From: Shewanella psychromarinicola | GTDB lineage: Bacteria; Pseudomonadota; Gammaproteobacteria; Enterobacterales; Shewanellaceae | Direction of reading: 5' to 3' | Length of the DNA stretch: 64,000 bases | Assembly (NCBI RefSeq): GCF_003855155.1 | Contig: NZ_CP034073.1 | Span: 62,001 to 126,000, forward strand | In this document: piece after piece, positions 1-64,000 of the stretch | Layout: every line of letters starts with the position of its first letter | How positions within the stretch are numbered: the first letter of the stretch is position 1 | The notes under the pieces: model-generated | Databases searched by the model: none | Seen by the model: the letters and a program-made list of their open reading frames with translations, nothing else | Told to the model about the DNA's origin: nothing | Made by a program: the position numbers and the translations under genes

Positions 1-1
1 C

Positions 2-502
2 TATCAAGCCCATTACCGCGATAATGGCCGTCAAGATAACTTTATCTCTGACGTCGTTATCTTACGCTTTCAGGCCGAAGAACAAACCTATCAGTTAACC
101 CTTCCGGCCATTAACTCAGCCTCAGACGCCAAGCAATTTAATGCTCAACCCGCTTTAGGGTTAATTGATCAAACAGGCAAAACCATGGCGTTTACCCAAG
201 ATAAACTGATGAAATCTGGCTTGCAAATTGGACGAGATTTTGCCCAAGAAAATGCTCAGTATAATGACTCTGATGCCATAGCCGCTATCGCACCTAATAC
301 AGCCATAATCAGAAGATTAGCAACAGCAGCCATGGCAATAGCAAGCGAACAGGGCACCCAAGTAATGAGCAATTCCGCAGTTCCATTGGTTAAAAAGCCT
401 GAAGATATAACCCAAGCAGAAGTCAGTAGAATGCTAGATTATTGGTATCAAAAAGCGAATAACCACACCCAAGCCGAGTTTAAAGCTAAAATAAATCAAT
501 AA
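2..502 (+). CDS. DUF2057 (YccT/UPF0319-like) protein, 3' part
   Basis: The reading frame is open from the window edge to the TAA at 500-502, so the gene begins outside the window; the ATG at 185 is internal. The visible 166 residues align by eye with the C-terminal part of E. coli YccT: the block around FNAQPALGLID matches FDAAPRLELLD, and MLDYWYQKANNHTQAEF matches the conserved end LKYWFKLADPQTRNTF. YccT-family proteins are small exported proteins of poorly defined function, reported to affect curli secretion in enteric bacteria. The signal peptide would lie upstream. The family is fairly sure; the role here is unknown. Confidence 0.7.
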   Translation, partial: YQAHYRDNGRQDNFISDVVILRFQAEEQTYQLTLPAINSASDAKQFNAQPALGLIDQTGKTMAFTQDKLMKSGLQIGRDFAQENAQYNDSDAIAAIAPNTAIIRRLATAAMAIASEQGTQVMSNSAVPLVKKPEDITQAEVSRMLDYWYQKANNHTQAEFKAKINQ

Positions 503-526
503 TGATAGATTGTTATAAATCGAGTG

Positions 527-629
527 TTGAATTTAGATAGCTTGAATTTAGATAGCTTGAATTTGATAGCTTGAATTTGATAGCTTGAGTTTAGATAGCT
601 TGAGTTTAGATAGCTTGAGTTTAGATAGC
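527..629. repeat. 15-bp tandem repeat, seven copies
   Basis: Seven head-to-tail units of ttgaatttagatagc or ttgagtttagatagc (two are 14 bp, lacking one a) directly follow the DUF2057 gene. A degenerate array of the same unit lies at about 12815-12988, beyond the Mrp/stress-protein cluster. Slippage-type minisatellite; no coding function seen. Confidence 0.9.
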
Positions 630-882
630 CGCAAACATATCGATGATAATCGATTGGTTAGGAAATATATCGAAATGTTATTGGTGCTAATGTCAAAAAT
701 TAGCATCAGCCTGTAGTTAAAGAATTAAAAAACGAATATCCGCTTTATCGAATTAAGCCACAAGGTAATAATTGAGAATAATGACTGCATTGTCGGAATC
801 GCTGCCGTTGGTTACCCCAGCGCTAAAGTCAGTAAGATACTTTGAAGCCCCCTTATGTGGATATATCCTCAAGAGTATTTAG

Positions 883-934
883 AATCAATTAAGACAATCA
901 ATTAAGATAATCAATTAAAAAAATCAATTAAGAT
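883..934. repeat. 13-bp tandem repeat, four copies
   Basis: Four units of aatcaattaagat (with variants ending gac and aaa) stand in tandem in the intergenic region. Seen directly. Function unknown. Confidence 0.8.
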
Positions 935-1280
935 AATCACCTAGGCTTGCTTACATACCATATCTCCAGCTTTAGACACGCTTAATTATCTAATAAATAG
1001 TCAGTCGACTTTGTAGACCTCTTTTATATCGATTATTTATAGAAAAAAATAGTCCACGGTTAGCCACATGGTCACTGTTTTTTTCTTCAAATTTACAACA
1101 TACATTTTATCAACATTCATGTTCTACAAAATACATTTAGGCTCATCGTCTTGGCTGGTGAACTTTTGCTATCGATTCATTTCAATGAATTAAAATCATG
1201 TCTATTTTGTTATTGAGTTGTTAAATTGATAATATCCTTGTCATCGCACTGCTATACTCTAATTTACACGATTAAAAGCC

Positions 1281-2198
1281 TTGAGGTACTCTTTGTCCGA
1301 GCTAATTAACTATAAGCATTTGCGTTACTTCTGGGCTGTTGCACATGAAGGAAGCATAGCCAAGGCAAGTAAAAGCTTACATATCACACCCCATACTATT
1401 AGCGGACAACTCTCTTTATTAGAGGCTCGCATGGGCTGCGCATTGTTTGAAAAACAAGGGCGAAACTTGGTTTTAACGGAACCCGGTAGAACAGCGCTGA
1501 AATACGCTGATGACATTTTCAAATTAGGTCATGAACTCAGTAGTGTAATGCGAAGTTCTGCTTCATGTAACCAGACTGATTTTATGGTCGGTGTGGCAAG
1601 CTCTTTACCTAAAACGATTGTATGTAAAATTATTGAGCCCGCATTTCTCATACCTGATGGCATCAACCTGATAAGTACAGAGGGCCCGGTTTCAGGACTA
1701 TTGGCTGATCTATCCATGCACAAATTGGACATGGTTATCAGTGATGCGCCGACTAACACAACCCAGGGAACCAGCGTTTTTAATCATTACCTTGGTGAGT
1801 CTGGATTAACCTTTTTTGGGGTTCCTGAACTCAAAAAACGATTAGCACCGAGCTTTCCAAAATCGCTTCATCATGCTCCAATTTTATTGCCTACAGAACA
1901 ATTTGGAATACGGCAGTTATTTGATCAGTGGATTCATAGCCAAAAAATATTTCCTGATGTCGTGGGCCAATTTGATGACAGTGCCTTAATAAAGTCATTT
2001 GGACAACGAGGTCTAGGGGTCTTTTTTATGCCTACAGCGATAGCAGATGAAGTATGTCAGAACTTTGGTGTTCAAGTTATAGGGCAAACTAATGAGGTGA
2101 AACATAGGTTTTATGCGATTTCGGCTGAACGTAAAATCAGTCACCCTGCGGTTTTGGCCATTTGTAAGACGGCAAGGACCTCTATATTCTCTGATTGA
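1281..2198 (+). CDS. nhaR: NhaR-type LysR family transcriptional regulator
   Basis: This is a LysR-type regulator of about 300 residues. The N-terminal winged HTH has the NhaR hallmark INYKHLRYFWAVAHEGS followed by ITPHTISGQLSLLE; further on, HKLDMVISDAP, GQFDDSALIKSFG and AERKISHPAVL all match E. coli NhaR. NhaR activates sodium/proton antiporter genes in response to sodium. Here it lies 158 bp upstream of, and co-directional with, a complete Mrp antiporter operon, which makes that operon its likely target (inference). The start is TTG, either 1281 or 1293; no ATG fits in front of the HTH. A decayed fragment of a second NhaR-like gene lies at 12253-12450. Confidence 0.85.
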   Translation: MRYSLSELINYKHLRYFWAVAHEGSIAKASKSLHITPHTISGQLSLLEARMGCALFEKQGRNLVLTEPGRTALKYADDIFKLGHELSSVMRSSASCNQTDFMVGVASSLPKTIVCKIIEPAFLIPDGINLISTEGPVSGLLADLSMHKLDMVISDAPTNTTQGTSVFNHYLGESGLTFFGVPELKKRLAPSFPKSLHHAPILLPTEQFGIRQLFDQWIHSQKIFPDVVGQFDDSALIKSFGQRGLGVFFMPTAIADEVCQNFGVQVIGQTNEVKHRFYAISAERKISHPAVLAICKTARTSIFSD

Positions 2199-2356
2199 GC
2201 TGCACATGTGTAAAGCATCTCCGAGCTTTAATTCTCCTATTTTATCGATAAATTCTACTTAAAATGTCGTTTTATTCGACTGTTAATTAATCCCCCTGTG
2301 GTTAACAATCTAGGCTTATAAATACACCTGAAATTGACCTAGGGTATTAAGAAACA

Positions 2357-2929
2357 ATGAAACGTCTTAATGAGGGAAATGAAGCGCCGCGTGCACAGTG
2401 CACCTTTAGTTTTCGCTCGGTGATCAGCTGGGCGTTCTTGATCCGAGTCGTCTTTTTCAGCATTTTTTGGGCATTACTGGTGCGTTGGCAACAAAGTTCG
2501 CTGGGGGTAGGCATTGTTTTTATTACCATTGCGAGCCTGCTCAGCCTCTATTTGGCACAACAAAAACAGCAAAAAAATCAGTGGCTAAGAAGCCCTCTCA
2601 ATCTATTATCCTTTCTACAATACTTCATTGTACAGTCCTTACTTGGCGGGTGGACTATCGCAAAGCTGGCACTTACCGCTAAGCCTAACCTTGCACCTGG
2701 TTTTATAACGTATTACACCAATTTGGCAAACGAGTCCCAAGTTTTGACCTTTATGCAAGTCTTAAGTTTGTTGCCTGGTACGGTAAGCGCCAAGCAGAAT
2801 GGTCGAGTGATCACCATTCATGTGATGAATATGAACGAATTTGATCATGCCGAAATCGACGATTGCCAAATGCGCATAAGCAAGCTTTTAGGGACTCCCG
2901 TTCAACCATTCATTGAGGAGAAAAAATGA
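2357..2929 (+). CDS. mrpE: Mrp-type Na+/H+ antiporter subunit E
   Basis: This 190-residue membrane protein is the first gene of the Mrp/Mnh antiporter operon. It has two or three hydrophobic segments in residues 25-110 and then the MrpE-type soluble tail with FMQVLSLLPGTVSAKQNGRVITIHV; LLPGT is the family signature. MrpE is a small accessory subunit needed for assembly of the multisubunit secondary antiporter that exports sodium in exchange for protons at the inner membrane. Its stop overlaps the mrpF start (ATGATGA), showing tight translational coupling. The N-terminal 20 residues are unusually polar for the family. Confidence 0.9.
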   Translation: MKRLNEGNEAPRAQCTFSFRSVISWAFLIRVVFFSIFWALLVRWQQSSLGVGIVFITIASLLSLYLAQQKQQKNQWLRSPLNLLSFLQYFIVQSLLGGWTIAKLALTAKPNLAPGFITYYTNLANESQVLTFMQVLSLLPGTVSAKQNGRVITIHVMNMNEFDHAEIDDCQMRISKLLGTPVQPFIEEKK

Positions 2930-3186
2930 TGACGACTTTTTTATTAATAGTCGCCCTCGCGTTGGCTATGTTACTGCTATTGAGTCTGCTGCGTCTATTG
3001 CGCGCGCCAAGTTACGCCGATTGCCTTTTGACAACACAGTTGGTGGGAACTATCGGTGTGGCTGTACTCGCGCTAATGTCGGTTATCCAACGTCAGCCTT
3101 ACCTGCTCGATGTCGCCTTGGTACTTGCGTTGCTAACGTCAATAACGATTGTGACCTTTACACAACTTCGAGGGACACCTCAATGA
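2926..3186 (+). CDS. mrpF: Mrp-type Na+/H+ antiporter subunit F
   Basis: An 86-residue, almost wholly hydrophobic protein with three predicted membrane helices, of normal length for MrpF. The central LRAPSYADCLLTTQLVGT is the typical MrpF block (R-A-P-x-x-x-D-R/C). It overlaps mrpE at its start and mrpG at its end (ATGA at 3183-3186), so it belongs to the same transcript. It is a structural subunit of the Mrp complex. Confidence 0.9.
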   Translation: MMTTFLLIVALALAMLLLLSLLRLLRAPSYADCLLTTQLVGTIGVAVLALMSVIQRQPYLLDVALVLALLTSITIVTFTQLRGTPQ

Positions 3187-3494
3187 ATATAGCTGACAGC
3201 TTCAGTTTGCTATTTTGCCTAGTAGGTCTTTTCTTCTTCTTTGCTGGCACGGTCGGCTTAATCCGGTTCCCGGACGTCTTAAGTCGCCTACATGCCATAA
3301 CAAAAGCCGACAATCTGGGTCTTGGGTTAATCGCAATTGGGCTATTACCACAGTTATCTTCGCCTACTGATGCATTGAAATTAGTACTCATTTGGGGATT
3401 AGTCATTTTTTCAAGCGCAGCCTGTAGCTATTTGATCGCATCTCAAGTGATTGAGGAGCAATCGCCGCCGCATTCAGTTGAGGATAAATCATGA
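3183..3494 (+). CDS. mrpG: Mrp-type Na+/H+ antiporter subunit G
   Basis: 103 residues starting at the ATG that overlaps the mrpF stop; the open frame continues upstream, but that part is only an overlap with mrpE/F. It shows the MrpG/MnhG/PhaG signature GLIRFPDVLSRLHAITKADNLG and three membrane helices. It is an accessory subunit of the antiporter. It overlaps the next gene (ATGA at 3491-3494). Confidence 0.9.
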   Translation: MNIADSFSLLFCLVGLFFFFAGTVGLIRFPDVLSRLHAITKADNLGLGLIAIGLLPQLSSPTDALKLVLIWGLVIFSSAACSYLIASQVIEEQSPPHSVEDKS

Positions 3495-3802
3495 GCCTTA
3501 TGACAATTTTCGATGCACTGTTAATACTAAGCATCCTCACGCTTGGCTGGATGAGTATCTTTTCGATATCTCTGTTTCGCTGTATCGTATTTTTTGTTTG
3601 TTTGGGGCTTTTAGCCACCATTGCTTGGGGACAGCTCGGGGCATTCGACGTGGCTATTGCCGAAGCCGCTATTGGTGCAGGAATTACCGGCGCTCTGCTG
3701 CTGGCGGCATGGAACCGTATTCGGCCTCGCCATTCAAAGGAAGTCGATCGAAATCCTGCCTCGGCGAAGATCAACCCATCGGATACTAAAGAACATGTTT
3801 AA
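3491..3802 (+). CDS. DUF4040 Mrp subunit (MrpA C-terminal / MbhD-like)
   Basis: This 103-residue protein has three hydrophobic segments and the motif GAFDVAIAEAAIGAGITGALLLAAW, typical of the DUF4040 / MbhD-like domain that forms part of the C-terminal region of full-length MrpA and stands alone as MbhD in membrane-bound hydrogenases. Here it is a separate gene, so the MrpA C-terminus is split off. It overlaps mrpG by 4 bp at its start and the mrpB-like gene by 8 bp at its end. The charged 20-residue tail is probably cytoplasmic. Confidence 0.8.
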   Translation: MSLMTIFDALLILSILTLGWMSIFSISLFRCIVFFVCLGLLATIAWGQLGAFDVAIAEAAIGAGITGALLLAAWNRIRPRHSKEVDRNPASAKINPSDTKEHV

Positions 3803-4541
3803 TAAAATAGATATTGAATATGCAGGAGCCGCAGTCGATCAAAATGCATCAAACTTGATTGCCTCACTATTGGTCGCCGGGCTTTTATTTGTACTGATTC
3901 TAATAGTACTTAACTATGACGCCCATTACGCGGGGTTAGAACCCTTAGTGACGCAGAGTATCGACCTCAGTGGTGTGACGAATCCAGTTACCGCAGTGTT
4001 ACTCAATTTTCGCGCTTACGACACCTTGCTTGAAATCGCAGTGCTGCTGGTTGTAGTCATTGCTGTTCTGCCTATTAACGATCGTCATGCATCGTTCTTT
4101 AAACGCACCGTGGAAACAAAAAACAACCTTGTTCTATCGGCACTGCAGCGCTGGATTGCGCCTGCAATGGTGCTCTTTGCTGGTTATCTACTTTGGGCTG
4201 GTGCTTCTCAGCCTGGTGGCGCATTTCAGGCTGGCGCTTTGTTAACAGGCGCTAGCGTGCTGCTTTTCCAAAGTAACACTTATCACGTCAACTACACGTC
4301 TATCATGGCACGCATTTTGTTGACCATTGGTTTGGCCGTCTTTGTCATCATAGGCACAGGGCTAATTTGGTTTGAAGGCGGATTGCTTGCTTATCCATTA
4401 GCATTTTCAGGCATGCTTATACTCCTTATAGAGGCATGCGCTACCGTGTCGATAGCGCTTGCGCTAGCGTCGCTCTATAGCAGCCTTATTGATACTGCAT
4501 ATTCCACTGTCAGTAACATTACACATAGGCCTGCAAAATGA
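3795..4541 (+). CDS. mrpB: Mrp-type Na+/H+ antiporter subunit B (MnhB domain)
   Basis: 248 residues from the ATG at 3795; the longer upstream frame is overlap with the DUF4040 gene. The N-terminal 95 residues resemble the MbhE/MrpA-C region (LLNFRAYDTLLEIAVLL is the typical R-x-x-D-T-x-x-E block). Residues 115-245 are the MnhB domain with GASQPGGAFQAGALLTGA. So one protein carries the last part of MrpA and MrpB. It overlaps mrpC by 4 bp. Confidence 0.85.
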   Translation: MFNKIDIEYAGAAVDQNASNLIASLLVAGLLFVLILIVLNYDAHYAGLEPLVTQSIDLSGVTNPVTAVLLNFRAYDTLLEIAVLLVVVIAVLPINDRHASFFKRTVETKNNLVLSALQRWIAPAMVLFAGYLLWAGASQPGGAFQAGALLTGASVLLFQSNTYHVNYTSIMARILLTIGLAVFVIIGTGLIWFEGGLLAYPLAFSGMLILLIEACATVSIALALASLYSSLIDTAYSTVSNITHRPAK

Positions 4542-4837
4542 CTTCCACATTACTTTACAGCCTTGCTGGTTTAGGTTTATTTGCTATTGGTCTTTTTGGC
4601 GTTGTCGTTGCTAGCCATGTGATGCGAAAAATACTGGCGTTAAATGTAATGGGCGTGGGTATCTTTATGTTCTTAATTGCATTGGCCAAGCACAGTCAAA
4701 ATGTGTTCGACCCAGTGCCTCACGCCATGGTATTGACAGGCATTGTCATCGCCGTAGCAGGAACCGCACTGGCGCTTAACCTGATGGTTAGAATTCATAA
4801 TATGGATGAGCCTAGCCAAGAGAAACCCAAGTTATGA
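4538..4837 (+). CDS. mrpC: Mrp-type Na+/H+ antiporter subunit C (NuoK-like)
   Basis: A 99-residue protein with three membrane helices, homologous to complex I subunit NuoK. HAMVLTGIVIAVAGTALALNL is the characteristic second half, where the H-A-L/M-V-L-T-x-I-V motif is shared by MrpC and NuoK. It overlaps both neighbours by 4 bp. It is a core part of the Mrp membrane module. Confidence 0.9.
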   Translation: MTSTLLYSLAGLGLFAIGLFGVVVASHVMRKILALNVMGVGIFMFLIALAKHSQNVFDPVPHAMVLTGIVIAVAGTALALNLMVRIHNMDEPSQEKPKL

Positions 4838-6348
4838 ATAGCCTAACCTCATCGCTGTTTTTACCGGCCATCGTATTTTTGCCGCTAGTGGCATCGATAA
4901 TGGCGTTTCTGATAAGTCGAAATAGGCAGCAAGGCCGTATCAATGTGTATTTTGCCATTTTGCAGTTTTTGGTGGTTATTTTAATGACCATTCTGTTTTT
5001 AAATGAGCAGACTTATCAGAGCGACCGCTATGTGATTGGTGGGTGGGGAGCACCTCTTGGCATTGACCTAGTCGTCGATGGCTTTTCAATCCTGATGATC
5101 GCGCTTACTGGATTGCTTACGCTCTTAATAACGATCTATAGCGCATCATATTTTTCAGAAAATTATCCTTCAGCTGAAAAAGGCGTGCGTTTTTGGCCTC
5201 TATGGTGGCTATTAATCTCAGGGCTCAATGCGCTATTTGTGTCAGGAGATGCTTTTAATATTTATGTCTGCCTAGAAATTATTGGACTTTCTGCCGCTGC
5301 GTTGGTCGCTCTGCAAGGCACTAGAGCGGCTTTAATAGCCGCGTTACGATATTTGTTAGTCGGCCTATTAGGTTCACTGTTCTATCTGTTGGCCATTGTA
5401 ATACTCTATCGTAGTCATGGAACGCTAGATCTCATGCAAATCGCAGCCAGTACGGATAATGGACTGCCTGATAAAGTCGCGATGATACTTATCACTATTG
5501 GACTGCTGCTCAAGATAGCCTTATTTCCGCTGCACTTTTGGTTACCCCAAGCACACGCAAACGCCCCAACACCAGTGAGCGCAATACTTTCTGCGCTAGT
5601 AGTTAAAGCTTCACTTTATATATTGATAAAATTTTGGTTTGACGTATTAGGTGAAACGACGACTTTTGGCGCTTCCCAGGTGTTGGGGGCATTGGGTGGT
5701 GCTGCGATTATTTATGGGTCATGGAGCGCATTTCGTGCCACACAGTTAAAGGTTCTTATTGCCTATTCTACCGTCGCCCAACTTGGCTACATTTTTTTAT
5801 TGTTTCCGTTAAGTGAGTATTCCATTGGTGTTAACTCGTTTTCCGGTTCAGCATCACAGGCAGCCATTTATTTCATCGTCGCACATGCGTGCGCAAAGGC
5901 GGCGATGTTTTTATCGGCAGGTAATTTGATCCTATCACAAGGTAACGGCGAGATTGCTCAACTCAAGGGTATCGCGATGCGCGAACCGCTTAATGTTTTA
6001 GTGTTTGCGATCGCGGGGATCAGTCTAATTGGCTTACCACCAAGTGCGGGCTTTATCGCCAAATGGTTACTACTGACAACATCTATCGAGAGTGGTCAGT
6101 GGTGGTGGGTGATCGTAGTGATTGCAGGTGGTCTCTTAGGGGCTATGTATTTGTTCAAAATATTAAGTGTGGCGTTTTCTGGCAACACAGTTGATGCAGA
6201 ACCCGCCTACCAGCAACCGAAAGAAAAAGTCTCCGGCGTCATGACCACGGTCGCACTGATACTTGCATTGATTACCTTAGCGTTAGGTTTCAACTCAGAG
6301 TTTATTCTTAATATCAGCAATACAACAAGCGAGGTCATTGGCATATGA
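4834..6348 (+). CDS. mrpD: Mrp-type Na+/H+ antiporter subunit D (antiporter-like)
   Basis: A 504-residue polytopic protein of the proton-antiporter family (Proton_antipo_M; related to NuoL/M/N). The functional residues of the family are visible: Glu148 in helix 5 (FNIYVCLEIIGLSAAAL) and Lys227 in helix 7 (LLLKIALFPLHFWLP), with the A-P-T-P-V-S-A loop after it. It is a proton/sodium translocating subunit of the inner-membrane complex. It overlaps mrpC (ATGA) and the following 1051-residue subunit by 4 bp. Confidence 0.9.
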   Translation: MNSLTSSLFLPAIVFLPLVASIMAFLISRNRQQGRINVYFAILQFLVVILMTILFLNEQTYQSDRYVIGGWGAPLGIDLVVDGFSILMIALTGLLTLLITIYSASYFSENYPSAEKGVRFWPLWWLLISGLNALFVSGDAFNIYVCLEIIGLSAAALVALQGTRAALIAALRYLLVGLLGSLFYLLAIVILYRSHGTLDLMQIAASTDNGLPDKVAMILITIGLLLKIALFPLHFWLPQAHANAPTPVSAILSALVVKASLYILIKFWFDVLGETTTFGASQVLGALGGAAIIYGSWSAFRATQLKVLIAYSTVAQLGYIFLLFPLSEYSIGVNSFSGSASQAAIYFIVAHACAKAAMFLSAGNLILSQGNGEIAQLKGIAMREPLNVLVFAIAGISLIGLPPSAGFIAKWLLLTTSIESGQWWWVIVVIAGGLLGAMYLFKILSVAFSGNTVDAEPAYQQPKEKVSGVMTTVALILALITLALGFNSEFILNISNTTSEVIGI

Positions 6349-9300
6349 ACCTAAGCGCACTATTACCCGCATTGATTGTAATTTGTCCAATTTTGGTGGG
6401 CGTTGCTGTAATGGCGACGCCGGAGCACAAAACTACTTTGCGTAGAAGCCTAAATATTGGCGGCGCACTGATCACACTCAGTCTGATAGCCATGCTGTTG
6501 TCGGGTGTATCCAATGGCTTAGATTTTGAAACGCGTCTGCCACTATTACCCAATATTGATTTTGTACTCCATGGCGACTCTCTGTCACTTCTCTTTGTCA
6601 GTTTGTCTGGATTCTTATGGTTATTTACCACTATCTACGCCATCGGCTATTTTAAAAACACACTTAATCGAAGCCGCTTTTTTGCCTTCTTTAGCTTATG
6701 TGTAGGCGCGACAATTGGATTAGCGCTTGCTGGCAATTTAGTGACGTTTTTGATCTTTTACGAACTACTCACACTCGTTACCTATCCGTTGATTGCTCAT
6801 AAAGGGAACCCGGCATCAATCAAAGCCGCACGGATCTATCTTGTTTATACCATGATTGGCGGCGCATTGCTTTTAACCGGCGTAGTATGGCTAAAAGTGA
6901 TAGCAGGCCCTCTCGACTTCACGTCAGCCGGGGTGCTGGAGGGAGTACCAGGCCTAGATAGGACACATTTACAGATAATTTTTGTACTACTTATTACGGG
7001 TTTAGGCGTTAAAGCGGCGCTGTTTCCATTGCATGGCTGGTTGCCTATCTCGATGGCCGCCCCTGCACCGGTCAGTGCCTTGTTGCATGCCGTTGCGGTC
7101 GTCAAAGCCGGCGCATTTGGTATTGTGCGAGTCGTTTACGATATTTACGGTGTTGAATTTACCAGAGACTTGGGGCTGACCATTTTACTGGCAGCTATCG
7201 CCGGGTTTACCATTATCTACGGCTCTATTCGTGCCTTGAGTCAAGATGATCTAAAAAGACGACTAGCCTACTCAACGGTAAGTCAGGTGTCGTATATCGC
7301 ACTCGGAACGGCGATTGCGGGGCCAATTGCGACTATTGGTGGCCTTATTCATCTGGTTCATCAAGGGTTAATGAAAATCACGCTGTTTTTCTGTGCGGGT
7401 AATCTCGCCGAAACGATTGGCGTTCACAAGATTAGCCAAATGAACGGCGCAGGCAAGCGCATGCCGCTTACCATGGCGGCGTTTACCATCGCTTCGTTTG
7501 GTATGATCGGCGTACCTCCGATCGCAGGCTTTGTTTCAAAATGGTATTTAGGTGTCGGCGCACTGGAGGCAGAGGCCTATTGGGTTCTCGGTGTTCTGGC
7601 CATAAGCAGTCTGTTGAACGCCGCTTATTTCTTGCCAATAATTCACGCTGTTTGGTTCAAAGAGCAAGATCAGCCGTGGCCCAAAAATTCACCAACATTA
7701 AGGTTAGAAGCCCATTGGATGCTGCTTTTACCCCCTTTGGTTACCGCTTTTTGTGCATTCGCTGTGGGGCTATTTGCGTCTTCGTCTTTCAGTCCACTCG
7801 CGTGGTCGTCGTTAATCGCGGCGCGGGAATACCAATCAATCCTCCCAGACATTTCTGGCATAGTGCCTAAGTACAGCACCGGCCATCTTTGGATTTTGAT
7901 TTTACCCAGTCTCTTGCTAACAGCCATGGCGTTTAAGAAATTACGAGATAGGGTGATCCTATTGACGCCTCTTGCACCACTGCCTGCATTGGCCGCGGCG
8001 CTATTTATCGTTAATGAAGATATAGTTGAACACTCTTTTCTACTATTGACCGCTGCGATTTGGTTTATTGCAGCTCTCTATGCCCAAGCTTATATGGCTA
8101 TGGATAAGAAACGAAACCGATTTTACCTGTTCTTTCTACTGACGATGGTGGGCAACTTCGGCGTGGTGTTATCTCAGGAAATATCATCATTTATTACCTT
8201 TTTCGCTCTGATGAGTTTCTCTGCCTACCCACTGATCCTCCATTCAGAAAGTGACGAGGCAAAATCGGCGGCGACTACCTATATAAGATGGGTAATATTT
8301 GGAGAAATAGTCTTATTTCTCGCATTAGTTGGCAGGACTTATTACGATCAATTCGGGGGCGACCCGCTACCTATCGTGTGGGTATCCGCATTGTTGATTA
8401 TCGGTTTTGGCGTTAAAGCTGGCCTTGCAACCTTGCATGTATGGCTACCCAAAGCTCACCCCGTTGCCCCCATCCCAGCCAGTGCATTGCTCAGTGCAGT
8501 TATGGTGAAAGTAGGTTTGTTAGGTTGGATACGTTTTCTCCCGTTGGGTGATGAAGCTATAAATGTGCTGGCACAACCTATGATGGCACTTGGTTTTGCT
8601 GCGGCATTCTTGGCGGCTATTTATGGTGCACTCCAAGACAACCCCAAAACCGTATTAGCGTATTCAACCATTAGTCAGCTCGGCATTATTGTTGCCAGTA
8701 TTGGCTTTGCCTTAGCATTCCCTGACAGCTGGGAGCTATTGTTGCCCGCCGTAGTGCTGTTCGCTATGCATCATGGGTTTGCCAAGGCGACCTTGTTTTT
8801 TAGCGTTGGACTGAGTTCAGCGCTAAAACCAACCAGTAAACTTGCCCCCTACTTATGGCTGCTGATATTCATTCCCGCCCTATCATTAATCGGCGTACCC
8901 TTTAGCAGTGGAGCATTGGCAAAGGTATCGCTTAAAGATGCAACGTCAAGCTGGCCATTGTTCTCGACGCTTCTGATCATTTCAGCCATTGGTACTTCAT
9001 TGCTAATGGTGCGATTTATCGAACTAATGAGAAAACAGGCCACCTTAAGTACACCCCGCGCGACACCATGTTGGGGGCTTATCTTGCCAACTGCGCTTTC
9101 AGCCTTTATGTGTGTAGGCTACTTTTATACAAGATCATTTTTTGAATTTAACAGTTACCACGCGATTGTATCAACACTAAGTTGGTCTGCGCTTTGGCCT
9201 GTTTTTGCTGGGGTATTGGTTATGTTAGCCACTGCAAAACTGCGCGCCAAGATACCCACTCCACCCGCGGGTGATTTATTAGTCATCTATCGAGAAGTTG

Positions 9301-9500
9301 CACGGTTACTCGATAAAAGCATAAGAATAACAGTCGCTTTGAGTAACATAATTGCGCGCTATTTAAGTATTCTTGGTGACCACTCAAAAGTATGGGCGCT
9401 ATCCATGCCAACCCGTTTAAGTAAGCAATTATCGATCGAGACTCCTGGCATGGTCATGGTCGTCATTTTAGCCGCGCTACTTTATTCATTTCTAACCTAA
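6345..9500 (+). CDS. Double-domain antiporter subunit (MrpA/MrpD-like fusion)
   Basis: 1051 residues with two consecutive Proton_antipo_M units, about 1-480 and 560-960. The first unit keeps the ion-path residues: Glu140 (LIFYELLTLVTYPL) and Lys223 (GVKAALFPLHGWLP). In the second unit Lys691 is kept (GVKAGLATLHVWLP), but the helix-5 glutamate position is alanine (Ala621, TFFALMSFSAYPL), so this half may be structural or altered. MrpA of other bacteria has one such unit plus a C-terminal DUF4040/MbhE part; here that part is encoded by separate upstream genes and a second antiporter-like unit is fused instead. It overlaps mrpD by 4 bp and is last of the Mrp genes. Confidence 0.8.
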   Translation: MNLSALLPALIVICPILVGVAVMATPEHKTTLRRSLNIGGALITLSLIAMLLSGVSNGLDFETRLPLLPNIDFVLHGDSLSLLFVSLSGFLWLFTTIYAIGYFKNTLNRSRFFAFFSLCVGATIGLALAGNLVTFLIFYELLTLVTYPLIAHKGNPASIKAARIYLVYTMIGGALLLTGVVWLKVIAGPLDFTSAGVLEGVPGLDRTHLQIIFVLLITGLGVKAALFPLHGWLPISMAAPAPVSALLHAVAVVKAGAFGIVRVVYDIYGVEFTRDLGLTILLAAIAGFTIIYGSIRALSQDDLKRRLAYSTVSQVSYIALGTAIAGPIATIGGLIHLVHQGLMKITLFFCAGNLAETIGVHKISQMNGAGKRMPLTMAAFTIASFGMIGVPPIAGFVSKWYLGVGALEAEAYWVLGVLAISSLLNAAYFLPIIHAVWFKEQDQPWPKNSPTLRLEAHWMLLLPPLVTAFCAFAVGLFASSSFSPLAWSSLIAAREYQSILPDISGIVPKYSTGHLWILILPSLLLTAMAFKKLRDRVILLTPLAPLPALAAALFIVNEDIVEHSFLLLTAAIWFIAALYAQAYMAMDKKRNRFYLFFLLTMVGNFGVVLSQEISSFITFFALMSFSAYPLILHSESDEAKSAATTYIRWVIFGEIVLFLALVGRTYYDQFGGDPLPIVWVSALLIIGFGVKAGLATLHVWLPKAHPVAPIPASALLSAVMVKVGLLGWIRFLPLGDEAINVLAQPMMALGFAAAFLAAIYGALQDNPKTVLAYSTISQLGIIVASIGFALAFPDSWELLLPAVVLFAMHHGFAKATLFFSVGLSSALKPTSKLAPYLWLLIFIPALSLIGVPFSSGALAKVSLKDATSSWPLFSTLLIISAIGTSLLMVRFIELMRKQATLSTPRATPCWGLILPTALSAFMCVGYFYTRSFFEFNSYHAIVSTLSWSALWPVFAGVLVMLATAKLRAKIPTPPAGDLLVIYREVARLLDKSIRITVALSNIIARYLSILGDHSKVWALSMPTRLSKQLSIETPGMVMVVILAALLYSFLT

Positions 9501-9535
9501 CCCGATGCGTCAAATCAACAGCTGGAGATAAACCT

Positions 9536-10471
9536 ATGAAACGTTTTAAGCATATAATCGTAAAAGTCAATGCGCCAACCAATCTTGAAATGGATATCGC
9601 AGTATTACGAGGCGTTGAATTGGCAAGAAAAATCGGTGCAAGAATAACCTTATTTGACGTAGTCGAACCGCATGAATCTATCCTAAGTAGTTATGCCGAT
9701 ATTGTCAGTCCATCGGAACTTACCGAACTGATTATAGCGCAGCGGCTTGACCAACTTAATGAGCTAGCAGAAAAATTACACCGCAATGGTTTAGACATTT
9801 CAGCACGGGTTACTAGTGGTAAAAACTTTATCGAAATCGTTAAATTCGTCATTTTGAACCAAGGTGATTTACTGATCAAAGCGGCGAATAAAAGCGAAAA
9901 GAGTTTTGATAGCAATGACTTTCATATCATGCGCAAATGCCCTAAACCCGTTTGGCTTATTAAGGAAGAAAAAAACGATAAACTTAAAAAAGTATTAGCG
10001 GCAGTGGACCTTTCAATGGAGCAACATGCAGAAGGCCGCGCGCAAAATCGAATGATAATCGACATAGCCACTTCGTTGAGTCGATATAAAAATGCCGAGC
10101 TAACAATCTTATCGTGCTGGTCATTATACGGAGAAGAGGCTCTCAGACGCGGCGCATTCACTAGAGTCCCACAGGCAAAAATTGAAACATTATTAAACAA
10201 TGAAGAGCGCGAATATCAAGAGAGCCTCAATATATTGGTTAACGAATATGCGGAGTTCAAGTTTGATCAACAATTAATAAAAGGCAAACCAAAATCCATC
10301 ATCCCAGAGTTTGTAAATAGTCATGAAATCGATGTTGTCGTAATGGGCACTATTGGCCGCTCTGGCATTCCTGGCTTTTTAATCGGCAATACATCTGAAT
10401 CGGTACTTCAGGCAATTAATTCGTCTGTGATCACCTTAAAGCCAGAAAATTGGGTGTCGCCGATTTATTAA
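9536..10471 (+). CDS. Tandem-domain universal stress protein (UspE-like)
   Basis: 311 residues with two Usp domains. The second domain keeps the nucleotide-binding signature MGTIGRSGIPGFLIGNTSESV (G-2x-G-9x-G-S/T). The first is degenerate at that loop, the usual UspE pattern. A GGAG ribosome site sits about 8 nt before the ATG, and the gene starts 35 bp after the Mrp operon, so it is probably transcribed with it. Usp proteins act in the cytoplasm in stress survival; the link with sodium/pH stress is an inference from position. Confidence 0.85.
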   Translation: MKRFKHIIVKVNAPTNLEMDIAVLRGVELARKIGARITLFDVVEPHESILSSYADIVSPSELTELIIAQRLDQLNELAEKLHRNGLDISARVTSGKNFIEIVKFVILNQGDLLIKAANKSEKSFDSNDFHIMRKCPKPVWLIKEEKNDKLKKVLAAVDLSMEQHAEGRAQNRMIIDIATSLSRYKNAELTILSCWSLYGEEALRRGAFTRVPQAKIETLLNNEEREYQESLNILVNEYAEFKFDQQLIKGKPKSIIPEFVNSHEIDVVVMGTIGRSGIPGFLIGNTSESVLQAINSSVITLKPENWVSPIY

Positions 10472-11248
10472 CAAGGACGTATCACTGTATTGGGAAAAGT
10501 CGAAGATATAAAGGTGCTTATGAACATAGTAATCTTGATACTTTTCATATTTACCTATCTTCGATTTGCCTATCTCTTTCTTAAAAATAAATTTGGCTCA
10601 CTGGAGTAACACGAAAAAAAAGCCAAGTGCCATTGTTACCTTATCGAATAATGATCGCCAGTATCACCACCACATTGGTTAATAACATTTTAGCGGGTCG
10701 ACTAACGTCGCTCGACAACTGATTAAAACCAGACGACGATGAAGCCTATCTAGATGAAAAAACGACCTACGGCTCCGCGATCTAAACCTCAATAACAGCG
10801 ACGTTTTCGACTGGCTCAATAATCGCTTAAACGCCAGTTTTTCACTATTGCAATATCCACTAATAACAATACTTTCAGAGGTATAAGCGGAATGATTACA
10901 TTAACTTTTAGTGGCGTACGTTAATACCGAACACGGTATTTATTTAGACCATAGCGTGATTATAAGCATCAACTAACGTTGACAAATTTTACAATTAATC
11001 AGTCGAAAAATACGAGCAAAGTACAACAAATATTCGAATATAAATGATAAGCACCTCATGCTAAATTAAGCTTACTTTTCGGGTAAAAGCAGCAAGTCAT
11101 TATCTTTTCAGCATTTGATAAATGTCATCACGAAGTGGGCAAAGCCAAAAAAGGCAGTGCTGCCTAATGCGACTACATCATCACAGGAGATGATGATTAC
11201 AACCAAAGCATAATATAAGTATGAATTTAATCATCATAGGAGAAAACA
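10472..11248 (+). other. 777-bp gap with decayed coding traces
   Basis: No intact gene beyond the possible 29-residue peptide at 10520-10609. Around 10720-10890 there are short coding-like pieces (for example one ending SLLQYPLITILSEV before a stop) separated by stops, suggesting a decayed gene of unknown family between the two stress-protein genes. Confidence 0.4.
10520..10609 (+). CDS. Possible 29-residue membrane peptide or gene remnant
   Basis: ATG to TAA reads MNIVILILFIFTYLRFAYLF plus nine residues: one hydrophobic helix then a short basic tail. An AAGG lies 6 nt in front of the ATG. It could be a real small membrane protein, or the first helix of a decayed permease, since such proteins often begin this way. 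The following sequence is not open. Low certainty. Confidence 0.25.
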   Translation: MNIVILILFIFTYLRFAYLFLKNKFGSLE

Positions 11249-12187
11249 ATGGTTACTCTACATAAGTTATTGGTCGTTTCCCCTGCAAGCTCAATCCAAC
11301 CTTCGGTTATTGCGCAATCAATTAAAATAGCAAAAAATCATCAATCACACGTCACTTTCTTTAGCGTTGCGGAAGAAATCCCTAAAGATCAGCTTGCGCT
11401 AATAACCCTCTTGCCACCACAGGAGATCATGGACAATCTACTCAAAGAGCAACATGCCATTTTAAAAAACAATGTCGAGCAATTTCATCATAACTATCTT
11501 ACTGTTGATGCACAAAACGCAATCGGTGTACCCTTTATTGAAGTGACTAAAAAAGTACAGCAAGAAAATTATGATCTGGTTATTTTAGCAGCAAAGACCA
11601 GTGAGCATCCCCGTAAAAGGTTTTTTGGTAGTACCACTATTCATCTCATGAGAAAATGCCCTTGTCCTGTATTAACGATTGGTACAAAAGAAGATAAACC
11701 CTTTAAGCGCATAGTTGCGGCTATTGATGTATATGCCCCAAGCGAAGAAGGCCTAGCGCTTAACCATAAAATTTTAACATGGGCCGCCGACTTAGCGGTG
11801 TCAGAAAATGCAGAATTACATGTTATTCATGCTTGGCAATTACCTAGTAAAGACTATTTAAAATGTTGGGGCCATAACTCTAAAGTTGATCGACTCGAAA
11901 TGATCATGAAGGAGCAACAGGATAGACAAAAACGTTTTGATAACATTATTGAAAGTAACTTTGCTGCTAACAATTTGCCCATTGCAAAACTTATTGAAGG
12001 TATTGCCCAAGAAGAGATACCTAAATACATAGAAGATCACGATATTGATCTTGTTATTATGGGCACGGTATGTCGAACGGGTATTGCGGGGCTGTTTATT
12101 GGCAATACGGCTGAATCTATCCTAAGTGAAGTCTCATGTTCAGTATTAACATTAAAACCGCAGGGATTTATGACACCCGTTAAGTAA
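11249..12187 (+). CDS. Tandem-domain universal stress protein (UspE-like), second copy
   Basis: 312 residues with two Usp domains; the second carries MGTVCRTGIAGLFIGNTAES followed by SVLTLKPQGF, and the first keeps FGSTTIHLMRKCPCPVL. It is a diverged paralogue of the gene at 9536 (same HLMRKCP and LKP endings). A strong ribosome site (taggag, 6 nt before the ATG) supports the start. It is separated from its paralogue by a decayed region, so it probably has its own promoter. Likely cytoplasmic stress protein. Confidence 0.85.
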   Translation: MVTLHKLLVVSPASSIQPSVIAQSIKIAKNHQSHVTFFSVAEEIPKDQLALITLLPPQEIMDNLLKEQHAILKNNVEQFHHNYLTVDAQNAIGVPFIEVTKKVQQENYDLVILAAKTSEHPRKRFFGSTTIHLMRKCPCPVLTIGTKEDKPFKRIVAAIDVYAPSEEGLALNHKILTWAADLAVSENAELHVIHAWQLPSKDYLKCWGHNSKVDRLEMIMKEQQDRQKRFDNIIESNFAANNLPIAKLIEGIAQEEIPKYIEDHDIDLVIMGTVCRTGIAGLFIGNTAESILSEVSCSVLTLKPQGFMTPVK

Positions 12188-12252
12188 TGTTTCCTTTTAT
12201 GGTAAAAACGGTTTATTTGTTACGGTTACAAATTTAACCATGGGGGATGCTT

Positions 12253-12450
12253 TTACCGCCGATCAGAAGAGAAAATATAATATTGCCGCTTAATTTCTTC
12301 AACGCGGCCAATAATATTAACAGCATATTTATCAGTAAGGTATTCTTCAATAAGTCTAGGAAAGCTAACAATACTGAGGCCTGCTTGTCCAAAAGACTTC
12401 ATTAATGATCTACCATCACATTCTTCAACACTATTTGCCGAGAGATTATG
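12253..12450 (-). pseudogene. NhaR-like regulator, C-terminal remnant
   Basis: The minus strand reads ECDGRSLMKSFGQAGL, then IIGRVEEIKRQYYIFSSDRR and a stop at 12253-12255. This matches the NhaR segment EFDDAALMKAFG ... IGRVENV ... IFAER. No start is present and the frame is closed by a stop a little upstream (near 12455). It is the wreck of a second nhaR-like gene, on the opposite strand to the intact one at 1281. Confidence 0.7.
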
Positions 12451-12479
12451 CTGTTATAACCAAGATGATAAGCGGACTT

Positions 12480-12805
12480 TTACCGCTGATTTTTTGCGTT
12501 GCAAAACCCAAGAAAGGGCGGATAGCGATTGAGAAATTGAAATCAGTAAGTGATGACTCATATTTCAATCCTCTTAGCGGAAATCGATAGGGTCAAAGAC
12601 AGCGAAAAAGACTTTCCTTAAAGAGCCACCCTCAATGTACTGGGCATATTATGCACTAGCAAATTTTGGCTATAGACACGACAGCAAAGCAACCGGAGTG
12701 GTTCGTTCAGAGGCATTATGGAATGACGGGTTTGCACTAAAACAACGTTTAGAGAATGCCAAATTCATGCAGCAACAGATAAAAAATGGGGTCAAGATAG
12801 TTTAA
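12480..12805 (+). pseudogene. Frameshifted remnant of an unknown protein
   Basis: Two overlapping frames read as one protein broken by a frameshift near 12580: the first gives GRIAIEKLKSVSDDSYFNPL, the second continues through KTAKKTFLKEPPSMYWAYYA and ends ENAKFMQQQIKNGVKIV then TAA at 12803-12805. The text looks coding, but the start and most of the N-terminus are missing. Family not recognised. Confidence 0.45.
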
Positions 12806-12814
12806 CTTTAGGAC

Positions 12815-12988
12815 GTTTGAGTGTAGAAACTTAAATTTGGATAATTTGAGTCTAGCATCGAGTTAGTTTGAGTCCAGATAGTTTGAGTCTAGATAGCTTG
12901 AACCAGAAAGTTTGAGTCTGGATAGCTTAAACCAAATAGCTTGGGTTTAGATAACGTCAACCTAAGAAATTTAAATCTGGATAGTGAG
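12815..12988. repeat. Degenerate 15-bp tandem repeat array
   Basis: About ten diverged units around ttgagtctagatagc, the same family as the array at 527-629. The copies are more degenerate here. Confidence 0.8.
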
Positions 12989-13044
12989 AACCTCGCTCAT
13001 TAAGTTAATACCGCCATCTGCAGCTATTTAACCACAATAAAAAC

Positions 13045-13518
13045 TTAACCTTGGGCGCAGATGTCAGCAAACTTTGCGTTCAATAATCGTTGTAAATCTG
13101 CGGGGCTTAGCGATATTTCTAAGCCTCTTTTCCCGGCACTAACGTAGATACGTTGATACTGCTGAGCAGAAGTATCAATCACAGTCACCAAGCGTTTTTT
13201 CTGCCCTAATGGACTGACACCACCCAGTACATAACCACTTGATCGTTCCACTGCTAACGCCTCTGCCATGTGGGCTTTTTTAGCGCCTGCCGCTTTAGCG
13301 ATTAACTTCATGCTGAGCATCGACGACACAGGTACGATGCCAACCACCAGCGATTGATTATCCAAGCTCACCACTAAAGTCTTAAACACTTGTTCGACTG
13401 GCACCGCTAATTTTTGCGCCGCTTCTAATCCATAAGACTCGCTGTTGGTATCATGATGATATTCATGCACCTCAAAGTCTATCTTGTGCTTTTTCGCCAT
13501 CTCAATTGCTGGGGTCAT
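13045..13518 (-). CDS. ybaK: Cys-tRNA(Pro) deacylase YbaK
   Basis: 157 residues, full length for YbaK/EbsC. It matches E. coli YbaK over its length: MTPAIEMAKKHKI at the start, VFKTLVVSL, GAKKAHMAEALAVERSSGYV, GGVSPLGQKKRLVTVID, YVSAGKRGLEISLSPADL and NAKFADI. The enzyme hydrolyses cysteine mischarged on tRNA-Pro, working in trans with ProRS. Lys in VFKTLV is the family catalytic lysine. Single gene with no operon partner visible. Confidence 0.95.
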   Translation of the reverse strand: MTPAIEMAKKHKIDFEVHEYHHDTNSESYGLEAAQKLAVPVEQVFKTLVVSLDNQSLVVGIVPVSSMLSMKLIAKAAGAKKAHMAEALAVERSSGYVLGGVSPLGQKKRLVTVIDTSAQQYQRIYVSAGKRGLEISLSPADLQRLLNAKFADICAQG

Positions 13519-13594
13519 GTTTGTTGGCTCATATTAGTGGCGTATTTAGTGGTTAATGAATACGCTGATTATACATTAATACCTTGAGTGCAAA

Positions 13595-14560
13595 TTAAGA
13601 GGACAGCGACACTTTACTCGGTTGGTAAAAATGTAAGTACCGCAGACAAACATAACTGACAACCACGGTGGCAACAAGCAGTTCAAATTCGGCTAGGCCA
13701 TGAATTTGTTGTACATACTCGGTTGCGACGCCAATACTCTCCATCCAAACAGCCATTTTAAATAACGCAGTAGACCCTATTACCATCGGAAACGTAAATG
13801 CCGCAAAGCCAGGACTAAAAGGCAAGCGTAATAACTTAAAAAACGACAGATAAATAACGGCGGTCATCAGCACCCCAATGCCAAATAATAGTGCGACTAT
13901 TACCGGTGAAGGTTGTTGCGTAATCGTTAAATAACCCGCCAAAGATAAACTCGCTGGCGCGGCTAGAATAGCTAATGTGGGTTTAGCTGAATCGGGAATT
14001 TGTTCCTTAAAAATAAGACGATAAATCATCATGGGTAACATTACTGCATAACATAACATGCCAAAAACAAGCGCCACTTGGGCAACCCATAATAAATGAA
14101 CGTTACCTGAAAAAGACACATCGGCCACCACAATACCAATAGGCGGAATAAACCAACTGGGCACCATGTGACTCAGTGAAAACTGCTTACTGCGGTGATA
14201 GATAAAGCCTACCAAAAAACTAATGTGAAGTAACACCGCAAAAGACCATAACAAATCACCTGCAAGCGCTGATAAGTAACCCAGCGAGTTTGACACCACC
14301 ATTAGCGCCATCGCAAAAGTCGGTACCACACTTCCCACGACTGGATGAGCGAGGTCTTGGCGCAAGAGGTCTGAATGAAATAAAAACTTACCACTGAGGA
14401 TCAGTAATAATACACTGGCAATAACGGCACCCGTCCATTGACTGTAGTGATGCAAATCAACTAGCGTTTCCCAGCACCAACCTAAACTTGCAATCCCCAG
14501 CGCCAGTCCTGCCATCGGTGTTGGCGCTGCCATTAGGGTATTTTTTACCGCTCGAATCAT
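13595..14560 (-). CDS. TDT/TehA-family (SLAC1-fold) transporter
   Basis: About 320 residues and ten membrane helices (321 from the chosen start). The fold family (tellurite-resistance/dicarboxylate transporter, TehA/SLAC1-like) is suggested by the paired-helix pattern, P-T-P-M-A-G at the start, VPSWFIPPIG, and FSPGFAAFTFPMVIGSTA late in the protein. The start at 14560 (MIRAVKN) is preferred over 14581 because a GAGG lies a few bases before it. Substrate unknown; members carry anions, sulfite or dicarboxylates, or give tellurite tolerance. Divergent from a LysR gene that probably controls it. Confidence 0.8.
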   Translation of the reverse strand: MIRAVKNTLMAAPTPMAGLALGIASLGWCWETLVDLHHYSQWTGAVIASVLLLILSGKFLFHSDLLRQDLAHPVVGSVVPTFAMALMVVSNSLGYLSALAGDLLWSFAVLLHISFLVGFIYHRSKQFSLSHMVPSWFIPPIGIVVADVSFSGNVHLLWVAQVALVFGMLCYAVMLPMMIYRLIFKEQIPDSAKPTLAILAAPASLSLAGYLTITQQPSPVIVALLFGIGVLMTAVIYLSFFKLLRLPFSPGFAAFTFPMVIGSTALFKMAVWMESIGVATEYVQQIHGLAEFELLVATVVVSYVCLRYLHFYQPSKVSLSS

Positions 14561-14697
14561 TACAACCTCAAAACTAATCATCAGAGAATAAGCTTATATT
14601 ACGCTTGCACTTTGTTTATATATATCCAATTATATGGAACATTCGTTCAGAAAAACTAAACGACTTCTTACTTAACAACAGAGCCTGACGACATTCG

Positions 14698-15600
14698 ATG
14701 AATATTTCGCTGAAACAGCTCAATGTATTTACCAGTATAACCCAGCATAGAACCTTAACGGCTGCCGCCGAGGCGTTGCATTTATCTAAAGCGGCGGTAA
14801 GCATGGCACTGGCTGAATTAGAAAAACAACTCGGCCATCCGCTATTTGACAGAGTCAATAACCGCTTAATTCTTAATCAAGAAGGACACAAACTATTACC
14901 CCTTGCCGACGAGCTGCTTAGTAGAGCAAATAATATCAGTCAATTGTTTGATGCAGACCACGCTTTTTCGGGTCAATTAAAAATAGGTGCCAGTGATACC
15001 TTAGGTAACCATGTTGTTCCTGGGCTACTGAGTCAATTTCGGCATCAACATCAGCATTTCTCTCAAAGCGTAGTAATTTCCAATTCACGGCTAATTTGCC
15101 AAAAGCTGCTGGATTACGAGCTAGACATAGGCTTAATTGAGGGTAAAAGTCATTATCCAGAACTTATAGCAAGCCAATTTAGCAATGATAAAATGTGTAT
15201 TATCGCCGCGTCTCATTTACCGATAAGCCAGCAAACGCAATGGAAGTTTACCGATTTAGCACGAAGTGAATGGGTATTGCGTGAGGCAGGTTCAGGCTCG
15301 CGAGAGTTTTTTTTGCGCACCATCGCACCGCAAATAGAGTCTTGGCATGAAGTGTTCGAACTTAACACTACAGAGGCCTTAATTAACAGTGTTGCTGCGG
15401 GGCTAGGTTTAGGCTGTTTATCGACTTTAGCGGCCCAATATGCCATAAATGATGGCCGAGTAACTCAGCTTAGTTTACCTAAAGCTACTGATAACATTGA
15501 TATGCAACGACCCTTTTGGTTGATGGTACATAAAGATAAATATCATAGTCCTTTACTGAAAAGTTTTATTGAATTTTGCCATCAGTGGGACAATACATAA
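14698..15600 (+). CDS. LysR family transcriptional regulator
   Basis: 300 residues: N-terminal HTH (LKQLNVFTSITQHRTLTAAA, then LSKAAVSMALAELEKQLGHPLFDR) and a LysR substrate-binding domain ending at SFIEFCHQW. The SGQLKIGASDTLGNHVVPGLL stretch resembles CysB/YeiE-like members. It is transcribed away from the TDT transporter with a short gap of about 137 bp, the classic arrangement for a LysR regulator and its target. The inducer is unknown. Confidence 0.9.
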   Translation: MNISLKQLNVFTSITQHRTLTAAAEALHLSKAAVSMALAELEKQLGHPLFDRVNNRLILNQEGHKLLPLADELLSRANNISQLFDADHAFSGQLKIGASDTLGNHVVPGLLSQFRHQHQHFSQSVVISNSRLICQKLLDYELDIGLIEGKSHYPELIASQFSNDKMCIIAASHLPISQQTQWKFTDLARSEWVLREAGSGSREFFLRTIAPQIESWHEVFELNTTEALINSVAAGLGLGCLSTLAAQYAINDGRVTQLSLPKATDNIDMQRPFWLMVHKDKYHSPLLKSFIEFCHQWDNT

Positions 15601-15676
15601 AGTAGCTACCCCTTATGCAGATAATAAGGTTTTATCTGTTTTATAAAATCTGCCCATTTACATTTGAGTTTAGGAT

Positions 15677-15696
15677 ATGGCCTGCGGCCACTAACG
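15677..15696. repeat. Dispersed repeat core (left copy)
   Basis: The 20-bp core atggcctgcggccactaacg recurs with two changes at 16780-16799, on the other side of the IS1595 copy. The surrounding 100 bp here (including cattccggcatggctttt) look like the dispersed intergenic repeats of this genus. Confidence 0.6.
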
Positions 15697-15784
15697 CTTA
15701 AGATCGCAAGGTTCCACCCTGCACGGGCCCATTCGACCGTCATTCCGGCATGGCTTTTGAGCTGGAGTCCGGCTCATTCTTTTA

Positions 15785-16758
15785 CATGCCTATGCACTTG
15801 GCTCAGTAAGAATGTATTGGCGTGTGAATTATTGCCAAATTTAACAATCTGTTAGGTATTTCTCTTTCCATTTGTCTACGATTGAACCGATAACAGAACT
15901 CGCTCAGGTATTCTTGTAGGTACTTTCCTGAAACACCATGGAATGTCCCAAGTAAAAATGCTTTTAAGTTACCAATGGCAATATGAACCCAAGGCAGCCA
16001 TTCATCAACAAGCTCACTGGGGGTAACCCTCGCTTCATGTTGTTGAGTTTTATCTATAATGTTCAACGCAGGTAAACCGTCTGTATGCACTTTTTGCTGT
16101 CTCGTTAAGTGTTTGGCAACGAACTGTTCAACACTATCATGGCAAACGCTATTCACAGCCTGCATAGCAATAAATCCAGCTCTTTTTCCTTTGCTTTCAA
16201 CGGCAACTAAAACAGGTGTTTTACCTCCAGCTCCACGTCCACGCTTGCCCTTGCTTTTGCCACCCACTAACGCATCATCAATTTCAATGACCCCTGACAG
16301 TCTATATAAGCTGTCTCTATGGCCCATAGCTGTTCTCAGCTTGCTTAATATCAAACGTGCCGTTCGCCAATTAACTTCAATGTGCTTGCTCAGTCTTAAT
16401 GCTGAAATACTGCCTTTATCTGAGCCTAAAAAGTAGATAGCCCAAAACCACTTAGTGATAGGAATACGGCTACCGTGGAATAATGTGTCTGCTGTGACCG
16501 ATGTTTGTTTATGACATTGACTGCATTCATATAAATTGCGGGTTGTAAGCTCATAGGCATGCTCACAAGAGCATCTAGGGCAAACAAAACCATTAGGCCA
16601 TCTCATTTTCTTAATGTGATTTAAGCAATCAATTTCAGCGCTGAATTGACGTTGCCATTCAAAAAAACTCGTTTCAGGCATTTTCATAGCAAATCTCACT
16701 TCTAGTCTTGATTTATACTATAAGAATAAGCCAAAACTGACTCAGATGCATAGGCATG
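15785..16758 (-). mobile_element. IS1595-family insertion sequence, copy 1
   Basis: A 974-bp element with imperfect terminal inverted repeats (catgcctatgca at the left end; the complement of tgcataggcatg at the right). It is flanked by the perfect 8-bp target duplication ttctttta (15777-15784 and 16759-16766). It carries a single transposase. It is nearly identical to copy 2 at 29314-30287. Confidence 0.92.
15803..16699 (-). CDS. IS1595-family transposase (copy 1)
   Basis: 298 residues. A zinc-ribbon (CPRC at about 40 and CSQC at about 60) precedes the ISXO2-like DDE-type domain: first Asp in VIEIDDALVGG, second in VHTDGLPAL. The third position seems to be Asn (HIAIGNLKAFLLGTFHGVSG), as in some IS1595 subgroups. 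The frame is intact, so the copy may be active. It differs from copy 2 at a handful of residues. Confidence 0.92.
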   Translation of the reverse strand: MRFAMKMPETSFFEWQRQFSAEIDCLNHIKKMRWPNGFVCPRCSCEHAYELTTRNLYECSQCHKQTSVTADTLFHGSRIPITKWFWAIYFLGSDKGSISALRLSKHIEVNWRTARLILSKLRTAMGHRDSLYRLSGVIEIDDALVGGKSKGKRGRGAGGKTPVLVAVESKGKRAGFIAMQAVNSVCHDSVEQFVAKHLTRQQKVHTDGLPALNIIDKTQQHEARVTPSELVDEWLPWVHIAIGNLKAFLLGTFHGVSGKYLQEYLSEFCYRFNRRQMEREIPNRLLNLAIIHTPIHSY

Positions 16759-17086
16759 TTCTTTTATGATTTAAGTTTTATGGCCTGTGGTCACTAACGT
16801 CGTGGCGCTTCGCCCACACCAGACCAAGAAGAAACCAACGGCTGTTCCCTCTTGGTTCTTTGTTAACGAATTGGCCCAGCCGCCCCGCAACATTTTCCCT
16901 ATGGATTAAACAACAGCTGCGAAAAGGTCGTGATGGGGATTGATCCAGCTTTTAACTTCATTTGCAGACTGCTTCGGCCCATCTTGCAGTAAAGAGTGAA
17001 AATGCTAACGCTTCCGATGGGGATCTGATAGGCAGGATGCCTGAATGCCTTGTAGCACATGGATGTGCGAGAAAGGCCTGTCAGGC

Positions 17087-17124
17087 TCACGCATTCTTTT
17101 ATAAAAAGTCTTCAACGGCCTCAA
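17087..17124. repeat. 38-bp direct repeat, copy A
   Basis: The sequence from tcacgcat to cggcctcaa is repeated 68 bp further on (17155-17192) with about two or three mismatches. On the minus strand each copy ends an open frame in EAVEDFL then TAA, so the repeat may be a duplicated gene end. Confidence 0.7.
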
Positions 17125-17154
17125 TTTTTATTGAGCCTGAAGCTATGGGTCAGA

Positions 17155-17192
17155 TCACGCATGCTGTTATAAAAAGTCTTCAACGGCCTCAA
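17155..17192. repeat. 38-bp direct repeat, copy B
   Basis: Second copy of the repeat at 17087-17124. On the minus strand the frame leading into it reads LRRAKLMVDLEAVEDFL before TAA and is open for only about 33 codons. A remnant; no family recognised. Confidence 0.7.
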
Positions 17193-17309
17193 GATCAACC
17201 ATTAATTTGGCTCTTCGTAAATGAATATGACGGACTCGTTTGTGTCCCAAAGCTTGTTAGCACTAAAGCGCTATAGCACCCAGCATTAGTATAAAGGTGA
17301 GTATGCTCA

Positions 17310-19043
17310 TTACTCTTCCTCTAAATCATACGCAGGCAAGGTCGTAAGTCGATTATCATCGATCGGGCTACCCACAGTGAAGTGGTAGAAACTTTGCCAC
17401 TCGCGGGTTTCGATGCCGAAGGCCGTATGCACTGGGTCATCGAAGTAGCAGCCGATCCCGGTGGCGCCAATGCCCGCCGCCTCGGCCTCAAGGTAGAGCA
17501 CTTGCCCGATCATTCCGGCCTCCCAGAACAAGTTCCGGTAAAAGCTGGCGCCATAGGTCGCCAGGCTATCCATGTAGTCGGCGAGCATGGCCAGGCTAAA
17601 AGCGCCATCTGCGGCGATGTTCTGGCCGCAGGAGACGGTACTAGCCAGCGTTCGACAGTCGCCTTTTCGCAGTAGGTATAAGGGCAGTCCACTCGGGCAG
17701 TCCGGCACGCGCTGCCAAGAAAAGTCGGCATGCATCACCCGCTTAAGGGTCTCCACCTTGAGAGGATCTCTGATCAGCGCGTAGATGCCCGGCACCAATC
17801 CGTCGACGCGGTGCACGAACAGCCCTAGATGGATGCGAGAGCGCCAGGAGAGTGTATCCCAAGGCATTGCTTGATTCTCTTTAGTTGGCATCAGTCGGCC
17901 GAGCATAGCAAAGAATGTTGCCCGCGAGATCGCCGTCGTGCCATCCATTGCGACCGCACTGCGGCGACCAATAATCGCCCGCTCCGCAGTGAGCTCGGCC
18001 TCACCGATGTGGCCACTATTAGGGGTGACGAGCAACGCATCCGCCGAGGGAAAGCCTGCGAAATCTTCTTTAATCGGCGTGCTGGCGCAGCTTCGTATCG
18101 CCTGTGTAACTGTGTCGATTGCGGGCCACGCCACACTGTTGGCGGGGCTCAGCGTGTTGGCCCTGCCCTGCCAAAGTACGTCACTACCGTGAGCTGTCAA
18201 CGGCGTAGATTTCATCAATGGAGCGGCGGTTATATCCGCTACGGCTACATTCGGTGAAATCACTGCGAGTAGGTCCGCTTCCTCGCGTTCCGCCGCCGCG
18301 AAATCCTCATCTCGGTCTAGCCCAAGCAGGTTGGCAAGGGTGGCATCACTGATGTTGCCTTGCAGCACCAATGTCCATCCAAGCGCCGCTGCCGCGATAC
18401 GCAGACTGGCCAGCGCGTGCCCAACATCATGCTGGCAGTAACGGAACGCGCGCTCACCATACTTCCAAGCTTCACGCCATTGCACCGACGACAGACCAAC
18501 CAAAAAAGAGCCCTCAGGGAAAGAACCCTCACCAAAATACTCAGTCAGTTCGGACCACCGCGCAGCATTGAGCACCGCGCGCCGTTCAAGCGCGTGCTCC
18601 CTCGGCGCATAATGGTACAAGGCGGGCGTAGCGCCGATCTGCTCAATCTCAGGCAGTAGGGCATAGCCCTCGGTTGGATGCAGATTTCCGCTCGAGGGAT
18701 TGACCCGCAACGGCCACTTGGTATCACCAGATTTTTTCCATGCCGTCAGCGACAGTGCATAGCGGAAAAAAAGCGAGACCGACGCTAAAGACAATGGCAT
18801 CGGCGGCACGCTCGCGCTCACATAGAGCTGCCAATAGGGTAGCGGGCGGCCCAGCTTCGGCAGCGGGAGACGTACAAGATCCGCTCCTGCGTAACGCCTA
18901 AACGGATCGGGCTGCGTCGCCCAATCCATGTAGCCCAGTGCGGCGGCATAACGGTGAAAGTGATGTTTACTCCGCTCGTGGTAAGCGACAACAGCCTCGT
19001 CGGCAGAGGTATCCATCTCACCGACTAATGTTTGAGAAGTCAC
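17310..19043 (-). CDS. SagB/ThcOx-type double nitroreductase-fold dehydrogenase
   Basis: 577 residues with two nitroreductase-like domains, about 75-265 and 330-560. The first has [18 protein letters not shown], the typical SagB/ThcOx flavin-site block (R-x-x-P-S-x-G-x-x-x-P). The second has [36 protein letters not shown] and [11 protein letters not shown], again family hallmarks. Such FMN enzymes oxidise azolines in peptide natural products, but many occur outside those clusters, and no precursor, cyclodehydratase or transporter is seen here. It overlaps selO by 4 bp, so the two are co-translated. GC content and codon use are clearly higher than in the AT-rich neighbours, suggesting acquisition. 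Confidence 0.8.
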
Positions 19044-20788
19044 GACGAACAGCTCAAATACGACAAACCACCGACGGCAAAAAATTCAGATGCCTTGAGT
19101 CGATAGTATTTGTCTTCCACTTCCTGGGACTGCTCTGCGTAAGGCTGCGTCATGACGGCCTGTAGTTCTCGAACGAGCGAGTAATCACCCTCGCTCGCTT
19201 GGCTGTACGCAGGAACAAGCAACCACTCGCGCAAGCTGTATTTTGGGTTGACCAGTTTCATTTGCCTAGCGATCTCCTCACGGGTGTGGGGCTGCCCTGT
19301 CTTTGCATCAGTTTTCGCCTCGGTGCTGCTGCCGACCAGTGATTGCCATTGTGTAAGCCAAGCTGACCAGCGCAGGTCCAGTCCTTCGGGGGCTCGCTGC
19401 AAGTCCTGGTAGAAGCTTTTTTTCAGTGGCTCAATATCGCTAGGCAGCGCCGAAAGCTCGCGGAAGAATATGGTGTAATCAACAGGGGTTTGCACCATAA
19501 GTGTTTCGAGCTCATTAAATAGCGCTGGATGAAAAGTGCTAAGTCCAAGCTTGGCAGCCCACATCTGCTCCATTTGTGCTTGCATCTCGGTCGAAAAGCC
19601 ATTTACCAACTGCTGGAGCTGTTCCAAGTCATCTGGCTTAGACGCCAGCAATGGGCTTAATGCAGTGCAAAACATCAGGAAATTGCGTTCCGCGGCTACG
19701 GGTTGATTGAGAAAAGCGAAGTGCTGTCCGCCACCCGTCCAAGGCTGATATTGCGGGTTGAACACATCGCAGAATCCGAAGGGACCATAGTCGAGTGTGA
19801 AGCCACCAGCTGCGCAGTTGTCGCTGTTGAAGTTGCCTTGGCAATAACCGACACGGATCCAGTTTGCCACCAATGAAGTCAGGCGGCTACGGAACTCGCG
19901 CGCCAGTAACAGCACTTTTTCGGCGCTGGTCAGTTGCTGGTCGATAACATCCGCGTATTCTCGTTCGACTAAATGCAACATCAACTGTTCAAGCTCCTCC
20001 AGCGCTTTGGGGTGTTCCTGCTTGCGGGCGCGGCGGCCGAAGAGCTCGAGCTGACCGACCCTAATAAACGAGGGTGCAACACGCGTCGAAATAGCAACAG
20101 CCTCCGTTATAAGTCTATCGGGATCGGGCGAGTGCGAGCCCTGGGAGTACCACGGCCGCTTGACCGTCTCTGTTTTAGACACATACAAACTCAGCGAACG
20201 AGACGTTGGCACGCCGAGCGCATGCATATGCTCCTGTGCTAGGAACTCCCGCACACTCGACCGCAGCACGGCGCGACCGTCCGCGCCGCGGCAATATGGC
20301 GTGCGGCCACCCCCTTTGAGCTGCATTTCCCAGCGTTGACCCTTGATGACAGCTTCAAGCACGGAAACAGCGCGGCCGTCGCCGTAGCCATTGCCGGTTC
20401 CAAACGGACATTGCTGGGTGTATTCGGTGCCGAAGATGGACAGTGCATACCCACACGCCCAACCGACCTTGCGCATCGGCTCCGGCACCTGCGAGATGTC
20501 GCCGGAGAACATGCGAACGAAGTCAGCCGACTGCGCCATGCTGTCTGCAAAACCCAATTCGCTAAAAAAGGTTTTGCTGTGCGCAACGTACTCTGGGTCT
20601 TCAATGGGTGTCGGCTTAACGGGGACGTAGTGCCCCGTGAATACTTGTCGCGGCACATAGTCGATGCCATTTTGTTTCGCGTCAGGATCGCCGTTGAGCG
20701 TGTCCATGAGTGAGTAGTTGGCTAACTTAGCGAGATCGTCGAGTGTCGCGACGGTTGGGGAAGTTTCCTGGGACAGTTGATTTATCAT
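19040..20788 (-). CDS. selO: SelO/YdiU-family protein adenylyltransferase (pseudokinase)
   Basis: 582 residues. SelO pseudokinases transfer AMP from ATP to proteins. Seen here: a glycine-rich lysine loop [20 protein letters not shown], the S-S-x-R-E-F motif after it, the metal-site segment [11 protein letters not shown] with [12 protein letters not shown], and the C-terminal end SCSS that matches the redox Cys (selenocysteine in animals) of the family. Compared with E. coli YdiU (GAGPTPYSR, NTDN) it is a divergent variant, with a Thr/Lys-rich insert near 505. It overlaps the SagB-like gene and is GC-rich like it. The pairing hints at a shared redox/AMPylation role (inference). Confidence 0.88.
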
Positions 20789-21149
20789 AGGGGTACCTCA
20801 TGGATTGGGTAGAAGGGCAGTTTCCCCGCTGCGAGGTCCATCGCATCGACGATTGTTCGATTTATGGGGCGAACCTTTTCAGCATAACGGCGAAGGCTTG
20901 TCGCTGGAGCACCTGAGAAAACGCGCATCCCAGGTTGCTAATGTAAAGCTTGCCTTGCAGGATCGAAATCTTGCCATATGGCCATGAATCACCATGATCG
21001 ACTCCTTGCAGAATGTCAGCTCGCTCTTGGCAATAATCATGTTGGCCACCCAGGACATAACAAGGGGTAGCTGGGCTAGCGGCGATCCGGCTGCTCGTTT
21101 TTTGTTGCAAAAAAAGAGGGGCCGTCAGGCTCTAGGTTCGACTCCAAAA

Positions 21150-21404
21150 GACCTTACACGTATCAGAGACGGCGAGCAAAGTCTCCACGAAAATGCTGAT
21201 GGACAAGCAAGGAATCAGACATTCTGTCTAATGGAACGATTTTTCAGAAGTTATCAAACTGAATGGACGCCCAAACATGAGTATATCAGTTTTGTATAAG
21301 CAAATGATGATATTCCGGATGATATACTGAAGCACTCCAATACAATACGTGATCATGGTTATAAGAATTATATGACTCCAACAGCAGCCGAAATGGCCGC
21401 GTAA
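21150..21404 (+). pseudogene. IS3-family transposase (orfB) C-terminal remnant
   Basis: One frame reads MERFFRSYQTEWTPKHEY, then a TAA at 21297-21299, then IRDHGYKNYMTPTAAEMAA and TAA at 21402-21404. Before the stop is the C-terminal M-E-R-F-F-R-S-x-K-T-E-W block of IS3/IS150-type OrfB; after it is the usual end with H-S/G-Y-N-x-x-x-T-P. The N-terminal two thirds are absent and the frame is interrupted, so it is dead. Confidence 0.75.
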
Positions 21405-21512
21405 AGATGCATCGCCTGTTTGTATACAGATTGAGTTGACCACATCACACGTTACATGTCAGGAAGATTAATTATTGCAAATAAAAAGTACATGTAACTA
21501 AAATTTAGATTT

Positions 21513-21665
21513 AAAAGTTAGAAAACCCTTTAGCAGCAAGGCTTGCGAGATTGTTATCTAATTTTCTTTGTAGCTATCTAACTTTTCACCATCTTTCTTT
21601 ATCTTGAATGGGAATTAAAAAGTTAAAAATTAGATAGTATTGCGTTCGATAACATCTAACTTTTT
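21513..21665. repeat. Cluster of atctaactttt motifs in both orientations
   Basis: The motif occurs forward at 21576-21586 and 21654-21664, and in inverted form at 21513-21521 and 21617-21637 (aaaagtta ... tagatag). It lies just upstream of the two-gene cassette and could be recombinase or regulator binding sites, or chance in AT-rich DNA. Confidence 0.4.
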
Positions 21666-21945
21666 GACTGACTCTGTCGTGCAGCAAATTAGTCCCATAA
21701 TTCAGCTTTTCATCTAGGTTGACATCGTAACGCACAATTGGACAAAAATGATTTAGAGCATTTGCCCAATTTCGGTTATATAAAATTAGTTTTAGTAGGC
21801 CACTACAGGTTAGATCGCAATGTAGTACCAAAAAAAGTTACTTATTGCAGTGTTGAAGAAGACTGATTGACTGTCTCAATGGTAGACTTGTTGCGTATTT
21901 AACTAAGCGTGTCTGATTGATACGCTCCAATCAAATAAGTGCAGC

Positions 21946-23112
21946 ATGATAACAAGAATATTTATTATGATAGCTCTATTGCTATCAACAGCGATATTCG
22001 CTTCGGAAAGCTCTCAGACAACTTCACAACTAGAGAAAAAAGCTATCACAGCGGAACAACTCTCAAAGCATCTAGAAGAGCTCACAACGAAACTTGAAGC
22101 TGTTTCTAATGAGAATGCAGAGCTTAAAAACTCTATCACTCACAACATTGAGAAAGTGCAACAGCAATTCACGCAGATCAACACTAAAAATGCAGAAATA
22201 GCTCAATTTCTCAAAGAGCAGAATCTGGATTATGAATCGCTCGAAAAGCGAGATGTGGACTTGAAACTGTTTATGGATTCACCAAATAAACCAGCTTGGA
22301 TTAATTTTGTAGCAGTGATAGTCAGTATTGGTGGTTCTATTGGACTCTCACTCTATTTTCTTAGGGGAACATTAAGAAGAGAAACACACAAACAAATTCT
22401 TGATAGTAGAATTAATGCTCGAACAAGAAAGGCTGAGCATTTAGACCTCCTCAAAGCACAACAGAAGCAAAATGATGATTTGCTGAAAAACCAAGTTCAA
22501 CTTGCCAAAAACGAACAGGATGAGCATCACAAAGTTGTAATTGATGAATTTCGTCAAAAGTGGATTAACACCTTTCGAGATGAAGCTAGTAGTTATGTCA
22601 GAGTCGCAACTCAATTGCTCAATTTCTATGAAATCGAAAAAGATATACTTGTGATAGTTAAAAGTTTGAAAAGTGCTGAAAGACAGTGCGCTAATTTTCG
22701 AGATGAATTCAGTAAAGGAAATAGCGGATTTCCACGAATCCTCTTAGAAAGCAACAATGATGATTACAAAGAATTAAAAATGCACGAGAGGCAAGCAAGA
22801 GAAGACTTTGACAGTATCAAAGCCACATATGCAGAGCTTAAAAAACTTGAATCTGAACTAATAGAAAAGAAAATTAAGATTAGTTTTTTGCTTAATCCAG
22901 ATAAAGACGCAAACAGTTTAAATGATAGAGCTTTTGATGATGAAATATTAAAATTAGCAACCCATATAAATGATGCATTTATCTCCGAACAAAGGGTGTA
23001 CCAAGCACTTACAAACGAACCTGATATCAAAGAAAATCTCAAAAAGTTTCAGTGCATCGTACCCTTAATGCTTAAAGCTGAATGGGATCGAGTGCAGAGA
23101 AAACAGCAATAA
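21946..23112 (+). CDS. Exported coiled-coil/membrane protein of unknown function
   Basis: 388 residues, family not recognised. Order: signal peptide (residues 1-20, hydrophobic IMIALLLSTAIFA then SES), a charged coiled-coil region (about 25-105), one membrane helix (about 116-140, WINFVAVIVSIGGSIGLSLY) followed by basic residues (LRGTLRRE), and a cytoplasmic helical domain of about 245 residues with FRQKWINTFRDEASSYV and KISFLLNPDKD. The R-Q-K-W-I-N-x-x-R-D-E helix recalls uncharacterised proteins near phage and defence genes (impression only). It is followed after 54 bp by a HEPN-like gene. AT-rich codon use, unlike the SelO pair. It may sense at the envelope and signal inward (inference). 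Confidence 0.6.
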   Translation: MITRIFIMIALLLSTAIFASESSQTTSQLEKKAITAEQLSKHLEELTTKLEAVSNENAELKNSITHNIEKVQQQFTQINTKNAEIAQFLKEQNLDYESLEKRDVDLKLFMDSPNKPAWINFVAVIVSIGGSIGLSLYFLRGTLRRETHKQILDSRINARTRKAEHLDLLKAQQKQNDDLLKNQVQLAKNEQDEHHKVVIDEFRQKWINTFRDEASSYVRVATQLLNFYEIEKDILVIVKSLKSAERQCANFRDEFSKGNSGFPRILLESNNDDYKELKMHERQAREDFDSIKATYAELKKLESELIEKKIKISFLLNPDKDANSLNDRAFDDEILKLATHINDAFISEQRVYQALTNEPDIKENLKKFQCIVPLMLKAEWDRVQRKQQ

Positions 23113-23166
23113 CAAACACCGCGATAAAATTGTCGTATTACTTCTCGATAAATAGAAGGTGTCAAA

Positions 23167-23742
23167 ATGAACAAACTCGAAATAGCACCTAATATGCTTT
23201 ATCGTGCAGCTAAATCGTACATTGAAGCTCAAGATGATTTCGACTACATCCAAGCAATTCTACTTGCAGGTTCTGCGATGTACATTTGTGAACCATTACT
23301 TGAAGAACAAGGACTACCGACACAAGCGAGAGAAAGAGCGGATCGAATTATCAAACTACGTGAAGCATGTGTAAAAATGGATAACAACAAACTCAAAATA
23401 ACATGGGATGCAAAACTATTTACTGAGAGGAATAAAGAACACATTAGGTGCGTTTCGCGAGTTGAAGATAGAAAGGTATACAACGCGTTAAAACACTCAG
23501 GTATCTTTGGCTTTGATAAAAAAACTAGAACAAGATACACGAAAAAAAAAGCAAGTGATGATCTCGAAATGATTGATATCTTGGGTGAAAACCTTGATTT
23601 TCGCACAGCAGCAGAAGATATAATAATCGATGCAATTCAAGATTATAAAAATCTAGATTTCAACGGTAAATTTAAACCCTACAATTTGGGAATTGAGATC
23701 CGCCGCGTACTTGATTGTATCTACCTAGAAGACGCTTTCTAA
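23167..23742 (+). CDS. Small HEPN-like protein of unknown function
   Basis: 191 residues, soluble, mostly helical. The first 50 residues (AAKSYIEAQDDFDYIQAILLAGSAMYICEPLL) resemble the first helices of HEPN-like domain proteins, in which a pair of helices with L-A-G-A-A-E is typical. RKVYNALKHSG at about 105 is the place where such proteins carry R-N-x-x-K-H; here Arg and His are spaced wider than in the canonical Rx4-6H RNase motif, so catalysis is uncertain. A GAAGGTG ribosome site lies before the ATG. It probably forms an operon with the membrane protein upstream. Confidence 0.55.
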   Translation: MNKLEIAPNMLYRAAKSYIEAQDDFDYIQAILLAGSAMYICEPLLEEQGLPTQARERADRIIKLREACVKMDNNKLKITWDAKLFTERNKEHIRCVSRVEDRKVYNALKHSGIFGFDKKTRTRYTKKKASDDLEMIDILGENLDFRTAAEDIIIDAIQDYKNLDFNGKFKPYNLGIEIRRVLDCIYLEDAF

Positions 23743-23835
23743 TAACTTCTGGTAGGGCTGGTACATTAATAATTTGTGAATGAGTTTAGACTCTGAGTAG
23801 AAATGGGGCAATAACGACTTAGAGTGGTTAATTAA

Positions 23836-23964
23836 AGTTACGAAAATGGACAACAAAAAGCACAACAAAATCTGGCTGCATTTCAAAGCTGGAGTGCTAC
23901 TCAACAAGACGACGACTTTAAACAAATACTACATAGAGGTCAGATGACCTCCTTCTTGATTTAA
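23836..23964 (+). pseudogene. Truncated frame with a TnpC-like N-terminal look
   Basis: The frame has no start codon and reads NLAAFQSWSATQQDDDFKQI, then LHRGQ, after which it diverges and stops at 23962-23964. The wording resembles the N-termini of small mobile-element proteins that continue with an HTH (impression, not verified). The break point near 23943 lies just before the stop of the convergent TnpC-like gene and may mark an element edge. Confidence 0.35.
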
Positions 23965-23984
23965 GTTACACTTTTCAAGTTGAG

Positions 23985-24383
23985 TTATATTTTGATACTC
24001 TTTACATTGCTAGAATGTTGTCTCGTTACCGTTTTATAGCGATGCAGCTCCCACGTTAACTGAGCCACGGAGGTCGCCATAACTTTCATTTCCTCCCTGA
24101 ATTGGTCATTCTCAGCCCGTAGCCGCTTGTTTGACTCGACCAAGTCGTCATGTTTCTTCTTATCAACCTGCTTCTTTTTTGTGGGCAGCCCCTTATTAAC
24201 CACTTGAGGATTAGGATGAAAATGAGCTTTTTCCGCTAAAATCATATCCAGCAAGGCGGGGTGATTTTTACATGACCCGTTTGCCACGCCAGCGCGTTTC
24301 TCTACAGCGTAAGGACTGATTTTTTTGCCTTCTTTCTTCAAGGATTCAAAGGCATTCATTAGTTTCGTTTTTACGTTCGCCAT
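23985..24383 (-). CDS. TnpC-like small helical protein of the recombinase operon
   Basis: 132 residues. The N-terminal half has an HTH-like segment (KISPYAVEKRAGVANGSCKN, then HPALLDMI) and the C-terminal half a leucine/charged coiled coil (ESNKRLRAENDQFREEMKVM). This layout matches DUF6262/TnpC proteins of Tn554-type elements, which assist the paired tyrosine recombinases. Its start overlaps the stop of the preceding integrase gene at 24383, so it is the last gene of the four-gene operon. Confidence 0.65.
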   Translation of the reverse strand: MANVKTKLMNAFESLKKEGKKISPYAVEKRAGVANGSCKNHPALLDMILAEKAHFHPNPQVVNKGLPTKKKQVDKKKHDDLVESNKRLRAENDQFREEMKVMATSVAQLTWELHRYKTVTRQHSSNVKSIKI

Positions 24384-26287
24384 TACAATGCTCCCAGTTC
24401 AAACCGTTCAAATTCAATACTGTGATCACGCATCACCTTCTCCGCAGCACGAATATCAGACAGTTCACGAGCAAGTGTGTTCTGGTTATAGAACCCCATC
24501 TCTTTCATTTGTTGCATCTTCATCCCAATCCTTTGATGACGATTTTGCCAACGAGTTGCTTCGGCTTGATTGATATTTAAGCTTTCACACTCACGACCAA
24601 CACAAGTCGATGGTTCAAATAAGTGGCCCATACTGCACTTCTCACCCGCAAAACATGTACCGTAACCTGTTGATTTATTTGCCCCTTTAGTTTTTTTGAT
24701 AAGTTCATTAAATTTCGCTTCTGACATTACTCTAGGATCGCCATCAAATGATTTAATATACCCTCCTGATTGTTCATCAGGGTTATCCACTATGTCCTTC
24801 AAGTAGATTATATGGTTTTCCATTTCAGCGTCTTCAATCGCTTTTTTAACGCTGGCAGGGTTCTCTATCCCTAGCAGTGTCAACACATCTGCATGACTGG
24901 CGTAAATGGCGGTCATAGACAAGTTTATATGCTTAAACTGATGCTTTAATGCAGCCAATGTTACCAAGCCATTTCCGACGACAAAATGAGCAAAAGTCCG
25001 CCTGAGTGAGTGAGTCGAAAAATGCCAATAAAACGTTCCGTCTTCTCGCGCTTTAATTGGATTGGATAGAGCTGGCACAACGGGATTTAATAAACGATAA
25101 ATCTCATCCATTTCATCGGGTTCGTATGTAATATCAAGGTTTTTTGAGAAGCGCGTAAATAATTTCCCAAGGTTAGTGGTGTTTAAATCAGCATCTTTTA
25201 ATTGGCTGTTGATGTTATTGCCAGAATTCCTGATTTCATCAAAACTGAAGCGTGGTGAGCAATGAATGTCGCCTTTGTTTGAGCGATATTCGTCATTTAG
25301 TACGATTAAGACTTCCAGTGCCTCTTTACAGATAGGCGCACATGCCCAAGCATCTTCTCTTGGCAACTTCTCCAACTTGCGCGTCCAAGAGCGCAAGGTA
25401 CACAGCTTCAAGCCATCAAGTTCCACTTCTTTGTAAGAGGTAGCATTGATTTGCGTCAACTCACAGATACGCATCCCTGTAAATGCGGAGAGTGACATAA
25501 AACAAGCCCCCTCTATCATCTTAAATTGATCTACAGCTTGTCGCTCTGTTCGTCCGTATTTTTTTGCATAGGATTTCACATCCCTAAGGTCTGCCAACTT
25601 TTTGTGAGCCGCTGTCACATCTTTCATTAACCGCCCCATGAGCTGCTCATAAATGACAGGGATGATCGTAGGATAATGACCTTTTCCTGTTGCTGAGTAT
25701 AGCTTGGCGATTTGGTTGATCGACTTACCCTCTGGAATGCCTAGTGAAAAGTGTGATTACTCTGGAAAGTGCTTATTGACTTGCGTTAGCACACTCAAAG
25801 ATTGTAGATAAATTTTTACGCTTTTTTCACTGAGGTTTTTTGAATCATGGAGTAACTGATTAAAAACCAATTCATTGCTTAATAAAGAAAAGGAATCAAT
25901 AGCAGTGCCCTTAAACACTCTCAACGAACTATTTACCTTTTTTTGTATGACTTGGCATTGACTGAATTTGCGAAAAGTTTCTCCTTCCATGCTCAATAAT
26001 TCTCCTTGAGCGCCCCAAATCAGAAAATAGATGCGCTGCTTTAACTCCAACAACAGCTTAGGGTTGTGCTTATCTGGATGGAAGTTGATTTGGTATAATG
26101 ATTTGACTTCATTGGTGAGATTAAAGAACGCATTATAATCCCATTTACCCTGCCCAAAATATGAAACAGGGTTTCCGTTTTTATCCACACTGACCACCGT
26201 TTTATCATTGGGCATCACAAACTGGCCTGATGATTGTGGTAATGCGTATTGCTCAAACTTGCTCAAGTCCATACTGATACTGTGCAT
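24383..26287 (-). pseudogene. Tyrosine recombinase (third of trio), broken by an in-frame TAA
   Basis: One continuous frame of 635 codons except for a TAA at 25757-25759, after NKHFPE and before SHFSLGIPEGKSINQIAKLY; both sides read as integrase. The N-terminal part (176 residues from 26287) lacks the catalytic domain. The C-terminal part has the recombinase residues: Arg in SAFTGMRICELT, H-x-L-R-R in HSLRRTFAHF, His in LKHQFKH and Tyr in SMTAIYASH, then a Cys-rich tail (CFAGEKC, CVGREC) likely to bind zinc. By size and position it is TnpB-like. Either a nonsense mutation has killed it or it is made as two pieces. Confidence 0.75.
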
Positions 26288-26290
26288 AAC

Positions 26291-28036
26291 TTACCCCCTA
26301 AATATATCCATCACTGAATCTTCATCCCATAACGGGTGACACTCGCGCTCGAGCAGCTTCATGGCTGCCTTTAAATGCGCTTTCTTGAATCGCTCCTTGA
26401 GTTTATTGAGGTTGGCTTTTACTTCACCAAAATTTGTGATGAAGTGTTCTACACTTCGGTGTGCACCCAGCGCTTCATTCAGTCGCTTCTCAAAAGACAG
26501 TAATCGCCATATATCATGAGGCTCATCTACCACGCCAAAGTTCGTGCAGGAAAAACACTTTACGACAAAACCACAACCCAACTTGGACTGCTCTTCTTTT
26601 GAAAGGAGACCTGTACGCGCTATGTTCTTTTGAAACTCCATTTTTTCGGGCGTATCAGCCCCTTTACAGAAGCCGCCATTATTAATCTCAACAGCTTGTT
26701 GCTCAGTATCTTTAGACATCTTAAGCGCCTCCCATTCCTCGTGAGAAATAACGACACCAGTGGACTCTTTAGCCTTTGCAACGGCAACAACAGCTCCGCC
26801 GTCAGGGTTCTCGCCCAAATAATGTAATGCAGTCAAACCAAACGCCAATTGCTCACAGGCTTCACCCTTTGAGACTTTGCCATAGTTTGAACTATCGTAG
26901 GTGCCAGGTGCATTACGGGTGTTTTCAGCGGCTTTCTTTCTTCCCATCTTGTGTTCGGCATATTGCTTAATGGATGACTTCAATAAATTACAGTTCAAAC
27001 GGAAATCAGGATTTTTTTCGATTAAGGATTGAATGCGTGAAGAGTCCTTGACCAAATAATTTTGAGCATAACTCGATAGGTTCATGTTTGATGGCGCTGC
27101 ACCGTTCATTTTTCTAAACAGGTAATGATTATCCAATCCTAACGAGGCGGAATGGGCTTTTGATAGGGCAAGGTGTGATTCGAAAAAGCTCTGACACGTC
27201 GCCCTTGGTGTGAAAGTACGAAGCTCAACTGTGTAGCCCCGCGTTTTAAGCCCTTCAATACTGATGCGACCTGCCCCTGATTTTTGGCACACCCACTCAT
27301 CTTCCAGGAACATATTCAAGGTTTCTGTTTGACCCGTTCCTAAATAATAAATCGTCAGGAATACCCCATTACAGACCAATCTATCGAAGGCTATCCTTCT
27401 TTTAGCTTCCGTTAAGGTATTATCCTGATACCGCTTTAACAGTGCCTTGCGGTGTTCTAACAACGAAAAGCCAATGGAGCGAAGTATCTTGGGTGTGTAG
27501 TTAGCGCAATCCAGTGAGGCTGATGCAGTACCAAGGTTCCGAGCCGCTTTAGGGATTTGTCCGAATCCAAATTTTTTGCAAATTGAATTTAAGTTCGAAC
27601 CCTGCCAGCCAAGAGTCTTTGCGCGGATAGGTTTATCATGTAACCCTTTACCTGTGCTGGCCATTGATAGGTATGTTGCATGGATATACTGAGTACATGT
27701 TTCAGACGAAAACTCGACTTTTGCTTTTCGCTTGCCACTTTGAGCATTGAAAGCATATTTAATAATCATTCCAATATTTCTGAAATGTGCAGTCTTGCTT
27801 GACTCTCGCCAGCCAGATTGTTGAAACTTAGAAATCAATAAACGAATGTGTTCATCTGTGGCATAGTCTTTTAAGACTGCAAAGTCACACGTTGAACGAC
27901 TCCCAGATCCATTTTCCCAAACGTATCTCCACTTGGTAATGGTGGTCAGAGTATTATCTGTGACCATCTCAGACGTTGGTGTAGAGCGATAGCTTCGAGC
28001 ATTATCCTTAACGTCGGTATCGACAAAATCAGTCAT
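26291..28036 (-). CDS. Tyrosine-recombinase-like protein (second of trio), degenerate active site
   Basis: 581 residues. It has the layout of a recombinase, but the catalytic positions are altered: the place of the first Arg (G-x-R-x-x-E) reads LGTGQTETL, and no clear H-x-x-R/Tyr set is visible. A Cys-containing segment near 505 (CGFVVKCFSC) may bind zinc. It overlaps the upstream integrase by 4 bp and is followed by the third after 3 bp, so it is co-translated. It probably serves as a DNA-binding partner in a multi-recombinase complex (inference). Confidence 0.6.
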   Translation of the reverse strand: MTDFVDTDVKDNARSYRSTPTSEMVTDNTLTTITKWRYVWENGSGSRSTCDFAVLKDYATDEHIRLLISKFQQSGWRESSKTAHFRNIGMIIKYAFNAQSGKRKAKVEFSSETCTQYIHATYLSMASTGKGLHDKPIRAKTLGWQGSNLNSICKKFGFGQIPKAARNLGTASASLDCANYTPKILRSIGFSLLEHRKALLKRYQDNTLTEAKRRIAFDRLVCNGVFLTIYYLGTGQTETLNMFLEDEWVCQKSGAGRISIEGLKTRGYTVELRTFTPRATCQSFFESHLALSKAHSASLGLDNHYLFRKMNGAAPSNMNLSSYAQNYLVKDSSRIQSLIEKNPDFRLNCNLLKSSIKQYAEHKMGRKKAAENTRNAPGTYDSSNYGKVSKGEACEQLAFGLTALHYLGENPDGGAVVAVAKAKESTGVVISHEEWEALKMSKDTEQQAVEINNGGFCKGADTPEKMEFQKNIARTGLLSKEEQSKLGCGFVVKCFSCTNFGVVDEPHDIWRLLSFEKRLNEALGAHRSVEHFITNFGEVKANLNKLKERFKKAHLKAAMKLLERECHPLWDEDSVMDIFRG

Positions 28037-29241
28037 GATAACGCCTCATTCTCTAGTAAATTCGTCGTTATCTCAGGGATTAGATTCTTCTCAGGGTTAC
28101 CCTCGTAGTGCTTTAGATACAACATCGTAGTGTCCAGGTCTTTATGGCCCATTTCGTTTTTAAGTGTTGTTAGTGCTTCCAGCGGAGATAGGCCCGCTAC
28201 TTTAGATAATGACTCAAACTTATTAGCGCCAAAGGTCGCCCTACAGTCATGCTCTTTGTGTTTAAAGTGAGGGTTACTGTTTTCTTGTATCGCGGCTCTT
28301 AACTTACTCCAGAGTGTATTAAGGCTTTGAGTGCTAAAAGCGTCTCCATCTTTATTGATAAAAGCAGGAGGACTCATATCTCCCGTATTCATAAAATAAA
28401 GTTGCTTCCGTTTTTTATATCTATCACTTTGATGATATTTATTCATACCTTCCATCAACCAAATAGGCATTGAGACCTGACGGTCAGTGTCATATTTTGT
28501 TTTGCAATCATGGGCTGGGCCAATCCAAATACTTGTTAGTGTTTTTCCTTTGAACCCCTTGGGAATAGAAAAGTGCTTAGGTTTTATGTCCGTAATCTCA
28601 ACAGAGCGCAGGCCTACTGAGAGCGCTACGCACACCATCAGACGAAACTCCCTAGATAACCCATTGCAGTGCCAGTTCTCTCTAACATGCTGTAGATCAA
28701 GTTTATTTAAGGGTTGTAGATTGGTTTCTTTTGTTTGGCTACGGATTGAGCAATCCGTTAAGTTTTGACCATATTTAGTTACGCCCGTGACGACAAAAGG
28801 CAACTGAGATATATAACCGTGACGGAGGCAAAATATGTAAAAACGCCTCACAATAGAAAGTGCTGCCACTGCTGTACTGCGGCCCAAGTTACCTTTCTCA
28901 ATACTATCGTTCAAATAAGCTCTATAAAGGAAAATGGGGTAACGCTGTAGCTGTTCTTCATGATCATTCCACTTAAGGTTATTAGCCTCCAAGTAACGAT
29001 AATATCTCAAGAGATGAAAGCAAGTGGGTTTTAAGTCTTTAGTTCCCTCAACGATACGACGACTTAGGAAGTAAGCATTTGGTTCAAACACTGGTCTGCC
29101 TGTGCTTGTAAAGAGCATCAGAAGCCCTTTGAATGACATTGGCCTATCAACACTAAAGGTACTTCCATCTACAGATACGTCTACGTCACCAATGCCAATA
29201 TTATCGTTGGTTTCTACGAGGTGGTAAAAATGTTCCATCAC
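28033..29241 (-). CDS. Tyrosine recombinase (first of trio)
   Basis: 402 residues. N-terminal SAM-like DNA-binding region (about 60-165), then the catalytic domain with Arg in SVGLRSVEITD, H-D-C-R in HDCRATFGANKF, His in NEMGHKDLDTTMLY and the Tyr in TTMLYLKHY. All expected residues are present. It is the first gene of the operon; the promoter would lie in the 72 bp before IS copy 2. The size fits TnpA of Tn554-like elements or the recombinase of Gamma-Mobile-Trio elements; which one needs a profile search. Confidence 0.8.
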   Translation of the reverse strand: MMEHFYHLVETNDNIGIGDVDVSVDGSTFSVDRPMSFKGLLMLFTSTGRPVFEPNAYFLSRRIVEGTKDLKPTCFHLLRYYRYLEANNLKWNDHEEQLQRYPIFLYRAYLNDSIEKGNLGRSTAVAALSIVRRFYIFCLRHGYISQLPFVVTGVTKYGQNLTDCSIRSQTKETNLQPLNKLDLQHVRENWHCNGLSREFRLMVCVALSVGLRSVEITDIKPKHFSIPKGFKGKTLTSIWIGPAHDCKTKYDTDRQVSMPIWLMEGMNKYHQSDRYKKRKQLYFMNTGDMSPPAFINKDGDAFSTQSLNTLWSKLRAAIQENSNPHFKHKEHDCRATFGANKFESLSKVAGLSPLEALTTLKNEMGHKDLDTTMLYLKHYEGNPEKNLIPEITTNLLENEALS

Positions 29242-29313
29242 TTACTCCAGACTACCCATATAAAATCTAAGTTTTAATATAGGTTGCAATCTAAGTAAGT
29301 CAACATAAAATAA

Positions 29314-30287
29314 AATGCCTATGCAGTTGGCTCAGTAAGAATGTATTGGCGTGTGAATTATTGCCAAATTTAACAATCTGTTAGGTATTTCTCTTTCCAT
29401 TTGTCTACGATTGAACCGATAACAGAACTCGCTCAGGTATTCTTGTAGGTACTTTCCTGAAACACCATGAAATGTCCCAAGTAAAAATGCCTTTAAGTTA
29501 CCAATGGCAATATGAACCCAAGGCAGCCATTCATCAACAAGCTCACTGGGGGTAACCCTCGCTTCATGTTGTTGAGTCTTATCTATAATGTTCAACGCAG
29601 GTAAGCCGTCTGTATGCACTTTTTGCTGTCTCGTTAAGTGTTTGGCAACGAACTTTTCAACACTATCATGGCAAACGCTATTCACAGCCTGCATAGCAAT
29701 AAATCCAGCTCTTTTTCCTTTGCTTTCAACGGCAACTAAAACAGGTGTTTTACCTTCTGCTCCACGTCCACGCTTGCCCTTCCTTCTGCCACCCACTAAC
29801 GCATCATCAATTTCAATAACGCCTGACAGTCTATATAAGCTGTCTCTATGGCCCATAGCCGTTCTCAGCTTACTTAATATCAAACGTGCCGTTCGCCAAT
29901 TAACTTCAATGTGCTTGCTCAATCTTAATGCTGAAATACTGCCTTTATCTGAGCCTAAAAAGTAGATTGCCCAAAACCACTTAGTGATAGGAATACGGCT
30001 ACCGTGGAATAATGTGTCTGCTGTGACCGATGTTTGTTTATGACATTGACTGCATTCATATACATTGCGGGTTGTAAGCTCATAGGCATGCTCACAAGAG
30101 CATCTAGGGCAAACAAAACCATTAGGCCATCTCATTTTCTTAATGTGATTTAAGCAATCAATTTCAGCGCTGAATTGACGTTGCCATTCAAAAAAACTCG
30201 TTTCAGGCATTTTCATAGCAAATCTCACTTCTAGTCTTGATTTATACTATAAGAATAAGCCAAAACTGACTCAGATGCATAGGCATG
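29314..30287 (-). mobile_element. IS1595-family insertion sequence, copy 2
   Basis: 974 bp, same ends as copy 1 except that the outermost left base is a, not c. It is flanked by the perfect 8-bp target duplication taaaataa (29306-29313 and 30288-30295). It sits immediately upstream of the recombinase operon and may have displaced its promoter. Confidence 0.92.
29332..30228 (-). CDS. IS1595-family transposase (copy 2)
   Basis: 298 residues, intact, nearly identical to the copy at 15803-16699. Differences include Val for Leu before YECSQ, GGRRKGKRGRGAEG for GGKSKGKRGRGAGG, and Lys for Gln in VEKFVAK. The zinc ribbon and the DD(N) residues are kept. The small divergence means the two insertions are recent but not from the same event. 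Confidence 0.92.
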   Translation of the reverse strand: MRFAMKMPETSFFEWQRQFSAEIDCLNHIKKMRWPNGFVCPRCSCEHAYELTTRNVYECSQCHKQTSVTADTLFHGSRIPITKWFWAIYFLGSDKGSISALRLSKHIEVNWRTARLILSKLRTAMGHRDSLYRLSGVIEIDDALVGGRRKGKRGRGAEGKTPVLVAVESKGKRAGFIAMQAVNSVCHDSVEKFVAKHLTRQQKVHTDGLPALNIIDKTQQHEARVTPSELVDEWLPWVHIAIGNLKAFLLGTFHGVSGKYLQEYLSEFCYRFNRRQMEREIPNRLLNLAIIHTPIHSY

Positions 30288-30343
30288 TAAAATAATATCT
30301 AGTTATAATCTAATTATTACTACTTTAAGCGTAAGGTGGGTGT

Positions 30344-30373
30344 AAAAAAGCCCCCTTAATTTGAGGGGGCTTT
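30344..30373 (-). terminator. Rho-independent terminator
   Basis: A stem with nine-base arms (aaagccccc and its complement) and a loop of about 9 nt is followed on the minus strand by TTTTTT. It ends transcription of the GlyGly-CTERM gene whose stop is at 30395. Confidence 0.85.
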
Positions 30374-30394
30374 ATTTAACGTTGAAAAATTAAC

Positions 30395-33300
30395 CTATGT
30401 TCTAGTTGCTCTAATTCTTCTGCGGACAAACACCCCAAGACCAAAGAAACCAAACAACAATTCAATTAATCCTAAACTACCACCACCGCTACTGGTTGAA
30501 ACTGGAGTTGGTTCTATCGTTTGAGCAGGAACACCAACAGTGACGGGATCTATGATTGTGCCATTCTCGACACCATCATCATCAAGGTATCCGCCATCAG
30601 TGATACTCACTTGCACCAAGTTATCGCCGATTAACACCCAATCCGTAGCATCAACCTCAACCGTAGTGCCATCATCCTTGACTTTGAGCAACGCAAACTC
30701 TGTTGGTAAAGCACTGCCAAAATTAATCGTAACGGATATAGTGCTTCCAACCGCAATGCCAGTTACGTTATAACTAAATTGCGGCATGGGATAAGTATAC
30801 TCAGTACCCGTTGCTGTTGTTGCTGAAACAACAATACCCGACACACTTCCTTGATCGACTGTAATAGGTCGAGTTAAATTATAAATAACTGTGCCATCAT
30901 CAAGTATAGTGGTTGGCGCTCCTGCGTCGTCGAGATCTGCTTCTGCACGATAGCGAACCACAGTATCTTCATTGCCAGCTGCATCAGTTGACGTTTCCAT
31001 CCATACTGCATACAAATTTTCACCGTTAGGCTTCATGGTGAGTTGTGATTCAAAATCAGGCTCACCCTCTGGATCTAAAGGAACCGTAACATTAGCGGAT
31101 AACAATTTGAGTGGCTCATAGGTTCTACCACCATCTTTGGTTTTAGTGACAAAAACATCAAGTTCTGCACCAGATTCGATATGAGCATAGGTGTTTTTGA
31201 CAGAACCCCACGCTAATATAAAGGCATTAGGATCTTGACAATTTGTACCTTCAGGCGCATTGACAGGATCACAGGCAGACGTACTGCTTGGTGCACCCAC
31301 AATGCGAGGCTCTTTAATATCGACCTCAGCTTCAGGTAGATAATTAGTCAGGTTTTGGGTACCCGTCCAAGTATGTCCACCATCATAACTACGACGAGTA
31401 AAGAAGTTATAGTTATTTTCGGTAGTGTACTTCGCTAGTGCCCAGTCTGAAGTGTAACTGTAACCAAACAAGATGGTATCACCACGGATAGCGCCACGAT
31501 GTGCACGTGCATCTTCGAGATTATTATTCTCGGTAGTTATCGTTAAGGCTTCAATAGTCTTGGTCGTATCATCACTAGTGACCTCACCGACAGCATTAGT
31601 ACTTAGGTTCATTGCTCCTGAATTATTAATACGATCTGATAGTGTGATTGGGGGGACGTGGTCTCGATCATCATCAGTCAAATAGTAATTACAACCTCCA
31701 GCTTCCTCATAGGTTACATCTAATACTGCATCCCCTTCTGCAATAACGACTACATTACCTAAACCATCAACATAGCCACCGAGTCCATCGGGATACACCA
31801 CTGAACCTGTAGATGTCAGTACATAACGGGTAAACGTAGTAAAACGGGTATCTACCGCGGGTATTAAATCAACCGGAGTCAAGCCTGTATTCACCGCTTC
31901 TGTACCGACCTTACCAATACGGCCCACGATGTCAGAAGGGCCACCTTGGTCATACGCGCCCTCTTTCCAGAAAAACATGAACTTGGTTCCGCTTTGATTA
32001 ATACTCTCATCCATACCAGCGGCCTGATTACCGAAGAAACGTACCCGTCGAGCATTTTCTGCTGGATTACTAATCACACAACCAATACGTGATGGGTCTT
32101 GCCAATCTGGTGACTGGTAAACGTCGCTAACAACGCCCTCTGTGTCTGAATATTCACTTTGTGGGTCAGAACTGGTATTTAGAGTGTCACTATCAGTGAA
32201 ATTGCCCTTAGCACCCGGCTGATTTTGGTTTTTAGCATCACCTGTTGAACTGCCGCCTTTTTGCAAACCTGAACTAAATGCGACATTAATATAACTCGCT
32301 GGTGGCTTGTCGAAAGTAAAACGGTGATAACGGACAACCTTACCAAAATCGACCCCCTCACCACCGCCCTTGGTTTCTTCATAAGCGATGATAGTGACAG
32401 GTTTCTGCCCAGGCACTTGGGCCATACCTAAGTTTGCGCGTGATGCGCCTTCTTTACCTGTTTCTACCAATAATGGTTGAGTGTCTAAACATTCAGGTGT
32501 GGCCGCACAAATCGGATCAAGATAACCCGTTAATTCAGTAACAACATCATCCCCTTCACGTTTTTTAAACTTTTTGAAGTTATTGGTAACACGAGAAACA
32601 TTGGCAGCAAACGAAATATCTGCAAGTGCGGGAGCTTTCATATCTTCAATATAGGTATACCAAATATCTGTACCTTTATTGACATTCGCACCACTGGCGC
32701 CATCTCCCGGACCATCTGCAGTACCGGTTTTTAAACCTTCAGGGTCTTCCTGCCAAACAACATTCCACGCTACTTTTGTACCATCACTATAGCTAGTTGC
32801 ACGGGGTACATTTTGTTTGGCATCACGTTCACCAAAGCTTAATTGCTCACGCTTCCACGTACCGCCTGTAGGTACACCATCTGCATCTATTGCACTAGGA
32901 TTTTTAGTATAGGCGATGTAAGTACAACTAAAAGGCAGTTGTCTTCCTTCACGATCAAGGTAGGTAGCAGCACCCTGATGGTAATTGTAATCCGGGAAAT
33001 CATCATTCAGGTTAGTCACATCGACATCGACTGCGGGACAGTATTTATCATCCCATGAAACAGCCACATGACCGCCTGCTGCAAAGATATTCGGTTTCCC
33101 TGAGTCACCATAAAAATCGCCAAGAGAAATATCTCCATTAACATCCGTTTCCCAGTAGCTTTGTTTCGATGTTCTACGCGCCGTATCAGAAATATTGACT
33201 GGTGCACTCCAAGTAGCGCCGTCATCTTTTGACACGCGGATAAAAATATCCTGAGCAGGACGTTCTTTTTGCGCTTTCAGGTCATAAACCGTTTTACTAT

Positions 33301-33502
33301 CACTATTACCATAAGCATATGCACTGACTAAATCACCATTAGGCAGTCTTTTTATTTTGCCTTTTGCAGCTAAGTCTTCAGTTAATACTCCACCGTCATC
33401 ATGAGGTGATAAAGCTTGTGCATCACTGGCTAAGGCAATTGAAAATGTAGCGCTTGATAAATAAACTGCAGCCATACAACGTAGTAGTTTTTTAAATTTC
33501 AT
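30395..33502 (-). CDS. Secreted GlyGly-CTERM protein with Asp-box (BNR) repeats
   Basis: 1035 residues. Signal peptide (1-25), then a beta-propeller-like body with at least three sialidase-type Asp-boxes: SKDDGATWSAPV near 90, SYDGGHTWTGTQ near 700 and TKDGGRTYEPLK near 790. The C-terminus is SSGGGSLGLIELLFGFFGLG followed by VFVRRRIRAT, a GlyGly-CTERM sorting tail that rhombosortase processes for surface display after type II secretion. The overall make-up recalls proteins annotated as choice-of-anchor O. Enzymatic activity is unknown; Asp-boxes alone do not prove sialidase. A sigma-54 promoter lies upstream (33596-33611) and a sigma-54 activator is divergent. Confidence 0.75.
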   Translation of the reverse strand: MKFKKLLRCMAAVYLSSATFSIALASDAQALSPHDDGGVLTEDLAAKGKIKRLPNGDLVSAYAYGNSDSKTVYDLKAQKERPAQDIFIRVSKDDGATWSAPVNISDTARRTSKQSYWETDVNGDISLGDFYGDSGKPNIFAAGGHVAVSWDDKYCPAVDVDVTNLNDDFPDYNYHQGAATYLDREGRQLPFSCTYIAYTKNPSAIDADGVPTGGTWKREQLSFGERDAKQNVPRATSYSDGTKVAWNVVWQEDPEGLKTGTADGPGDGASGANVNKGTDIWYTYIEDMKAPALADISFAANVSRVTNNFKKFKKREGDDVVTELTGYLDPICAATPECLDTQPLLVETGKEGASRANLGMAQVPGQKPVTIIAYEETKGGGEGVDFGKVVRYHRFTFDKPPASYINVAFSSGLQKGGSSTGDAKNQNQPGAKGNFTDSDTLNTSSDPQSEYSDTEGVVSDVYQSPDWQDPSRIGCVISNPAENARRVRFFGNQAAGMDESINQSGTKFMFFWKEGAYDQGGPSDIVGRIGKVGTEAVNTGLTPVDLIPAVDTRFTTFTRYVLTSTGSVVYPDGLGGYVDGLGNVVVIAEGDAVLDVTYEEAGGCNYYLTDDDRDHVPPITLSDRINNSGAMNLSTNAVGEVTSDDTTKTIEALTITTENNNLEDARAHRGAIRGDTILFGYSYTSDWALAKYTTENNYNFFTRRSYDGGHTWTGTQNLTNYLPEAEVDIKEPRIVGAPSSTSACDPVNAPEGTNCQDPNAFILAWGSVKNTYAHIESGAELDVFVTKTKDGGRTYEPLKLLSANVTVPLDPEGEPDFESQLTMKPNGENLYAVWMETSTDAAGNEDTVVRYRAEADLDDAGAPTTILDDGTVIYNLTRPITVDQGSVSGIVVSATTATGTEYTYPMPQFSYNVTGIAVGSTISVTINFGSALPTEFALLKVKDDGTTVEVDATDWVLIGDNLVQVSITDGGYLDDDGVENGTIIDPVTVGVPAQTIEPTPVSTSSGGGSLGLIELLFGFFGLGVFVRRRIRATRT

Positions 33503-33595
33503 AATAAATACTCCCTAACTGTAAATATTTAATGAAAAATCTTATTCTTAGTTTCCTATCGCCTTAATTCCAAATGAATCGGGCAATATATATAC

Positions 33596-33611
33596 AGCAA
33601 CGACCGCGCCA
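33596..33611 (-). promoter_or_regulatory. Sigma-54 promoter for the GlyGly-CTERM gene
   Basis: On the minus strand the sequence is TGGCGCGGTCGTTGCT, a match to TGGC-N7-TTGC(W) with exact spacing. It lies about 95 bp before the start of the secreted-protein gene and next to a gene for a sigma-54 activator. An imperfect dyad upstream (33615-33659, arms beginning tgatat) may be the activator site. Confidence 0.8.
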
Positions 33612-33708
33612 CAATGATATTGATACCGATAAATTGCCGGTTAATACTGATTCATATCAATTTTATACGTTTGATTAATATTATTTTTTTGTTTTTTTGT
33701 TAATATAA

Positions 33709-35046
33709 TTGTCATATATGACAAATGTGTTGACAAAAATGGAGTTCGTTATGTCGATTAGCCTTCAATATATAAATCAAGATTTTGCCACTATGCTAAA
33801 TGCTTATGACTGCCCTGCAATTTTGGTTACGCCCGAATATAGAATACTTGCCAGTAATCAACGGTATCTTGAAATTTTTGGGGCAATAGATCTGGACCAA
33901 CCAGCTTATTGTTACAAGGCGTCACATCATCATGAAATCCCCTGTGACCAAGCTGGGGAGGCTTGCCCATTATCTGCCGCAGGTATTTCTGGGAAAAAAC
34001 AACGCGTATTACATATTCATCATTCCCCTCGAGGTAAAGAGCATGTGGACATCGAAATACTGCCTATTTTAGACGACAAAGGGGAGGTGAAATTCTTTGT
34101 CGAGCTTTTAAAGTCAGTCACATTGGCAAACCCAAAAATTGACGGTAATGAAATGGTCGGCGCCAGCCTCGTTTTTAACCAATTGGTCGAAAACATTACC
34201 CGCGTTGGACCAACAGAAGCATCGGTATTATTACTGGGAGAAACAGGTACAGGTAAAGAAATAGCGGCTTCAGCTGTCCATCTAGCAAGTAATCGGAAGA
34301 CTCAGCCAATGGTTATACTAGAATGTTCAGGTCTCACTGAAACATTGTTTGAAAGTGAATTATTTGGCCATGTAAAAGGGGCTTTTACTGGCGCGTTGTA
34401 CAATAAACATGGTCTAGTTGAGGTGGCTAACGGCGGTACATTGTTTTTAGATGAGATAGGCGATGTGCCTTATGAGCTACAAATAAAGCTATTGCGCCTA
34501 ATTGAAACTGGCACTTATCGCCCCGTAGGCAGTAGAGAAACCAAACGGTCTGATTTCAGACTTATTTGCGCCACAAACCAAGATATTTTTTCAATGGTAG
34601 AGCGTGGGGAGTTCAGAAGAGACTTGTACTATCGCATCAATGTATTCCCTATTAAAATACCCTCTTTAAATAAACGTAAAGAAGATATAGCACTGTTAAC
34701 AAACGCGATTCTGCAGCGAATAGATGACAGTGGAAAGTACATAGTGACAGATTCTGCAATCAATTTATTAAGAGAGCATGACTTTGTTGGTAATATTCGA
34801 GAACTGCGAAATATACTATCCCGTGCACTTGTGCTGGCGAATACACAAATTATTGATAGGAATGTGATTAAAACCTGTCTTGAAATTGACCGCAAAATAG
34901 GAGGTCATTCAGAGTCTGAGACTGATTTGAAAGGCAATGAGCTAAGATATTTACAGCGTCTTATAGAGAGTGTCAATGGAGATAAAGACAAAGCAGCAAC
35001 TTTGGCAGGCATTAGTACTCGCTCATTATATAGAAAGTTACAGTAG
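33709..35046 (+). CDS. Sigma-54-dependent transcriptional activator with PAS-like sensor
   Basis: 445 residues. An N-terminal PAS-like region (about 20-140, with a Cys/His-rich patch [20 protein letters not shown] that could bind metal or a redox cofactor) is followed by the AAA+ domain (about 150-380): Walker A GETGTGKE, the sigma-54 contact loop GAFTGA, Walker [12 protein letters not shown] and R-R-D-L-Y-Y-R-I. A Fis-type HTH ends the protein ([16 protein letters not shown]). Start 33709 or the Met at 33751. It should activate the divergent gene from the -24/-12 site. Confidence 0.9.
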
Positions 35047-35380
35047 ACATATGGGAAGATCGTGAACGTTATTTAAGTCATTTCAGTGAAATATCGACCT
35101 GTTCAAGTGCTTGTGAGCTTATACGCTTTTTTATGGAATCAGATTATGTAGATCGGATCATTCAAACAGCATGTTAGCGCGATATACGATCACCACCGCC
35201 AAAAAACATAAAAAAGACCATTTAGGCCAGTATCTATTAATCATCACGCTCAATACAACTTATTACGCTTAATTGTTCCATCTAAAGTGACGAACAAATC
35301 ATAACAATCATCACCAAAGCAATCTAAAGCGCGAATCGCTACGTACCAACTAGCTCATTCATTATGAGAGTTTTGGCACC
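35047..35380. other. Gap without recognised genes
   Basis: 334 bp, AT-rich. No gene, repeat or clear terminator recognised. It must hold the promoter of the photolyase operon. Confidence 0.5.
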
Positions 35381-36949
35381 ATGGTCAATACCGCCAAACA
35401 CGCTATTAATATCGTCTGGTTTAAACGCGATTTGCGCTTGTCTGATCATCAGCCGCTCGTCGATGCGTTTAACCATCATCTACCCTGCTTGCTGATTTAT
35501 AACTTTGAGCCATTTATGCTGGCTGACTCGCATTATAATGAGCGTCATTGGCGCTTTGTGTGGCAGTCGCTACAAGACATAAATCAACAACTGGCGCGGT
35601 TTAATGGTCAGGTATATACCTTCAATGTGCCAATAATTGATTTGTTGAATGAATTATCTCAACAGTTTGAAATTAAAGATATTTTTAGTCATCAAGAGAT
35701 TGGTCTACACAACAGCTTTGAGCGCGATAAAGCGGTTGCCCGCTGGTGTCATCAGCAGCAAGTTAATTGGCAGCAGTCACCTACTGGCGCGGTAGTGCGT
35801 GGCCGAAAACACCGCAAACAGTGGGACCAACACTGGCAACAAGTTATGAACAGTCCTATTGCTATCCCCAATTGGCAATTATGTCTGCTACAAAAGCTCG
35901 ATAACTATCAAAATCCGCTTATCGACCAAGCCATCATGATACACAATGATCAGTTTCAAACGGGTGGTCCTAAAGCGGCCAGAGCTGTCTTGAACAGCTT
36001 TTTAGGCCATCGCGGTAAAGACTATCAACGCAGTATTTCTAGCCCCAGTTTGAGCCGTATCCATTGCTCACGTTTATCGCCTTATTTGGCTTGGGGCAAC
36101 ATCAGTCTTCGGCAAGTTTACCAAGCCACATTAACTCGTTATAACCAAGTGCAGAGCCAAAACGGTGATAACCCAATAAATAGTAATAACCGAGGTTGGC
36201 GAAAGTCATTGCTGGCGATGATGTCGCGCTTACACTGGCATTGCCATTTTATGCAGAAATTTGAAAGCCAATGCAGCATGGAATTTACCCCGGTAAACCC
36301 TGGGTATCTAGAGTATCCCTACCGTACAGACGACAAAGTACAGCAAGATATTCAGCGCTGGGCCGAAGGTCAAACGGGGATCCCAATTATCGATGCCTGC
36401 ATGCGCGCTTTACAGCACACCGGTTACATTAATTTTAGAATGCGCGCCATGTTAGTCAGCTTTGTGACTCATCATTTAAACATTACGTGGCAACATGCCA
36501 GCTTACCGTTAGCCAATTATTTTCTCGATTTCGAACCTGGGATCCATTACCCGCAACTGCAAATGCAAGCCTCGGTCACAGGCATTAATACCATACGCTT
36601 ATACAATCCAATCAAGCAGTCACAAGACCAAGATCCCCGTGGGGATTTTATTCGCCAGTGGTGTCCAGAGCTTACCAACTTACCCAATGAGTATATTCAT
36701 CAACCTTGGCTACAGCCGCCGATGGAAGCTATTTTTAATGATGTAATTTTAGGCCGTGATTACCCAGAGCCTATGATAGATTTAACCCTAGCCGCTCAAG
36801 CTGCGCGCGATCGCTTATGGTCATACCGTGAACAACCTCAAGTTCAACGGCATATCGGCGCAGTATTAAGCCGTCACGTTAGCCCTAAACGCAAACGTAC
36901 CAAGAACAAGGCCGCAGAACTAAAGGTACAGGCAAAAAGACCGTCATGA
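35381..36949 (+). CDS. Cryptochrome/DNA photolyase family protein
   Basis: 522 residues: N-terminal photolyase alpha/beta domain ([16 protein letters not shown] at residue 10) and C-terminal FAD-binding domain with [67 protein letters not shown]. It binds FAD and probably repairs pyrimidine dimers using blue light or acts as a cryptochrome. The basic tail ([20 protein letters not shown]) is extra. It overlaps the DUF2256 gene by 4 bp (ATGA). Confidence 0.88.
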
Positions 36950-37098
36950 CACATAACAAACAACAGCTTGAACAGAAAACCTGTTTGGTTTGTCAGCGCC
37001 CTTTTACATGGCGTAAAAAATGGGCGAAAGACTGGCCAAGCGTAAAATACTGCTCTGAGCGCTGCCGTCGCCATAAAGCCTCTAGCCAAACAAATTAA
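36946..37098 (+). CDS. DUF2256 zinc-ribbon-like protein
   Basis: 50 residues. Four cysteines in [18 protein letters not shown] then [10 protein letters not shown] form the DUF2256 pattern, a small putative zinc-binding protein nearly always encoded beside cryptochrome/photolyase genes. Translationally coupled to the photolyase before it and 10 bp from the gene after it. Role unknown. Confidence 0.85.
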
Positions 37099-37108
37099 GG
37101 TAACGAAT

Positions 37109-38695
37109 ATGACGACACTGCATACTGATATATCTGCGCCATTATTGGGCGAGACCGACACATTAAGGCTGATCCTGGGCGATCAACTCAACGTCAGTCA
37201 CAGCTGGTTTACACAGGTTAATCCCAACCGAGTGTATTTAATTGCCGAGCTGCCACAAGAGACTAACTACGTCAGTCATCATGTGCAAAAAGTGTGTGCC
37301 TTTTTTGCGGCTATGGCGCAATTTGCCCAAGCTTTAGCACAATGTGGTCATCAAGTGTTGTACCTGACCTTAGATGAAACCCAGCACTATGCCGACCTAC
37401 CAGCGTTGCTTGAACACATTACTGCTGCGCATAAGTTAACTCATTTTGAATACCAACAGCCTGACGAATACCGTTTATCGCAGCAATTAGGATCTCTTTT
37501 ACTACCAGGCATTGCTATCAATAGCACTGACAGCGAACATTTTTTATTGCCGTTTAGCGACATACAAGGTCAATTCACCCCGAAAAAACACCTCAAAATG
37601 GAATTCTTTTATCGACGGATGCGCAAACGCTTTAATGTGCTGATGCAAGATGGGGAACCTTTGGGAGGCCAGTGGAATTTTGATCAGCAAAACCGGGCGA
37701 GCTTTAAAAAGAATGACCTTGCTGATGTTCCTGCGCCGTTACTGTTTGCCAACGACGTCAGTGATATTTTAGCCCGACTTAAGCGCCACAATATCAACAC
37801 CATAGGCAAAGCGGAAAACCAATTGTTATGGCCAGTTAATCGGCGTCAATCACGTGAGTTACTTGACTATTTTTGCCAGCACTTATTGATCCGCTTTGGT
37901 CATTTCCAAGATGCGATGACCGAAAATAGCCCGTCGGCTTGGAGCCTATATCATTCAAGGTTATCGTTTGCGCTCAACGCCAAAATGATTTCGCCTAGCG
38001 AAGTGATCAATAAAGTCATCGCTCATTGGCAAGCACATCAAAATGATATTTCACTGGCTCAAGTGGAAGGTTTTGTGCGGCAGATATTAGGTTGGCGCGA
38101 ATATGTCCGCGGTATTTATTGGATCAATATGCCCGACTACGCTACTGATAATGCCTTGCAAGCACAACGGCCGCTGCCGGAGTATTTTTGGACCGCAAAC
38201 ACTAAGATGAATTGCATGCACCACGCCATAAAACAGTCGCTCGATTATGCCTATGCCCACCATATTCAAAGGTTGATGGTGACTGGCTGTTTTAGTTTAC
38301 TCGCGGGTATCAATCCAGATGAAGTCGACCAATGGTATTTAGGCATTTACATTGATGCCATCGAATGGGTCGAAATGCCCAATACTCGCGGGATGACTCA
38401 ATTTGCCGACGGCGGCATTGTCGCCACAAAACCCTATGCCGCCAGCGGCAATTATTTGAATAAAATGGGCGATCATTGCAAAAGCTGTCATTACAATGTC
38501 AAACTCAAAACCGAAGCCAACGCCTGCCCGTTTAACAGTTTATATTGGCATTTTATTCAACGTCATCAAGAGCGATTTAAACGCAATCCACGCATGGCGA
38601 TGGTGTATAGAAACTGGCAAAAGATGGATGCTAACACTCAGCAGGCCATTATCAACAAAGCCGATACGCTATTAGAAAATATAGAAAGCTTATAA
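37109..38695 (+). CDS. FeS-BCP type photolyase-related protein (PhrB/CryPro-like)
   Basis: 528 residues. Family marks: LRLILGDQLN at the start, PKKHLKMEFFYRRMRKRFNVLM, GWREYVRGIYW, LMVTGCFSLLAGINPDEVDQWY, and the four cysteines of an iron-sulfur cluster (Cys in MNCMHHA, then C-x2-C and a later Cys in CKSCHYNVKLKTEANACPF). This group includes bacterial (6-4) photolyases with FAD, a lumazine antenna and a 4Fe-4S cluster. Third gene of the light-repair operon; together the operon may cover both main UV lesions (inference). Confidence 0.88.
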   Translation: MTTLHTDISAPLLGETDTLRLILGDQLNVSHSWFTQVNPNRVYLIAELPQETNYVSHHVQKVCAFFAAMAQFAQALAQCGHQVLYLTLDETQHYADLPALLEHITAAHKLTHFEYQQPDEYRLSQQLGSLLLPGIAINSTDSEHFLLPFSDIQGQFTPKKHLKMEFFYRRMRKRFNVLMQDGEPLGGQWNFDQQNRASFKKNDLADVPAPLLFANDVSDILARLKRHNINTIGKAENQLLWPVNRRQSRELLDYFCQHLLIRFGHFQDAMTENSPSAWSLYHSRLSFALNAKMISPSEVINKVIAHWQAHQNDISLAQVEGFVRQILGWREYVRGIYWINMPDYATDNALQAQRPLPEYFWTANTKMNCMHHAIKQSLDYAYAHHIQRLMVTGCFSLLAGINPDEVDQWYLGIYIDAIEWVEMPNTRGMTQFADGGIVATKPYAASGNYLNKMGDHCKSCHYNVKLKTEANACPFNSLYWHFIQRHQERFKRNPRMAMVYRNWQKMDANTQQAIINKADTLLENIESL

Positions 38696-38720
38696 CCTTT
38701 AACTGTCGGGATAGGATTGA

Positions 38721-38852
38721 ATGATGGACAAAATCTCAGCCATACGCAGTTTTGTCGAAGTCACCTGTTGTGACCGTTTAACCAAAGCTGCCGAGCAACT
38801 AGGCTTAAGCCGTTTGCAGCTATCTTGGCACATTGAAGCAGTCGAGTCATGA
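38721..38852 (+). pseudogene. LysR regulator N-terminal stub
   Basis: 43 codons: MMDKISAIRSFVEVTCCDRL, then TKAAEQLGLSRLQLSWHIEAVES and TGA. It is the LysR HTH start (K-I-S-A-I-R-S-F-V-x-V ... A-A-E-Q-L-G-L-S) with no effector domain after it. A decayed gene, followed by a 14-bp repeat array. Confidence 0.65.
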
Positions 38853-38912
38853 CTCACACAACACCAGACCATAGCAAACAAGCTAATGCGGATTAGCGAG
38901 GTACAGATCTCT

Positions 38913-38968
38913 GGTTAAGAATCTCTAATTAAGAATCTCTAATTAAGAATCTCTAATTAAGAATCTTC
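38913..38968. repeat. 14-bp tandem repeat, four copies
   Basis: Four units of aattaagaatctct (the first begins gg, the last ends tc) lie between the LysR stub and the hydrolase gene. Confidence 0.85.
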
Positions 38969-39764
38969 AGCTAATAATCTTGAGTAATAGTTGCTGTAAT
39001 TGCTGCGGTTGATCAAGGCTAGCATCATGGCCGCAGTCATCAATTTTAAGTAACGGAGTTTGGTAAAAAAGAGCTAATTGCTCGCTACATTTGGGATTAG
39101 CTAACTTGTCTTGATTGGCAACGATCACACTAACACAGGTGCCTTGTAATACAGGGCTATGAAAACGGGCTGAGGCGTACAATTGGCGTAGCCCATTGAT
39201 AAATGATGTATGAGATTGCAACCTTAGTAAGCTCCAAGCATTAATCACTTCAATACTTTGACCAAAATGCCTGCTGGTAAAATCCAATACTGTTGCCTCT
39301 AGCCAATGTCCTCTGTCAGTTCCCCCTTGATTTTGACCAGGCAAATAAGGGCGAACGCTTAGCAAAGCATGCGCTAAAGACATCATTAACCCCCAACATT
39401 GAAACCGATAATACCAAGGTGACAAGTTGGCCGCGCTGCTGTTAATTAACACCACATGCTGCACTCGTGATCGACACTGCGCCGCCATAGTTAACGCCAA
39501 CATGCCTCCCATAGACAAGCCCACTAATACCAAGTTAACTTGGCTTGGCGGCGTACCCTGTTTAAGCAACGCGGCATCAATTTGCTGCCACACCGCATCA
39601 CAATAGTCTTGCATTTTACCTGGACTAACCTGATTAACTAACACACCATTACCGGGTAAATCCACGCTAATGACATTCACAGCTTGTTGGTTTAAACGCT
39701 GATCAAATCCATTCCAATGACGACTGTCACGCATTAATCCTCTTAGCAATACCAAGGTGGTCAT
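38967..39764 (-). CDS. Alpha/beta hydrolase
   Basis: 265 residues with the alpha/beta-hydrolase layout: LVLLRGLMRDSRHW (oxyanion region) at the start, SVDLPGNG, the nucleophile elbow GLSMGG (Ser at about 110), an Asp near VIVANQDK and a catalytic His in DDCGHDASLDQP. Substrate unknown; esterase- or BioH-like. It lies 19 bp downstream of the M14 peptidase gene on the same strand, so the two probably form an operon. Confidence 0.8.
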   Translation of the reverse strand: MTTLVLLRGLMRDSRHWNGFDQRLNQQAVNVISVDLPGNGVLVNQVSPGKMQDYCDAVWQQIDAALLKQGTPPSQVNLVLVGLSMGGMLALTMAAQCRSRVQHVVLINSSAANLSPWYYRFQCWGLMMSLAHALLSVRPYLPGQNQGGTDRGHWLEATVLDFTSRHFGQSIEVINAWSLLRLQSHTSFINGLRQLYASARFHSPVLQGTCVSVIVANQDKLANPKCSEQLALFYQTPLLKIDDCGHDASLDQPQQLQQLLLKIIS

Positions 39765-39783
39765 AGGTTATCCTCACTTAGCC

Positions 39784-40803
39784 TCATTTAGCTTTTTTAG
39801 ACCAGAAGCGATTAGCTTGTTGAGTCAATAGGGTCAGTTGTTTAGGGTTTATTTGTTCAATAACTTGCGCATAAGCAGCATCGATCAAAAACTGCATTAA
39901 TACCACGTGTCGCCGTAAAACGCGTTGATGTCGATGTGTTTTTTGCGGATTAAAATAGCCGGGGAAATTAAATAACTGACGCGGATTTTTACGCAACCAA
40001 GCCCATGACCCCATTTCTAACGTTAACGGAATAAACGGTTTATCGCTAACATTACTCGCCACCAAGTAATCCCAAATATCGCCATGGGTACGATAAAAAT
40101 GACTTTGCGGCGCTAACCGATAATGACTGTGGTGAGGATAACCTTTCTCGAACAATTGCATTAGCTGATAAATATAACCTATCCCAGCAAACGGCTGCCG
40201 AGTATGGGCATGAGGAAACCACACATGATCGCGTAAGCCAAAACCAGAATGGGCGTCTAAGGCAATAACACTGCTGCTCTGTTGTTGTAGTTGTTGAACA
40301 TACCTTACTAACGCTTGGGTTTCGAGTTCCATACCATGTTGGCCGCGATACCAAGGCAAGCGTGGTGATAATCGCTGACCGCCAACAAGAAAGGTCACCT
40401 CTTCATCTGAATCAATCGATGCATTACGCATTAAATCGACGTTATTACCATTACCACGGCTGCCTCGTAAAAAGCCCACCGGATTCACCACTGGCACAAA
40501 CGCTAAACGTACATGCTTGAGTAATTGCTGTAAATGAGTATCCCAAGGCAGACGATTAAGTAAGCTGCCTAAAAAAGCCAGCACCACTTGCGCACCAATC
40601 CGTTCAACACCGTGCACCCCACCGACAAACAATACGGTAGGACAAGGTTGTTGTTGGCCTAACTCAATGGCCGTTACCGACAGTTTTTCACCACGGTAAT
40701 ATAAATCCGCTAAAGACTGGTGCCGAAATTGCTGTTGATGCTGTGCAATTAGGCGTTTTAATGTGTCTATCTCAAACGAATGCTCAAATGAAAACGTACC
40801 CAT
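39784..40803 (-). CDS. M14-family zinc carboxypeptidase-like protein
   Basis: 339 residues. Zinc ligands of M14 peptidases are visible: H-x-x-E in GGVHGVERIG (about 63) and the later His in IALDAHSGFG (about 185). The substrate Arg/Asn region is GNGNNVDLMRN, and the catalytic Glu is in LTLEMGSW (about 275). Related to succinylglutamate desuccinylase-like and DUF2817 proteins. It may trim peptides or amino-acyl conjugates in the cytoplasm. First gene of the pair with the alpha/beta hydrolase. Confidence 0.78.
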   Translation of the reverse strand: MGTFSFEHSFEIDTLKRLIAQHQQQFRHQSLADLYYRGEKLSVTAIELGQQQPCPTVLFVGGVHGVERIGAQVVLAFLGSLLNRLPWDTHLQQLLKHVRLAFVPVVNPVGFLRGSRGNGNNVDLMRNASIDSDEEVTFLVGGQRLSPRLPWYRGQHGMELETQALVRYVQQLQQQSSSVIALDAHSGFGLRDHVWFPHAHTRQPFAGIGYIYQLMQLFEKGYPHHSHYRLAPQSHFYRTHGDIWDYLVASNVSDKPFIPLTLEMGSWAWLRKNPRQLFNFPGYFNPQKTHRHQRVLRRHVVLMQFLIDAAYAQVIEQINPKQLTLLTQQANRFWSKKAK

Positions 40804-41048
40804 TAGCCACTATTTACTGTCACAAAATGATCTTAATAAACTAACCAAAAAATAAGACAAGTTAGTGACAATAAATTGAAACAACCTAAATAACACATTG
40901 CTTAACAATGTTTACATAAAGTAAACAAATCAATATAGATCATATAATTAGAAAACTATTATCGGGTTTGGAGACCCAAATCACATTCGATTTAAGGCAG
41001 AGGTTTTATCATTATTTCAAGATAGTAAAACTAAATAGGCATTCGATA

Positions 41049-42263
41049 ATGAGTACAATTGAATCAATCACCTTAATGCTAGCCTTAGTGTATAGCACCA
41101 GCTTGCTGTACTGGAGTGGCAAAAAATGGGGCGCACTTGTCAGCGCTGCATTATTGCTCGGTGCAACCCTAGCCAGTTTTTTCTGGCCATTACTACTCAT
41201 ATTATTGGTCGCGGTGATCATTGTCACGGCACTAGGACAATATCAACCTGCGTTTGCCAATGCAGAAGGTAGACCCAACCAAGTACGTGAGATTTGCCAA
41301 CACTTCTTTGCCCTTTCCATGTTATTGGTCGGAGTGCAATATGCTATCAACGCAGGATTATTATATGCAGGGGAAACGCCTTGGTTAATGCGACCCGATG
41401 TCGGTGATGCGTTTTTACCTATTGCTGGAGGCATTGAACTTAAAGCTATTTTAACCTTAGGGCTCTGGGATCAAAATCATCCTGCGGCAGTGGTTATGCT
41501 GTGTGTCGTATTACTCACAGGTTTAATATGTAAGCGCGCATTTTGTGGCTGGGCTTGCCCATTAGGGTTAGCTGGCGAATACCTCTATAAACTGAGAAAA
41601 CATTTTATTCACGCCGAACTTCTGCCACCAGCATGGTTGGATTGGCCACTCAGAATGCTTAAATATTTGCTATTAGCAGCACTGCTTTATTTGGTTATTT
41701 CTATGCCAGCGGCATCTATCCCACATTACATGTCAGGGAATTACCACAAAGTAGCCGACTTAAAAATGGCAGTATTTTTCATGATGCCATCAATGGTTGC
41801 CTTAATCGGCTTCGGTATTCTGTTTGCGTTAGCCGCATGGCGTCGCCAAGGTTTTTGCCGTTATATTTGCCCTTATGGCGCGCTGTTAGGCATAGTGAGC
41901 TTTTTCAGTCCATTTAAAATTCGTCGTAATACTCAGCATTGTTTAATTGAAACCAAAGGCATGAGTTGCGATAAATGCACCCGCGCATGCCCTGCCAATA
42001 TATCAGTACATACTCAGAAAGATATTCGTTCCGATGAGTGCCAAGCCTGCATGCGTTGTGTGTCAGCGTGTCCTAAAAAAGAGGCGCTGCAATTAAGCAC
42101 TCGCAATGGTATTAAACTGTCTGCCAGAGGATTGCTGATTATGTTACTGACGGTAATGTTTATGTTACCGCTGTTTGCTTACGTCGGAGGCTATTGGCAC
42201 AGCCAAACGCCTGACGACATAAAAATGGAACTGATACAAAAGCTTGATCGTATAGGTCATTAA
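41049..42263 (+). CDS. YccM/NapH-like membrane 4Fe-4S ferredoxin
   Basis: 404 residues from the ATG at 41049; the frame is open from a TTG at 40968, but that stretch is not membrane-like. About six membrane helices hold two CxxxCP motifs (FCGWACPLG, CRYICPYG) as in NapH/NosR/YccM. Two 4Fe-4S ferredoxin motifs follow (CDKCTRACP at about 310 and CQACMRCVSACPKKEA). It probably passes electrons from the quinone pool to a periplasmic or cytoplasmic acceptor. No reductase gene is next to it, so the partner is unknown. Confidence 0.8.
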   Translation: MSTIESITLMLALVYSTSLLYWSGKKWGALVSAALLLGATLASFFWPLLLILLVAVIIVTALGQYQPAFANAEGRPNQVREICQHFFALSMLLVGVQYAINAGLLYAGETPWLMRPDVGDAFLPIAGGIELKAILTLGLWDQNHPAAVVMLCVVLLTGLICKRAFCGWACPLGLAGEYLYKLRKHFIHAELLPPAWLDWPLRMLKYLLLAALLYLVISMPAASIPHYMSGNYHKVADLKMAVFFMMPSMVALIGFGILFALAAWRRQGFCRYICPYGALLGIVSFFSPFKIRRNTQHCLIETKGMSCDKCTRACPANISVHTQKDIRSDECQACMRCVSACPKKEALQLSTRNGIKLSARGLLIMLLTVMFMLPLFAYVGGYWHSQTPDDIKMELIQKLDRIGH

Positions 42264-42293
42264 TTCAGAGTTTATAATGAACAATTAAAAATC

Positions 42294-42329
42294 AATAACA
42301 CGAGTGTCTATTTGGACACTCGTGTTATT
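42294..42329 (+). terminator. Inverted repeat, probable terminator
   Basis: A perfect stem of about 15 bp (aataacacgagtgtc and its complement, 5-nt loop tattt... ) 30 bp after the ferredoxin gene. The following T-run is weak (attcct), so termination is likely but less certain. Confidence 0.65.
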
Positions 42330-42630
42330 CCTCATTGATTCAAGCATCAATGGTTGTAACCAATGACCAAACACTATTAGTTTCCTCCTTTAAAGCACGT
42401 TGCTTGGTTTTCGCTGCTATAGCAAGAGCCTAGAACGCTGCGCTGCTAGTACGCTTCGCGGCTAGAGGCTATAAAATCAACAGCCTAGCAGGACAAAGTC
42501 CGCCCTAGAACCTCGAAGACCGAAAGTCGCTCTAGCCCCCGTAGGCGCCTAATACCTAGCACCTTGAACGCTGTCATGTCTCGTCATGCACAATCCTGCA
42601 TGCCGAGGTCGTTTGGGTATAGCAAATAAA

Positions 42631-42653
42631 AAGGGCTGCGCAATGCAGCCCTT
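42631..42653 (-). terminator. Rho-independent terminator of the CstA-family gene
   Basis: Nine-base stem aagggctgc / gcagccctt with a 5-nt loop, followed on the minus strand by TTTTATTT. It lies about 30 bp after the stop at 42685. Confidence 0.85.
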
Positions 42654-42684
42654 CAATTAAATATCACTTACCACAATGGTTAAC

Positions 42685-44178
42685 TTACAAGCCTTCAAGC
42701 GTTAAACGCTTACTACGCTTATTATTCGCAAAAATCAGTGCAATTAACGCCACCACACCGACAGCAATACCGATAGGTTGACTTAATGGTTGAGGGAAGC
42801 CAAAACCAATACCCGCCGTTAAAATGTACGACACTGTCACACTCGTCCCCACAATAGCAGGTAAACTCACGATCCAATGGAAGGTACCACGGTTAAATAA
42901 ATACTTGGTCGCTAGCCATAATACGCTGGTAGATAACAACATATTTGAGAATGCGAAATAACGCCAGATCAGTGTAAAATCAATCTTGGTCATAAAATAG
43001 GCAATAATCAAAATAGGCACCGCAACAAATAAACGGTTTCTGATACTTTGAGGGATCTTAAAAGCATCAATAATGGTTAAACGTAATGCTCTAAATGCAG
43101 TATCACCAGAGGTAATTGGGAAAATCGCCACCGCAATAATCGCCATAATACCACCCGCGGCACCTAAGTAAGTAGAAGCCACTTGGTTAACCACCATTCC
43201 TGGACCACCTATGTCAAGAATACCTTTAAGTTCAGCATAACCACCAGGGAAAGCCGCGATACCCGCAGTAGCCCAGACACATGCGACCACACCTTCTGCC
43301 ATCATTGCGCCGTAGTAAACAGGACGAACGTATTTTTCATTGGTTAAACAACGCGCCATGATGGGTGCTTGTGTTGAGTGGAAACCACTAATCGCACCAC
43401 AAGTAATAGTGACAAACAATAATGGCCATACAGGTAAACCGTCTGGATTAGGCTCTAATAATTCATTGTTATAGTGACTGTGATCAAAATAAGCAAAGAT
43501 ACCATCAACAGTCGGTAATTGTGGTGCGTGGATTAATAACGCAACAGCAATTGACGTTGTCATCACAATCATTAATAAACCAAATACTGGATACAGTTTA
43601 GTAATGATTTTATCTATTGGTAACAAGGTTGCTAAAAAGTAATAGCCCAAAATCAATAATACCCAGAAGGTATTTTCGCCAAAAATGGTGTCTTTAAAAT
43701 AATCTAAGTTACTGAGCAATCCTGCTGGGCTCATGATGAATACAACACCAACGAAAAATAACAGCATGGCAGTAAATATCAGCATGGCTGCTTTAAAGTA
43801 AATATTAAAATAATGTCCCGCAATTTCAGGTAAGCTTTTACCGTCCTCTTTGATGCTCATGACACCGGAGAAGTAATCGTGAACCGCGCCACCGAGTAAA
43901 TTACCAAGGACAATCCATACCAGCGCTATAGGGCCATAAAGCGCACCTAAGATAGGTCCGAAGATAGGTCCGACACCAGCGATGTTGAGAAATTGAATTA
44001 AGAACGCTTTAACCGGATGAACTTCGACATAGTCAACGCCATCATTAAATCGTGCTTGAGGGGTTATTGCATTAGGGTCGATACCCGCTTGCCGTTCAAC
44101 GAACGGACTGTAAAACTTGTATGCGAGCAAGAGAAGCCCGATACAAATGAAAAAAATCAACATGTCATTATCATCCAT
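42685..44178 (-). CDS. cstA: CstA-family carbon starvation / peptide or pyruvate transporter
   Basis: 497 residues, about 13 membrane helices. CstA signatures: GVDYVEVHPVKAFLIQFLNIAGVGPIFGPILGALYGP, CGAISGFHSTQAP, and PITSGDTAFRALRLTIIDAF. It is of the shorter type (E. coli CstA is about 700), with the C-terminal part reduced. Family members import peptides or pyruvate during carbon starvation. Single gene with its own terminator. The substrate cannot be told from sequence. Confidence 0.85.
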   Translation of the reverse strand: MDDNDMLIFFICIGLLLLAYKFYSPFVERQAGIDPNAITPQARFNDGVDYVEVHPVKAFLIQFLNIAGVGPIFGPILGALYGPIALVWIVLGNLLGGAVHDYFSGVMSIKEDGKSLPEIAGHYFNIYFKAAMLIFTAMLLFFVGVVFIMSPAGLLSNLDYFKDTIFGENTFWVLLILGYYFLATLLPIDKIITKLYPVFGLLMIVMTTSIAVALLIHAPQLPTVDGIFAYFDHSHYNNELLEPNPDGLPVWPLLFVTITCGAISGFHSTQAPIMARCLTNEKYVRPVYYGAMMAEGVVACVWATAGIAAFPGGYAELKGILDIGGPGMVVNQVASTYLGAAGGIMAIIAVAIFPITSGDTAFRALRLTIIDAFKIPQSIRNRLFVAVPILIIAYFMTKIDFTLIWRYFAFSNMLLSTSVLWLATKYLFNRGTFHWIVSLPAIVGTSVTVSYILTAGIGFGFPQPLSQPIGIAVGVVALIALIFANNKRSKRLTLEGL

Positions 44179-44773
44179 TAGTTATAGGAATGTACTCAAT
44201 GTTGAGTTTGTTTCAGATAGCTTTAGAGGTCAAGTCATGAGGCATTATACCAAGGTAGGGGTTGCTATTAATCGCTCATCGTGAATTTATATCCAGCTTG
44301 GCGATAAAGTATAATTTTGTTAATGGGTTACCTCTACCCCCCAGCCATAGTGACTTTGTTACTTATCTCAACTTACTCTCATACTTTCACAAAAAAATCG
44401 ACCAGCCACGCTTAATGCATGTTAATGCAGACAATACCCTTGTAGTATATAAGGATTATTTTAACGCCATAAACAAACAATAATCTCGAATAAAAGCATT
44501 CTATCTATGGGTAAAATAAACCGTCTTAGATTATTATGTAAATATTATGTCAATATTATATCAATGTTATAATAGCCGCCTACTCGAGCTAACCATTCGC
44601 AATAAAGAGCAAAATCCACCTCATCTGCTCGCTTTCTCGATTTTTTCGCTTGTTATTTTTTTCGTTTGTTAGCTTTTTAGCTTTTTAGCTTTTTCGCCTA
44701 TAAATAGATAAAACCCCACCGGCATTGCCAGTGAGGTTTTATTAGCCAAAAGATAATATAGTCGTTTGCTAAG
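44179..44773. other. Gap without recognised genes
   Basis: 595 bp, AT-rich. An open frame at 44262-44483 has no ribosome site or family look and is not called. A run of agctttttagcttttt repeats lies at about 44665-44695, then the terminator of the acylase gene. Confidence 0.5.
44710..44741 (-). terminator. Rho-independent terminator of the acylase gene
   Basis: Minus-strand hairpin: AAAACCTCAC ... GTGGGGTTTT with an inner GGC/GCC pair, ending in a T-rich tail, about 33 bp after the stop at 44774. Confidence 0.8.
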
Positions 44774-47356
44774 CTATTTTTGCAGGGTTAACTCGATGCT
44801 AGATTCAACCGATGCTTGGATCTCAGCTTCGGTAAATAACAATGGACGTAATTGCTTTGCCGTAGAATACAGTTCACTTTGATCAGAAAAGCTAGGGCTT
44901 AACACGTTACTGGACTCCGAATAAGTCAAAAGACCTTTTGCCTTAGGACCATCATCAGTAAAGCTCACGGTCATCATCCAACTTGAACCACTTCGGATTT
45001 GGTAACCTTCTGAGGTTAATCCTGATGCTGCCGCCTTACCTGAAACAACATCTAACACAGGTGGGTATTTATGTTGAGGTATTAAAGTGTCATCACCGGA
45101 TAAGGTGGTCGAAAACACGTTAAATCCACCTTCCGCATTATGACTACCAGGCCAAGGTAGCTTCACCCCAGATGCACTGCCATCAGGGAGTGACTTTTCA
45201 ACGAATTGCACCTCTCCTAAGCTCGCATCCACAGCAAAACCTGCCGCTTCAAGATTCAACGCCCCATGAGCTAAAGCGATTAACGCGCTGCCATCAGTAT
45301 TGAGCTTATTGGGTGTTGTTGCTGCACTCATATAATCAAAAGCTTCAGTTAACATGGTATTTTGATCAAACTGATGGGCAAACTCACGAATTAACGCCCC
45401 GCCCTTACTGTCATTATCTTGCTTACCATTCCACGCTCTTAGTGCTGAACATGATGCAGAAACATCTTTAGATAATGTGGCGCTCACCACCACGGGCGTA
45501 TCACCTTGTAACTCACATTGGCTAATTAAGTCGGCTAACACCAACTCTGCGAGATAAGCTCGGTTGGATAATAAGGCCGTTTCAAGCTCTTCTATACTAA
45601 ATTTACCGTCATCACCGGCTGCATCATCCATTAACGTTAACCCCATGCGAGTCCGTAATGATAATTGACCTCGCTCTGGACCGTATAAAGGAGAGAAGTT
45701 TTCCAAAGGTGCAGCAAGGTTAGTCGACCAAAATGAGTTATTTGAGTTTTGCACAAAGTCACTCCGTTCAAGCTTAGGTGCACGTTCATAAGGCATTGGC
45801 GAATCATAACTAAACACCGAGGTATTACCCGGTAAAATAGTAAAACCAGCTTGAGCTTTAGCTGCAACAATAGCAGGGGTAGTTCTAATTATATCGACCA
45901 CTAAATCAGAAAAACCCGGTACGGTTGAGTCGTCAATATAAAAGGCATTGCCTTCTTTGTCGGCGTACATAGTGTTATTAAAAATCACCCCATCATAATT
46001 TTTAAATGCTTGCTGGAACTCATCTTGGTTTGTTGCGCGGTTCATGGCTAACCAATGATCAAGCGGATCTTTATTGGCCATGTTGGCGTCTTGAATAAAG
46101 AAGGCTTGACCATCATCCCAGCCAAACGGCGCCAATGATGGCGGCGCCTCAACCATTGGACCTTTAGCTGTGGTGTAAATGTCTTTTTCGGCCACCAACA
46201 TACCTGCTGCACCTGCATTGACTAATACCGACACCGTTTCTTTGGTGATCGGCATCTTTGAGCCATCAAACAGATACTGCAATCTGTCACCTGAGACTAA
46301 CTCTAGGTTATACATAACAAAGTGCTCGGCTGTCGAAAAGGTATGCGTCCAAGCCACATCTTTATTAAAACCAATATTCACCAAACCAGGCATACCCACT
46401 AGTGAGCCGCCCATGACATCAATCTGTCCTGGGATGGTCAAATGCGACTGCCAAAAACGTAAATTACCGGTATGCGGAAAATGCGGATTACCTAATACCA
46501 TGCCTTTACCGTTTTCGGTTTTATCTTTACCCAATCCCCAACCATTAGAACCCAAGTTTCGAGGATTAGTTTCAGGGGTGGTAATGGTTGCAGACCGTGC
46601 TATTAATTTATTGTTCATATCCTGCACAAACGCGGTTTGTGCTGTAGACGGTGCCGGCCCAACAATACGCGGTAAATACTCTTCGCCATCACCGGGGTTA
46701 GCGTAAAAAATTAAATCTAAAAAGTTTGCCGCGCCAGGTAATAACGCGATGGAAAATATATAGTTGGCTACATCAATACCGCTAATGGGTTTAACCCAAG
46801 GTTGACCCGCACAGAATGGCTCGCCAGTTTGAGTCCCAGCGTCTATATCGGCAAGGTATTGATTATAACCCGCACTAAAGCCTTCCATTAATGCGCGCGA
46901 GTTATAACTAAACTGTGAATACTGGTTTTCAGCAAGCTGTCTAATTTTCAACGCTTTGTAAGCAAAATCAGAGATTAAATTGCCATTATCTTCGCTGGTC
47001 GGCAGACCCGTAGCAAAATCAATTGAAGCATGGGGGCCAAAGTACATTGACCGTTCAGAATTAGCTTTAATAAACCCATCGGCCATCACACATAAATTGT
47101 CTTGTGCTTGGGCATAACCACTCCCAAAACCTAGGCTTTCTAAGTTATCGGCAGAGATATGTGGTACACCGTATTGAGTGCGACGGATGTTGGCCTTTAA
47201 GGTGCCGTTAGGGGCAAAAGCTTGTAATGGAGGTGAAATGGCTTCGGGTTCTGGAGTAGGTTGAGGTGTTTTACCGTATTGAGTGTCATCACCACACCCG
47301 ACGATAACCACACTAGAAACCATGCCAATGGCGAGCAGTATCTTGTTCAGTTTCAT
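44774..47356 (-). CDS. Penicillin-amidase / AHL-acylase family lipoprotein
   Basis: 860 residues. Lipoprotein signal peptide (VSSVVIVGCGDD, Cys21). The family matches N-terminal nucleophile acylases (penicillin G amidase, PvdQ/QuiP-like AHL acylases): YGVPHISADNLESLGFGSGYAQAQDNLC in the alpha chain, the autocleavage site NLGSNGWGLG with the new N-terminal Ser (about 270), then GNPHFPH and the second-chain motif NNTMYADKEGNAFYI. It would act in the periplasm or on the outer membrane, cleaving acyl amides such as homoserine lactones. The substrate is inferred only from the family. Single gene with its own terminator. Confidence 0.85.
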   Translation of the reverse strand: MKLNKILLAIGMVSSVVIVGCGDDTQYGKTPQPTPEPEAISPPLQAFAPNGTLKANIRRTQYGVPHISADNLESLGFGSGYAQAQDNLCVMADGFIKANSERSMYFGPHASIDFATGLPTSEDNGNLISDFAYKALKIRQLAENQYSQFSYNSRALMEGFSAGYNQYLADIDAGTQTGEPFCAGQPWVKPISGIDVANYIFSIALLPGAANFLDLIFYANPGDGEEYLPRIVGPAPSTAQTAFVQDMNNKLIARSATITTPETNPRNLGSNGWGLGKDKTENGKGMVLGNPHFPHTGNLRFWQSHLTIPGQIDVMGGSLVGMPGLVNIGFNKDVAWTHTFSTAEHFVMYNLELVSGDRLQYLFDGSKMPITKETVSVLVNAGAAGMLVAEKDIYTTAKGPMVEAPPSLAPFGWDDGQAFFIQDANMANKDPLDHWLAMNRATNQDEFQQAFKNYDGVIFNNTMYADKEGNAFYIDDSTVPGFSDLVVDIIRTTPAIVAAKAQAGFTILPGNTSVFSYDSPMPYERAPKLERSDFVQNSNNSFWSTNLAAPLENFSPLYGPERGQLSLRTRMGLTLMDDAAGDDGKFSIEELETALLSNRAYLAELVLADLISQCELQGDTPVVVSATLSKDVSASCSALRAWNGKQDNDSKGGALIREFAHQFDQNTMLTEAFDYMSAATTPNKLNTDGSALIALAHGALNLEAAGFAVDASLGEVQFVEKSLPDGSASGVKLPWPGSHNAEGGFNVFSTTLSGDDTLIPQHKYPPVLDVVSGKAAASGLTSEGYQIRSGSSWMMTVSFTDDGPKAKGLLTYSESSNVLSPSFSDQSELYSTAKQLRPLLFTEAEIQASVESSIELTLQK

Positions 47357-48039
47357 TATTATTATCCTTGTTGTATCCCAATGCTAATTAGCATGATGGG
47401 TGAGGTATTGAATCCTTTACGCCTCAATTTAAGCTAACAGCACGGCCAAAGTAATCCCAGTTACCTTGAAACGAATGCGCTGTTGTTAAATACAACAAAG
47501 ACATGCATGCTCATTTAAGCAATCATTCAGTCGTCTGTCTACATCTTGATAAAAATAGCCGAAACTTGCTTAACAAAAACAATTAACCTTATAAAGCTAA
47601 CCTCAGTCCTGGATAATAAACGATTATAAAATAGCGACGTCTTTGGCTATTTGCGTTGCATTGACCTGAATTAAACAAGTTATTTATGCGTAAATACGCC
47701 TTGTTAGCAGAACAAATGGCAAGTTTGATATTGATGACCCGCTGCGAGTATCGCTTCGCTGCTAAGATTGTATAGCATCTAGCAGCGTAGCGTCCTAGCA
47801 TCTAGGCTTTTCGCTTGTATAGCATCTAGCAGCGTAGCGTCCTAGCATCTAGGCTTTTCGCCTGTATAGCATCTAGCAGCGTAGCGTCCTAGCATCTAGG
47901 CTTTTCGCCTGTATAGCGTCTAGCAGCGTAGCGTCCTAGCATCTAGGCTTTTCGCCTGTATAGCATCTAGCAGCGTAGCGTCCTAGCATCTAGGCTTTTC
48001 CCTTTTATAGCGTCCTTTGACATGAGAGCAGTCTAGTAA
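47357..48039. other. Gap with 47-bp tandem repeats
   Basis: 683 bp. AT-rich promoter region of the acylase gene, then a ctag-rich repeat array (47771-48005). An open frame at 47589-47801 has no support. Confidence 0.6.
47771..48005. repeat. 47-bp tandem repeat, five copies
   Basis: Five almost identical 47-bp units start at 47771, 47818, 47865, 47912 and 47959, each beginning tatagc(a/g)tctagcagcg and ending in cttttcgcctg or a close variant. Each unit contains several ctag sites and can fold back on itself. Similar pieces occur at 42420-42570. Confidence 0.95.
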
Positions 48040-48561
48040 TTATTTATTCCACGGATTGTTGGGATCAAATGTAGGCTGCGGCTTTTTGTTATTACTGCGC
48101 TGTGTCACTGCATCACTGTCATTTGAACGACTCGACGAAGAATATGAATTTGAAGATGATGACGAAGAAGCATATGAACGACTTTGATTATGTTTCATCT
48201 GGTCATAATCAGCGGTGGCTTTGGCTTTCATCTCGGCGACTAACTCAACCGTTAGCGGCTGAGGTTTACGCGGTTTTATACCGTCGGCAAAACCGCGTTC
48301 ACGGGGTTTTAACTCAAACTGGGCTGAGTTGCCTTTTGGCATACGCTTGAAACGGTATAGATAAAAGTTTTCAACACGTTCCCTCGCCCACTCAGTCTTC
48401 TTAAGAAACGAAACACACGCGGCCGTGTTCGGATTGGTATTAAAACATTCTAAATGCATCGCGGCGTATAAAATTTTCCAATCATAAAATGCCACTAATT
48501 CAGAGATCATCGTTTCTGATTTTAAACCGTGGAGTGGATTATTTTGCTGTAGTTCTATCAT
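48040..48561 (-). CDS. VF530-family DNA-binding-like protein with Ser-rich tail
   Basis: 173 residues. The first 70 (NNPLHGLKSETMISELVAFY, then FNTNPNTAACVSFLKKTEWARERVENFYL) match the VF530/DUF2132 family, a small fold thought to bind DNA. The family is normally about 70-80 residues; here an added tail is basic and then serine-rich (SSSSSSNSYSSSSRS), of low complexity and ending FDPNNPWNK. Role unknown. Single gene. Confidence 0.78.
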   Translation of the reverse strand: MIELQQNNPLHGLKSETMISELVAFYDWKILYAAMHLECFNTNPNTAACVSFLKKTEWARERVENFYLYRFKRMPKGNSAQFELKPRERGFADGIKPRKPQPLTVELVAEMKAKATADYDQMKHNQSRSYASSSSSSNSYSSSSRSNDSDAVTQRSNNKKPQPTFDPNNPWNK

Positions 48562-48990
48562 GCTATCTCATGACCTCAAAAAGCTGTCTCTATAATATGT
48601 CTAGTTTACCGTTAAAATGCGCCATCGTCTTTATGCATCTTGCACATGCCCTAACGCTGAGTTAAATAAAACGCATTATTTTCGCGCGGCAGTTAACAAT
48701 CGCCTTCTGATTTATTGCTACCAGACTGATAGACTGCTACTACTATTGCTACAAAACTGATATGACAACAAGGCTGAAAGATATCGAGGAAAAATACGTT
48801 ATGGTTCGTTAACACAAGGTAAAGTAATCTGCCTATTGGTTCAAATAATGCTTTAAAACCAAATAGCGATTAATCAAACCATAGCCGGTTGCGAACGTCA
48901 GTTATTGTAACGGCGTTGAATGTTGTCAGCCAAATAAACTCTGACTGACAACCATATTAGCTTATACTCGCGATGTTGACGCTCATTAGA
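48562..48990. other. Gap without recognised genes
   Basis: 429 bp, AT-rich. Nothing beyond the promoter region of the VF530 gene was recognised. Confidence 0.5.
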
Positions 48991-49974
48991 TTAACGATTT
49001 ACATCTACAACCACACGACCGCGAACCTTACCTGCCAATAAGTCACTTGCCACATCAATCGCTTCAGTCAAGCTGATTTCGTGAACAATGTCATCGAAAA
49101 CGGCAGGGTCAAGGATCTCGCCCAGACGTTGCCATGCCTCAATACGATCGGCTAAAGGTCGCATTACACTGTCGACACCCGCTAACGTCACGCAACGTAA
49201 AATAAAAGGTGCTACGCTAGCAGGAAAATCCATACCCTGTGCCAAACCACATGCTGCCACCGTCCCGCCATATTTCATACTGGCACACACATTGGCTAAT
49301 GTATGACTGCCAACAGAATCAACCGCACCAGCCCAACGCTCTTTGGCCAATGGACGACCCGCTTCAGATAAGGTCGCGCGATCAATAATGTCTTTAGCCC
49401 CTAGCTTTTTCAAGTAGTCGCTTTCATCAACACGGCCAGTAGAAGCCACTACGTGATACCCGAGCTTAGCTAAAATAGCGATAGCAAAACTGCCAACACC
49501 GCCATTAGCGCCTGTTACTAGCACTTCACCTTTATCTGGGGTTAGGCCATTTTTCTCAAGTGCCATTACACATAACATCGCAGTATAGCCTGCGGTGCCA
49601 ATCGCCATAGCTTGTTGCGGTGAAAACGCACTTGGCAATGGAATAAGCCATTCACTTTTTAAACGCGCTTTAGTTGCCAAGCCCCCGCAATGATTTTCAC
49701 CTACGCCAAAACCATTCAATAATACCGTATCGCCAGTGGCAAACTTAGCGCTATCGCTGTGTTCTACTATGCCCACTAAATCTATGCCGGGCACCATAGG
49801 AAAGGTTCTCACCACGGGCGCTTTACCGGTAATGGCGAGGGCGTCTTTGTAATTAAGCGTGCTATAAAGCACTTTTACCGTAACATCACCTTCAGGTAGC
49901 ACACTTTCATCAATGCTTTTCACTGTGGTGCGGTAACCTTGATCATCTTTCTCAATTAACATGCCATTAAACAT
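48991..49974 (-). CDS. acuI: Acryloyl-CoA reductase (AcuI/YhdH)
   Basis: 327 residues from MFNGMLIEKD; the start one codon upstream (49977, MM) is equally possible. Medium-chain dehydrogenase/reductase of the YhdH/AcuI type: LYSTLNYKDALAITGKAPVVR, FPMVPGIDLVG, GFGVGENHCGGLATKARL, NADPH site VTGANGGVGSFA. It reduces acryloyl-CoA to propionyl-CoA with NADPH and detoxifies acrylate, for example from DMSP breakdown. A palindromic operator stands 15 bp before the start, and its TetR regulator lies upstream on the same strand. Confidence 0.9.
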   Translation of the reverse strand: MFNGMLIEKDDQGYRTTVKSIDESVLPEGDVTVKVLYSTLNYKDALAITGKAPVVRTFPMVPGIDLVGIVEHSDSAKFATGDTVLLNGFGVGENHCGGLATKARLKSEWLIPLPSAFSPQQAMAIGTAGYTAMLCVMALEKNGLTPDKGEVLVTGANGGVGSFAIAILAKLGYHVVASTGRVDESDYLKKLGAKDIIDRATLSEAGRPLAKERWAGAVDSVGSHTLANVCASMKYGGTVAACGLAQGMDFPASVAPFILRCVTLAGVDSVMRPLADRIEAWQRLGEILDPAVFDDIVHEISLTEAIDVASDLLAGKVRGRVVVDVNR

Positions 49975-49989
49975 CATGTGCTCCTAATT

Positions 49990-50004
49990 TAGACTAGTCG
50001 TCTA
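49990..50004. promoter_or_regulatory. TetR-type operator before acuI
   Basis: TAGACTAGTCGTCTA fits TAGAC-N5-GTCTA, and the same pattern is found before the regulator gene (50747-50761). Both lie in promoter positions. Confidence 0.75.
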
Positions 50005-50066
50005 TTAATGATTAAAAATTTTATTAACCTCAACTCGACTTTAGAGAAGAGGTCAGTAAGCTAAGG

Positions 50067-50735
50067 TTATTTAGGTAATGCGGCCATGAAAAGGTCGCAG
50101 TAATTATCTAGCGGTGTGGCCTGCTGCACCAACTTTGCTCGACTTACGGCGCCCTCCCAACCTACCCAAAAATTTTCGGCTAAAAGCTGGCAATTTGCAC
50201 TTTCTGCAAGCTCGCCATGTAGTTGTGCATCCTTAAGACAACGGGCTAGACAGTCTTGCCAGCTAACGAATATCTCAATAATTTGCGGTCTAAAACTGTC
50301 GGGTAATACACCCACTTCTTGACCTAAGTTCCCCACCAAACAGCCACGCTTAAATTCATAACGGATCATTCCTGCTTTAGCATCTGCTACAAAATGACGG
50401 ATCCGTGTTAGGGGTAAATAAGATTCATCTAAAAGGTGAATTTCAAGTTTACGTAAAAAATAGTCGGCATAATTTTGCAATACCACCTGTCCAAAAGCCT
50501 CTTTACTGGCAAAGTAATGATAGAAAGAGCCTTTTGGTACGCCCACCTTTTTCAAAATAGGTTCAATACCCGATGAAGCAAAACCTTGCTCTGTTAATTG
50601 CTCAAGGCCACTTCGGATAAGCTCTGCCCGCGTATCAGGATTATCGCGGGATATTTTAGGTGGCCGGCCACGACGAGGTTTCTCGGTTGTACTTGTGTGT
50701 GGACTCGACATTGAATCTAAGCTTAAATTATTCAT
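50067..50735 (-). CDS. acuR: TetR-family repressor (AcuR-like)
   Basis: 222 residues. A basic N-terminal segment (KPRRGRPPKISRDNPDT) precedes the TetR HTH (ELIRSGLEQLTEQGFASSGI, then KKVGVPKGSFYHYFASKEAF); the C-terminal ligand domain has YEFKRGCLVGNLGQEVG. It resembles AcuR and NemR-like repressors that bind small electrophiles or acrylate. It lies 89 bp upstream of acuI on the same strand, and both genes have a TAGAC-N5-GTCTA site, so it should repress itself and acuI (inference). Confidence 0.85.
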   Translation of the reverse strand: MNNLSLDSMSSPHTSTTEKPRRGRPPKISRDNPDTRAELIRSGLEQLTEQGFASSGIEPILKKVGVPKGSFYHYFASKEAFGQVVLQNYADYFLRKLEIHLLDESYLPLTRIRHFVADAKAGMIRYEFKRGCLVGNLGQEVGVLPDSFRPQIIEIFVSWQDCLARCLKDAQLHGELAESANCQLLAENFWVGWEGAVSRAKLVQQATPLDNYCDLFMAALPK

Positions 50736-50746
50736 AACACCTATAT

Positions 50747-50761
50747 TAGACCGAACGTCTA
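50747..50761. promoter_or_regulatory. TetR-type operator before acuR
   Basis: TAGACCGAACGTCTA, the same inverted-repeat pattern as before acuI. It lies 12 bp upstream of the acuR start and fits autoregulation. Confidence 0.75.
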
Positions 50762-51480
50762 TTTAAATACAGTAGTATTATGAAAAATCGCAACATGACG
50801 CTCATTTAGTCACACAAATTTGCACTATTACCGGATTAACATGCACCATTAACTAACGCGCGACCTCACTGAGTCAGCGACTATCTACTGAAACCGCAAT
50901 CCTGATTCTATAAGGTTAATGCTATACACAAGCGATTTAAAACAATTGACGTTATAAAGGCTTTGAGGGGGCGAGACATGGCCGATAGATCAAATCAACC
51001 TAAAAGCTGTAAATCCAATAAATTTGAATTCAAACTATCTTAGTTAGATGGCTTGAGCTCGAATCATTCGTTCTATAATCATCTATACCCGTTTCACTTA
51101 TGCATTAACAAATAATAAATCCTCGCCTAGTAATATCGTGTCTCGCTAGTCCGAAAGAGGTTGTTCGATAGACAAGCTAGATCAACGACTTTAAACGTAA
51201 CAACATTTAAACCTAAAATTTACTCACTAAAGAATTAAAAAACAATTAATATCAATACAATAACTTATAACTATAATTTAATTTTATTCAGAAAAAGCAC
51301 ACACCTATAATCAAACAATCCTTAAGCAGTTGCATCGAGTAACGAGCCGTGATCACCAGCCGTACAGTAAATGTTTCCCATAAATAAATAAGCTGGATCG
51401 ACACCAAAATTACGCTTCTATTATCTTTCTGTCTGAGATTAGATTGGAAATTTTACCCCAAATGATGTTAATATGATTAG

Positions 51481-51507
51481 ACCACTAACTAGTTTGGTGG
51501 TTTTTTA
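51481..51507 (+). terminator. Terminator-like hairpin in the put leader
   Basis: accac ... gtggt stem, extended by taa/ttt pairs, followed by TTTTTT. It lies about 57 bp upstream of the first gene of the put operon and far from any upstream plus-strand gene, so it may act as an attenuator rather than an end-of-gene terminator. Confidence 0.45.
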
Positions 51508-51564
51508 TTGCTGAATATAAATTATTTAACAATAAACCGATTAACCAGAACCCAGGAGCTCATT

Positions 51565-51741
51565 ATGCCAACGGACACGTCAAGCGAAGAAAATCTCATT
51601 ACAACCATTTGGAACACCACAACATTAAAGCTGAAAGAGGCTTCACAGTTATTGTGTTTATGCGCCATTTTAAGCACCTATCTCTTTGTCATGTTGAAAC
51701 CTAATGGGATTCAACATGATAAAGCGTTAGGAGGCAAATAA
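51565..51741 (+). CDS. Small membrane protein encoded before putP
   Basis: 58 residues from the ATG at 51565, which has a good AGGAG 6 nt before it; the frame opens earlier at 51508 but without a ribosome site. One hydrophobic helix (about 26-43, SQLLCLCAILSTYLFVM). The stop is 3 bp before putP. Small one-helix partners encoded next to sodium symporters are known (for example MetS with MetP and the DUF485 proteins), so a PutP subunit is plausible. Family not recognised. Confidence 0.6.
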   Translation: MPTDTSSEENLITTIWNTTTLKLKEASQLLCLCAILSTYLFVMLKPNGIQHDKALGGK

Positions 51742-51744
51742 TAT

Positions 51745-53241
51745 ATGCATTACCTAACCTATGTCTCATTAGCAATCTATTTTCTCGTAATGCTAAGCAT
51801 TGGATTGTTTGCATATAAAAAATCAACCAGCGATGTATCGGGTTATATTTTGGGTGGCCGTAAAGTCAGCCCACAAGTTACCGCACTGTCAGCAGGTGCA
51901 TCCGATATGAGTGGCTGGATGCTAATGGGCTTACCAGGTGCCATGTTCTTAGTCGGCTTCGAAACCATCTACATTGCGATAGGCCTATTAGCGGGGGCAT
52001 TGATTAATTATTTAATCGTGGCACCTAAATTACGGGTTTATACCGAAGTTGCGGGTGACTCCCTAACGATCCCTGAATTTTTTGCTAAACGCTTCCACGC
52101 ACCAAACAGTCATGTGCGGATTATCGCGGCGATTATCATTGTTATCTTCTTTACCTTATATACCTCGGCAGGACTCGTCGCTGGGGGGAAATTATTTGTC
52201 TCTGCATTTGATTTAAATTATGAACTCGGACTGGTGGTTACCCTAGGTGTGGTTGTATCTTATACCTTACTCGGTGGTTTTTTAGCCGTCAGCATGACTG
52301 ACTTTGTTCAAGGCTGTATCATGTTTGTTGCCTTGATTCTGGTACCCGTTGTGGCATATCAAGAGTTTAGCAGTGCTGACAAAATGATGGGCTTTGCTTA
52401 TGAGTCGATCCCGCATTTCTCTGATGCGATGCAAAATGTCACAATGCTCGGGTTAATTTCCAGTCTGTCTTGGGGCCTAGGTTATTTTGGTCAGCCACAT
52501 ATTATTGTGCGCTTTATGGCTATCCGCTCGGTTTCTGATATCAAAGCAGCACGCAGAATTGGTATGAGTTGGATGACAGTCACCATTATTGGTGCGCTGG
52601 CAACAGGTCTAGTGGGTATTGCCTACGCCAATAAATTTGACATGAAAATAGCCGATCCTGAAACTATCTTTATTGTCTTTTCTGAATTGTTGTTCCATCC
52701 GCTAATCAGTGGCTTCCTTTTAGCTGCCATTTTAGCTGCCATTATGAGCACGATTTCTTCACAGTTATTAGTGTCGTCAAGTTCTCTGACCGAAGACATT
52801 TATCGAGTTATTTCGAAAAAAGAGTCAACTGAGAAAGAAATGGTCAAAATGGGACGTTATGGTGTAGCAGGTGTCGGTATTGTAGCCAGCTTACTGGCGC
52901 TCGATCGCTCAAACAGTATCTTATCAATAGTCAGCAATGCATGGGCTGGATTTGGTGCGGCCTTTGGTCCACTGGTACTGTGTTGCCTATATAAAAAGAA
53001 CCTGACCCATAAAGCGGCTGTCGCGGGTATTTTATCAGGTGCTATCACCGTCCTATTTTGGATATATGCTCCTGTACTTGCAGACGGAAAAGCATTAACT
53101 ACCGTGATGTACGAAATGATCCCCGGCTTTATTGTCAGCAGTGTAGTGATTTTTATTACCAGTGCACTGGATGCCGACCCTTGCCATAAAACCGTTAAGA
53201 CTTTTCATAAAGCCAATCGTGTTTTAGCTGAGGAACTGTAA
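51745..53241 (+). CDS. putP: Sodium/proline symporter PutP
   Basis: 498 residues, 13 membrane helices, of normal length for PutP. Family blocks: YILGGRKVSPQVTALSAGASDMSGWMLMGLPGA, GDSLTIPEFFAKRF, FFTLYTSAGLVAGGKLF, and LSWGLGYFGQPHIIVRFMA, with the sodium-site Ser-rich stretch SSQLLVSSSSLTEDIY. It imports proline with sodium at the inner membrane. It is followed after 2 bp by proB, so uptake and synthesis are in one operon, which fits proline use as an osmolyte. Confidence 0.93.
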   Translation: MHYLTYVSLAIYFLVMLSIGLFAYKKSTSDVSGYILGGRKVSPQVTALSAGASDMSGWMLMGLPGAMFLVGFETIYIAIGLLAGALINYLIVAPKLRVYTEVAGDSLTIPEFFAKRFHAPNSHVRIIAAIIIVIFFTLYTSAGLVAGGKLFVSAFDLNYELGLVVTLGVVVSYTLLGGFLAVSMTDFVQGCIMFVALILVPVVAYQEFSSADKMMGFAYESIPHFSDAMQNVTMLGLISSLSWGLGYFGQPHIIVRFMAIRSVSDIKAARRIGMSWMTVTIIGALATGLVGIAYANKFDMKIADPETIFIVFSELLFHPLISGFLLAAILAAIMSTISSQLLVSSSSLTEDIYRVISKKESTEKEMVKMGRYGVAGVGIVASLLALDRSNSILSIVSNAWAGFGAAFGPLVLCCLYKKNLTHKAAVAGILSGAITVLFWIYAPVLADGKALTTVMYEMIPGFIVSSVVIFITSALDADPCHKTVKTFHKANRVLAEEL

Positions 53242-53243
53242 AG

Positions 53244-54368
53244 ATGGAAGATATTCATACTATGTCAACTTCCCATTGGAAACGGATTGTCGTTAAAGTG
53301 GGAAGCGCGTTAATTGCACCTAACCAACAAGGCTGTAGCAGTCGATATTTATTAGGTATAGCTCAGTTTATCGCCACCTGTCGTGCTCAAGGATGCCAAG
53401 TTGTGTTGGTGTCTTCAGGCTCCGTTGCTGCGGGGAGACATCTATTCTCTGATCTTGCAGAACCAACTGTGTCGCTCAAAAAAGCGATGGCAGCAGCAGG
53501 CCAGGCCGATATGATGGCAACTTGGGATAAGTTGTTCGATTTCCCTTCGGCGCAGCTATTACTCACCCACGGTGATTTACGCGATCGTGATCGTTATATC
53601 AGTATTAAAAATACCATTGCCACCCTGTTAGAGCATGGACTACTACCCATTATCAACGAAAATGATGCTGCTACCACAGCTAAGTTACGCGTTGGAGACA
53701 ATGACAATTTATCCGCTATGGTCGCAGCCGCAGCGGATGCCGACGCGTTAATTATCTGCTCAGACGTAAAAGGGCTTTATACCAAAAACCCTAATTTACA
53801 TGATGATGCCACGCTAATTAAGCAAGTCAGTGAAATCAATGCCGACATCTACGCGATGGCAGGTGGTGCCACCAGCAGTGTGGGTACTGGCGGTATGTTT
53901 ACCAAAATTGAGGCTGCAGAGAAAGCCATTTCACACGGCATTGAAACTATGATTGTGGATGGCTTTGATGCAGACACATTTAATCAGCTTCTTAAAGGTC
54001 AAAACCCGGGCACTTTATTTGAGCCATATGATGTACCAATGAAAGATCTGTTACATTGGATGACGCATACATCTCAAATTTTAGGTGAATTAATTGTCGA
54101 AAATGACTTTAGCGCCGACCTTCAAAAACATGATACCCAACTGACCAGTGACGATGTAGTGGCCGTAAGAGGCAACTTTTCCGTCGGCGATACCGTTTTA
54201 GTGCGCAAAGGCGATGGCACTAAATTGGCAAAAGCCAAATCAAACTATAGTAGTTGTTTATTACATTTTATTGCAGATAAAGAAGATCGTGAGTTTGCCA
54301 ACAATGCCCAGCAAAAGACAGGCCCACTGATCTCTGACAAAAACATCGCCATATTGGAGCAAATATGA
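53244..54368 (+). CDS. proB: Glutamate 5-kinase
   Basis: 374 residues with the amino-acid kinase domain (IVVKVGSALIAP, VLVSSGSVAAGR, INENDAATTAKLRVGDNDNLSA, DVKGLYTKNP, GTGGMFTKIEAA) and a C-terminal PUA domain (about 285-365). It phosphorylates glutamate, the first step of proline synthesis, and is normally feedback-inhibited by proline. The ATG at 53244 has a GAGGAA site before it; the Met six codons later is the alternative. It overlaps proA by 4 bp (ATGA). Confidence 0.95.
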   Translation: MEDIHTMSTSHWKRIVVKVGSALIAPNQQGCSSRYLLGIAQFIATCRAQGCQVVLVSSGSVAAGRHLFSDLAEPTVSLKKAMAAAGQADMMATWDKLFDFPSAQLLLTHGDLRDRDRYISIKNTIATLLEHGLLPIINENDAATTAKLRVGDNDNLSAMVAAAADADALIICSDVKGLYTKNPNLHDDATLIKQVSEINADIYAMAGGATSSVGTGGMFTKIEAAEKAISHGIETMIVDGFDADTFNQLLKGQNPGTLFEPYDVPMKDLLHWMTHTSQILGELIVENDFSADLQKHDTQLTSDDVVAVRGNFSVGDTVLVRKGDGTKLAKAKSNYSSCLLHFIADKEDREFANNAQQKTGPLISDKNIAILEQI

Positions 54369-55612
54369 GTTTAATTAAAGACTTATCACAAGCCGCAGCT
54401 AATGCTGCACAAACTCTAGCCCTATTAGATGAGCAAGTTAAAAATACCATTTTACTTGATATGGCCCGAGCACTTAGAGCTCACAGCGACGATATCATCA
54501 AAGCTAATTTATTGGATCTTGACCATGCCGCAAAAGCTGAATTAGGCGCGGCAATGATAGACAGACTAACTCTGACATCAGAGCGCATTGAATCAATGGC
54601 TGCGGGCATCGAAACGGTAGCGTCGTTACCCGATCCGGTTGGCAGAGTACGTGAAATATGTCAGCGACCAAATGGGCTTAATATTCAAAAAATGCGCGTA
54701 CCTTTAGGGGTCGTTTGCATGATTTATGAAGCACGCCCAAATGTCACCGCTGATGCAGGCGCGTTATGTTTTAAATCGGGTAATGCCGTGATACTGCGTG
54801 GCGGTAAAGAAGCATTACATTCAAGTAAAATCATTGCTTCGATTTTACAGAATGTGTTGCAAGCAAATCAGTTACCACCGGCGCTTATTACCGTGATACC
54901 CGATCCGGATCGTGCCTTAATGCTGGAACTAATGCAGCAGCGTGACTTTATTGATGTCATTATTCCACGTGGTGGAGAAGGCTTAATCAACTTTGTTACT
55001 GATAACAGTAAAATCCCTGTTATTCAGCACTTTAAAGGCGTTTGTCATCTGTATGTTGATAAAGATGCCGATCTCGATATTGCGATGTCTTTATTGCTCA
55101 ACGGCAAAACTCAACGCACGGGTGTATGTAATGCCCTAGAGGGATTATTGGTACATCAAGACGTAGCCGCAACCTTTTTACCGAAAGTGGCAGCCGAGCT
55201 TGCCGCACATAAGGTGCGAATTAATGTCAGTAAAAATGCCCAACAATACTTTGAGCATGCCAACGTCATTAGTGATGATGATTTTGGCCAAGAATATTTA
55301 GATTTAGAAATTGCGATTCGACAAGTGACTGATTTTGATCATGCTATCAATCATATCCGCCGCTTTGGTAGCCATCATACTGAAGTGATTTGTACCCAAA
55401 ATGACTCAACGGCTACGCGTTTTCAACGCACTGTGGATGCTTCGGTCGTCATGGTCAATGCGTCATCACGTTTTTCTGATGGTAGCGAACTCGGTCTAGG
55501 TGCTGAAATTGGTATTGCGACGAGCAAATTGCATGCCTACGGCCCAATGGGTCTTGAGTCACTCACCACTGAGAAATACTTAGTCAGCGGTGAAGGTCAA
55601 GTCCGCGCATAA
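54365..55612 (+). CDS. proA: Glutamate-5-semialdehyde dehydrogenase (gamma-glutamyl phosphate reductase)
   Basis: 415 residues, full length. Aldehyde-dehydrogenase-type fold with family marks: MRVPLGVVCMIYEARPNVTADAGALCFKSGNAVILRGGKEA, IIPRGGEGLI, the catalytic Cys in RTGVCNALE, and VNASSRFSDGSELGLGAEIGIATSKLHAYGPMGLESLT. It reduces glutamyl-5-phosphate to the semialdehyde with NADPH. It overlaps proB at its start; a terminator follows its stop. Confidence 0.95.
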   Translation: MSLIKDLSQAAANAAQTLALLDEQVKNTILLDMARALRAHSDDIIKANLLDLDHAAKAELGAAMIDRLTLTSERIESMAAGIETVASLPDPVGRVREICQRPNGLNIQKMRVPLGVVCMIYEARPNVTADAGALCFKSGNAVILRGGKEALHSSKIIASILQNVLQANQLPPALITVIPDPDRALMLELMQQRDFIDVIIPRGGEGLINFVTDNSKIPVIQHFKGVCHLYVDKDADLDIAMSLLLNGKTQRTGVCNALEGLLVHQDVAATFLPKVAAELAAHKVRINVSKNAQQYFEHANVISDDDFGQEYLDLEIAIRQVTDFDHAINHIRRFGSHHTEVICTQNDSTATRFQRTVDASVVMVNASSRFSDGSELGLGAEIGIATSKLHAYGPMGLESLTTEKYLVSGEGQVRA

Positions 55613-55630
55613 TCAAATAGGTATTACAGA

Positions 55631-55666
55631 CAAAAGGCCAAGCGAAAGCATGGCCTTTTCTTTTTA
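55631..55666 (+). terminator. Rho-independent terminator after proA
   Basis: Stem aaaaggcca / tggcctttt with inner agc/gct-like pairing, followed by ctttttag. It lies 19 bp after proA and just before proC, so proC depends on readthrough or its own promoter. Confidence 0.85.
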
Positions 55667-55684
55667 GAGACACTTTCGGAGTTT

Positions 55685-56527
55685 ATTATCTCTCAACATC
55701 AATCATTAGATCCTAATACTTGTATCGCCTTTATCGGTGGCGGCAACATGGCAAAAGCCATTATCAGCGGCCTACTGAAACAAGGTCATAATAGTGCCAA
55801 TATTTTAGTGTGCGCCCCCAGCCAAACAACCCGACACAACTTAATCGATAAATTCAATGTTAGGGTGCATCAAGATAATACTGCCGCAGTAGCATTTGCC
55901 GATGTCATCATTGTTGCCGTTAAGCCTTTTGTAGTACCTGTGGTGTGTGAGCAATTGAGTGAGGTTATGCAACACGATAACCGTAAATTAGTCATCTCGA
56001 TTGCGGTGGGAATAAAACATGCCACGGTCTGCCAAAAACTAAATCATTCACCCAAAGTCATTTGTGCCATGCCAAACTTGCCGGCCGCCATTGGTGAAGG
56101 ATTAACAGGTTTATTCGCAGGTCCTAACACCCACGATAATGACATTGCACTCGCAGAAAGTCTGATGCGTGCCGTTGGTGAAACCGTATGGCTACAAGAT
56201 GAAAGTCAAATGTCTACCATAGTGGCCGCAGCAGGCAGCTCTCCAGCGTATTTATTCTTATTTTTAGAAGCGATGGAAAAAGCCGCCATTAAACAAGGGC
56301 TCCCAAAAGAAACCGCCATTAAAGCCGTGCTTCACAGTGCAATGGGAGCGATATCTATGGCGATTAATAGTCAGCATAATTTGACTAACCTTCGCCACCA
56401 AGTGACCTCTCCTAAAGGGACAACAGAACAAGCCATATTGGCATTTCAAGATGGTGAGCTTGATGAACTCGTTGCCAGCGCAATGGCATGCGCGGCAACA
56501 AGAGCTAAAGAACTGTCTATCGGCTAG
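55685..56527 (+). CDS. proC: Pyrroline-5-carboxylate reductase, non-standard start
   Basis: About 280 residues. The Rossmann motif IAFIGGGNMAKAIISGL spans the ATG at 55748, so that ATG would remove the nucleotide-binding strand; translation must start upstream, yet no ATG, GTG or TTG is in frame before it. The best choices are ATT at 55685 or ATC at 55688, just after a CGGAG. Other marks: AVKPFVVPVVCEQL, AMPNLPAAIGEGLTGLF, AAAGSSPAYLFLFLEAMEKAA and SPKGTTEQAILAFQDGELDELV. It makes the last step of proline synthesis with NAD(P)H. Alternatively the start has been lost by mutation. Confidence 0.85.
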   Translation: MISQHQSLDPNTCIAFIGGGNMAKAIISGLLKQGHNSANILVCAPSQTTRHNLIDKFNVRVHQDNTAAVAFADVIIVAVKPFVVPVVCEQLSEVMQHDNRKLVISIAVGIKHATVCQKLNHSPKVICAMPNLPAAIGEGLTGLFAGPNTHDNDIALAESLMRAVGETVWLQDESQMSTIVAAAGSSPAYLFLFLEAMEKAAIKQGLPKETAIKAVLHSAMGAISMAINSQHNLTNLRHQVTSPKGTTEQAILAFQDGELDELVASAMACAATRAKELSIG

Positions 56528-56614
56528 TCTCAAAACGCGAAACTGACGTTAACAACCCCCTGCTAACAGAGCAATGGTCTGCATATAGCGCTTGACTCAT
56601 TCATCCTCACAGGC

Positions 56615-57154
56615 TTAATACTGGCTCAGTAACTCTTGTTTAATCAGTTTCAGCAGAAAGGTTTCTCGTTCAATCGATAAGCCTTTTTTGCTACTGTTGG
56701 CGATAGTCTCAAGGTTGTGCTCAATCGCTTCATCAATATCAATCCATACTGGCATCATGCCGTTATTAATTTCGTGAGCTTCAAATTGGGTCTCAGCCAG
56801 TTGATTGTCGATATCACAAGTGAAGCAATAAGACAGCATATTAACCGACGTATGGCCATCTCGCAGCCAGGGACGATATTCTTCATACAAACCAAACGCA
56901 TTAATATTGCGAATGTCTTGGGCGCCCGTTTCTTCTTGTAACTCGCGAATAAGCCCTTGCTCTATATCCTCACCCGCATCAACCCCACCACCAGGCAATG
57001 AATAGTCATGATAACGTTGTGTATATAACATCAGTATCTGGTTTTCACGCACCACAATGGCACGAGTAGCAAGCCGCGTTAGCATCGTTTGTTGATTCGC
57101 CGTAATAAAGTCTTCAGGGGTGTCGATATGATAACGAGTGGTTAAATGGCGCAT
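56615..57154 (-). CDS. NUDIX hydrolase
   Basis: 179 residues from the ATG at 57154 (MRHLTTRYHIDTP); the frame is open for 17 more codons upstream but these look non-coding. The Nudix box is GGGVDAGEDIEQGLIRELQEETGA (G-x5-E-x7-R-E-x-x-E-E-x-G), all metal ligands present. Such enzymes hydrolyse nucleoside diphosphate linked compounds; the substrate is unknown. Single gene, convergent with proC. Confidence 0.88.
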   Translation of the reverse strand: MRHLTTRYHIDTPEDFITANQQTMLTRLATRAIVVRENQILMLYTQRYHDYSLPGGGVDAGEDIEQGLIRELQEETGAQDIRNINAFGLYEEYRPWLRDGHTSVNMLSYCFTCDIDNQLAETQFEAHEINNGMMPVWIDIDEAIEHNLETIANSSKKGLSIERETFLLKLIKQELLSQY

Positions 57155-57205
57155 TATATGGGGCTCATCACAATAAAAAACGCATGATACGTTGCCAAAC
57201 CACAT

Positions 57206-57703
57206 GCTTCAAGTTTACCGTATCGGTTAAATCAATATGAATTTGTGAGCATAAATAAGTCTCTACAATGGCGAGATGGGTTGAAGCAGAAACCATGAGT
57301 TTTGCCGCTGAGTGATATCGCGCTATCGGTGACGCTAAATATCAGCAATAGGATGACAACATTTGGCAATACTCATGGATGCCCATTGTTGGCCATATTG
57401 TCGACCATCAATATGGTTTTGGATTAGGCTTTTAACCAAAAAAACAACAGATAGATGACCCAAAAAGTCCTATCAGTATAACTAACATACTATGGGTGCC
57501 GGTTTTGACATTCAGATGCTCATTCAAGCAAAACCATGAAACGATCATAACCCTGTCATGCCATAATCATGTAATAATCGTATATTTAGGCGGTTATTTT
57601 CAATATTTTATCTATTATTAAAAATCAACGAGTAATGGCTTGAATGATATTGTTATCGAGTTTACAAAATTAGTGTTCGCTTAATTCTCCATGGAAGTTG
57701 CTT
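57206..57703. other. Gap with a decayed coding fragment
   Basis: 498 bp. A plus-strand fragment (57276-57435) reads WVEAETMSFAAE, stop, YRAIGDAKYQQ, stop, then DDNIWQYSWMPIVGHIVDHQ and a short end. Coding-like but interrupted. Nothing else is seen. Confidence 0.4.
57276..57435 (+). pseudogene. Decayed fragment of an unknown gene
   Basis: A single frame with two in-frame stops; the last piece ends YGFGLGF and TAA. It reads like real protein but the family is not recognised. The ATG of the first piece (57296) has no clear ribosome site. Confidence 0.3.
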
Positions 57704-58891
57704 ATGATTAGATTTTGGTACAAACAATTCCCTCAATATCCGCCTGATCATTCCGATTACTGGCGCATTCGCTTAATCGAGCATTCATTACTCATTACCA
57801 CGAGTTACTTTCTCATTCTTACCCTGATCAACCTGTTCTATTTTGAAGGTTATCAATATGCCTTACTCGATGGTTTCGGTTTATTAACCTCATTGGGTAT
57901 TTACTCCCGCTTTCGCAAAACGGGACATGTTAAAATAACATCATGGGCTGTCACCATCATGGTAGCCAGTTTAATCATGCTGTTTGTGATCTCGACTAAG
58001 GGTCACTCCCACTCATTATTTTGGGCAACGCTCATTCCACCTTTTTCGTTTTTTCTTATTGGTCGAAAATGGGGAACGTTTATTTCATGCCTCACATTTA
58101 GCGTATGTGCCTTATTAGTTTACCTGCAAACTCAAAACCCTCAGCCAGTGACCTTTGGAACAGGATCTTTATTTAACGTTATTGAGGTGTGTATTGCGCA
58201 AATTTTATTATTGCGATATTACGAAAAAACCCGTTTTTCAGCCTATAAAAAGCTCGCGCTACGCAATATAGAAATCCAAAAAATGGCTGAAACAGATAAA
58301 CTCACCGGACTTTATAACCGTGAAAAGCTCGATGTAGTACTCGATAAACTGCTTACCATCCCTGCCGCAAATACCGACACAGTACATCCACCGCGGAGCG
58401 CAGAGGGTAAAACACCGTTGTCACCTGTAGCACACTCATCCGTTATCGATAACGTCACATATAGCAATACCATTCCCCCATTACTCAAGCCGTCATCGTC
58501 TCTTCAATACCCTATCTCGGTTGCCATTATCGATATAGATCATTTTAAGCGAATTAATGACAATCACGGTCATCTTGTGGGTGACCACGTATTGTATGAA
58601 CTCGCACAATTACTACAAAGCCAAATGCGTAATGACGACCTATTAGTCCGTTGGGGTGGTGAAGAGTTTGTGGTGGTATTACCTAACACAACATCGACCG
58701 ATGCCATCGAATTAACCGAAAGGTTACGCCGCTATATTGCTACACAGAACATTCAAGGTATGGCGCTTACTATCAGTGTAGGTGTAGCCCAATATACTAT
58801 TAAAGACAGTGCCTACAGCCTGTTGGGTCGTGCAGACAAAGCCTTATATCTGGCAAAAGCACAAGGACGAAACCGCGTTGCAGTCGCCTAA
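57704..58891 (+). CDS. Membrane diguanylate cyclase (GGDEF)
   Basis: 395 residues from the ATG at 57704, with GGAAG 6 nt before it; the TTG at 57698 is an alternative. The first 190 residues hold about six membrane helices. The GGDEF domain begins at DKLTGLYNREKL, has DIDHFKRINDNHGHLVGD, the active motif GGEEF and the inhibitory RxxD site (RNDD, five residues before). So it should make cyclic-di-GMP and be product-inhibited. A Pro/Ser-rich insert of about 50 residues (NTDTVHPPRSAEGK ... PPLLKPSSSLQ) lies inside the domain after its first helix and is unusual. Confidence 0.88.
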   Translation: MIRFWYKQFPQYPPDHSDYWRIRLIEHSLLITTSYFLILTLINLFYFEGYQYALLDGFGLLTSLGIYSRFRKTGHVKITSWAVTIMVASLIMLFVISTKGHSHSLFWATLIPPFSFFLIGRKWGTFISCLTFSVCALLVYLQTQNPQPVTFGTGSLFNVIEVCIAQILLLRYYEKTRFSAYKKLALRNIEIQKMAETDKLTGLYNREKLDVVLDKLLTIPAANTDTVHPPRSAEGKTPLSPVAHSSVIDNVTYSNTIPPLLKPSSSLQYPISVAIIDIDHFKRINDNHGHLVGDHVLYELAQLLQSQMRNDDLLVRWGGEEFVVVLPNTTSTDAIELTERLRRYIATQNIQGMALTISVGVAQYTIKDSAYSLLGRADKALYLAKAQGRNRVAVA

Positions 58892-58892
58892 A

Positions 58893-58927
58893 AAAAGCCA
58901 CAGTAGAATCTAATATCTTACTGTGGC
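58893..58927. terminator. Bidirectional terminator between convergent genes
   Basis: gccacagta ... tactgtggc stem of about 9 bp with a loop of about 13 nt, between the cyclase and the symporter gene. The flanking T-run is short, so efficiency is uncertain. Confidence 0.65.
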
Positions 58928-58956
58928 ATACCATCTGCTTGGCTTTATCGCCAAGC

Positions 58957-60186
58957 CTACTCAAGGCGTTCGTTGTCAGGTGTCAAGCGAGCATAATGTT
59001 TACCATTGATGCGCTCAATAATTTGGGTTGCAGTTAAGTCATGCACCACATTAATCACCGTTGAAGCCGCATCTGTAATGGCCCCAATCACCACTAAAAT
59101 AGGAATAACCTCCATGGGTAATCCTAAGGTCGTGACAATAAATATTTCACCTAGAAATGCCCCGCCTGGCACCCCACCAATGACAAACGCTGATAATACT
59201 GAAATCAAAATCGTCAACATAAACACATCGGTAGTGAAATCGAGTCCTAATAAAGAATAAATAAACACGATTTTTAATGCCGTAATCGCAGCTGCGCCGC
59301 CCTTATTAAGATTGACTAATAATGGCAAGCTAATCTCTGCAATTTGTTCGTTCAACCCCATCTTAGCGGCACTGCGAATGGTAACGGGTAAGGTTGCTAA
59401 CGATGAACTGGTACCTAATGCGGTCACGGCTGGTTCAAGCATATGTTGCCAGAATCGTCTCACGCCTTGCACACCACCACCAATCCACGCATATAACGTC
59501 GATCCTAGTGTAAGGTAAAGCGCCATTGCCACAAAAAATAGTCCGACAGCTCGAGCAAATGTGCCCATCAGTTCAGTGTCTTGACTGGCCATCGTCGCGG
59601 CAAAATATGCCCCAAGACCAATAGGCGCGGCATGCATTAATATCGAAATGACTTTCATAATCACGGTATTGACACTGTCTAGCATGCGCCCGACTCTCAC
59701 GCCATCTTCACCAGATTGGCCAATCGCAACACCGCCAATAACCGACATAATAATCAGCGCTAAAATGTTTGATTTAGATAACAGCCCGACAAAATCATTG
59801 GTGGTTAATAAGCTGACAAAATCCATACTACCTGATGCCGCATCGACAGTATTAGCTAGATCGAGTGTTACTCCTTGTGCAGGATCGTAAGCTAATGCCA
59901 GCAACACCACACCGACAGAGGGGATGATCGCCATCACAATCGACACCGCCATAATCGATACCAGTATGGCGCCTAATTTCTTTAAATCGGTCATGTGGGC
60001 AATGGACGACATTACACTCACCGCGACCAGAGGCACAATAATCATAAACAAAAGATTCAGAAATATTTGCCCTATCGGTTTGAGCTTTATGGCCAGTTCT
60101 GGCACTAACCCACCCAATAGCCCACCAAGCAACAAAGCACTGAGCAATATAATTGACGAACGATAAGCACGTAGGCTTTTGAACAT
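58957..60186 (-). CDS. Dicarboxylate/amino acid:cation symporter (DAACS family)
   Basis: 409 residues from the ATG at 60186, which has an AGGA site 8 nt before it. GltP/DctA-type fold: FLNLLFMIIVPLVAVSVMSSI, LGTSSSLATLP (hairpin 1 Ser-rich tip), and a hairpin-2 region with VIGGVPGGAFLGEIFIV and ITDAASTVINVVHDL. The helix-7 motif, N-M-D-G-T in most members, reads NLNKGGAA, so cation or substrate handling may differ. It imports a dicarboxylate or acidic amino acid with sodium or protons; exact substrate unknown. Confidence 0.85.
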   Translation of the reverse strand: MFKSLRAYRSSIILLSALLLGGLLGGLVPELAIKLKPIGQIFLNLLFMIIVPLVAVSVMSSIAHMTDLKKLGAILVSIMAVSIVMAIIPSVGVVLLALAYDPAQGVTLDLANTVDAASGSMDFVSLLTTNDFVGLLSKSNILALIIMSVIGGVAIGQSGEDGVRVGRMLDSVNTVIMKVISILMHAAPIGLGAYFAATMASQDTELMGTFARAVGLFFVAMALYLTLGSTLYAWIGGGVQGVRRFWQHMLEPAVTALGTSSSLATLPVTIRSAAKMGLNEQIAEISLPLLVNLNKGGAAAITALKIVFIYSLLGLDFTTDVFMLTILISVLSAFVIGGVPGGAFLGEIFIVTTLGLPMEVIPILVVIGAITDAASTVINVVHDLTATQIIERINGKHYARLTPDNERLE

Positions 60187-60204
60187 AATGGATCCTAAGG
60201 ACAA

Positions 60205-60935
60205 TTAAACAAAACAACAAATGGTCAGCAGACTTGACCCAATGAACGCTTGAGGCATTAACAATCCACAGGGTAATGTCGAAAGTAAAGTAAACTTATC
60301 ATGCAGTTAACCTGTATTATTGCCGACAAATGTAACATCTCTATATTAACGTTAATGCTAAAATATGGCACAAAACCAATACGATACCAACTACAACGGT
60401 ATTTTAGCAATGGTTAATATTACGTGTGCCACTCAGCACCTTATAAGCTTGTTAATTCAAGGCTTATCCATACACTTTTTTGTTGTACCTACTCAGGATA
60501 ATGTTGTTAGTGTGAATGGGGATTAACTATTTAACAGCGTTTGAATTGCAATCATTAACGCTTCAGGGCACAGACAAAAATCTGCTTGGCCAACGGACTG
60601 CGATGATCATTAACACCACATCCAAACACAGATATAGCTCGTAATAGTGCAAGATGCCAGTCAAGCACCACACAGTGGTGTATCAATAGGTGCGATGTTG
60701 AGTCAGCGCGATATAAATAAGCTAGCTATTAAATCAGTGCCTTATGAAAAAAATGTCCCATAGAATCAACATATTATGCAATAATGTCTTTGTTAAGTCA
60801 GAGTAGATCATCGATGTGATGTGCAATACCACTGTTGTCAGCGGTTTTTAGGCAGTATATCAGAGGAATAAAATAGCGGTCGTCATATACAACGACTCAG
60901 GGAGCTTGCTCACTGGCAAGCTTCCCAAAGCGGTA
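60205..60935. other. Gap without recognised genes
   Basis: 731 bp, AT-rich, between the symporter and the J-domain operon. No gene, repeat or hairpin of note was recognised. Confidence 0.5.
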
Positions 60936-61829
60936 CTACATGACGATATAGATTGGCCAACCAAGAAGACCAATTAAGCCTTCCTTGTATTCAAATCGCT
61001 CTAATCGTTCAGGAGAGGCATTTTGAGCCGCCAATTCTTGATAACTACGAGAGAAATTAAGAGTGCGTAACAGCGCAGAATTAAAGTTCTTACCTAGATC
61101 CAGACGGATAGCAGCAGCAAGTTCATTAGGTAATTCAGCAAACGCCGCTTTGGTTTGATGCTCGATAAATTCGAGGCTAAACCATTGCGGCTGAAGTTCT
61201 ACACGAGTCATACGTCGTTTAAGATCTGGGCGCACTTTTTTACCATCGAAAAATATCCGATACAACACAGCTTCAGCCAAGGTACTTTCTAGGTTGATAT
61301 AATCCATTGGATCAAAAGTGCCAGCAATGTAAAACTGCGCCAACAAGGCATTAATCGATTGTTGGCGATTATGCTCAGTTAAGGCTTGTTGGTAATAAAC
61401 CCAACCTTGCCATTCATCACAATCGGGAGGGCTCGATACTTGATCAAGCAAAATTTTATCCACGTTGCCATAAATCGATTTACCATGAAGCCGGTATTGG
61501 CTGACTTTAGTCAGCATGCCCCAGCCCTTCTGGAATGACTTAACCACGCCGTCATCATTGAGCAGCAAGGCTATAGCATTAGCATGATTTTGGTCCGATA
61601 ACGCCATCAAGCCAATGCTGACAATACCAATCACATCCTGCGCTGCTTCTTCAAGCAAATGCATTTTATACTTGTTATAGAACTTATCAGCGAACTTAAG
61701 GCTCATCAAAATGGCTTTGGCTTTGATCTGTCCCAGCTGCTCATTACTGAGCAAGCCCTCGGTTAGGCCATAAGCCAACACCCGACTCAGATAGGGACCC
61801 TGATTTTCGTCACGTATTACCAATTGCAT
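60936..61829 (-). CDS. Hypothetical protein, last gene of the J-domain operon
   Basis: 297 residues, family not recognised. Soluble, helical, no signal peptide or membrane helix; the end is GLLGWPIYIVM. It starts 11 bp after the preceding gene. As it is conserved in frame and tightly placed, it probably acts with the J-domain protein, but there is no evidence of what it does. Confidence 0.6.
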   Translation of the reverse strand: MQLVIRDENQGPYLSRVLAYGLTEGLLSNEQLGQIKAKAILMSLKFADKFYNKYKMHLLEEAAQDVIGIVSIGLMALSDQNHANAIALLLNDDGVVKSFQKGWGMLTKVSQYRLHGKSIYGNVDKILLDQVSSPPDCDEWQGWVYYQQALTEHNRQQSINALLAQFYIAGTFDPMDYINLESTLAEAVLYRIFFDGKKVRPDLKRRMTRVELQPQWFSLEFIEHQTKAAFAELPNELAAAIRLDLGKNFNSALLRTLNFSRSYQELAAQNASPERLERFEYKEGLIGLLGWPIYIVM

Positions 61830-61840
61830 TTGCAGAACCC

Positions 61841-62596
61841 TTAATCAAGAAAGCTAAACATGTCATCAACTTCAGCATACTCGTCGGTGACTTGGTTCTT
61901 TTCTTTCGCCTGGATCACTAATTCGCTAGCAAACTGACTGATAATTAACTGCCAGTCAGAGCCGGTGTTGCGCAGCATATTCTTAATCGACTTCTCAACA
62001 TTAGGCGCCCTTTCGCGGATCAACGCCAATAGACTACGAGGATCATCAATGCTGAGACTGTGAGCCTCTTCATCGGCTTGCCAATCAGAGTAACCCACCG
62101 TTTCTTCATCCGCTTCATCATCATAAGTGTCGTTGCTCTCATCGTCATCGCCACTGGTTCCGCCTAAGATAAGCTCGATAAAAGGAATAGAGAGATAAAA
62201 CAGTGCAGCGGGATCTTCAGCTAAACACTCTAATATGGCAGTTTGTTTCTCTTCGCTGTCCTGAATTCGGATAAGATAAGTCATAAAATCAAAAGTATGA
62301 TGCATTAACTCTTCGGCATTACTTTTGATTTTCTCTTCCCAGTAAAGCGGCTGCTGGCAGACGATGTCACGGATCTGTTCTGGGGTCATTAACTCAGACA
62401 TAATCGATGGACACGAAATATCATGCTGACTGTTTATTTGTGTCAAGGTGACAATATCCATTTGCTCAATCACTTCGACCAACTGATCATCAGACATTGA
62501 CGTCGCGATCAACTCAAATCTCTTGCTTGCCTGTTTCGGCTCAACATTCGCCAGTTCTTGTATTTCCGCGGCTGTTATTTCAATGAGACTGTTCAT
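61841..62596 (-). CDS. Hypothetical acidic protein, third gene of the J-domain operon
   Basis: 251 residues, family not recognised. Helical and soluble, with an acidic low-complexity segment (GGTSGDDDESNDTYDDEADE at about 150-170) splitting two helical halves. It overlaps the previous gene by 4 bp (ATGA), so they are co-translated. Possibly a client or partner of the J-domain protein (inference). Confidence 0.6.
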   Translation of the reverse strand: MNSLIEITAAEIQELANVEPKQASKRFELIATSMSDDQLVEVIEQMDIVTLTQINSQHDISCPSIMSELMTPEQIRDIVCQQPLYWEEKIKSNAEELMHHTFDFMTYLIRIQDSEEKQTAILECLAEDPAALFYLSIPFIELILGGTSGDDDESNDTYDDEADEETVGYSDWQADEEAHSLSIDDPRSLLALIRERAPNVEKSIKNMLRNTGSDWQLIISQFASELVIQAKEKNQVTDEYAEVDDMFSFLD

Positions 62597-63135
62597 TCGA
62601 TTTCCTCATCATATTGGTCATAATAACCTTCTTCATCGCTATCATAATCAGTGTCGTAATCGTCGTTATCATCACGCTCGTGCTCATGGACACCATCATG
62701 CTCATTGGAATCATCATCCGCAGCCGTTTGCTTCGGCTCAGATTGTCCCTGAGTCTCTAACAAATACACCACGGCACAACTTTCAATTAACAGATCTTCG
62801 CTGTATTTACGTACCGCGAGCGCCAAAGGCAGATCGGCGTTGTTAAACGCGATCGTGGTTTTAAATTCATCCCAACTAGGATGAATATTCAAGCTAATCC
62901 AGTGTGCCCATTGGCGCTTTGATTCAGCAGAGAACTTGACCCTGTCATAAAGCGCAACGGGTAAATACTCAGGGACTGAATCTAGCATCCCAGGATCGGC
63001 CAACAATATCTCTCTGATTTGGCTAGTAAATCGTGCCAGCGCATTTGGCGTATCAGGGTCGTTGTAAGATTCTATATTGTCATTGGCATTATTTTTTAGC
63101 TCATTAATGCGTGAGATATTAAGATGTTTAGCCAT
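62593..63135 (-). CDS. Hypothetical protein with acidic tail, second gene of the J-domain operon
   Basis: 180 residues from MAKHLNISRINELKN; the longer frame from 63198 overlaps the J-domain gene and is not preferred. Family not recognised. Residues 30-130 are a helical domain (LARFTSQIREILLADPGMLD); the last 45 residues are extremely acidic with many Asp and Tyr (DDNDDYDTDYDSDEEGYYDQ). It starts 8 bp after the J-domain gene. Confidence 0.6.
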   Translation of the reverse strand: MAKHLNISRINELKNNANDNIESYNDPDTPNALARFTSQIREILLADPGMLDSVPEYLPVALYDRVKFSAESKRQWAHWISLNIHPSWDEFKTTIAFNNADLPLALAVRKYSEDLLIESCAVVYLLETQGQSEPKQTAADDDSNEHDGVHEHERDDNDDYDTDYDSDEEGYYDQYDEEIE

Positions 63136-63142
63136 GGGATAC

Positions 63143-63427
63143 TCAGGAATAATATTCGTCCCACAACTCCCGCATTGCGGCAGTGGGATCAGTGACAATC
63201 ACGTTGTTAAAATCATTGATAAAAGCATTTCTCAGCTTTTTATCTGATAGCACTTCGTAAGCTTTTTTGACTCGTTGGAGCTGAATTGATGCTTGCTGTT
63301 TTTCATCGTCAGACGCCCCAAGTAATTTGTCAGGATGATACTTGTTCGATAAACGTTTATAGGCTTTTTTTATGTCATCTTCTTTGGCATTGGGTCTGAC
63401 TCCCAGTACACTAAAGTGGTTAATCAT
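63143..63427 (-). CDS. J-domain (DnaJ-like) protein
   Basis: 94 residues, almost wholly a J-domain: FSVLGVRPNAKEDDIKKAYKRLSNKYHPDKL contains the HPD motif required to stimulate Hsp70 ATPase, and VKKAYEVLSDKKLRNAF is helix IV. It has no Gly/Phe or zinc-finger region, so it is a type III J-protein that must gain clients through partners. The three downstream genes are candidates. First gene of the operon. Confidence 0.85.
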   Translation of the reverse strand: MINHFSVLGVRPNAKEDDIKKAYKRLSNKYHPDKLLGASDDEKQQASIQLQRVKKAYEVLSDKKLRNAFINDFNNVIVTDPTAAMRELWDEYYS

Positions 63428-63728
63428 AGTTATTCCTGCAGGCGATGGGGCAGTGATTGCGAGATAAAAAAGTCTGTAAATAAATAATTTTTTAGCCCGC
63501 TATTATATCAACATTCACAGGCTTGCAGCAAACATAAACCAAGGTTAAGTTTCAACTATTTGAGCGACCCACAATCACAAAAAGACTTACCATTACCTTG
63601 TGCTAACTCCAACCATGCTGATATCCCCCCTAAGCTTGATGATGTTTGAGCTAAAAAACGTCATCCGCTCTACGTTTGCTAACGGGGCACAGCAATAAAC
63701 TGAAGTCGAGGGCCGCTATTGACACAAG
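63428..63728. other. Gap without recognised genes
   Basis: 301 bp between the J-domain operon and the LysR end; it should hold the operon promoter. Nothing else recognised. Confidence 0.5.
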
Positions 63729-64000
63729 TTAACGAATATCAATCAAACTTACAAACTCGCGCATCGCAGGCGACACACTGTATTTACGGGTAATAAACAC
63801 GGTATGCCCAGATTGAATACCTTGCAGTGGCCGATAACCTGATAAGGACAATATGTGCGGAATACATCGAGGCCAGAAGTCTTGAACTTCATATAAAGAC
63901 CGTATATATGACAGCAATCCTGTCCCTGTTATCGATGAGTGATACCTTGCAATACGGGAGGAGACCATATGTGAATTCGGGTTAAGTATTAACAATACTC
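63729..64000 (-). CDS. LysR-family regulator, C-terminal part (runs off the window)
   Basis: The frame is open to the window edge, so the gene starts beyond it. The visible 90 residues look like the end of a LysR effector domain: HILSLSGYRPLQGIQSGHTV then FITRKYSVSPAMREFVSLI, the usual final strand and helix. The HTH is not in view; function unknown. Confidence 0.6.
   Translation of the reverse strand, partial: VLLILNPNSHMVSSRIARYHSSITGTGLLSYIRSLYEVQDFWPRCIPHILSLSGYRPLQGIQSGHTVFITRKYSVSPAMREFVSLIDIR

Follow-up and report, generated by a model that had tools for sequence, protein, structure and literature searches.

Among the described systems closest to the locus analyzed here are two groups. 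Strand-biased circularizing integrative elements such as SE-6283 and SE-6945 encode intA, tfp, intB, and srap in that order as overlapping or abutting genes and are described as carriers of resistance genes (PMC10214605); in the same source, the pSEA1 element that carries the beta-lactamase gene blaGMA-1 and encodes the tfp product WP_176703888.1 is SE-6945. The second group comprises the HEPN superfamily, as surveyed in PMC3710099, which includes families without the arginine of the Rx4-6H motif, so that the motif is not strictly required of a HEPN protein.

The window, by which we mean the entire 64,000-nucleotide stretch of Shewanella psychromarinicola DNA that was analyzed, contains the SE core genes in their described order on the minus strand, likewise overlapping or abutting, with intB present as two ORFs. 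These are intA (28033..29241, 402 aa, 76% identical to the homolog of the plas2 element and 55% to that of pSEA1), tfp (26291..28036, 581 aa, 77% to plas2 and 55% over its full length to the pSEA1 SE tfp), an N-terminal intB piece (25757..26287, 176 aa, 70% to residues 1–176 of plas2 IntB), a C-terminal piece of intB, the tyrosine recombinase gene (24383..25639, 418 aa, 78% to residues 217–634), and a srap-like gene (23985..24383, 132 aa, 81% to plas2 and 57% to pSEA1); the two intB pieces show 53/62% identity to the pSEA1 homolog. The plas2 element resides on a plasmid of Vibrio alfacsensis VA-1, where tfp is annotated in two pieces. A probable right end at 21483..21541 matches the right-end region of SE-6945 with a score of 51, compared with no more than 32 in 500 mononucleotide shuffles; the matched sequence lies past blaGMA-1, in the stretch that has to contain the right end of SE-6945, and the window segment is 405 bp upstream of gene A. 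Unlike the described elements, the window SE has a split intB, which suggests that it is probably inactive, and its left end is interrupted by an IS1595-family copy (29315..30286, minus strand, ends placed by eye; transposase at 29332–30228) that separates this end from intA. By-eye comparison with the region upstream of intA in plas2 places the probable left end approximately at 30290..30330; where the motif C and C′ termini with their 6-bp footprint would lie, the right end shows the match above, the left is broken by IS1595, and both ends are approximate. With these borders, the element would span about 8.8 kb (21.48–30.32 kb), including the later IS1595 insertion. The sole ORFs of note between the SE core and the right end are genes A and B, and the comparisons show them as cargo of this element, where SE-6945 carries its beta-lactamase gene.

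In genome G446, whose flanks are 79–89% identical to those in the window, only about 356 bp separate lysR (alignment stopping at window position 15603) from the gene at 30.4 kb (alignment beginning at 30344), from which we conclude that a 14.7-kb island (15.6–30.3 kb) is absent there; other genes occupy this interval in genome G398. The island has a second foreign-looking unit, between the IS1595 copy on its left and the right end of the SE, in which a SagB-type peptide dehydrogenase gene (TIGR03605) adjoins a divergent SelO gene (PF02696) at 17310–20788 on the minus strand, with G+C contents of 0.58 and 0.55. The IS1595-family transposases at 15803–16699, the left border of the island, and at 29332–30228, in the SE left end, are co-oriented and near-identical by eye. 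Just outside the SE right end, positions 21322–21447 match L054:2-126 at 82%, at the beginning of a contig from a different genome of the same genus.

Gene A (21946..23112, 388 aa) and gene B (23167..23742, 191 aa) both run from ATG to stop on the plus strand and are separated by a 54-bp spacer. The original prediction, made from the sequence alone, gave these coordinates exactly, and conservation in homologs spans the full frame of each, which argues that both are genuine genes and not chance ORFs. It also described the pair as AT-rich, in agreement with G+C contents of 0.356 for A and 0.365 for B versus 0.431 for the window; as lying beside recombinase genes, which adjoin the pair on the opposite strand and are the SE core genes; and as matching no known family. 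The last statement holds for the databases scanned: no Pfam or NCBIfam model matches A or B at its curated cut-off, PHROGs matches are weak, and PADLOC returns nothing for A and one weak IetA match for B (E 0.0077), so that neither was assigned to a known anti-phage system. A search of about 5.8 billion proteins listed 15 matches for A, with named sources in Photobacterium and Shewanella (homolog P0014 is from Shewanella mangrovisoli), and 29 for B, with named sources in Vibrio and Photobacterium, the window's own protein being included in each list. Viral contigs contained no relative of either protein, phage records no match to B, and plasmid records no match to A and a single Pseudoalteromonas match to B. 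Terminator-like sites in 21480–24000 number three versus a shuffle mean of 1.3 (sd 1.1), promoter-like sites number seven with no excess over the shuffle mean of 7.0, and scans for Rfam families (15600–30400) and tRNAs (14000–32000) found nothing. A segment 3′ of B that is common to the Vibrio sonorensis locus discussed below appears conserved by eye, but we rejected it since its score of 30 is below that of the best shuffle (36).

The structural model of B is confident (pLDDT 93.2) and shows the four-helix fold of the HEPN superfamily. The first six rows of the VIA list for B, which re-examines Foldseek candidates and is not an independent search, are all HEPN-type proteins, headed by AbiV (PDB 9bj7 and 9bj6); Foldseek itself returned nothing at E ≤ 0.001 against PDB and BFVD, and PDB sequence searches found nothing at E ≤ 1 with the B profile and nothing with one B relative. 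The catalytic position is altered. The residues concerned (100–110, EDRKVYNALKH, codons 23464..23496, plus strand) include an arginine and histidine pair that the original prediction had singled out: the histidine is invariant in all 78 aligned rows, but arginine is found in only 50 of 78 and stands eight residues before the histidine, where Rx4-6H requires five to seven, and so does not occupy the motif position. B lacks the motif: YNALKH (Tyr105-Asn106-x2-Lys109-His110) replaces R-N-x3-H, and 117 of the 118 listed relatives that hold the motif region have tyrosine at the position of the motif arginine. Three of five distant relatives have the canonical R-x4-H (RNAVKH, RNGLKH, and RDRLKH), and the other two have lysine at the arginine position. 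Helix 2 carries a conserved acidic residue, Glu47, in 73 of 78 rows; window B is without Ex3[KR] there, and four of the five distant relatives have E-x3-K, with helix 2 of the AEEILGK type occurring among them. The fold, together with the motifs of the distant relatives, points to a HEPN origin of B. The predicted HEPN-like character has held, and the assignment of B to the HEPN superfamily, with an altered catalytic position, is well supported by model and alignment. It is likewise supported that the catalytic arginine became a near-invariant tyrosine in the B clade, as judged from these alignments.

AbiV resembles B in its helical fold (model residues 1–189), the location of the motif at the end of helix 3, the conserved helix 2 acid, its small size, and its accessory DNA setting. 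B differs in having tyrosine for the arginine of Rx4-6H, in showing no sequence-level match to AbiV, and in keeping the motif histidine, which AbiV is described as typically lacking (PMC3710099). A family scan of B gave no HEPN_AbiV match, and the 78 aligned rows match 24 families of which HEPN_AbiV is not one; HEPN_Apea is, in 2 of 78 rows (best E 0.024). With hhalign, the B alignment scored 0.4% against one AbiV protein and below 1% against one protein whose HEPN_RiboL-PSP match does not reach the cut-off, each a weak test because a single sequence was compared, and below 1% against the A alignment. The HEPN_AbiV profile matches 1 of 151 genomes, the source of the AbiV sequence compared with B, and plasmids add one partial match; the HEPN_Apea profile matches 0 of 151, but also 0 of 14 control genomes, and so is uninformative. 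An integron cassette protein in PMC3710099 (PDB 3jrt) shares with the B family the HEPN type and an occurrence in integron cassettes of Gammaproteobacteria. Its family retains Rx4-6H, whereas B does not, and it is not among sequences found with the B profile, which matched no PDB entry at E ≤ 1; window B is SE cargo and has no attC.

A is a membrane-anchored protein. The predicted layout, a signal-peptide and coiled-coil protein with one membrane helix and a large cytoplasmic helical domain, agrees with its two hydrophobic segments (residues 1–24 and approximately 116–141) and, with low confidence, with the long helices of its model (pLDDT 67.9). Positive charges following the membrane helix suggest that a signal-like N-terminus and a periplasmic coiled coil would be followed by the membrane helix and a cytoplasmic helical C-terminal part. 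A carries FRQKWINTFRDE. Neither Foldseek (E ≤ 0.001) nor a sequence search with the A profile found a PDB match. Identity along A is uneven, with residues 1–40 97% identical to P0002 and residues 121–200 nearest to P0004, which suggests recombination in its history. In two genomes of one genus (L017 and L018), a distant A relative is flanked by similar genes of 486 and 408 aa, and in L018 an integrase-like gene, recognized by eye, is nearby.

We tentatively prefer a reading in which A and B form mobile accessory cargo, with B a non-canonical HEPN protein directed at RNA or translation and A a possible membrane partner. We infer that B targets RNA, either binding it or cleaving it with the altered residues Tyr105, Asn106, Lys109, His110, and Glu47; B would slow translation under host attack or stress and so protect the population and the element. 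Where present, A would tether B as a membrane-anchored partner or relay an envelope signal, a sensor or anchor role that we propose by inference, together with an advantage during phage attack or stress. A role of the pair in phage defense, suggested in the original prediction, is plausible, and that interpretation as a whole is partly supported.

It is also quite possible, if a little less so in our estimation, that A and B are independent accessory genes that became neighbors in the SE by chance, each acting alone. In the order sample of 394 genomes, A occurs in 6 and B in 4; A also occurs in 3 of 129 genomes of the genus, and B in 5 of 369 of the class sample and 3 of 227 of the genus of the V. 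sonorensis locus. Each count includes the window's own genome or, in the last case, that of the V. sonorensis locus, and the count of A in the order sample includes a marginal match in G270 (residues 304–357 only, E 4e-4, in an ORF unlike A). No B-family match was found in the seven other A genomes, G270 among them, and no A in 11 B genomes, with queries that matched elsewhere. Since each gene occurs without the other, the partnership is facultative. Genomes G403 and G431, the latter of the same genus as the window genome, have A without B or an obvious partner; a UvrD-like helicase gene (by eye) is the next gene after A in G403 and the third in G431. The ribosome-binding leader of B is similar by eye in the window and before the B gene of V. 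sonorensis, and the B proteins of the paired loci group as a single clade (98/98), but their A proteins are not grouped together in the best tree, in which support for the position of the window row is weak. Against chance adjacency stand the shared strand and 54-bp spacing, and contigs of 14271 and 4478 bp that each appear among both the A and the B matches; from these equal sizes, the pair probably recurs in two further contigs.

The neighborhoods of B-family genes elsewhere bear on two further readings. An attC-like site lies within about 300 bp at 7 of 13 other B loci (L003, L025, L027, L029, L036, L060, and L063; not at L002, L004, L026, L037, L061, and L062), compared with a background of two sites in approximately 218 kb from ten sources including the window; the pattern (TAACAA...GCGTTA or GTTAGGC with end-to-end pairing) was drawn up after some sites had been seen, and the count is descriptive. 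No such site lies near window A or B or at any of six A loci. These comparisons support the B family being widely mobile. L025 and L026 share a cassette-like start (TATAACTACAAGGA) 5′ of the B-family gene with no attC-like site before it, and may be cassette insertions at secondary sites. In V. sonorensis (L002), B lies 40 bp behind the genes of SIR2-HerA, or Nezha (PADLOC E 7e-81 and 2e-157), which reportedly counters phages by NAD+ depletion (PMC11559045), and in L037 a distant cousin (KNTVKH) lies directly behind Avs3a/Avs3b, with Wadjet JetD, JetC, and JetA matches beyond it on the opposite strand. Direct neighbors of this kind are found at 2 of the 13 loci. Ten more neighbors from seven loci were scanned: L063 has a fragment of a type I methyltransferase, one ORF at L025 has a pAgo-type match over part of its length (E 1e-16), and L003, L026, L027, L061, and L062 gave no defense match; in the window, none of ten proteins from 17.3–30.2 kb is a SIR2-HerA or Avs3 protein (Pfam and NCBIfam, and PADLOC for seven). 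We consider it unlikely that B represents an unrecognized HEPN-derived clade with the catalytic arginine fixed as tyrosine, a mobile adaptor of immunity or RNA-binding effector passed by integrons and SE elements from one unrelated partner to another; these partners would be, at the same low likelihood for the whole, A here, SIR2-HerA in Vibrio, and Avs3 for a cousin.

More doubtful still is that B is a non-catalytic HEPN adaptor regulating the effector to which it is coupled, whether SIR2-HerA, Avs3, or A. The positions directly 3′ of SIR2-HerA and Avs3 and the replacement of the catalytic arginine by tyrosine are consistent with such a role, but these two loci are outnumbered by those resembling integron cassettes, and the Avs3 neighbor comes from a distant branch with lysine rather than tyrosine. 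A toxin–antitoxin or maintenance pair stabilizing the SE is very improbable: a two-gene arrangement on a mobile element would suit it, and HEPN toxins are known beside MNT antitoxins (PMC3710099), but a small antitoxin-like partner is absent, A being large and membrane-anchored, and B-family genes occur without A in the 11 genomes searched.

A small SE that apparently carries nothing but a variant HEPN gene and one for a membrane protein suggests that SE elements also move conflict-type genes. No word that starts with "defense" or "defence" occurs in the main text of PMC10214605, and no literature linking SE elements to defense was found among the matches listed, neither of which proves absence in print. 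The near-invariant change of arginine to tyrosine in a mobile family offers a direct test of whether a HEPN protein works without its catalytic arginine. Two other neighborhoods have features of their own: directly upstream of the B-family gene in L026, the gene at 8580–9347 matches HEPN_RiboL-PSP below the cut-off (E 1.4e-5), placing two HEPN-like genes side by side, and L037:2347-17143, in a genome of the same genus as L002, is a defense island in which Avs3a/b and the HEPN cousin are followed by Wadjet.
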